NCBI GenBank assembly: GCA_017446685.1
Contig: JAFSQI010000033.1
Location: 1-32,617, forward strand
Source: Butyrivibrio sp.
GTDB lineage: Bacteria; Bacillota; Clostridia; Lachnospirales; Lachnospiraceae
Direction: 5' to 3'
Length of the DNA stretch: 32,617 nucleotides
Shown here: one piece after another, positions 1 to 32,617 of the stretch
How the letters are laid out: each line of letters starts with the position of its first letter
Position numbering within the stretch: position 1 is the first letter of the stretch
Notes under the pieces: generated by a model
The model's database searches: none
Told to the model about the DNA's origin: nothing
What the model saw: only the letters and a program-made list of their open reading frames with translations
Translations under genes and position numbers: made by a program

Positions 1-60
1 AATACAAGAACAAGCTTCATTTCAACGTTGTTCAAAGCATTCAGCTTGTTCTTGTATTTT
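1..60. terminator. Long inverted repeat, likely terminator of an upstream gene
   Basis: A perfect 16-bp inverted repeat, AATACAAGAACAAGCT at 1-16 and its complement at 43-58, encloses a 26-base loop and ends in a short T-run on the + strand. The symmetry means it could stop transcription from either side. The gene it would serve lies outside the window, so the role is inferred from structure and position only. Confidence 0.55.
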
Positions 61-182
61 CATCTTATGAATTATCTCCTCGTCCGAGAACTGCACATTT
101 ATGTCCGCTCATATAATTAGGCTGACAACTGAATTGTAACTCTTTTTTTGTGTTTTAGATTGTAGTTTTGCACAAAATGTTG

Positions 183-201
183 TGATACAATAATTGTATC
201 A
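183..201. promoter_or_regulatory. 19-bp perfect palindrome upstream of glgC, operator-like
   Basis: TGATACAATAATTGTATCA is a perfect 9-1-9 palindrome ending 37 bases before the glgC start codon. It contains TACAAT (186-191), a plausible -10 hexamer, although no well-spaced -35 was found (TTGCAC at 168-173 is too close and TTGTAG at 160-165 too far). A repressor-type dimer binding here would cover the promoter, so it is a candidate control point for glgCD. The binding protein is unknown. Confidence 0.4.
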
Positions 202-238
202 AATTTTCTTAAATCAGGGAGACAAGGGGGGACAGCTT

Positions 239-1381
239 ATGGCTCAAAATGAAATGTTGGCCATGATATTGGCTGGTGGACGCGGTAGCAGACTAAAAGA
301 TCTTACTACTAAAGTTGCTAAGCCTGCAGTTTATTATGGCGGCAAGTATCGAATTATTGATTTTCCACTTAGTAATTGTGCAAACAGTGGTATTGACACA
401 GTCGGAGTACTGACTCAGTATGAATCAGTTCTTTTAAATAGTTATGTTGCACAGGATGGTCGCTGGGGGCTTGATTCCAAGGATAGCGGCGTATATGTTC
501 TTACACCTCGCGAAAAGGCAGATGAAGGTCTCGATGTTTATCGCGGAACCGCAGATGCCATTTCTCAGAATATCGATTTCATCGATAATTACAATCCTGA
601 ATATTTACTTATTCTTTCAGGAGATCACATTTACAAAATGAATTATGCCAGCATGTTGGCATTCCACAAAAAAATGGGAGCTGATGCAACCATTGCAGTT
701 CGTCCTGTTCCTATGAAGGAAGCAAGCCGTTTTGGAATCATGAACACAGAAGAGAGCGGCAAGATTGTTGAATTTGAGGAAAAGCCTGCTGAGCCAAAGA
801 GTAATCTGGCTTCTATGGGTATATATATATTCAATTGGAAGCTTCTTCGCAAGATGCTTGTGGAGGATATGAAGAATCCTGATTCCAATCATGATTTTGG
901 AAAAGATATTATTCCTAAGATGCTTGGTGACAAGAAGAGACTCTTTGCCTATGAATTCAGCGGATACTGGAAGGATGTCGGAACTATAGATTCTCTTTGG
1001 GAAGCCAATATGGATCTGCTTGATCCCAAAAATGAGCTTAACCTCAATGATTCATCATGGCTTATTTATACTGAGGACGTATCCACACTTCCGCAGTATA
1101 TCGGCAAAAATGCCAAAATTCAGTGCGCATATATCACTCAGGGCGTCAGAGTAGAGGGAACAGTTTGCAATTCTGTACTCTTCACCGGAGCTGTTGTAGA
1201 AGAAGGAGCTAAGGTTATAGATAGTGTTCTGATGCCCGGAACTGTTGTTGAGGCAGGTGCCACAGTTACCAGAGCACTTGTCGCTGAGAATGTTCGCATT
1301 GGTCAAAAGGCGAAGGTTGGCAGCAAAGACAGCGCAGAAATTCTTCTTGTGGCTAAGAATGTGAAGGGAGGTACAGTATAA
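239..1381 (+). CDS. glgC: Glucose-1-phosphate adenylyltransferase, catalytic subunit
   Basis: Makes ADP-glucose from glucose-1-phosphate and ATP, the first committed step of bacterial glycogen synthesis, in the cytoplasm. The 380-residue product has the nucleotidyltransferase signature GGRGSRL at residues 13-19, the following KPA at 28-30, SGDHIYKM near 129-136 and the sugar-phosphate region [18 protein letters not shown] near 178-195. A C-terminal left-handed beta-helix follows, as usual for the family. I chose ATG 239 because an AGGGGGG ribosome binding site lies about 8 bases upstream; a TTG at 194 would add 15 residues that precede the conserved start. The stop overlaps the glgD start by one base (TAATG), so the two subunits are probably translated together. 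Confidence 0.95.
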
Positions 1382-2502
1382 TGTCAGCTTTTAATGCTTT
1401 TGGAATCGTATCTTCCGCAGATAACAGCATACATGTTGAGGGACTTCATGATTATCGCCCTATAGGTGCGTTTTCTTTTCTTGGAAGATTCAGAGTAATT
1501 GATTTTCCTATTTCTAATATGAGTAACTCAGGTATGAACAGAATCCAGGTATATTTACGTTCACGCCCAAGATCTATAGCTGAACATATCGGATCGGGAA
1601 GACATTACAATATAAACAGTAAACGTGGTAAGATTCAGCTTTTGTTCTCAGAAGATAACAATGTGCACAATCTTTACAACAATGATATAAATGCTTACAT
1701 GCAGAACCTTGATATTATCGAGCGTATGCATCAGGACTACGTTATCATCGCACCTAGTTATATGGTTTTTAAGCAGGATTTCTGCCATCTTTTGAACTCT
1801 CATATTGAGTCAGGAGCAGATGTTACCCTGTTATATCATAAAGTTGATAATGCAAAAGAGTTCTATCAATGCTGCAGAACTCTTACTATAAACAGGCAAA
1901 AGGGTGTATCCAAGATGGAAATGAATCTTGGTACAGCCAAGGAAAAGAACATCTTCATGGATACCTACTGCATGAAGAAGGAAGTTTTTGTAGAGCTTGT
2001 AAAATCTGCACAGAAGCTTTCATCTGTTTATACTCTTGCAGATATCGTTAATGCAAAGTGCGAAGAGCTTGATATAAGAGGCTATCAGCATAAAGGCTAT
2101 TTTGCTTCTCTTCTTAGCCTTTCAGATTATTATCGGGCTTCCATGGAACTTTTGGATTATGATGTAGCAAGCGAGCTGTTTGATTCTTCCTGGCCTATTT
2201 ACACAAGAACAACAGACTCCTGCCCAACCAAATATCTTGAAACATCAGAGGTTGAAAACTCATTTGTTTCTAACGGATGTATTATAGAAGGAAAAATTGA
2301 GAATTCTATTATCGGACGTAGCGTAGAAATAAAGAAGGGTGCAACCATTAAGAACTCTATCATTATGGCTTACGCAGTTATTGAAGAAGGCGTTCATATT
2401 GAAAATGCCATAGTAGATAAGTGGGCACATATCATTCATGCCAAGGATATTCGCGGAACAGAGGAGCATCCTCAATATATCAAAAGACGAGATACACTGT
2501 AA
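1381..2502 (+). CDS. glgD: Glycogen biosynthesis protein GlgD, non-catalytic ADP-glucose pyrophosphorylase subunit
   Basis: The 373-residue product is clearly homologous to GlgC in fold (RPIGAFSFLGRFRVIDFPISNMSNSGM near residues 26-52, C-terminal beta-helix with ENSIIGRSVEIKKGATIKNS) but lacks the catalytic glycine-rich GGxGxRL loop; the equivalent N-terminus reads FNAFGIVSSADN. In Firmicutes, GlgD subunits of this type pair with GlgC and alter its activity and allosteric control. It starts at ATG 1381, one base inside the glgC stop, behind AAGGGAGG (1364-1371). A strong terminator follows within 10 bases of the stop, closing a two-gene operon. Other glycogen genes (glgA, glgB, glgP) are not in the window. 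Confidence 0.93.
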   Translation: MSAFNAFGIVSSADNSIHVEGLHDYRPIGAFSFLGRFRVIDFPISNMSNSGMNRIQVYLRSRPRSIAEHIGSGRHYNINSKRGKIQLLFSEDNNVHNLYNNDINAYMQNLDIIERMHQDYVIIAPSYMVFKQDFCHLLNSHIESGADVTLLYHKVDNAKEFYQCCRTLTINRQKGVSKMEMNLGTAKEKNIFMDTYCMKKEVFVELVKSAQKLSSVYTLADIVNAKCEELDIRGYQHKGYFASLLSLSDYYRASMELLDYDVASELFDSSWPIYTRTTDSCPTKYLETSEVENSFVSNGCIIEGKIENSIIGRSVEIKKGATIKNSIIMAYAVIEEGVHIENAIVDKWAHIIHAKDIRGTEEHPQYIKRRDTL

Positions 2503-2511
2503 AAATATTTC

Positions 2512-2547
2512 ATTGCCCCGGAGTAAAATCCGGGGCAATTTTACGTT
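2512..2547 (+). terminator. Rho-independent terminator after glgD
   Basis: An 11-bp perfect stem, ATTGCCCCGGA (2512-2522) with its complement at 2529-2539, closes a 6-base GTAAAA loop and is followed by a T-rich tail. It lies just after the glgD stop and separates the glycogen genes from the signalling operon. Confidence 0.9.
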
Positions 2548-2565
2548 TTTTTATAAAAATATAAT

Positions 2566-2593
2566 TTGTTTAATCATTTGTTTTTGTTAAAAT
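2566..2593 (+). promoter_or_regulatory. Putative sigma-A promoter of the signalling operon
   Basis: TTGTTT at 2566-2571, a 16-base spacer and TAAAAT at 2588-2593 form a reasonable -35/-10 pair in AT-rich DNA. The expected start point, near 2600, lies 40 bases before the ATG of the EAL/HDOD gene and after the glgD terminator. The prediction rests on sequence match only. Confidence 0.5.
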
Positions 2594-2639
2594 AGAATTA
2601 AGTGGGAAGATATCTTTGGCGTGCAGAAAGGAGCCTTTT

Positions 2640-3869
2640 ATGTTAGCTACATTAATTCCGCTATTTGATGAAAAAATGTCTGTTTGCGCATATTCTGTCT
2701 TCGCGCGTAAGGAAAACCACTTTTTAAATCCTAATTTAGAAGGCGGAGCAAGATTTGACGGCGCAGGAACAGTTCATGAGCTGGAGGTTGTCAGCAGCAT
2801 GGGGGTTTCCACTCTTTCAGGTGGGAAGGAGGTCTTCGTGCCAATCAACCAGTTTTCTGTTTTTGCGGAAATATCCCTCCAGTGTACTGTGCCTTCTAAT
2901 AAGGTAGTTCTTTTGATGGACAATAAGATCACTCCAGAAGAGCAATATATAAAAAGAGTCAGAGAATTAAAGGAACAGGGATATAAGCTTGCAATAAGAA
3001 AATTGCCGATAAGCAGTTTTGAGGAGTACAAGGATATTTTAAAGCAATGTGACTATATTCTGCTTAATCATACGAAAATAGATATCACCAAGGCAAAGAT
3101 TTATTTTAACAAGGTTTATCCAAATATTAAGCTCTGTGCAGTTAATGTTGATACACAGGAAGATTATGAGAAGCTTAAAAATGACGGCGGATATGACCTC
3201 TACGAGGGCAGTTTTTTCAGAGTGCCTGTAAAAGAATCGGAAACAGATGTCAGCCCTCTAAAAGTTAATTATATAGAATTACTAAATGTAGTTAATGCGC
3301 CTGACTTTGACCTTCAGGATGCAGCAGATGTAATAGGAAAAGACCCGGCTCTTGTTATTTCTCTTTTGGAAATGGTAAACAGAATGGCTCTTAATTCAGA
3401 AATTACATCTATCAGGCATGCTGCTGCGATGCTTGGACAAAAAGAGCTGAAAAGATGGATAAATACCGCTGTAACAAAAGAACTTTGCGCTGATAAGCCA
3501 AGTGAGATAACAAGACTTGTAATGATAAGAGCAAAGTTTGCAGAGGGCCTTGCGGAGTGCTTTGAGATGGCAATGATGTCTCAGGAGCTTTTTATCATGG
3601 GACTGTTTTCCGCTATTGATATTATGCTCGGAAAGACTATGGAAGAAGCACTTTCTATGGTTCAGGTTTCTAAAAATATTAAAGATGCACTCCTTGAAAA
3701 CAAGGGTGAATTTTCAAAGGTTTTGAACTTTATTAAGAGATATGAGGATGCTGACTGGACAGAAATTTCAAGGATTCTTGTTCTTGAGAACATGGATATG
3801 GATAAGGTTTATGAGGCATATCTTAATGCTCTTAAATGGTATCGTGATCTTTTTCCGCAGAAGAAATGA
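2640..3869 (+). CDS. EAL-like/HDOD signal transduction protein (YuxH type)
   Basis: A cytoplasmic 409-residue protein. The N-terminal ~200 residues resemble the degenerate EAL half of the YuxH family (LIPLFDEKMSVCAYSVFAR, later YDLYEGSFFRVPV, the counterpart of the EAL ending QGYLFSRP) but carry no EAL motif or metal-binding set. Residues from about 205 form an HDOD domain (YIELLNVVNAPDFDLQDAADVIGKDPALVISLL, then IRHAAAMLGQKELKRWINT), a helical non-catalytic relative of HD phosphohydrolases used as a signalling adaptor. ATG 2640 was chosen because AAAGGAG at 2627-2633 sits in front of it; a TTG at 2616 would be upstream of this site. It is the first gene of the operon, 49 bases before the hybrid kinase. 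The partner or signal is not evident. Confidence 0.82.
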   Translation: MLATLIPLFDEKMSVCAYSVFARKENHFLNPNLEGGARFDGAGTVHELEVVSSMGVSTLSGGKEVFVPINQFSVFAEISLQCTVPSNKVVLLMDNKITPEEQYIKRVRELKEQGYKLAIRKLPISSFEEYKDILKQCDYILLNHTKIDITKAKIYFNKVYPNIKLCAVNVDTQEDYEKLKNDGGYDLYEGSFFRVPVKESETDVSPLKVNYIELLNVVNAPDFDLQDAADVIGKDPALVISLLEMVNRMALNSEITSIRHAAAMLGQKELKRWINTAVTKELCADKPSEITRLVMIRAKFAEGLAECFEMAMMSQELFIMGLFSAIDIMLGKTMEEALSMVQVSKNIKDALLENKGEFSKVLNFIKRYEDADWTEISRILVLENMDMDKVYEAYLNALKWYRDLFPQKK

Positions 3870-3918
3870 AGCTGTGTCGTAATAATGTGAGTGCTTTTTA
3901 AAGACTGGTGGTACAAGT

Positions 3919-6900
3919 ATGCTCAATGTTCAGGAAGTTGGCAGCATAACCTTTAATCTGGCGGCCATTATCATTAGTGTAACTTGCGTTTTCTATTCTA
4001 TTATTATGAAGAGCAGACTTCGTACAAGAGAACGCTTATTTATTGCGCTTTGTTCTATAGTCGCAATCGACTCTATCGTCGGCATTGTCGGCGAAGTTGC
4101 CGATGCGACTATTTTTTCTTACAATATCAGGCTTATTCTTGAGCAAATAATACAGTTTGTTTACTTTTTTACTCATTTTGCAATTGCACCGATATTTGCT
4201 CTGTATATAATCCTTGTCTGTAACGTTTCGTTTCGATTTTCTAAGCGCGCCAGATGCATTGTAAGTTTGCCGTTTGTTTTAATGGAACTTATGGTGGTGG
4301 TTACGCCATTTTTTAATATAGTTTATACAATAGATGAGAACATCGGATTCCACAGAGGAATAGGCGTGTATATAGCCTATGCGGTCAGTGGTTTTTATAT
4401 ACTGTTTGCTATTGTTGCCCTTTTTATTTATTGGAATTCCCTTAATAATGTAAAAAGAGTTGCAATAATTTATTTTACTACACTTGTTCTTTTGGGAACT
4501 ATTGTGCAGATGCTTTTCTTTGAAATAAGATGCGAGCTCATGGCAGAAGCAATAGGTTTCATGGGACTTATGATGATGCTCGAAAATGATGATGACAGAA
4601 TAGATATTTCGACAAAAGCTCTTAACAGAAATGCATTTATGCAGGATGCGTCAACATATTTTAAGTATAAAAGATCTTTTTACACCATCTGCGTCAGAAT
4701 AACCAATGCAGAAATGTATAGGAAAATTGCAGGATATGAGGAATTTGAAAAAATACTAAACGAAGTGGCTTTCTATCTTGAGTCAATGGATGATAAGTAT
4801 TCTTTGTACAGGATGGGAATGGACACATTTATCCTGCTTTGTCCTGAAGCAAAAAAAGAGCAGGCTGACGGCATAGCTGACAGGATTTACAACAGATTTA
4901 AAAATGAGTGGAGATACAAGGATAGCATAGTAATACTCAAAGCGCTGATTCTGGAAGCATGTTCTCCGGATAGATTTGAAAGTGTCGATCACCTACTTCT
5001 TTTATCGGACGGGGCTATTGATATGGAAGTAGATCATGTACTTCGCTGCGTGGAGCTCAATTTCCTTCTTAGGCGTGCTGAGGTTGAAAATGCAGTTAAA
5101 AGAGGCATACAGGAAGAGAACTTTAGGATATATTTTAAACCTGTTTATACAAAAACTGATCTGGCTATTTGCGGCGCAGAAGCTTATCTTCAGTTAAAGG
5201 ACAAGGAACTTGGAAGCATTAAGCAGGAAGAATTTTTACCTATCGCTGAACAGACCGGAATGATAGATAAGCTTGGATGGTTCATGATCGAGCAGGTTTT
5301 GTACTTTCTTGGCGGCGGAATCGTAGATGAGATGGGGCTGGAGTTTATCTCTGTAAATCTTTCATCTGTTCAGATAGTAAAGACTGATTTTGTTGAGAAG
5401 GTTAAGGCACTTTGGGAAAAATATGGAGTTTCTCCCAACAGAATTGTATTTGATATTTCTGAATCTGCAGCCGCATCTGATTACAATGTTCTTAATTCGA
5501 TAATGCAAAGACTTAGCGAATACGGCGTAAGATTTTTTATGGATGAATACGGGACAGGCTTTTTTACCATGCAATCTGCTGCCTCCTTTATATTTGAAGG
5601 AGTAAAGATTGATGCAGGACTTTTAAAGCAGGCAGCCAAAATGCCACAAAGTAAGATCATTCTTGAAAACAGAATCAGGATGATCGGACAGATGGGCAAA
5701 AAGATTGTCTTTATCGGAGTTGACGACCAGGAGAGCATGGACATCATTGAAAGTCTCAAATTTGATTACCTTGAGGGAGAATTTTTCTCACTTCCTGTCA
5801 GCAAGAATGAGTTCATAGCTATTTTACGTGCAACTGAAATGGCTCGCATGGAGGAGAGAAGGGCCAAAGCTGCAAATGAAGCAAAGAGTAATTTCCTTGC
5901 AAATATGTCTCATGAAATAAGAACACCTATAAATGCTGTTCTTGGTATGAATGAGGTGATTTTACGTGAGTGTAAGGACGAAAAAATATTGGAATATGCC
6001 CAGAATATTGAAGGGGCGGGCAGAACTCTTTTATCTCTTATAAATGATATTCTTGATTTCTCCAAGATTGAAGCAGGGAGTATGGAGATAAATGAAGCGG
6101 AATATGATTTCAGTTCTGTTCTTAATGACGTTTATAATATGATAAGTATTAAAGCTCAGCAAAAGGTGCTTGAGCTAAAATTTGACATAGATAAGGATCT
6201 TCCGGACACTATGTATGGCGATGAGATGAGGCTTCGCCAGATCATGGTAAATATTTTGAATAACGCTGTAAAATATACGCAGAAAGGTACTGTGTCATTA
6301 ACAGCTACCGGGACTAAGAATTTTGATAATTCAATTACGCTGAAAATAGATATTTCAGATACCGGAATGGGTATAAAGGATGAAGACCTTGATACCTTGT
6401 TTGAAAAATTTAAACGTCTTGATATTGATAAAAACAGGACTGTTGAAGGAAGTGGTCTGGGGCTTGCAATAACAAGCAGCCTCCTTGAACTTATGAATGG
6501 ATCAATTTCTGTTGCGAGTGAGTACGGAAAGGGTTCAACCTTCACAATCCTGCTGCCTCAGAAGATTGTCGGAAATACCACGATTGGAGATTTTAGAACA
6601 AGAATTAATAATAGCATTAAAGACAGAAAAGTTTATAAGGAAAGCTTTACAGCACCGGATGCCGTAATCCTTGTTGTTGATGATACTCCAATGAACCATG
6701 TGGTAATAAGAGAACTGCTAAAGCCTACAAAGATCAATATTGAGTCTGCAAGGAGCGGCGCTGAGTGCCTTGAAAAGCAAAGGGAAAAGAAATATGACCT
6801 GATTTTCCTTGATTACAGAATGCCTGGAATGGACGGAACAGAGACCTTTGAGGCAATCAAAAAAGAAAAGGACAGTCCAAATATCAATACACCAATTGTT

Positions 6901-7764
6901 GTACTTACTGCTAACGCAATTTCCGGAGCAAGGGATAATTTCCTTAAGATTGGTTTTGATGATTATCTGAGTAAACCAATTGAAAGTGATAAGCTTGAAA
7001 GCTGTCTTAAAACATTTCTTCCAAAGGAGAAAGTTATTATTTCTCAAACGGAAAGCAAAGACAGCATAACATTAAATATTGGTAAAGAAAATGATACTCA
7101 GGAATTATCAGGGGATAGTAAGGAATACGATGAAGGTTTAAGCGTCAAGGAAGTAAAGATTGAACCCTGGATGAGAGACCTTGAGGAAATTGATATAAGT
7201 GAGGGACTTAAAAACTGCGGTTCAGCCGAGAGCTACCTTAGTATATTAAAGGTTTATTATGAATCAATAAATGATTCCAGTAACAATATTGAAACTGCTT
7301 ATGAAGATGAAAACTGGAAGGATTATACAAGCTATGTGCATTCGCTTAAGAGTACCAGCCGGACAATCGGTGCCATGAAGCTTTCCAAGCTTGCACTTAA
7401 ACTTGAGGAAGCCGGCAATAACAATGATATTGTTACTATTGACAATTATCACAATGAGCTTATGAATCTTTACGCGATTGTGAAATACAGTCTGGACAGA
7501 GTTCCTGAGATTACAGGTGAGCATGCGGAAAGTGATGATGACAAAAAGGAAATATCGAAGTCACAGCTTAATGACGCCTACAACAGTATTCTCGAAGTGA
7601 GCGGAATTCTGGACTATGATACACTTCAGTTTATCCTGGATTCTTTAAAGGATTACAAGCTTCCTGAAGAAGATGCCAAAGTTATAAAGGCTGTAAATGA
7701 ATTTGCTTACAAATTAAAGTGGGATGAAATAACAAAAGTTGTTCAGGAGAGAATAAATGGATAA
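3919..7764 (+). CDS. Membrane hybrid histidine kinase with 7TM, degenerate GGDEF and EAL, REC and HPt domains
   Basis: A 1281-residue sensor. Order: about seven membrane helices (residues ~10-225); a GGDEF-like domain whose start reads TKALNRNAF (~231-239) and whose active site is RMGMDTF (298-304) in place of RxGGDEF; an EAL-like domain (~395-640) with EAY (421-423) for EAL, DE at 542-543 and no AEGVE; HisKA with NMSHEIRTPINAVLGM and phospho-acceptor His665; an ATPase domain with NNAVKYT, DTGMGI and GSGLGLAI (to ~851); a receiver with VVDDTP and acceptor Asp965 (LDYRMPGMDG); an HPt domain with His1141 (VHSLKSTSRTIGAMKLS); and a ~90-residue helical tail. A full His-Asp-His relay is thus present in one chain, while the cyclic-di-GMP domains look inactive. 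It overlaps the next gene by 8 bases. GGTGG at 3908-3912 is the probable ribosome site. The stimulus is unknown. Confidence 0.9.
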   Translation: MLNVQEVGSITFNLAAIIISVTCVFYSIIMKSRLRTRERLFIALCSIVAIDSIVGIVGEVADATIFSYNIRLILEQIIQFVYFFTHFAIAPIFALYIILVCNVSFRFSKRARCIVSLPFVLMELMVVVTPFFNIVYTIDENIGFHRGIGVYIAYAVSGFYILFAIVALFIYWNSLNNVKRVAIIYFTTLVLLGTIVQMLFFEIRCELMAEAIGFMGLMMMLENDDDRIDISTKALNRNAFMQDASTYFKYKRSFYTICVRITNAEMYRKIAGYEEFEKILNEVAFYLESMDDKYSLYRMGMDTFILLCPEAKKEQADGIADRIYNRFKNEWRYKDSIVILKALILEACSPDRFESVDHLLLLSDGAIDMEVDHVLRCVELNFLLRRAEVENAVKRGIQEENFRIYFKPVYTKTDLAICGAEAYLQLKDKELGSIKQEEFLPIAEQTGMIDKLGWFMIEQVLYFLGGGIVDEMGLEFISVNLSSVQIVKTDFVEKVKALWEKYGVSPNRIVFDISESAAASDYNVLNSIMQRLSEYGVRFFMDEYGTGFFTMQSAASFIFEGVKIDAGLLKQAAKMPQSKIILENRIRMIGQMGKKIVFIGVDDQESMDIIESLKFDYLEGEFFSLPVSKNEFIAILRATEMARMEERRAKAANEAKSNFLANMSHEIRTPINAVLGMNEVILRECKDEKILEYAQNIEGAGRTLLSLINDILDFSKIEAGSMEINEAEYDFSSVLNDVYNMISIKAQQKVLELKFDIDKDLPDTMYGDEMRLRQIMVNILNNAVKYTQKGTVSLTATGTKNFDNSITLKIDISDTGMGIKDEDLDTLFEKFKRLDIDKNRTVEGSGLGLAITSSLLELMNGSISVASEYGKGSTFTILLPQKIVGNTTIGDFRTRINNSIKDRKVYKESFTAPDAVILVVDDTPMNHVVIRELLKPTKINIESARSGAECLEKQREKKYDLIFLDYRMPGMDGTETFEAIKKEKDSPNINTPIVVLTANAISGARDNFLKIGFDDYLSKPIESDKLESCLKTFLPKEKVIISQTESKDSITLNIGKENDTQELSGDSKEYDEGLSVKEVKIEPWMRDLEEIDISEGLKNCGSAESYLSILKVYYESINDSSNNIETAYEDENWKDYTSYVHSLKSTSRTIGAMKLSKLALKLEEAGNNNDIVTIDNYHNELMNLYAIVKYSLDRVPEITGEHAESDDDKKEISKSQLNDAYNSILEVSGILDYDTLQFILDSLKDYKLPEEDAKVIKAVNEFAYKLKWDEITKVVQERING

Positions 7765-8530
7765 TAAGAGAGTATTACTGGTAAGAAACGAAGAGACATT
7801 TCTTGTAAATGCAATAAAAAACGGACTAAAAAACAATAAGTATGAAGTGATTGACTCTACTTATTCGCTGACTGAACTTAGTGGCAAAATGTCCGGAGTT
7901 GACCTGATAATTCTTTATACTGATCAGGACTTTGAAGACCACAGAGATGCTATGGTGTATTTTAAAGATATCTGTGTAGAAGAAAATATGGTACTTCTAA
8001 TCATTGGTGATAAGGATGCATTTGACCTTGTTCATCACTATATTCCAAAGGAGGATATCGCTTTTGAAGTGACAAGACCTCTGGATATGGCTGCCCTGAT
8101 AGAGAAAGTCGGTATCGCCACGGATGAAGAATTTGAGCAGCAGAGGAGAAAATGCATACTTATTGTTGATGATGACCCTACATATATTCAGATGGTGAGA
8201 GAGTGGCTTAAAGATACTTACAGGGTAGGTATGGCCAATTCCGGAACGCAGGCGATAGCATGGCTTGCCACCAATAAAGCGGATCTTATTCTTTTGGACT
8301 ATGATATGCCGGTACTTGACGGACCAAAAGTAATGCAGATGCTTAGGAGTGAATCTTTTTCAAGTTCGACGCCTGTTATGTTTCTTACGGGAAAAAATGA
8401 CAGAAAGTCTGTAACTGATGTTATTTCATTAAAGCCCGCCGATTATCTTTTAAAATCTATCAGCAAGGATAAGCTATTAAGCACTCTTAACACTTTCTTT
8501 AAACAAAAGGATATCATGAATGCTAAATGA
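7757..8530 (+). CDS. Double-receiver response regulator without output domain
   Basis: A 257-residue cytoplasmic protein. The C-terminal half (from residue ~133) is a normal receiver: LIVDDDP, acceptor Asp181 in LILLDYDMPVLDG, then MFLTGK and a C-terminal lysine in DYLLKS. The N-terminal ~115 residues follow the same fold pattern (RVLLVRNEET, DLIILYTD with Asp56) but lack the paired acidic residues after the first strand, so they probably form a pseudo-receiver. There is no DNA-binding or enzymatic output domain. It starts 8 bases inside the hybrid kinase gene behind GGAGAG and overlaps the next gene by 11 bases. This suggests coupled translation and a role as phosphoryl acceptor or shuttle for that kinase; the direct partnership is inferred from position. 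Confidence 0.87.
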   Translation: MDNKRVLLVRNEETFLVNAIKNGLKNNKYEVIDSTYSLTELSGKMSGVDLIILYTDQDFEDHRDAMVYFKDICVEENMVLLIIGDKDAFDLVHHYIPKEDIAFEVTRPLDMAALIEKVGIATDEEFEQQRRKCILIVDDDPTYIQMVREWLKDTYRVGMANSGTQAIAWLATNKADLILLDYDMPVLDGPKVMQMLRSESFSSSTPVMFLTGKNDRKSVTDVISLKPADYLLKSISKDKLLSTLNTFFKQKDIMNAK

Positions 8531-10496
8531 AGGTCTTGACAGTCTTATTTACAGAATGGCTGCAGCTATAATTTGCCTGACATGCCTGTTTTACTCAAAA
8601 ACAATGCGTAAAAGAAACCGTATAAGAAGTCGCTTATTTACTATGCTGGTTGTTATAATTTTTATTGACAGTTTAACGGATGTCTTTTCGTATATTGTGA
8701 TCAAATCGCCTTTAAGCGATTGGGTGAAATGGGTATTAACGTATATGAGTGAAATGGTATACTATTTCACTCATGTTGGCATGGTTCCTGTTTTTGTTTT
8801 TTACATAATTATGTTGTGTAAAGTAAGATACAGATATAATTCGTTTCAAAGGAATCTGATCAAAATTCCTGTTTTTGCCCTTGAACTTTTGTTATTAACT
8901 AATCCACTGACTAATCTCTTTTTTGTTGTAAGCGGTAAATTTCAGTATGAAAGAGGAATTGCGATATATGCTGCATATGGAATATCGATTTTCTATTTTT
9001 GCCTGGCAGTCTATATTTTGATCAGATTCTGGAATGCAATTATGGGAACGAAAAGAGTTGCAATGGTCTATTTTCTTTCCCTTGTTATGATAGGAACCAT
9101 TATTCAGATGATTTTTCCAAGCATAAAATGTGAACTTTTGTGCGAAGCGATAGGAATTTCAGGCATTATGATCATGGTTGAAAAAGATGATGACAGGACT
9201 GATTATGCCTCAAAAGCTTTTAACAGGACTGCTTTTGGCCAGGATCTTCGTACTTACGTAAAGCTCCAGAGAAGCTTTTTTGCTTTTTGTGTCATTATCA
9301 AAAATTTTGATATGTACAGAAAAATCTATGGAGTGAGAATAATAGATAAGCTTATGGAGTCAATTACATATTTCCTTATGGTTGATGAAGAAGAGGCAAG
9401 CGTTTATCATACAAGTTTTGAAGTGTTTTTTGTGCTGTATCCCGATAAGACTCCGGAGCAGATAAAGAAAATTACAGAAAAAATAGAAAAAAGATTTGGA
9501 GAATCCTGGAAAATAGAAAATGAGGATGTTATTCTGGATATTACTCTTGTAGTAGCGCAGTTTCCTGAGCAGTTTAAGAGTGTTGATGATATTTTTCTTC
9601 TTGAGAGTGCACCGCTTCAATGCTCGGATAAAAAGGTTTTTTCGGGTTCTGACCTTGATTTTATTTTGCGCAGAATTGAGGTTGAAAAGGCGATAGGTCG
9701 CGGAATATCAGATAACAGCTTCAGTGTATACTATCAGCCTGTTTATCAGGCGGATATTCTTTGGATAAAGCAGGCACAGGTTAGTCTTAGGTTAACCGAC
9801 AAGTTTCTGGGAGAAATTTCTTCAAAAGAATTCATGGAAGTCGCTGAAACTTCAGGTTTTATCGAGGAACTGCAGCTTAGAACAATTGAATCTGTCTGCC
9901 GTTTTATGTCAAACGGTATTGACAGGTCTGATATGCAGATAGATTTTTTACTTATACCGATAATGTCAGCATCACTTATAAAAAAGGAGCTTTTTGTCAA
10001 AATAAGGGAATATGTTCAGCATTTTAATATAAATCCTTCACTTTTGGCTTTTGTAATAAAAGAAAACTATTATTTTTATGCCAGGGAAACACTTGAATAT
10101 TTGTCTAAAGAAATCCTTAATATGAATGTGAGATTTTATGTAAGCAATTACGAGGCGGGATTTTTGGGGCTTAATGCTCTGACTGGATTTGATTTTGAGG
10201 GTGTTATACTTGATATTCACAGTATTTTTGAAAAAGAAAACAGCGAAAATGCTGATATAGTTCTGGCGAACAGAACAAATATGATAAGGCAGCTTGGAAA
10301 GAAAATTATAATTTCCGGCATAGACAATAAAGAGTATTATGATAAGATTAAAAATGTAGAAGCAGATTATGTTTGGGGAGAGTTCTTTTCGCGTCCTGTC
10401 AGTAAGAATGAACTTCAAAATAAATTCTGGCATGGCGAGCACCTTGTCATAGATGATGACAAAGTGATAAGACTTAACGAGGAAGAGAGCATTTAA
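8520..10496 (+). CDS. 7TM protein with degenerate GGDEF and EAL domains, paralogue of the hybrid kinase front half
   Basis: The 658 residues match the first ~640 of the hybrid kinase at 3919 in domain order and phrasing (ICLTCLFYSKTMRKRNRIRSRLF versus VTCVFYSIIMKSRLRTRERLF; ENDDDRIDISTKALNRNAF versus EKDDDRTDYASKAFNRTAF; both end FFSRPVSKNE or FFSLPVSKNE). About seven membrane helices come first. The GGDEF active site is replaced (TSFEVF), and the EAL domain has QVSL where EALL is expected (residues 420-423) and SNYEAG (542-547) for DDFGTG. It should therefore neither make nor cleave cyclic-di-GMP. It lacks any kinase part. It overlaps the receiver gene by 11 bases. A sensory or scaffold partner of the kinase is likely, arising by duplication and loss of the C-terminal half or by fusion in the other direction. 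Confidence 0.85.
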   Translation: MLNEGLDSLIYRMAAAIICLTCLFYSKTMRKRNRIRSRLFTMLVVIIFIDSLTDVFSYIVIKSPLSDWVKWVLTYMSEMVYYFTHVGMVPVFVFYIIMLCKVRYRYNSFQRNLIKIPVFALELLLLTNPLTNLFFVVSGKFQYERGIAIYAAYGISIFYFCLAVYILIRFWNAIMGTKRVAMVYFLSLVMIGTIIQMIFPSIKCELLCEAIGISGIMIMVEKDDDRTDYASKAFNRTAFGQDLRTYVKLQRSFFAFCVIIKNFDMYRKIYGVRIIDKLMESITYFLMVDEEEASVYHTSFEVFFVLYPDKTPEQIKKITEKIEKRFGESWKIENEDVILDITLVVAQFPEQFKSVDDIFLLESAPLQCSDKKVFSGSDLDFILRRIEVEKAIGRGISDNSFSVYYQPVYQADILWIKQAQVSLRLTDKFLGEISSKEFMEVAETSGFIEELQLRTIESVCRFMSNGIDRSDMQIDFLLIPIMSASLIKKELFVKIREYVQHFNINPSLLAFVIKENYYFYARETLEYLSKEILNMNVRFYVSNYEAGFLGLNALTGFDFEGVILDIHSIFEKENSENADIVLANRTNMIRQLGKKIIISGIDNKEYYDKIKNVEADYVWGEFFSRPVSKNELQNKFWHGEHLVIDDDKVIRLNEEESI

Positions 10497-10500
10497 AATT

Positions 10501-11178
10501 ATGATCATAAATCAGGTTACGGCTATTAACGTTGATTTTCTGGAAAATCCTGATTGTTTTCGCAGATGGTATGAAAAGATGCCTTCATACAGACAAAAGA
10601 AGATTGATGCTTTTAAACCTGCTCCAAGTAAAAAACTATCTCTTGGAGCAGGAATTTTGCTGTATATGGGATTTAAAGAATTAGGGCTTGAAAAAGCTGA
10701 AATAGAGTTCGGAAAAAACGATAAGCCATTAATAAAGGGCAACAGTGAAATCTATTTTAATCTTTCTCATTCCGGTAGTATGGCGGTCTGCGCTATTTCT
10801 GATAAGAATGTGGGAATAGATATTGAAGAAAATAAAAAATTCAGTGAAAAACTGATAAATTATATATATAATGAAAAAGAAACTAATTATATTAAGGGTA
10901 TAGCTCTTGATCAAAAAAACGAAAACAAAATGTTCACAAAGCTGTGGACCATGAAAGAAAGTCTGATGAAATATGATGGTACAGGATTATCAATGGGACC
11001 TTCTTCGATTATCATAGATATGGAAAATGAAAGCTTTTCTTTAAAAAAAGGCGTAAAATTTGAAAATGTTTTTTTTACATCCTATGAGCTTTTGGATTAT
11101 CAGGTAAGTGTTTGTTCTGAATATGATTGTTTTTCAGAGCAAATAAAAATATACAGGGGAGAGGAGCTGTTATTATGA
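10501..11178 (+). CDS. 4'-phosphopantetheinyl transferase, Sfp type
   Basis: Transfers the phosphopantetheine arm of coenzyme A to a serine of carrier proteins of fatty acid, polyketide or non-ribosomal peptide synthesis. The 225-residue length fits the Sfp/EntD group. Motifs: FNLSHSG at 86-92, GIDIE at 105-109 with the metal-binding Asp107 and Glu109, and KLWTMKES at 147-154 followed by Lys157. It begins 4 bases after the previous stop, and its stop overlaps the next ATG (ATGA at 11175-11178), so it sits firmly within the signalling operon. No carrier protein or synthase gene is in the window, so its substrate cannot be named. Confidence 0.9.
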   Translation: MIINQVTAINVDFLENPDCFRRWYEKMPSYRQKKIDAFKPAPSKKLSLGAGILLYMGFKELGLEKAEIEFGKNDKPLIKGNSEIYFNLSHSGSMAVCAISDKNVGIDIEENKKFSEKLINYIYNEKETNYIKGIALDQKNENKMFTKLWTMKESLMKYDGTGLSMGPSSIIIDMENESFSLKKGVKFENVFFTSYELLDYQVSVCSEYDCFSEQIKIYRGEELLL

Positions 11179-12131
11179 TAGTTTTAGGTGTACTTCCGGC
11201 AGCAGTATTGATGTTCTATATTTTTAAGGCGGATAAAAAAGAAAAAGAGCCGGTGGATCTTTTGGCAAAACTGTTCTTGTGGGGCGTATGTTCTACAATA
11301 AGCGCAGTTATTTTAGAATCAATCGGTGATACTATTCTGGATATTTTTTTCTGGAATGAGAGTTTGATCTACATAATTCTGGAAAATTTCCTTGTGGTTG
11401 CACTTGCGGAGGAATTTGGAAAGTATTTTGTTGTTAAGAAGCTTGCATGGAAACATCCTGCATTTAATTATACTTTTGACGCTGTAGTGTATGCTGTTTT
11501 TGCTTCACTTGGGTTTGCGGCACTGGAAAATGTCCTTTATCTTACGGATGCAGATCTTACGACAGCAGTTATGAGAGGTATTCTTGCAGTTCCAGGGCAC
11601 GCAATTGATGCTGTGTTTATGGGAGCTTATTTTGGAAGAGCCAAGAGATGTGAAGCGCTAAACGACAATGAGGGCACAAAGAGCAATTTGAGTAAGGCAC
11701 TATGGATTCCTGTTCTTACTCATGGCTTTTATGATTTCTGCCTTTCCGTTGACAGTTTTCTTGCAACAATTGCCTTCTTTGTTTTTGAGATTGTTATTAC
11801 TATTTATGCAATCAGAAAGGTTAAGCAGCTTTCTAACGAAGATACAGCTATTTTTGCAGGAGAATATCCAGGAGCAGGTCCTGTCAGAGAAATGTTTGCA
11901 AATGGTATGATGCACTTTGATCCGGCTACAGGGCGTCCCGTCATGTATAGTGCAAAGCCTGCCATGAACTATGATCCTATGACAGGAAAGCCACTCAATA
12001 TGCCAAATTCTCCTCAATATGGTATGAATTTTGACCCGATGACAGGAAAACCTCTTAATAATGGACAAAACATCCAGGCTCAAAATATGAAAATGAGGTA
12101 TGATCCTGTAACCGGTGAGCCAATCACTTGA
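11175..12131 (+). CDS. PrsW-family intramembrane metalloprotease with repeated C-terminal tail
   Basis: A 318-residue multi-pass membrane protein. Family residues are visible: EEFGK at 79-83, ALENVLY at 116-122, GHAIDAVFMG at 141-150 (His142, Asp145) and THGFYDF at 182-188 (His183, Asp187). PrsW in Bacillus performs site-1 cleavage of an anti-sigma factor; here no anti-sigma gene is adjacent, so the target is unknown. After the last helix comes a tail of about 75 residues with four copies of an octamer (F/Y)DP-x-TG-x-P at residues 248, 266, 286 and 309. Start: ATG 11175 has the ribosome site GGGGAGAGGAG and overlaps the previous stop; an upstream TTG at 11127 would run deep inside the previous gene. 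Confidence 0.85.
   Translation: MIVLGVLPAAVLMFYIFKADKKEKEPVDLLAKLFLWGVCSTISAVILESIGDTILDIFFWNESLIYIILENFLVVALAEEFGKYFVVKKLAWKHPAFNYTFDAVVYAVFASLGFAALENVLYLTDADLTTAVMRGILAVPGHAIDAVFMGAYFGRAKRCEALNDNEGTKSNLSKALWIPVLTHGFYDFCLSVDSFLATIAFFVFEIVITIYAIRKVKQLSNEDTAIFAGEYPGAGPVREMFANGMMHFDPATGRPVMYSAKPAMNYDPMTGKPLNMPNSPQYGMNFDPMTGKPLNNGQNIQAQNMKMRYDPVTGEPIT
11916..12122 (+). repeat. Four coding repeats of (F/Y)DPxTGxP in the PrsW-like tail
   Basis: Copies at 11916-11939 (FDPATGRP), 11970-11993 (YDPMTGKP), 12030-12053 (FDPMTGKP) and 12099-12122 (YDPVTGEP). Spacings are 54, 60 and 69 bases, so the repeat is in the protein and not an exact DNA tandem. Residues between are rich in Asn, Met, Gln and Pro, as in a flexible, probably cytosolic or surface-exposed tail. 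Confidence 0.9.
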
Positions 12132-12202
12132 TGAAAATCTGAATTAACATTTTTTTGTAGACTATGAGCGTAAGCTTAAAAATTCATGTAGAATCGTGTT
12201 AT

Positions 12203-12754
12203 TTAATCAAGAAGCTTTTTGATTTCACAGTTACCTGTAAGATTGTCCCAAAAGTTTTTGAGTGGGGTGCCCTTTATCTGTGATATTATTGCGCAGTTGA
12301 GGGCGCCGTGTCCCACAATCAGAATGTCTTTTTTTTCTTCAAGAAGCGGATATACCTTTTCTTTTAGAAATTCTCCGGTTCTTTCAAACAGTTCTTCAAA
12401 GGATTCAGCACCTCCCTGCTTTACATATGCTGTAGGATTTACAAAAAGATCATTTATCGGGCAGGAAGGATTGTTGAAATAGCTAAGATATCCTTCGTAC
12501 TCACCAAAACCCATTTCAATCAGTCTGTCATCTATGATTATTGGTGTATTTGTTCCTTCCAGCATAAGTTCTGCAGTTTTTTTAGCTCTTTGAAGAGGAG
12601 AGCAAAAGCAAATGTCAAAATGAAGACCCTTAAGGGAAGCGCGGGCATCTTTTGCCATTTTTATCCCGGTTTCATTTAATGGGATATCTACATGCCCCTG
12701 TAATTTTTCAATTACATTCCAATCAGTTTTGCCATGCCTAGTTATATATAACAT
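12203..12754 (-). CDS. Histidine phosphatase family protein (phosphoglycerate mutase-like)
   Basis: A 183-residue cytoplasmic enzyme of the branch-1 histidine phosphatases. TRHGKTDWN at residues 5-13 carries the catalytic His7; CSPLQRAKKTAEL follows near 50-62; the second catalytic His lies in VGHGALN near 147-153. Members range from true phosphoglycerate mutases to alpha-ribazole phosphatase and broad phosphatases; the short length favours a phosphatase. The start at 12754 has AAGGAG about 8 bases upstream on the minus strand. It is divergent from the glycosyltransferase at 12966 and convergent with the PrsW gene; no clear terminator was seen in the 71 bases between the latter two. Confidence 0.88.
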   Translation of the reverse strand: MLYITRHGKTDWNVIEKLQGHVDIPLNETGIKMAKDARASLKGLHFDICFCSPLQRAKKTAELMLEGTNTPIIIDDRLIEMGFGEYEGYLSYFNNPSCPINDLFVNPTAYVKQGGAESFEELFERTGEFLKEKVYPLLEEKKDILIVGHGALNCAIISQIKGTPLKNFWDNLTGNCEIKKLLD

Positions 12755-12810
12755 ATATAAACTCCTTGTATTTTAATTTAATCCAACTGAATAGCAACCA
12801 GTAACGTTTG

Positions 12811-12885
12811 AACTGTAACATTATATCATTTTGTAGAGGTTGATTTATATCACTTTTAACTATATTATGATATGATGTTACAGTT
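12811..12885. promoter_or_regulatory. Inverted repeat between divergent genes, candidate shared operator
   Basis: The arms AACTGTAACATTATATCAT (12811-12829) and 12867-12885 are reverse complements at 18 of 19 positions, separated by 37 bases. The left arm contains the minus-strand hexamer TATAAT (12825 down to 12820), a -10 for the phosphatase gene, although no good -35 was found for it. The right arm overlaps the end of the -10 and the expected start point of the plus-strand promoter. Such symmetry suggests one regulator controlling both genes, or looping. Confidence 0.5.
12840..12868 (+). promoter_or_regulatory. Putative sigma-A promoter of the glycosyltransferase gene
   Basis: TTGATT (12840-12845), a 17-base spacer and TATTAT (12863-12868). 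It lies about 100 bases before the ATG at 12966, and its -10 meets the right arm of the inverted repeat described for this intergenic region. Confidence 0.55.
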
Positions 12886-12965
12886 TAAATTTGTAATGCG
12901 CATTTTTTGAGAAGATAATTCAGGAGTGGCGTATTCCTGAGCTATTTATTTAGGGGAGATATATC

Positions 12966-14474
12966 ATGAGTAAGAGAGACAGAATATCCTGTTGTCTGTT
13001 TTTTATAATCACATCTTTTATTTTTCTTTTGATTGCATCCAGATCTTCATTTGTATATGTATTTAACAATTGGGATGATGTAAACAGTTATTTTTCAGTG
13101 GGAAAGGGGATATTTAACGGAAAAGTTCCATATAGAGATATCTTTGATCAAAAAGGCTTTTATCTCTATTTTATATATGGTGTTGCTTATCTTATATCAC
13201 ATACAACATTTTTGGGCGTATATTTAATAGAAGTTTTCTTTGGAGCGTTAGATATCCTTGGAATTTACAATATAGTTCGTCAGTTTGCTTCCAGAAGGTC
13301 TTCACTTTTGGTTTCACCGTTTGCATTTGCTTCTATTGTTGCTTCAAGGAGTTTTTGGTGGGGAGGATCAGCTGAGGAATTATGTCTTCCTTTTTATATC
13401 TGGGGATTGTATTTTTTAGTTGATTATTTTGAGAATGATTATCCTAAGCGACCAATTGGAAAGAAAAGGCTTTTACTGGCTGGGATTTTTGCAGGGATTA
13501 TAGCTAATGTAAAGTTTACCGGACTTGGATTTTTCTTTGCATGGATGATGATTGTTTTTTTTGCTATTGTGATATCGGAAGATTTCGCGGCTGGAATAAG
13601 GGCCTGTGCCTGGTTCCTATTTGGAATGTTTGTGCCATTTATTCCGGGAATAATTTATTTTGGCGTAAACGGGGCTCTTTATGACTGGTATTGGGGATAT
13701 GTTTATGTAAATGTGTTTGTTTACAATAAGCTTGAAACCGAGCATCTTGGTCTGCTTGGGAAAATATATCAGCTTTTAAAAATATTATACTGGCTTATTA
13801 TAGATAACTGGCAGTATTTTGTATTTATTATTTTGGGAATGTTTTATGTATTTTTTAAAAGAGGACAAAAGCTTTTAGCAAGGATTTATGCACCGGTTTT
13901 ATTTCTTTTTATGTTTCTTGGAATATTTATAGGAGGAAGGGAACTTCCTTATTACTCGCTTCCACTTTCGGCTTTTTCATCTTTGGGTGTGGTTGTACTT
14001 GCTAAAGCTATTGATGTACTTGGCAAGTATGAAACAAGGGGATTTGGAAATGTTGGCCTTCCCAGTATTTGTCTCATGATCTCAATAATTTTTATTGCAA
14101 TTAATTCTATGAATGTTTCGTTTATGGGGCAAAGCAGTGAAGATTATTTTCTATATAGGTTCAGAGATGAGGTGCTGCAGACAGAGGATGCTACACTTCT
14201 TAACGTGGGTTGCCTGGATGCAGGTCTTTATACATTATGTGATATAGTACCTGGCTGCAGATGGTTTCAGACTCAGACTCTTGATATAGATGAGGAGGGA
14301 AATAATCCGTATGCTGAGCAGGAGCGCTATGTAAGAGAAGGATTGGTTGACTATGTACTTGTTAGAGATACAGTACCGGCATCAATTGATGATCATTATG
14401 CTCTTATTGATAGTGAAGTCTATGGTTGGGGCGATTATGAATTTAATTACTATCTGTATCAGAAGGTAAGGTAA
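12966..14474 (+). CDS. Polytopic GT-C fold glycosyltransferase, GT39-like
   Basis: A 502-residue membrane protein with about ten or more hydrophobic helices. The first external loop after helix 1 reads NNWDDVNSYFSVGKG and IFNGKVPYRDIFDQKG, matching the acidic loop and the G-x-x-P-Y-R-D phrase seen in many family 39/83 lipid-linked sugar transferases. These enzymes move a sugar from a polyprenyl phosphate carrier onto protein, lipid or cell-wall polymer at the outer face of the membrane. AGGGGAGATATATC before the ATG gives a good ribosome site. Acceptor and sugar cannot be told from sequence. It is not in an obvious polysaccharide cluster, only opposite a histidine phosphatase with which it may be co-regulated. 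Confidence 0.72.
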   Translation: MSKRDRISCCLFFIITSFIFLLIASRSSFVYVFNNWDDVNSYFSVGKGIFNGKVPYRDIFDQKGFYLYFIYGVAYLISHTTFLGVYLIEVFFGALDILGIYNIVRQFASRRSSLLVSPFAFASIVASRSFWWGGSAEELCLPFYIWGLYFLVDYFENDYPKRPIGKKRLLLAGIFAGIIANVKFTGLGFFFAWMMIVFFAIVISEDFAAGIRACAWFLFGMFVPFIPGIIYFGVNGALYDWYWGYVYVNVFVYNKLETEHLGLLGKIYQLLKILYWLIIDNWQYFVFIILGMFYVFFKRGQKLLARIYAPVLFLFMFLGIFIGGRELPYYSLPLSAFSSLGVVVLAKAIDVLGKYETRGFGNVGLPSICLMISIIFIAINSMNVSFMGQSSEDYFLYRFRDEVLQTEDATLLNVGCLDAGLYTLCDIVPGCRWFQTQTLDIDEEGNNPYAEQERYVREGLVDYVLVRDTVPASIDDHYALIDSEVYGWGDYEFNYYLYQKVR

Positions 14475-14569
14475 ACTTTAAAGGGTTGTGTGCCTATTTT
14501 GTAGTATGTGGATACTTATTATGTTTTTAGTTTTTTTAAAAATTTGTTTTAGAGGAGTAATTTTTTTAG

Positions 14570-16129
14570 ATGAGTATTTTGAATGTTGAACATCTGACAC
14601 ATGGATTTGGAGACAGGGCTATCTTTGATGATGTGTCTTTCAGACTTTTGAAGGGTGAACATATTGGGCTTGTAGGAGCTAACGGTGAAGGTAAATCTAC
14701 TTTTATGAATATCATTATTGGTAAGCTTATGCCTGATGCCGGAAAGATAGAGTGGGCAAAAAATGTAAATGTCGGATATCTTGATCAGCATGCAGTGTTA
14801 AAAGCAGGCATGACTATAAGAGATGTTTTGGCTTCTGCCTATGAGCCTTTGTATGCAATGGAAACTCGAATGAATGAGATTTGCGATGCCATGGGCGAAG
14901 CTGATGAAAAGCAGCTGGAAGAATATATGGAGGAGCTTGGAACTATACAGGATCTTCTTACCAACAGAGATTTTTATTTGATTGATTCCAAGATAGAAGA
15001 GGTTTCAAGAGCACTGGGATTTCTGGATTTGGGGCTGGATAGAGATGTAACAGAGCTTTCAGGCGGACAGAGAACCAAAATCCTTTTGGGAAAACTTCTT
15101 CTCGAAAAGCCGGACATTCTTTTGCTTGATGAGCCTACCAATTATCTGGATGCAGAGCATATAGTGTGGCTTACAAGATATCTGCAGGAATATGAAAATG
15201 CCTTTATTCTCATTTCTCATGACATTCCTTTTCTTAATAGTGTGGTAAATATCATTTATCATATGGATGGGCAGACACACAGTCTTGACAGATATGTGGG
15301 TGATTACGACAAATTTATGGAAGTCTATGAGATGAAAAAAGCGCAAAGAGAGGCTGCCTACAATAGACAGCAGCAGGAAATTGCTGATCTTAAGGATTTC
15401 GTTGCCAGAAATAAAGCAAGAGTTGCGACAAGAAATATGGCAATGGCGCGTCAAAAAAAGCTTGATAACATGGACATTATCGAAAAAATTCAGGAAAAAC
15501 CAAAGCCGGAATTTAATTTTAAAGTTGCAAAAACTCCGGGAAAGGTTTTATTTGAGACCAAAAATCTTGTTATAGGCTATGATGAGCCTTTGTCTTCTCC
15601 CCTTAACATTACAATGGAAAGAGGAGAAAAAATTGTTCTTACGGGTGCAAATGGAATAGGTAAATCAACACTACTTAAGAGCATACTTGGTCTTATTCCG
15701 GCGATGGAAGGAACAGTCGAGCTTGGTGAAAATGTTGCTATAGGCTATTTTGAGCAGGAGATGTCTCCTGATATTGAGACAACCTGTATGCAGGAAATCT
15801 GGAATGAGTTTCCTGGCTTTTCACAGTATGAAGTCAGATCAGCACTTGCAAAATGCGGACTTACTACTAAGCATATAGAGAGTAAGTGCAAGGTATTATC
15901 AGGAGGAGAGCAGGCTAAGGTAAGGCTGTGTAAACTTATTAACAGAGAGTCTAATCTTCTTGTACTTGATGAGCCTACCAACCATCTTGATGTAGATGCC
16001 AAAGAAGAGCTTCTTCGTGCGCTAAAAGATTACAAGGGCAGCATACTTATGGTTTGTCATGAACCTGACTTTTATGAGTCTCTTGCAACAAAAGTGATGG
16101 ACTGCACTAAGTGGACTACCAGAATATAA
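14570..16129 (+). CDS. ABC-F family ATP-binding protein (duplicated ABC ATPase, no membrane domain)
   Basis: A 519-residue soluble protein with two ABC ATPase modules. First: Walker A GANGEGKST (36-44), signature LSGGQRTK (~163-170), Walker B LLLDEPTNYLD. A basic, helical linker (~240-320, with KKAQREAAYNRQQQEIADL and ATRNMAMARQKKLDNM) joins them. Second: GANGIGKST (~358-366), LSGGEQAKVRL (~443), LLVLDEPTNHLD. ABC-F proteins bind the ribosomal E site and act in translation control or ribosome protection from antibiotics. Length and linker resemble the housekeeping group more than known resistance factors, but this cannot be settled by eye. AGAGGAG lies 12 bases before the ATG, slightly far. 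A weak 9-bp AT hairpin (16172-16206) follows the gene. Confidence 0.9.
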   Translation: MSILNVEHLTHGFGDRAIFDDVSFRLLKGEHIGLVGANGEGKSTFMNIIIGKLMPDAGKIEWAKNVNVGYLDQHAVLKAGMTIRDVLASAYEPLYAMETRMNEICDAMGEADEKQLEEYMEELGTIQDLLTNRDFYLIDSKIEEVSRALGFLDLGLDRDVTELSGGQRTKILLGKLLLEKPDILLLDEPTNYLDAEHIVWLTRYLQEYENAFILISHDIPFLNSVVNIIYHMDGQTHSLDRYVGDYDKFMEVYEMKKAQREAAYNRQQQEIADLKDFVARNKARVATRNMAMARQKKLDNMDIIEKIQEKPKPEFNFKVAKTPGKVLFETKNLVIGYDEPLSSPLNITMERGEKIVLTGANGIGKSTLLKSILGLIPAMEGTVELGENVAIGYFEQEMSPDIETTCMQEIWNEFPGFSQYEVRSALAKCGLTTKHIESKCKVLSGGEQAKVRLCKLINRESNLLVLDEPTNHLDVDAKEELLRALKDYKGSILMVCHEPDFYESLATKVMDCTKWTTRI

Positions 16130-16232
16130 ATTTTTGCTCTTAAAGTATTTTCCGTTTGTTATTTTCATTCGTATAAATATATGTACCTGTTAAAAAAATA
16201 TTTATATGAAAAATAGGTCATTGTCCGGAATA

Positions 16233-16261
16233 TTGTACAGCTAAAAGTGCATACTTATAGC
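16233..16261 (+). promoter_or_regulatory. Putative promoter of the LysM protein gene
   Basis: TTGTAC (16233-16238), a 17-base spacer and TATAGC (16256-16261), about 65 bases before the chosen ATG. No SOS-type LexA box was found around it. Confidence 0.4.
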
Positions 16262-16326
16262 ATGAGATAGAGAAGATAACTGTCAATTTAAAATGGAAGA
16301 TGAATGAAAATAACGGAGGGGAAGAC

Positions 16327-16722
16327 ATGAACGGTTTACAGTCCAATATAAAGTCATACAGTGAGTTAAGAATCGCAGCTAATAAGGAAAGACGTCTTAA
16401 GATAGTTAGACGCCAGAGAATGATTGCTGCATTTATTGCAACATTTTTTGTTGCATTGACTGTATTCTTTGGAACAACTCTTTTATCAGAGGCTCAGAAT
16501 GAAGATTATGTTCCTATGTGTAAATATTACAAAGTAGTTGTTGCTCATGCAGGCGATACTTTAAACAGCATTGCAAATAAATATTTTGCTGAGGATGAGT
16601 ACAAGAATTTTGAAGCTTATACTTCTGAGATCTGCAGAATCAATCATCTTGATAGTGCTGATGAGATTAAAGCAGGAGAGAATGTTATAGTTCCTTATTA
16701 TGCAGAGTATGAGGCTGAATAA
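16327..16722 (+). CDS. Small membrane-anchored LysM protein, YneA-like architecture
   Basis: 131 residues. A basic cytosolic N-terminus (ERRLKIVRRQR, 21-31) is followed by one membrane helix (~32-54) and a C-terminal LysM domain (~68-124: YYKVVVAHAGDTLNSIANKYF, then AGENVIVPYY), which binds peptidoglycan outside the membrane. The layout matches the SOS-induced cell division inhibitor YneA of Bacillus, but identity is not proven and no lexA gene or LexA box is adjacent. ATG 16327 was chosen over ATG 16300 because GGAGGGG at 16315-16321 lies properly before it. A hairpin and a stronger terminator follow. Confidence 0.75.
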   Translation: MNGLQSNIKSYSELRIAANKERRLKIVRRQRMIAAFIATFFVALTVFFGTTLLSEAQNEDYVPMCKYYKVVVAHAGDTLNSIANKYFAEDEYKNFEAYTSEICRINHLDSADEIKAGENVIVPYYAEYEAE

Positions 16723-16745
16723 ATCAAAGTAACTGTTCAGACTAA

Positions 16746-16769
16746 AAATGCGCACTAAGCTGCGCATTT
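16746..16769. terminator. Hairpin after the LysM gene
   Basis: AAATGCGCA (16746-16754) pairs with TGCGCATTT (16761-16769) around a 6-base loop. There is no T-run after it, so on its own it is a weak terminator or a 3' end stabiliser. Confidence 0.4.
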
Positions 16770-16788
16770 CGTGAGAATTTGATTACGT

Positions 16789-16822
16789 ACAAAGGCTGTC
16801 GCAAAAATGCGGCAGCCTTTGT
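16789..16822. terminator. Bidirectional terminator between LysM and chemoreceptor genes
   Basis: ACAAAGGCTG (16789-16798) pairs with CAGCCTTTGT (16813-16822), extended inward by CGC/GCG around an A-rich loop. It lies between convergent genes and ends 10 bases from the chemoreceptor stop, so it can serve both strands. Confidence 0.75.
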
Positions 16823-16832
16823 AACAATGTTA

Positions 16833-18587
16833 TTATCCGGGTAATTCAACCTTGAAATATTTAACGTTTGTGGTCAATTCTTCAGCAATTTTTTGAAGCT
16901 CTTTTGCCTGCTCTGCAACAGATTCCATAGTACTGTCAAGCTGCACTAAAGAAGCGCTTGTTTCTTCTGTTGATGCAGCATTTTCTTCAGAAATACTTGA
17001 CAGGGATTCTACTGAGTTAAGAATTTTTTCCTTGTCCTGATTCATTGTTTCAACAAGTTGGGCAATCTGTTTATTTCCTTCCTCTGTTTCTTTTAGAAGA
17101 AGCAGCATTTCATCAAAGGACTGACTCATTTCTTCAAGGGCTGCAGCTTCATTCGATGTAGCTTCTTTTATGCTCTCAGTAAGAGCTTTATTGTTTCCTG
17201 AATATTCTGTAATAGTAGAAAGCATGTTGCTGATGTTACCTGCAAGATTGTTGGTTTCTTCTGCGAGGTCTTTGATGTTGTCTGCAACTACTGCAAAACC
17301 TTTTCCGGCTTCGCCTGCTCTTGCAGCTTCGATGCTGGCATTCAGGGCAAGGAGGTTAGTCTGACTTGCAATTGAAATGATAGAAGCGGCGGCAGATGAT
17401 ATATCAGCAACCACATTTGCGGTTTCATTGACCGAATCTGCAACCTGACTTGCCATTGCGTCAGTCTTTTGATCCTGTATCTTGATTTGTTCAAGCTGAT
17501 TTTTTACTTTGGTAGATTCGTTGTATACCAGGCGCCCTTTTTCCAAATTGCTGTTGGCTGAATCACGTACACTATCAACAGAATCGCCCATGTTTGTAGT
17601 GATGGAAGAGGTGCTCTGAACATCCTGTGCCATAGCAGTTGCGCCTGTTGCAAGGTCATTTACGGCAGAACTGATATCAGCTGTTGTGCTTTGAGAAATT
17701 GTTATCTTATCTTTGGTGAGTTCTGCTTTAGTATTTACTGAATCTGCATGATCAATAACTTTTACAAGAGCATTTCTCAGGTCATGTCGCATTTTTTCAA
17801 GAGAGGAACCTATGTTATTAAAATCTGTCACAAAGCTGTTTAGATGGATTTTTGTTACAAAGTCACCACTTGCGATTTTATCAACAGAGCTTCCGATACT
17901 TTTAAGACTCTTTATTATGTTAAGAAGGTTATAAATAGTAAATACGAGAAGTACAACAGCAATTATTGTGAAAATTAAAGCAGATCCTACTATTTTCTTT
18001 GTGACTATACCGCTGTTGTGATCTTTTTCTGAAATTGCCCATTGTTCAACTATATCGTTCATTTTGCTAAGTGAACCTCTGGCAACTTCAAACTGATTGG
18101 CAAAGGCTTCTACATCACCTTCCATCGTAGTAAAGTTGTATGAGTTCTGCCAGGTATTAAATTCTGTTAAAAAAGTTGAGTAAAGAGAGGAAAACGTTTG
18201 CCCATCTTCTGAAGTAATAGTGGTGTACAGAAAAGTATTTTTCTGAGCAATTGCAGCAGCTTCTTTTATTCCCTCCAAAGTCTGGGTTACATTTGAGGTA
18301 TATTGCTCTTTGTATGATGCTAATACTTCTGCAGGAGCATATTGGGCATAAGCTATAGCCTGGGTTCCGCCTAGCATAGCCTGGTAGAAATCTCTATCTG
18401 AATTGATGAGTCCGGTGCTGATAGTATAGAGCATGTCATAGTAGACTTCTTTATCATTTGCTTCAATCTGCTTCATTTCAATACTGCTGTAAATAATGCT
18501 TGAAATCAGTGCGATTATTAGAGGAATTGTAACGAGGAGCAGAATTGCTGACATACTTGCCTGAAACTTTGATTTATTGTTTTCCAT
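16833..18587 (-). CDS. Methyl-accepting chemotaxis protein
   Basis: A 584-residue chemoreceptor. TM1 at ~13-35, an extracellular helical-bundle sensor of ~165 residues (36-199), TM2 at ~200-226, HAMP at ~220-275 and a long coiled-coil signalling domain. The hairpin tip near residues 405-445 carries the conserved [24 protein letters not shown]. There is no C-terminal CheR-tethering pentapeptide; the chain ends [10 protein letters not shown]. It would report to CheA/CheW, which are not in the window; the ligand is unknown. AGGAGG (18601-18596, minus strand) is a strong ribosome site for the ATG at 18587. A near-perfect 30-bp palindrome lies in the leader. Confidence 0.93.
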
Positions 18588-18944
18588 GAATTTACCTCCT
18601 GTAAACTATCAGAATCCTAATCTTAAGTAAGCGTCAGATGAATCTGCCGCTTACTATTATTATAATGTTTCGACGCTTATACGACTATAAAAAAACGATA
18701 AAAAATTGCTAAGAAAAAATGCCTCAAAGCCTTGCTACGCATGTGTTTGATGAAAACATACTACATAAATGCGCCTATTTTTCTTAAAAATAAAAATATA
18801 ACGTTTTTATTTGCTTATTTTGGCAAGTACAATATAGCTTTTTTAAGTTATAATTTAGTTGATTGTAGGATAATTTTTTACAAACAATATTCACACAAAA
18901 TACAAATGTTTTATGTATTATGATAGGTATAGGAGGAATTTATT
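18588..18944. other. Intergenic region between chemoreceptor and zinc-ribbon genes
   Basis: This 357-base divergent spacer is very AT-rich. Apart from the leader palindrome and minus-strand -10 described separately, it holds an AT-only hairpin (18788-18796 with 18804-18812) and a TATAAT at 18849-18854 whose nearest -35-like TTGGCA (18820) is 23 bases away, too far for a normal promoter. A 63-codon open frame at 18732-18923 has no ribosome site or recognisable content. I see no gene here. Confidence 0.6.
18626..18655. promoter_or_regulatory. Near-perfect palindrome in the chemoreceptor leader
   Basis: AGTAAGCGTCAGAT (18626-18639) and ATCTGCCGCTTACT (18642-18655) pair at 13 of 14 positions with only two bases between them. 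On the minus strand it lies just downstream of TATAAT (18664 to 18659), the best -10 for the chemoreceptor, so it covers the likely transcription start. It could be an operator, or a hairpin at the 5' end of the mRNA. Confidence 0.5.
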
Positions 18945-19370
18945 ATGGATAGAATGAAACAATTCGGATATCGCTTAAACAGTTCACTTGCTCGTTTGTT
19001 TTATGGTAGAAACGGTTTTGACAATATGGCAAGAGCAAGTTACATTCTTGGTCTTATTCTTATAGTTTTAAATGTTTTCACAGGTTTTGGCTGGCTTTAT
19101 TATTTATATATTTTATTAATTGGATATTCTATTTTCAGAGCATTTTCGAGAAATATTCAAAAAAGATATGCAGAGAATCAAAAATTCATGGAAGTTACAA
19201 AGGTTCCACGTTCATTTTTTAAAATGTGCTACATGCAGATTAGAGATATAAAGTACAGCAGATATTATATATGCGGAAAATGTCATCAACAGATACGTGT
19301 TCCAAGAGGAAAGGGCAGGATAGAAATCACTTGTCCGAGATGCAGAAATAAGTTTGTTAAGAGAACCTGA
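18945..19370 (+). CDS. Two-helix membrane protein with C-terminal zinc ribbon
   Basis: 141 residues: a basic N-terminus, two adjacent hydrophobic segments (~33-47 and ~49-66), a basic linker, then a C-terminal zinc ribbon with Cys110, Cys113, Cys130 and Cys133 (CGKC and CPRC). The ribbon would lie in the cytoplasm. AGGAGG (18931-18936) precedes the ATG. The DnaJ-domain gene starts 27 bases after the stop, so the two are probably co-transcribed. Function is not established; the pairing suggests a membrane-linked chaperone or quality-control role, which is inference. Confidence 0.72.
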   Translation: MDRMKQFGYRLNSSLARLFYGRNGFDNMARASYILGLILIVLNVFTGFGWLYYLYILLIGYSIFRAFSRNIQKRYAENQKFMEVTKVPRSFFKMCYMQIRDIKYSRYYICGKCHQQIRVPRGKGRIEITCPRCRNKFVKRT

Positions 19371-19397
19371 GTTTTTACAGATAAAGAGGAAAAAAGT

Positions 19398-19931
19398 ATG
19401 GTAATGAATCCATATCAGGTGTTGGGAGTTGATCCTTCCGCAACCCAGGAAGAAATAAAAAAGGCATACAGAACGCTTGCAAAAAAGTATCATCCTGATT
19501 TACATCCTGGTGATCAGAATGCTGCAGCTAAAATGAATGAGATAAATGAAGCTTATACTATTCTGACTAAGCCTCATACTGCCAGAGGCAATTCGTATTC
19601 TGGAAATTACGAAAGGACATATCGCGGGCAGGGAACCTACAATGGTTCACATTTTGAGCAGAGATCATACAGCAACGGATATAGTAATGATCAGAATAAC
19701 GAGTATGAGAATCCATTTGAGAATTTTGGCGGATTTTATTGGAGCTATAATGGTAATTCCAACATGAATTCGACAAATAATTCTTATAATTTTGGAAACG
19801 GATGGAACAATCAGCAGTGGTATGGCAGGAGACAAACAGGAGGAGTAAGTATATTTACAAGGCTTGTGAGATGGTTCCTTGCTTATCAGCTTATATCGTT
19901 TCTTTTTAGAATGTTATTGTATATACATTAA
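19398..19931 (+). CDS. Membrane-anchored J-domain protein
   Basis: 177 residues. A J-domain at 4-57 ([23 protein letters not shown] at 32-34, [10 protein letters not shown]) would stimulate the ATPase of an Hsp70 such as DnaK. A Gly/Asn/Tyr/Ser-rich stretch (~62-145) follows, then a hydrophobic C-terminus (~150-177, [23 protein letters not shown]) that probably anchors the protein in the membrane. It lacks the zinc-finger and substrate-binding parts of DnaJ, so it is a class III J-protein. Start ATG 19398 has AGAGGA 7 bases upstream; ATG 19404 is an alternative. A strong terminator follows. Confidence 0.88.
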
Positions 19932-19967
19932 AAAGAGTCGCCGGAAAAAACGGCGACTCTTTTTCTG
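19930..19967. terminator. Bidirectional terminator between J-protein and permease genes
   Basis: A 14-bp perfect stem, AAAAAGAGTCGCCG (19930-19943) with its complement at 19951-19964, closes a 7-base loop with A/T-runs on both sides. It lies between convergent genes and can serve both. Confidence 0.93.
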
Positions 19968-19980
19968 ATTTGATGATTCT

Positions 19981-21288
19981 TTAACCAAGCGCTGAGAACA
20001 GTATCTTTAATATGAACAGTATTGCAACAATCCATGTCATGGCAGTAAGTTCTTTGTGCTTTCCGGAGAAGAGCTTAATAACTACAAATGAAAGAATACC
20101 AAACATGATGCCGTCTGAAATACTTGATGCACATATCATAAAGATTATTGTAAGGAATGCAGGAACGCCTTCAGTCAAGTCATCGAAATTGATGTCTTTA
20201 ATAGGAGATATCATCATTACGCCCACAATAATAAGCGCAGGAGCTGTTGCTGCACTTGGGATTGAACCAAATAAAGGCTCAAGGAACAGTGAAACCAGGA
20301 AAAGAACACCTACAGTAACTGCTGTAAGACCTGTTCTTCCGCCTTCTGCAACTCCTGAAGAACTTTCTACAAAAGTTGTGATTGTAGAAGTTCCGAAGAT
20401 TGAACCTGTTGTTGTTCCGATAGCGTCAGCCATAAGTGCCTGTTTGGCGTTTGGAATAGATCCGTCTTCTTTTATGATACCTGATTTGCCGGCACATGCG
20501 ATCAGAGTTCCTACTGTGTCAAACATATCAATGTAGAGGAAAGTAAATACAATAACAACAAAATCAAATATAGAACGTGTGCTTGCTGTGATTTCACCAA
20601 AAGCAAAGTCAAAGAAATAAGGTGCAGGTGGAAGATATGTTCCGCCGGCATAAGTTGTTACTCCGAAAGGAATACCGATAAGTGTGGTAATGATGATTCC
20701 TATGAGAAGAGCACCTTTAACTTTTTTGGCAAGAAGAATTGCTGTGATAACAAGTCCAAGCATTGCAATTCCTGATGTTCCTGAATACCACTGAGGATTA
20801 AGTGCTGTGATATTGCTTGGGTCAGAAACAATGATTCCTGCATTTTTAAGACCAATGTAAGCAACAAAGAGACCAACTCCGGCACCGATTGCTTTTTTAA
20901 GGTTGGCAGGGATACTTGTGATAATGGCTTCACGTATGCGGGTCAAAGTCATTATGATAAAAATAATACCTTCTACGAAAACTGCGGACAGAGCCCAACG
21001 CCATGAATATCCCATTCCGATGCATACAGTATATGCAAAAAGCGCATTTAGTCCCATTCCTGCTGAAAGTGCAAATGGGAGATTTGCATATAATCCCATG
21101 ATGAGACATCCGATTGCAGATGCAATAGCTGTGGCTGCAAATACCTTTCCAAATTCCATTCCGGACTCAGAAAGAATAAGCGGATTAACGGCAAGAATAT
21201 ACGCCATGGTCATAAAGGTGGTTATTCCGGCCATTATTTCGGTACGTACATCAGTACCGTTTTCTTTTAATTTGAAAAACTTCTCCAT
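19981..21288 (-). CDS. NCS2/AzgA-type purine (hypoxanthine/guanine/adenine) permease
   Basis: A 435-residue polytopic membrane protein. The N-terminus (ENGTDVRTEIMAGITTFMTM, AYILAVNPLILSESGM) is typical of the AzgA/PbuG branch, as are LPFALSAGMGLNALFAY and the later GTSTITTFVESSSGVAEGGR. These carriers import purine bases by proton symport. AGAGG lies before the ATG on the minus strand. A minus-strand extended -10 (TGGTAGAAT, -10 at 21349-21344) lies 56 bases upstream. I looked for a purine riboswitch in the leader and did not find one. Confidence 0.93.
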   Translation of the reverse strand: MEKFFKLKENGTDVRTEIMAGITTFMTMAYILAVNPLILSESGMEFGKVFAATAIASAIGCLIMGLYANLPFALSAGMGLNALFAYTVCIGMGYSWRWALSAVFVEGIIFIIMTLTRIREAIITSIPANLKKAIGAGVGLFVAYIGLKNAGIIVSDPSNITALNPQWYSGTSGIAMLGLVITAILLAKKVKGALLIGIIITTLIGIPFGVTTYAGGTYLPPAPYFFDFAFGEITASTRSIFDFVVIVFTFLYIDMFDTVGTLIACAGKSGIIKEDGSIPNAKQALMADAIGTTTGSIFGTSTITTFVESSSGVAEGGRTGLTAVTVGVLFLVSLFLEPLFGSIPSAATAPALIIVGVMMISPIKDINFDDLTEGVPAFLTIIFMICASSISDGIMFGILSFVVIKLFSGKHKELTAMTWIVAILFILKILFSALG

Positions 21289-21515
21289 TAGTACCTCTTT
21301 CTATCGGATAAATACCCGATAAATCTATTTTTCCCGAATTAAGATTCTACCATAAATGCCCGGTAAAAAAAACAAGTATTAAGCAAAGATTTCGTTATGA
21401 AAATTAAATAATATTTTCATACAATATTTAGAAAATTAATTTCAATCGTGAAGTATACTTTATTAGTGCTTTAATAATTGTTAGCCTAATTATTTTGAGG
21501 GAAAATGGGGGGAAA

Positions 21516-22361
21516 ATGAATTATTCAGTTAGATTTCTTAATCCGTCGGAACTATATCTTTATCCGGAAATCCCGGAGTATTTCCGTTTATTAAATGATC
21601 ATTTTTGTGAGATGATCGGTTTTATTTTTGAAAATGAGCTTGCTGGTTTATTGGTTGCAACAACTAATAAAGATGCCTCCATAGCCGCAAGATTACAATA
21701 TATGTATTTCGCAGATGGGAAAAAAAGCATAAGGCTTATGCATTATATGCTGTCAATTCTTTGTGATGAGCTTAAGAAAAAAGGTATAAGTGAGCTTGAA
21801 TATTTTTATTGTCTTTTGGGAAATATTCCTGAAGAAGCACTTAAACCGGCAGATTTTAATAAGCTTGGATTTAAAAAAGAAAGCGCCGCTATACATGGTT
21901 GTGGATGGTATGTGCAGGATGTTTTTGACACGGATTTTTTTATAAATATGATGCCATTTGCCACAAGTAATGAATGCCTGAAGGGTTTTTCAAATTTCTC
22001 GGAAAATCGCAATCTGATCAATTTAAGAAAACTTGGTGAAGGTGCAAAGAAAGCATTAATTGAGAGCCCTTACGGGAAATTTTACATTTCTGATAATGAT
22101 GTACTTGGAATGCTTACTATGGAAATGAAAGATGATAAAACGATAATTGTTCCGGATTTTTTTGTCAAAGGAAATACTGATTCGTATAAAGTATTTGAAG
22201 AACTTCTGGCGGGGGTTCTTGATCTTGGACTTGAAGGACAAGGAATGGATGCCAGAATTTTCGGCAGATTCAGCGATGAAACTCAGTTGGAAAAAATGGA
22301 GAATATCTTTGGAAAATCAACTATTCCGGTGAGTTTTGAGCGATATAGTTTAATTCTTTGA
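21516..22361 (+). CDS. GNAT-like protein with degenerate acetyl-CoA loop, partner of the giant gene
   Basis: 281 residues, cytoplasmic. The first ~130 follow the GNAT acetyltransferase pattern (GFIFENELAGLLVA, then LMHYMLSILCDELKKKGISEL, then FNKLGFKKE), but the acetyl-CoA loop RxxGxG is not visible (ADGKKSIRL), so activity is doubtful. The second half (~150-281) may be a further divergent GNAT-like unit (GLEGQGMDARIFGRF) but cannot be assigned. ATG 21516 has a G-run ribosome site (GGGGGG); TTG 21495 is less likely. The stop is 17 bases before the ATG of the 2643-residue gene, whose ribosome site overlaps this end, so the two are almost certainly one operon. Confidence 0.62.
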   Translation: MNYSVRFLNPSELYLYPEIPEYFRLLNDHFCEMIGFIFENELAGLLVATTNKDASIAARLQYMYFADGKKSIRLMHYMLSILCDELKKKGISELEYFYCLLGNIPEEALKPADFNKLGFKKESAAIHGCGWYVQDVFDTDFFINMMPFATSNECLKGFSNFSENRNLINLRKLGEGAKKALIESPYGKFYISDNDVLGMLTMEMKDDKTIIVPDFFVKGNTDSYKVFEELLAGVLDLGLEGQGMDARIFGRFSDETQLEKMENIFGKSTIPVSFERYSLIL

Positions 22362-22378
22362 CAGAGGGGAAATTTAAA

Positions 22379-25300
22379 ATGGGAAATAATGAGGAAATGC
22401 TTCAAAAACCTAAGAAGAAGCAGGTTATAGATACTAATGAGCCGACAATACTTGAACAGGACCAGACTTTCGTATCACCATATCAGGTAATGGACAAAGC
22501 TGCAATCGAGTGGGATACTGTCAGGAATTTTCATCAGAATTCCATGAAGATGACAAAGACAGATAATACCTATACAAATCAGTTTGAAAATCTTGATCTT
22601 TACGAACTTCGAAATCTTCTTGATACAGACAGTGAAAAAAAGTCAAAGACATTTGAGAGAATGTTTAATTCAGTAGATAATCTTCTGGAACTTGCCCAAA
22701 ATAACGGAACAAAGGAAATTGGAAACGGTAAATTTCTTTCAATGGATTTTGCCTCAGCTTTAAAAAAGGCAAAGACAAATACTTCCAAGTACATTTCAAG
22801 CAGGAAAAAGAGCTTTTATTTCTGGGAAAAGGGAAAGAGAAGAGTAGATATAGCAGAGCGAATAGAATTTCTTCTTTCACAACTTGATGAGGCAATAAAC
22901 AAAAGAATCGAAAAACTCGATAAGGATAAGAAGAAAGAAGCCGAGTACGTAAAAAAGGGTTATTCTAAAGAAAAAATCGAAGAGCTTATGGCAATAGAAA
23001 GTGTGGAAGAAGAAAGCCTTGACCTCACCAGGCTTCTTAAGAGTGGATTATTCGGGCCTTCTATTGATAAGGAAATGGAAGAAAGCATCAGCAAGAAGTG
23101 GATTGCCGGCAATTTTACCAAAGAACTTCTTGAAATGATCGGAGATAAAAAGGGTGCTAAGACCAAAGAGGAAAAGGACTCTTTAATTGCATTTATAGAA
23201 GGCACAAATGAGAGGCTTCTTGCCAATAAAATGACAGTTACGATTCTTATAGAGGCAGATGTAAAGGCTACACTTGGAATTTCTGTACTTAAGGATGACC
23301 TTAAGAGATATCTTAATGAAAAACTTCAGGCAAATGATCTTTTAACCCTTGATCCTAGAGTAATTGCCGAAAAGACCAAAGATTTGATTGAGGAATATTA
23401 TGAAAATAATAAGGAAGAGCTTGCCGCTTCAAGAGAAAGAATTAAGACATTAGGACATCAGCTTCCACTTGGAAAGAACTTTGATCAGAACAGATATCTT
23501 AGAAGCATTATTGATTTTCCGCAGGTTATCAATATGCTTCTTGCTTCTGATGAAGAATTTGAGGCTCAGCTTGAAGAAATTAAGCAGAAGATTTCTCAGG
23601 ATGACAAATTAATCGAAGATGAGCTCAAAAAGCATTTTTCTCCGGCTACAAGAAATGAAGTCATAAAAAGATTAAATGCCTACATGGGCGGACTTCGCCT
23701 TTTTGGCAGTACTGAATCAGTTCTTAATCAGGTAGGACTCTTCCGTGATGAAATGCAGTATATTGCGCCGGATGTATATAAAACCGAAAGAATGTTAAAA
23801 AGTGTAATGAGTAGTCTTGATGTGCCTGAATGTTATCGCGACTCATTCCTTGACTATATTACAAATGGTGTTCATGAGGAACTGAAAAATTACAAATTTG
23901 ACTTCTGGAAGGTAAGGGGAGAGGATTTTGCCAGAAATCTGAAAGCTAATACGAAAAATTATAATAAAAAAAATACTGTTCTTCTTTCTAAAGATGTATG
24001 GGATCAGTTGGAATCCTTGAAACTTGCCATGGGCGAGATGAAGCCTGAACAGTGTGAACTGGTTATTAAGCAGCTTATTGAAAGCGGCAGGATGGAAACA
24101 GGAAAGAAACTCAGCAGAAAAGAGTACATAACTAAAAGAAATTTTGAAGATCAGGAAAAGCTTCCGGTCAGACTTGAGCATATTGCAGTTGAAAAAGAAA
24201 AAATCAGCAATATAGGAAATTCCTATGATGATATGTTCTACATTCAGCTTTTTAACGATGGAAAGAAGCTTACTGATAATTATGAAGCGGTAGATGGTAT
24301 ATACAGGGACATTAAGACCTTTAACAATATTCAAAAGCATTACGGTATCTCAAAATATAAAGAAGTTAAGAAAGCACGTATAGAAAAACTTCATGAGCAT
24401 CTTAAGAACGAAGGAGTAAGCAGGGATAAATTCAGTTTATTTGATAAGAAACTTGCTTATCTGATTGACGTAGTGATCGATATTTCAGATGAGAATGTAT
24501 TTGCTGATGTAAGGCTTAGAAATGAGCGTGAAAACCTGGAAAAATTCGGAGTTCACAGCTTTGAAGATGTGCTTGCAAGGCTTGACAAGGATTTAATAAA
24601 GTGTATCGAAAATAATCAGGAAAACGATAAGGTAACTGAAGTTAAGGAAAAGTATGAGAAGGCACTTGAAACTATTTCTGATTATGATGATGGTGCATTT
24701 GAAAATATAGCAGAGATACTTGCAGATATTCCTGAAGTGTTTAAAGCTATGATGGATCCGGATCCAAAAGTTTTAAGCGATGTGATTGAGAACGTAATTG
24801 TGCCAAGATTTACTCCTGTCATGGATTCTTTATCGAAGCTTCAGGAGACGGAATTTCATGCACAGGCTATTCTTACTGAGTTTATTTATTCCAATAGAAG
24901 AGAAATCTTTAACGGAACTGATACAGGAACTTCAGAGGAATATCATACCCGTGTTAAGCAGTACGGTGAGAGAATACATGATCTAAAAATAAAGGGAAAT
25001 CTTTTATTTGCACAAAAAGCTATGGAAAATCAGCTTTATGCTCTTTTCCACAGAAATGAAAGCGAAAATCCTGATCCTAAGAAGCATGAAACCAAGAGAA
25101 GACTTCGCGGAGATGAGATAGTGCTTATCTCTGAAATCCTATACAGGCTTATGCTCGAGGCAGATGATGTAGAGTCTTTTGAAGGCCTTCTTGATAAAAA
25201 GACTACGGAAGAAAGAGCATTAAAACTTCTTGATGAGAATCTTGGAAAGCTTGGAAATGACTACGTATTTGACAAGGAAATAACAGACAAAGTCACTATT

Positions 25301-28300
25301 CCTACAAGTTCTTTGAACATTACTGAAGGCCAGAAAAAGAGAAATGAGATAATTTCCCGTAAGAATAAAGGAACAAGAGCAACTAAGAAATATCTTGGAT
25401 TTGATAACAGAAAGCTCAATAACATAAGACAGGGAAAATCACTTGTAAGAGTCAATGCAAAGGATTCAGTGTCTTTGACATATTCAAAGAAATCTGCTGA
25501 TCTCATAAGAGGAGCCTTAAAAGAGCAGATTGATTTCCTGCTGCCTGATGTAATCAAAGATGCAATTATTGAAACCTATGCCATCAACAGCAAAGATATC
25601 GTAGAAGATTATATATATGAGATAAACGGATCATTCCACAGTCTTATGTATCAGCATGCGGTTAAGCTTTATAACCTTTATCATTATCTTTTGACAGAAG
25701 ATAAAGCAAAGCCTGCCATGAGCGAAGAAGAAGCTCAGATGTATGTTGTCCACCACTTTGGAATAGAGAAAAACAGAGAAAAGCTCTATAACAATGATGA
25801 TTTGTCTGTGACCTTTAAAAGCATAGAGGAGTCTGATGATTTTATTAAGTTCAGACAGAATTACCTTCAGCTTAAAAATATCGAAAATATGGATATAAAT
25901 GATCCGGCAATCAAAAAGGACTTTTTCGATATTACAAGGGATATCAGAGCTGCGCTGATTACCGGACAGGGTGTAAGAACCGGTGAAAAATTAGAAGCTT
26001 CAATAATGAAGTGCAGCAGATATCTTGAAGAAACAAATAATCTTACAAAGATAATCCGCAAGATTGTTGAGGAATATAGAAAAGGTGAAGATGGGAAAAA
26101 CTTCATTTCAGATTATCATTTGAATGCAGAAGTACTTTCCCTTAGAAACTACTTTTCCGAAGATTTGATAAATGATCTCACAGAGGGAAAAGAGTTTGAT
26201 TCTAAAGCCTGGTATGACAAGGTTAAGGAAATATACGGAAATGATCTTTACAGAAAGAATCTTTTAGGATTTTCTGAAAGTGTTTCCTCGGAAAATTATG
26301 AAAAGTATAGGAAAAATGTTTCCGGATCGATTGGAAATGAGGCTCTTATCGAAAAAGTTATTGAGAATTCACAGATATTTTTCCATGGAAGACTCAATAA
26401 ATATCAGGCACTTGACAGTGATCAGAAGAAATTCTTTGCAGTTGCTCTTTTGATGATGGACAGAGGCACAATAGGCTACGGTACTAACGGAACTTCTGCT
26501 CTTCTTCTGGCTAAGGATAAAAGAAAAGAGTCCATGGACGAAATATCTGCAGAGCTTGATAAATATGTGCGCGGAGAGAATTACAACCTGAAAATTGATT
26601 ATACTGAGGCGCTGTATAAGCTCTGCGACTACAATATAAATTCTTTCCTCAATTTTGGAGAGAAGTACAAGATCAATGTTGAAGCCTATGAAAAGGCTAT
26701 GCAGTTTGCAAAGGCTGTTTATGAAAAGAAAAACAAAGAAGATGCATCCGGTGAAAAAGATTTAGAGAGGATGAAGGAAGGTACGTCTTCTATCGAAGCA
26801 GCTTTTATGGCAGCAGGAAAGCATCAGAAAAATGAAGTGGATAAGACTCGTGACATTGATTTTAAGCCTGAAGATGTCGTTGAAAGACTTCTTGGATTTG
26901 CTAAAAAAGATCAGGTCAGCAGAAAGTCTTTGGTACTTGGAGGAGCACTTGCTGTTACAGGCGCGGCTGTAATTTCGGGAGTTACTGTTGCAGAAAAGAA
27001 GATTATTGCAGCAAACCAAAAGGAAGTAGAAGAACAAAACAAACAAAATAATATTAAGCGCGAAGAAAAAAAGAAAAATCCGAATGTTGCCGTTAATGCA
27101 GACAGAGATGCAAAGAAAGTTACGACAACAAATGTTCAGGAAGGTGCAATTAATGCAGTTGGAAGTCTTGGACTTGGAATAGTCGGGGCAGGAATTAAGG
27201 TGGGTGATAAGCCTGCCAAGCAGTATGCAAGAATGAGAATGATAATAAAGCGCCTTGAAAAGATTTCAAAGAATAAGAGTGATATGAATCTTTTTGTGCG
27301 CATTATGCAGGATAGAACAGTTCTTGATAAGAGTACAAGTGGCTCGGATTCTCATGTTGACCAGGATTTAAGAGACAGACTATTTGAGGCGCTCACAGGA
27401 GATGTTACTATAGCAGGCAAAACTCTTGAAGGCTTTTCAGATAATGAATCCTGTCACAATGCCTATAATAACGCGCTTTCTTTCCAGCTTCGTGATGATA
27501 CTTTCTTTAAGGATAAGGTCATTGGCAAGGAACATTTTGCAGGCGGAGCTCTTGATCGCAAAACTATGGTTGACTGGGATCTTATCGAAAAAGCATTTGA
27601 GTTCATGGATGAAATCATGAATCGCAGAGCTACGATTGCAGCTACCGGAAAAGCAACCGATTTTATACGTCAGGCAGGAAATAATTATGCAATCAAAGAA
27701 CTTGATGAACTTGAGAAGAATTATAAAGAAAAGAAAGATTTTGATCTGGCTGCCTTCGAGAGTAAGTTAAAAGACAATCTTAACAAGGATATGGATAATC
27801 ACAATCCATTTACCAGTGAACCGTCAATAAACAGTGCGTATGCCGGCTATATGTCGCTTACCAATGCGGAAAAGAATCTTTTCTTTAAAGTACTGCAAAA
27901 CAGAGATCTTTTGGATATATCAAAGAAAAACTATATTCAGAACTATTTTGGCTGTAATGACAGAAATTATCTGAATCCTTCAGGAAGAAACAAGCTTGTG
28001 AGTGAATTTATAGAGAGCTCACTTTCAGACGGCATTGGTGTACAAATTGATGAGCAGGCTTATTACAATGCTATGAAGACACTTCTTTCAACTCAGGTAA
28101 GTGATGTGGTCGATTATCGAAGAACTAAGGATATAGCAGGCAAACAGTCAGAATTTATGTCACTTCTTCCCGGAAGAATGACAGGCATTTTCTCATATGA
28201 AAGATTCGGCTTTTTTGCCAGAGGAACAGCTATTGACTGGAAACTCTTTAAGAGAGCACTTCAGTTTGTCAATCGTGCAAAAAAAGAGCTGCAGGCACAG

Positions 28301-30310
28301 GAAGGCAATGCTCTTTTGTACAGAGGCGCCGGAGATCTTTTGGAAAACGGAAATATGGTTCTTGATTATAAGTTCCTTAGACGAAATATCCATAAGACAG
28401 GAAACTGGCTGACACGCTATATCGGAAAGAAGATTGCCGGAAAAGTTAAGGAAACAACAGGAATCGATAAGACTCTTGATACTATTTTGACAATACTTGA
28501 CGGAGCCGAGTATGGAGTAGGAACTATTGCCGGAAATGATGGTGCAGTAGGTACAAGCATAAACTGGCTTAAGGGCAAGGTAAGTGGCGTTAAGGACATA
28601 ATTTCTTTCCGTGAAGAAAGTACATTTGAAAAGATAGGAGTAAAGACCGCAGAGGAGGAAAAAGAGGAAAAGGAAGAAGCTGCAAAGACAAAAGAGCAGA
28701 AGGAAGAGGAAAAGAAGAAAAAACAAGAGGCAGAGAAAAAGCGCAGAGAGGAACTTCTTCTTTTTGAACAGCTTAAGGAAGGCTTTGACAACATTGTTGC
28801 TGAAAAGAAGAGCATCGAGAGCGTTGCTGATGCGATGGGAACTCTTGTCAATGATAAGCTGGGACTGTATTTGAATAAGCAGGCAACAGGTGCGGCTGCT
28901 GAGCTTGATAAGGAAAATATTGTCAATAAGGCAACTACAAATATGAAGGCTGATGATAAAAACGGCGACTTTAGAGATGCTATTAAGAGTATGACCGGAA
29001 TGGCCCAGTTTTCCTGGGAAACACTTGATTCAGTGCCATTTGTAAGTAACCTTAAAAAGCTCCTTATTTACGGTGTTAAGCAGGCAGTATTTAATGGAAT
29101 TGGTTATGATGAAAAGACCGACGGCAAGATCTTTTACAACAAAAACGGAGAGGGGATTGTTCCGAATAACAGGGACGAGGAAATCAAAATCTATGAAGAG
29201 AACTTTGAGAAAAAGCTCATGGTAGCAGCCGGCGTTCTGACGGAAAAGATTTTTGGACAAGAGTTTGTTAAAGATATAAAAAATGTCGAGCAGGCTGTAT
29301 ATGATGTAAAAGAGTTTATAACAGATAATTCCAAGAAGGTTACAAAGGCAATAGGTTATGTGAACAAAACGGTTGATCATGTCAAAGGTATAACCAATTC
29401 AATCCATAACATTTATTACCTTAAATCTGAAGAAAAGTTTGCTGGCTCAAAGCGTGAAGAAGATGACATAAAGGTCGAGGAACGCACCAGGAACAGACTT
29501 ACCGGGGAACAGGCTAAAAAAGCTAAGGATATGCTAAGTACTCACCGCGGAATGAGCGAGCTTTCAGGTACTGTTACAACTGCAATGCAGGGCTTTAATA
29601 TTGCCAGCGAGTCTATTAACCTTGCAATTGATACTGTTAACACCTGTGGCTTAAAGCTCAATGTTGGACAGGAAGTTGTCTCAACAGCAATAAAAGAGGG
29701 ACTTGAATTTTTGATGTTTGCCTCACGTATTTTTGCTGACAGAAATGCTATAAGAGATTATTTATTTACTACACCTGATGGCATTAATATGGTAAAGAAG
29801 CTTATTGACGGATTTAATAAGAGCGGAAGTAATTCTCCGGATACTGCGGAAAAGAGCAGACTTCTTTCAAATGTATTAATGATTTATCAGAATAATTCAG
29901 TAAGCTATACGCCAAGAACTCTTAACGAAATCAGGAATGAGGAAGGAACGGGAGTTATCTCTAAAGGATATTACAAGCTTAAAAAAGGAGTTACCTGGTT
30001 TGCTGGAAAGGTCAAAAATGCTGTTGGAAATGCTCCTGAGAATATAGGCGATGAAATTGATTCGTTACAGGTTATCGATGTAATATCCGATTGTCAGGGA
30101 TATGAGCATACTTCAGAACTTATCGAGGACATAGGCATGAATATGGCCCAGTCGATTGTCTTTTGCTCAAGTAAATATAATCCGTCTGCTGAGACAAAGC
30201 TTATGGCCATAGCTGTAATGACAGTTCTTGGTTTAAAACCCAGTGAGATTGGAAATACATCTCAGGAAACTGTAGCAAGAGTATTTAAAGGATTTAAGAT
30301 GGCAAGATAG
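22379..30310 (+). CDS. Giant protein of unknown function, 2643 residues, with internal repeats
   Basis: I recognise no family. The chain is highly charged, Lys/Glu/Asp-rich and predicted by eye to be mostly helical. There is no signal peptide. Two glycine-rich hydrophobic segments lie at ~1518-1538 (LVLGGALAVTGAAVISGVTVA) and ~1590-1608 (AINAVGSLGLGIVGAGIKV). Three divergent copies of a 110-150-residue module lie at ~1342-1453, 1616-1751 and 1821-1971. A highly charged coiled-coil stretch spans ~2091-2131. I saw no Walker motif, protease triad, cysteine cluster or wall-anchor motif. ATG 22379 follows AGAGGGG (22363-22369); a TTG at 22358 is an alternative that would overlap the upstream gene. 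It forms a two-gene unit with the GNAT-like gene and ends 303 bases before the BlaI gene. A large scaffold or toxin-like membrane-inserting protein are both possible. Confidence 0.85.
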   Translation: MGNNEEMLQKPKKKQVIDTNEPTILEQDQTFVSPYQVMDKAAIEWDTVRNFHQNSMKMTKTDNTYTNQFENLDLYELRNLLDTDSEKKSKTFERMFNSVDNLLELAQNNGTKEIGNGKFLSMDFASALKKAKTNTSKYISSRKKSFYFWEKGKRRVDIAERIEFLLSQLDEAINKRIEKLDKDKKKEAEYVKKGYSKEKIEELMAIESVEEESLDLTRLLKSGLFGPSIDKEMEESISKKWIAGNFTKELLEMIGDKKGAKTKEEKDSLIAFIEGTNERLLANKMTVTILIEADVKATLGISVLKDDLKRYLNEKLQANDLLTLDPRVIAEKTKDLIEEYYENNKEELAASRERIKTLGHQLPLGKNFDQNRYLRSIIDFPQVINMLLASDEEFEAQLEEIKQKISQDDKLIEDELKKHFSPATRNEVIKRLNAYMGGLRLFGSTESVLNQVGLFRDEMQYIAPDVYKTERMLKSVMSSLDVPECYRDSFLDYITNGVHEELKNYKFDFWKVRGEDFARNLKANTKNYNKKNTVLLSKDVWDQLESLKLAMGEMKPEQCELVIKQLIESGRMETGKKLSRKEYITKRNFEDQEKLPVRLEHIAVEKEKISNIGNSYDDMFYIQLFNDGKKLTDNYEAVDGIYRDIKTFNNIQKHYGISKYKEVKKARIEKLHEHLKNEGVSRDKFSLFDKKLAYLIDVVIDISDENVFADVRLRNERENLEKFGVHSFEDVLARLDKDLIKCIENNQENDKVTEVKEKYEKALETISDYDDGAFENIAEILADIPEVFKAMMDPDPKVLSDVIENVIVPRFTPVMDSLSKLQETEFHAQAILTEFIYSNRREIFNGTDTGTSEEYHTRVKQYGERIHDLKIKGNLLFAQKAMENQLYALFHRNESENPDPKKHETKRRLRGDEIVLISEILYRLMLEADDVESFEGLLDKKTTEERALKLLDENLGKLGNDYVFDKEITDKVTIPTSSLNITEGQKKRNEIISRKNKGTRATKKYLGFDNRKLNNIRQGKSLVRVNAKDSVSLTYSKKSADLIRGALKEQIDFLLPDVIKDAIIETYAINSKDIVEDYIYEINGSFHSLMYQHAVKLYNLYHYLLTEDKAKPAMSEEEAQMYVVHHFGIEKNREKLYNNDDLSVTFKSIEESDDFIKFRQNYLQLKNIENMDINDPAIKKDFFDITRDIRAALITGQGVRTGEKLEASIMKCSRYLEETNNLTKIIRKIVEEYRKGEDGKNFISDYHLNAEVLSLRNYFSEDLINDLTEGKEFDSKAWYDKVKEIYGNDLYRKNLLGFSESVSSENYEKYRKNVSGSIGNEALIEKVIENSQIFFHGRLNKYQALDSDQKKFFAVALLMMDRGTIGYGTNGTSALLLAKDKRKESMDEISAELDKYVRGENYNLKIDYTEALYKLCDYNINSFLNFGEKYKINVEAYEKAMQFAKAVYEKKNKEDASGEKDLERMKEGTSSIEAAFMAAGKHQKNEVDKTRDIDFKPEDVVERLLGFAKKDQVSRKSLVLGGALAVTGAAVISGVTVAEKKIIAANQKEVEEQNKQNNIKREEKKKNPNVAVNADRDAKKVTTTNVQEGAINAVGSLGLGIVGAGIKVGDKPAKQYARMRMIIKRLEKISKNKSDMNLFVRIMQDRTVLDKSTSGSDSHVDQDLRDRLFEALTGDVTIAGKTLEGFSDNESCHNAYNNALSFQLRDDTFFKDKVIGKEHFAGGALDRKTMVDWDLIEKAFEFMDEIMNRRATIAATGKATDFIRQAGNNYAIKELDELEKNYKEKKDFDLAAFESKLKDNLNKDMDNHNPFTSEPSINSAYAGYMSLTNAEKNLFFKVLQNRDLLDISKKNYIQNYFGCNDRNYLNPSGRNKLVSEFIESSLSDGIGVQIDEQAYYNAMKTLLSTQVSDVVDYRRTKDIAGKQSEFMSLLPGRMTGIFSYERFGFFARGTAIDWKLFKRALQFVNRAKKELQAQEGNALLYRGAGDLLENGNMVLDYKFLRRNIHKTGNWLTRYIGKKIAGKVKETTGIDKTLDTILTILDGAEYGVGTIAGNDGAVGTSINWLKGKVSGVKDIISFREESTFEKIGVKTAEEEKEEKEEAAKTKEQKEEEKKKKQEAEKKRREELLLFEQLKEGFDNIVAEKKSIESVADAMGTLVNDKLGLYLNKQATGAAAELDKENIVNKATTNMKADDKNGDFRDAIKSMTGMAQFSWETLDSVPFVSNLKKLLIYGVKQAVFNGIGYDEKTDGKIFYNKNGEGIVPNNRDEEIKIYEENFEKKLMVAAGVLTEKIFGQEFVKDIKNVEQAVYDVKEFITDNSKKVTKAIGYVNKTVDHVKGITNSIHNIYYLKSEEKFAGSKREEDDIKVEERTRNRLTGEQAKKAKDMLSTHRGMSELSGTVTTAMQGFNIASESINLAIDTVNTCGLKLNVGQEVVSTAIKEGLEFLMFASRIFADRNAIRDYLFTTPDGINMVKKLIDGFNKSGSNSPDTAEKSRLLSNVLMIYQNNSVSYTPRTLNEIRNEEGTGVISKGYYKLKKGVTWFAGKVKNAVGNAPENIGDEIDSLQVIDVISDCQGYEHTSELIEDIGMNMAQSIVFCSSKYNPSAETKLMAIAVMTVLGLKPSEIGNTSQETVARVFKGFKMAR
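26402..28291 (+). repeat. Three divergent internal protein repeats within the giant gene
   Basis: The copies start at codons 26402, 27224 and 27839. Each opens with an Leu/Lys helix and a core like LFFKVLQNRDLLDIS (copy 3), LFVRIMQDRTVLDKS (copy 2) and KFFAVALLMMDRGTI (copy 1). Each ends with a helix: INVEAYEKAMQFAKAVYEKK (1), VDWDLIEKAFEFMDEIMNRR (2), IDWKLFKRALQFVNRAKKEL (3). The hydrophobic pair of segments lies between copies 1 and 2. Confidence 0.7.
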
Positions 30311-30382
30311 AAAATCAGCAATTGCAGGGACATTTATTCGATCAGAAAAAAATGAAAGAAAAATAAAAAAAGATAACAGCTA

Positions 30383-30411
30383 TTAACAATTAACTTGTGT
30401 TATCCGATAAT
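30383..30411 (+). promoter_or_regulatory. Putative promoter of the blaI-like/M56 pair
   Basis: TTAACA (30383-30388), a 17-base spacer and GATAAT (30406-30411). The expected start near 30418 gives a leader of nearly 200 bases that contains several hairpins. A GATAACA/TGTTATC inverted repeat (30372-30378 and 30398-30404) overlaps the promoter and could be an operator. Confidence 0.45.
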
Positions 30412-30454
30412 AAGAGTGTAAGGAATACTATAGCCATTTCCTGCACTCTTTTTT
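30412..30454 (+). terminator. Terminator-like hairpin after the giant gene
   Basis: AAGAGTG (30412-30418) pairs with CACTCTT (30444-30450), continued by AGGAA/TTCCT (30421-30425 with 30438-30442) across a small bulge, and is followed by a T-run. It can end transcription from the giant gene and lies directly on the proposed start point of the next promoter. Confidence 0.65.
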
Positions 30455-30456
30455 AT

Positions 30457-30570
30457 CGGAAATGATATTTCCGAATAAAAGAGCTCCGCTATGGATGCGA
30501 CTGGTGTGCAAATGTGTATGCAAGCTGAAGCTTGCGCACACCAGCGCCAGAGAATTGTAAACAATTCTCT
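30457..30570 (+). promoter_or_regulatory. Structured leader: three successive hairpins before the BlaI-type gene
   Basis: First, CGGAAAT/ATTTCCG (30457-30463, 30467-30473) with a 3-base loop. Second, CTGGTGTGC/GCACACCAG (30501-30509, 30536-30544), inside which GCAAGC/GCTTGC (30520-30525, 30530-30535) forms a TGAA-capped stem stacked on the outer one, with a 10-base bulge on one side. Third, AGAGAATTGT/ACAATTCTCT (30549-30558, 30561-30570) around AA, a perfect 22-bp palindrome 43 bases before the ATG. The last could equally be a repressor site on DNA. Confidence 0.55.
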
Positions 30571-30613
30571 GATTAAAGTGCAGGAGGGAGTTTACAAAAA
30601 GTGGGAGGTTCAT

Positions 30614-31006
30614 ATGCCAAGAGAAGAGATGCTTCCAAGTGAGAGCGAATGGCTTATTATGGAGACTTTATGGAATTGTGATCACGATCTTACTTCATCA
30701 GAGATAACAGAAAGACTTCCTGGGACTTCCAGCATGACGCAGAGGATGGTAAGGGTTCTGATCAACAGGCTTTGCAAAAAAGGACTTCTTTCATATACAG
30801 TTGATCCGCACGACAGTAGGGTTTATCACTATACGGCAACAAAAGGGAGGGATGAACTCAGACGTGAAAAGAGTAAGGCCTTTGCCAATAGCTACTTTGG
30901 AGGTAATACTGCCGGAGCTGCATTTGCTTTTTTGGAAAATGAGAAGCTTACTAAAGAACAGATTGCAGAGCTGGAAGCTATTATAAAGAAATCTAAGAAA
31001 CAGTAA
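30614..31006 (+). CDS. BlaI/MecI/CopY-family transcriptional repressor
   Basis: 130 residues with an N-terminal winged helix: LPSESEWLIMETLWNCDHDLTSSEI, then a recognition-helix region SSMTQRMVRVLINRLCKKGLL and a wing (YTVDPHDSRVYHYTAT). The C-terminal dimerisation helices (AFAFLENEKLTKEQIAELEAII) align with the region of BlaI/MecI that is cut on induction; where those have Asn-Phe this has Ala-Phe. GGGAGG (30602-30607) precedes ATG 30614, which matches family length; an in-frame ATG at 30491 would translate through the leader hairpins. The M56 metalloprotease gene follows 140 bases later, the classic sensor-repressor pairing. Confidence 0.88.
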   Translation: MPREEMLPSESEWLIMETLWNCDHDLTSSEITERLPGTSSMTQRMVRVLINRLCKKGLLSYTVDPHDSRVYHYTATKGRDELRREKSKAFANSYFGGNTAGAAFAFLENEKLTKEQIAELEAIIKKSKKQ

Positions 31007-31146
31007 AACCGGAATTTGCTAGCATCGAAGACTGATGACAACGCAGTAGATTCAAATTATAGCAAGTATATAGTCGAGTTAATATAAAACAGCTACACTA
31101 GGGACATCAGATATGTGCTCACGGATGAGCTTATGGAGGACAGGGA

Positions 31147-32400
31147 ATGTCGTTTCAAGAGTTTTTGCATGGTCTATATGAATTTTTACATTTCGTATGC
31201 GTATATTATGCGACCATACTTGGTTTTTGTGCGCTTATGTCAGTGATCGTTATAGGGATTATCATGTTGCTCAGGAGTACTTTGCTTTCCAAGTCCATAT
31301 TTGGGAAAGCTGCTTTATGGGCGCTGATGATTCCTTGTTTATTTTGTGGGAAACTGCACTTTTACGTGGAAACAAAGCTTGGTGTAAAGCTCTTTTACTG
31401 GTGGTATGCACTTTGTGGCAAGTGGCAGATTATTTCTCTGATATATATTCTTATAGGAATCAGCCTTGCGATCTGGCTCATTATTCGAAGGAGAAAGCTG
31501 CACAGACTGGTACGAAAACTTGATGACTATAAAGAGGATATGTCAAGATTCAGCATAAAGGTTATTGATGGAGACGTCTCCTCCTTCTGTACAGGGTGTA
31601 TTAGGCCGGTCATTGTTATTTCAAACAGATTGGAAAAAACTCAACTACAGACAGTTATTAAACACGAAGAAACTCACATAATGCTGGGACACTTGTGGAT
31701 TCAGCTATTATGGGAGGCCATTCGAATACTGTTATGGCCCAATGTTTTTCTGCATATCGGTGAAAGATATTTGAAAAGGGATCTTGAAGATGTCTGTGAT
31801 GCCGTAACGATGCAGCGAAATGATATAGGAGCGATAGAGTACGGCGAGGTTCTTTTGGATAATGCTAAAAGACTATCAGGAATAAGAGGAATATATGGTG
31901 CCAAAAGCGGATTGTCATTTTCCTGGGACGATAACTATAAGGTTCTAAAGAAAAGACTAAGAAGAATAACAGAGCATAGGAAGTATAACAGGAGGCTTAT
32001 TGCGGCAGGTATGTTTTTGTCTATAGTTCTTGTTATATCAATGATAGTAGGAATCAAAAACGTATCTTATGCAAGGTATAATCCTATTGACATTTCGGGT
32101 ATTTACAGTGAGGAAAAAATGGAGATTCTTGTGTATGATCGTGATGAGTCTATTGTTACTTATGATGATGAGTTTATTTTCATCGATTGTACAGAGCTTA
32201 AGCGTCGGTGCCCGGAAATTTTGAATGAGGAAAAAGATATTTACTTTGCCGTAGGAGGTTACTACAAGTTTCCCGGTATGGGCGGTGGCAGTGACATCGG
32301 ATGGGTAAGTGCCAAGACTATAGCAGATAATGATGGAGTCATTAAGATAGAGAAGTACAGTGGAATTGATTTCTGGACCTGGATAATCAAGTGGATGTGA
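31147..32400 (+). CDS. BlaR1-like M56 membrane metallopeptidase without a beta-lactam sensor domain
   Basis: 417 residues. Three or so hydrophobic segments (~20-43, 52-70, ~93-112) are followed by the M56 catalytic region with the zinc site HEETH at 173-177 and a further acidic pair in RDLEDVCDAV (~214-223). A fourth membrane helix (~285-306) precedes an outside domain of only ~110 residues (ARYNPIDISGIYSEEKMEIL to the end). True BlaR1/MecR1 have a ~250-residue penicillin-binding sensor there with SxxK; none is seen. It likely cleaves, or triggers loss of, the adjacent BlaI-type repressor in response to some other envelope signal. GGAGGA (31135-31140) precedes the ATG; a small GCTCA/TGAGC hairpin (31117-31130) lies just before it. 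Confidence 0.85.
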   Translation: MSFQEFLHGLYEFLHFVCVYYATILGFCALMSVIVIGIIMLLRSTLLSKSIFGKAALWALMIPCLFCGKLHFYVETKLGVKLFYWWYALCGKWQIISLIYILIGISLAIWLIIRRRKLHRLVRKLDDYKEDMSRFSIKVIDGDVSSFCTGCIRPVIVISNRLEKTQLQTVIKHEETHIMLGHLWIQLLWEAIRILLWPNVFLHIGERYLKRDLEDVCDAVTMQRNDIGAIEYGEVLLDNAKRLSGIRGIYGAKSGLSFSWDDNYKVLKKRLRRITEHRKYNRRLIAAGMFLSIVLVISMIVGIKNVSYARYNPIDISGIYSEEKMEILVYDRDESIVTYDDEFIFIDCTELKRRCPEILNEEKDIYFAVGGYYKFPGMGGGSDIGWVSAKTIADNDGVIKIEKYSGIDFWTWIIKWM

Positions 32401-32617
32401 CCCTGGGGGACGGAGTCAATGTCATTTAGATAAGAAAAAGATGTGACAGAGCAACAAGCATGATATTTATAGCGTTTACGTGAGATGCTGCTCTTTATTA
32501 GTAGTAGAACACGTAAAACTAAACAGATATTTGGAAAAAATACGTGAGGAGAGGCTTGTTAACGGAGGTGTATCACGTAGAATGCCAGAAAATCATTGCG
32601 AAACTACGTGATAACAG
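32401..32617. other. Region after the M56 gene without a convincing gene
   Basis: The 217 bases to the window edge hold the periodic hexamer array and a GGAGG (32564-32568) followed by an ATG at 32582 that meets a stop after nine codons. One frame is open from 32523 to the edge but has no ATG and no ribosome site before it. No terminator hairpin was seen directly after the M56 stop. Confidence 0.5.
32477..32610. repeat. Periodic alternating inverted hexamer array, 64-bp period
   Basis: TACGTG occurs at 32477, 32541 and 32605 on the + strand and, reversed as CACGTA, at 32510 and 32574. Distances between successive starts are 33, 31, 33 and 31 bases, so same-strand copies are exactly 64 apart. 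Flanks partly agree: TACGTGAG in the first two plus copies, and CTACGTGATA in copy 5 is the complement of TATCACGTAG around copy 4. The array runs to within 7 bases of the window end and may continue. Confidence 0.65.

What the first reader, a model, noticed from the sequence alone, without database searches (positions are those of the whole stretch)
22379..30310. Unrecognised 2643-residue protein, likely a new family
A single 7.9-kb gene with good ribosome site and ordinary codon use, but no motif I can assign. It is soluble-looking and mostly helical, with central hydrophobic segments and a coiled coil. Proteins this long are costly and usually have a defined role (surface, secretion, toxin, synthase); none of those signatures is present.
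Basis: partly seen in the sequence, partly recalled or inferred. Interest (0 to 1): 0.7.

Follow-up and report, generated by a model that had tools for sequence, protein, structure and literature searches.

The report
Giant protein tied to injection machine
A 2,643-residue bacterial protein with no known relatives turns out to belong to a new protein family of gut bacteria that travels with a small acetyltransferase-like partner and with a phage-tail-like injection machine, so it is probably something that machine carries or needs.

Summary
The gene is real: 2643 codons (22379-30310), ribosome site, strong terminator hairpin, and no significant hit in Pfam, NCBIfam, PHROGs, PADLOC or PDB. It is the second gene of a two-gene unit; a degenerate GNAT-like protein (21516-22361) ends 17 nt upstream. 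Relatives (36 full-length, 2031-3218 aa, 29 below 70% identity) align end to end, mostly in Butyrivibrio and other Lachnospiraceae; 23 of 37 loci carry the GNAT-like gene directly upstream. The family follows a phage-tail-like contractile injection system (CIS): 8 of 15 CIS-positive genomes have a giant against 0 of 46 CIS-negative ones; two neighbouring window genes show no such link, though assembly type is a partial confounder. The window's genome has an eCIS-type cluster on another contig, which itself holds a GNAT-like + 1455-aa pair; a third pair ends in a calpain domain. In some relatives the giant lies inside or beside CIS genes. Its N-terminus is very hydrophilic and predicted disordered; the rest is almost all helical without structural match. 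Best reading: a CIS payload with a GNAT-like loading partner (inferred, 0.5); the CIS link itself is better supported. "New family" is right; "no role signature" is not.

The parts
21516..22361 (+). GNAT-like protein (281 aa from ATG 21516), first gene of the unit; acetyl-CoA motif [QR]xxGx[GA] absent
   Evidence: Profile of it with 3 homologues hits solved GNAT acetyltransferases, best E 8.7e-6; homologous genes directly upstream of giants in 23 of 37 loci; motif scan; start read from sequence
22363..22369 (+). ribosome binding site AGAGGGG
   Evidence: sequence
22379..30310 (+). giant protein, 2643 aa
   Evidence: 36 full-length homologues
22379..22495 (+). residues 1-39: hydrophilic, predicted disordered N-terminus (candidate loading signal)
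   Evidence: pLDDT below 50 for 1-39; hydropathy against controls
22601..26335 (+). about residues 75-1319: helical, low but colinear conservation (W241 in 28 of 29, W541 in 26 of 29)
   Evidence: model covers 1-1200
26336..26878 (+). residues 1320-1500: conserved block R1 (only weak resemblance to R2/R3)
26933..27202 (+). residues 1519-1608: lineage-specific stretch with two hydrophobic segments
27239..28498 (+). residues 1621-2040: core of two tandem repeats R2 (1621-1800) and R3 (1801-2040)
   Evidence: hhalign R2-R3 probability 99.2
30053..30307 (+). residues 2559-2643: conserved C-terminal helical region
30403..30460 (+). hairpin with T-run, probable terminator
   Evidence: 30380-30460 folds at -26.5 kcal/mol, z -6.2; not listed by the simple scan, which allows loops of 3-8 only

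Best explanation
The giant is a payload of a contractile injection system (CIS) of Butyrivibrio and related Lachnospiraceae. Shown: a two-gene unit (GNAT-like + giant), a colinear family, co-occurrence with the CIS, physical linkage in some genomes, the same kind of gene pair inside the CIS cluster, and a hydrophilic, disordered N-terminus. Inferred: the GNAT-like protein, whose acetyl-CoA motif is mostly lost, binds the giant as a dedicated adaptor or chaperone; the N-terminus is engaged by one of the cluster's AAA ATPases; the helical chain is loaded into or onto the particle and delivered to another cell. What it does there is unknown; the conserved core (1621-2040) and C-terminus (2575-2640) are the likely working parts.
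For: Baseplate J (CIS-J) in 15 of 61 genomes; giant in 8 of these 15 and 0 of the other 46 (Fisher 2.2e-6; not corrected for phylogeny); a ninth, G214, with profile A7. Giant-positive isolates G314, G433, G526 (99% complete) all have CIS-J. Across 200 genera, 4 of 8 with a strong J hit have a giant against 1 of 192 others; with every J hit, 4 of 20 against 1 of 180. Two window neighbours show no significant enrichment. Linkage: giant near the CIS genes in AE3009; J and Tail_P2_I genes are the genes of 150 aa or more that precede GNAT + giant in L124; CIS-type AAA ATPase genes near giants in L103, L105, L115. Own CIS cluster holds GNAT-like 290 aa + 1455 aa; C14 holds GNAT-like 279 aa + 1594 aa with calpain Peptidase_C2, E 4e-13. 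N-terminal 50 residues: median KD sum -54.9 in 29 giants (window -48.0) against -1.85 for 180 other ORFs; more hydrophilic than 81% of internal 50-mers on average; the 1455- and 1594-aa proteins -52 and -64. pLDDT 31-38 over 1-40. Reported eCIS signals are hydrophilic, disordered N-termini, loaded with an AAA ATPase (passages of PMC11297309, PMC11495950).
Against: No toxin or enzyme domain and no structural match. The giant's segments do not match the 1455- or 1594-aa proteins, so no common payload module is shown. Six of 15 CIS-positive genomes lack a detected giant, as do G041, G174, G176, G180, which have strong J hits; G023 (60% complete) has a giant without detected J. Confounder: all 14 CIS-positive genomes of the genus are below 90% complete, most CIS-negative ones above; among genus genomes below 90% the contrast is 8 of 14 against 0 of 4 (one-sided p 0.07; 0.04 with nine). 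In most loci seen the giant is not beside CIS genes, the window's included. Payloads are usually variable (recalled); this family is colinear. The window's first eight residues lack an aromatic residue, mean pLDDT of 1-50 is 42 (literature below 40), and no DUF4157 was found (that search rang in no control either). CIS machine proteins of the cluster are also fairly hydrophilic at the N-terminus (-23, -26). 14 of 37 loci lack a detected GNAT-like gene directly upstream.
Confidence: 0.5

Rival explanations
1. CIS accessory protein that is not injected: a large helical scaffold, anchor or assembly platform working in the producing cell, with the GNAT-like protein as its partner.
For: Colinear family across genera rather than variable toxins; almost all-helical chain; no toxin domain.
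Against: Not detected in 6 of 15 CIS-positive relatives, so probably not essential to the machine; in most loci not beside CIS genes; the same class of partner gene precedes a calpain protein and the 1455-aa protein, which look like cargo.
Confidence: 0.27
2. A stand-alone toxin or conflict module (modifier + giant) that spreads in the same accessory pool as the CIS but acts by another route.
For: Patchy distribution; pair often away from CIS genes; tandem arrays of GNAT-like + large proteins.
Against: 0 of 46 CIS-negative genomes carry it; no N-terminal hydrophobic signal, no PADLOC hit.
Confidence: 0.13
3. A giant structural protein unrelated to the CIS; the co-occurrence reflects clade, habitat or assembly type.
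For: CIS-positive genus genomes in the set are all below 90% complete; within that class the contrast is only 8 of 14 against 0 of 4; three (G205, G221, G228) carry closely similar 2922-aa copies.
Against: Neighbour-gene controls are not significantly enriched; association repeats across genera and in three 99% complete isolates; physical linkage in L106 and L124.
Confidence: 0.1

Closest known systems
eCIS payloads (Afp18; PVC effectors such as Pdp1, Pnf)
   Same: Genomic tie to an eCIS-type cluster with Pvc16-type protein and AAA ATPase; hydrophilic disordered N-terminus; Afp18 is also very large (size recalled)
   Different: No toxin domain, no DUF4157 found, usually not beside the cluster, a GNAT-like gene directly upstream, helical colinear family
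Tme (BN159_7576), tape-measure-related CIS effector of Streptomyces davawensis (PMC11126660, abstract and outline seen)
   Same: CIS-linked protein of a Gram-positive bacterium
   Different: Tme is a DUF4157, tape-measure-related protein with an endonuclease end; these tests show neither for the giant, and the cluster has its own 852-aa tape-measure candidate (my guess from gene order)
T6SS effector adaptors/chaperones (Eag, DUF4123; recalled)
   Same: Small partner encoded next to each large cargo
   Different: Here the partner is a GNAT-like protein; binding not shown

Membership tests
eCIS payload | Genome encodes an eCIS-type machine | tested here: met
   Own contig C59: sheath, gp19 tube, CIS_tube, base_V, gp25, Pvc16_N, AAA above Pfam cut-offs
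eCIS payload | Gene in or beside the CIS cluster | tested here: inconclusive
   Not in the window's genome (contig C118 against C59); yes in L106 and L124, CIS-type AAA ATPase gene nearby in L103, L105, L115; 12 kb away in G080
eCIS payload | Hydrophilic, disordered N-terminal signal with early aromatic residues | tested here: inconclusive
   Hydrophilic, disordered 1-39, mean pLDDT 1-50 of 42; no aromatic residue in the first eight
eCIS payload | DUF4157 (eCIS_core) in payload or genome | tested here: inconclusive
   No match in own genome, but the search rang in no control either; no Pfam hit in the giant
eCIS payload | Recognisable toxin domain | tested here: not met
eCIS payload | Carried in purified particles | not testable with these tools
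   needs proteomics
CIS tape measure protein | Encoded in the cluster, one per machine | tested here: not met
   Giant is on another contig and not detected in 6 of 15 CIS-positive genomes; tape-measure rows in the viral search are not significant (best 0.13)
GNAT acetyltransferase (partner) | GNAT fold by profile | tested here: met
   (profile of four, two of which keep the motif); PF00583 above cut-off for the two other own-genome copies; the window's copy alone has no Pfam hit
GNAT acetyltransferase (partner) | acetyl-CoA motif [QR]xxGx[GA] (recalled) | tested here: not met
   Absent in the window's copy; pattern present in 15 of 52 distinct hits, a few of these possibly by chance
Surface or Sec-secreted giant protein | N-terminal signal peptide or membrane anchor | tested here: not met
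   No hydrophobic segment at either end

The most novel reading that the evidence does not exclude
An undescribed contractile injection system of rumen Butyrivibrio uses a new class of payload: very large (2.3-3.2 thousand residue) helical proteins, each with a dedicated loading chaperone made from a degenerate GNAT acetyltransferase, delivered alongside papain- and calpain-like proteases, perhaps into rumen protozoa or competing microbes.
Probability: 0.35. Interest if true: 0.85.

Novelty: new variant of a known kind. Interest (0 to 1): 0.65.

Why it matters
It gives a family of about 300-kDa orphan proteins a testable context and points to a CIS in Butyrivibrio that my literature searches did not find described. 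If the GNAT-like proteins are loading partners, they would be a new adaptor type and a marker for finding CIS cargo by gene order. Butyrivibrio sp. AE3009, AE2015 and Su6, listed by name, carry giant and CIS-J, so it can be tested.

Tried and rejected
Family libraries, PDB sequence search and Foldseek (PDB for both models, BFVD for the C-terminal one only) found nothing significant for function. Profile A7 against PDB gave GldL (E 0.0009), designed coiled coils (0.0013, 0.0024) and chemoreceptors (0.11); profile A8 gave FAM155A and a designed protein at 0.008; judged compositional. SidH (N-terminal model, E 2.1, probability 0.03) dismissed. Defence-system idea: no PADLOC hit. Tape-measure idea: rejected as in the membership test. 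A shared module with the 1455/1594-aa proteins: not found. The first idea, 'conserved N-terminus plus variable C-terminal toxin', was dropped because the giants align end to end. The weak G225 match is not counted.

Rows dropped before counts: L121, L122, L094 repeat L013, L012, L030 in the upstream tally; L037, L038, L039 were left out of it because L090, L093, L106 are the same loci; the 574-aa paralogue (L005), L088 (no upstream gene) and giants without a start in the contig were left out. Of the 37 loci several come from close relatives; in the 29-member set below 70% identity it is 17 of 28 with an upstream gene. Giants cut by contig ends (L014, L102 among them) are not in the 36. L100 and L118 are split by a frame break; used as found, not joined. 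No filter for membrane proteins was applied to the 180 control ORFs, so the internal 50-mer comparison is the fairer one.

Full report
Observation. The frame 22379-30310 is open for 2643 codons. ATG 22379 has AGAGGGG 9 nt upstream; the preceding gene stops at 22361, so the two genes are 17 nt apart. A hairpin with a T-run follows at 30403-30460 (dG -26.5, z -6.2). The 302-kDa product has no hit in Pfam at E 1, one NCBIfam row far below cut-off, two PHROGs rows at E 0.28 and 0.78, none in PADLOC, and one PDB row at E 0.22.

Partner. The upstream gene (281 aa from ATG 21516) has no Pfam hit alone, but a profile of it with three homologues matches solved GNAT acetyltransferases (best E 8.7e-6). 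Homologues sit directly upstream (within 100 nt) of giants in 23 of 37 loci with an upstream gene, or 17 of 28 in the set below 70% identity. The other 14 have another large protein (L030, L103), a SpoIIE-type phosphatase (L105, L106), other genes, or a frame break (L118). The acetyl-CoA motif pattern is present in 15 of 52 distinct GNAT-like hits and absent in 37, the window's among them.

Family. A single-sequence search found 5 of 200 genera of the family; a core profile found 8 of 61 relatives and 4 of 392 genomes of the order; the own genome is included in each. A pattern-based scan of a collection of 84,980 species gave 40 loci, 38 titled Lachnospiraceae or Butyrivibrio, one Clostridiales, one Gracilibacteraceae; six titles name a ruminant gut site, and others bear RUG or RUI codes that I recall as rumen sets. 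Thirty-six full-length proteins (2031-3218 aa; 29 below 70% identity) align with 17-39% identity over 1866-2521 window residues. The best conserved parts are 1320-1500, 1621-2040, 2340-2460 and 2575-2640; 1621-1800 and 1801-2040 are tandem repeats (hhalign 99.2). The hydrophobic segments are not shared by most.

Injection system. In Butyrivibrio AE3009 the giant lies in a run of genes with SpoIIE-type phosphatase, a secreted protein, AAA ATPase, Tail_P2_I, two baseplate J and gp25 proteins. The window's genome carries such a cluster on contig C59, with sheath, gp19 tube, CIS_tube, base_V, gp25, Pvc16_N and AAA confirmed by Pfam. That cluster holds a GNAT-like gene followed by a 1455-aa protein; a third pair on C14 ends in a calpain-type Peptidase_C2 domain (E 4e-13). 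Papain-like motifs in the 1455-aa and similar proteins were read by eye only; Pfam did not call them.

Co-occurrence. In the same 61 genomes, baseplate J was found in 15; giants in 8 of these and in 0 of the other 46 (Fisher p 2.2e-6). Profile A7 added G214, giving 9 of 15; of the 46 negatives only 4 were re-tested with A7, all negative, and four genera with strong J (G041, G174, G176, G180) were negative too. Of seven further giant-positive genomes six have J; the exception, G023, is 60% complete. In 200 genera, J was found in 20, eight strongly (E below 1e-150); 4 of these 8 and 1 of the other 192 have a giant. As controls, two other window genes: a BlaR1-like protein (E below 1e-100) in 6 of 15 CIS-positive and 9 of 46 CIS-negative genomes (p 0.17), and a 502-aa membrane protein (E below 1e-150) in 1 of 15 and 9 of 46 (p 0.43). 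A confounder remains: the 14 CIS-positive genomes of the genus are all below 90% complete; within that class giants are in 8 of 14 CIS-positive and 0 of 4 CIS-negative genomes (one-sided p 0.07). Nothing here corrects for phylogeny.

Structure. AlphaFold of 1-1200 (mean pLDDT 77.6, pTM 0.40) and 1444-2643 (68.7, 0.64) gives almost all-helical chains; 1-39 is disordered; 1201-1443 was not modelled. No Foldseek match at E 0.001. Overall arrangement in space is uncertain.

Reading. CIS linkage of the family is well supported (I would say 0.8). That the giant is a payload is the best single inference (0.5), because the same kind of gene pair sits in the CIS cluster, a related pair carries a protease domain, and the N-terminus resembles reported eCIS loading signals (passages of PMC11297309 and PMC11495950). 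The scaffold reading remains open because the family is conserved end to end and shows no toxin domain.

Literature. Searches for 'contractile injection system' with Lachnospiraceae (1 paper), with Butyrivibrio (0), 'contractile injection' with rumen (3), eCIS with Butyrivibrio (1), and contractile injection with GNAT and acetyltransferase (1) gave no paper whose listing describes such a system; broader searches were read as listings only. The library is open-access only. Of papers used I saw passages of PMC8213781, PMC12210884, PMC10598620, PMC11297309 and PMC11495950, and abstract and outline of PMC11126660.

Noticed in passing
G000 contig C59, loci L059-L061: eCIS-type cluster with unusual additions: ABC ATPase resembling FtsE and a histidine-kinase-like protein (both by eye), an SH3-like protein, a second AAA-type protein and a MORN-repeat-like protein (by eye).
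   Followed up: partly
L005:12999-14723: 574-aa shortened paralogue of the giant's core and C-terminus on C59, next to a SpoIIE-type phosphatase.
   Followed up: partly
L005, L039, L040, L059, L061, L086, L095, L101, L105, L124: SpoIIE-type phosphatases recur near giants and CIS genes (Pfam checked for L005 and L039 only), suggesting phosphorylation-linked control.
   Followed up: partly
L083:8562-13346: 1594-aa protein with C-terminal calpain domain behind a GNAT-like gene and a 920-aa repeat protein.
   Followed up: partly
L032, L033, L119: GNAT-like genes both before and after the giant on one strand, the second followed by another large protein.
   Followed up: no
window 3919-10496: Hybrid EAL-histidine kinase-Hpt protein, response regulator and second EAL protein in one run.
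   Followed up: no
window 18945-19931: Small membrane protein with a CxxC...CxxC end beside a J-domain protein with a C-terminal hydrophobic segment.
   Followed up: no
window 30491-32400: BlaI/BlaR1-like pair; the BlaR1-like protein is 98% identical in G211, where no CIS-J was found, which hints at gene exchange.
   Followed up: no
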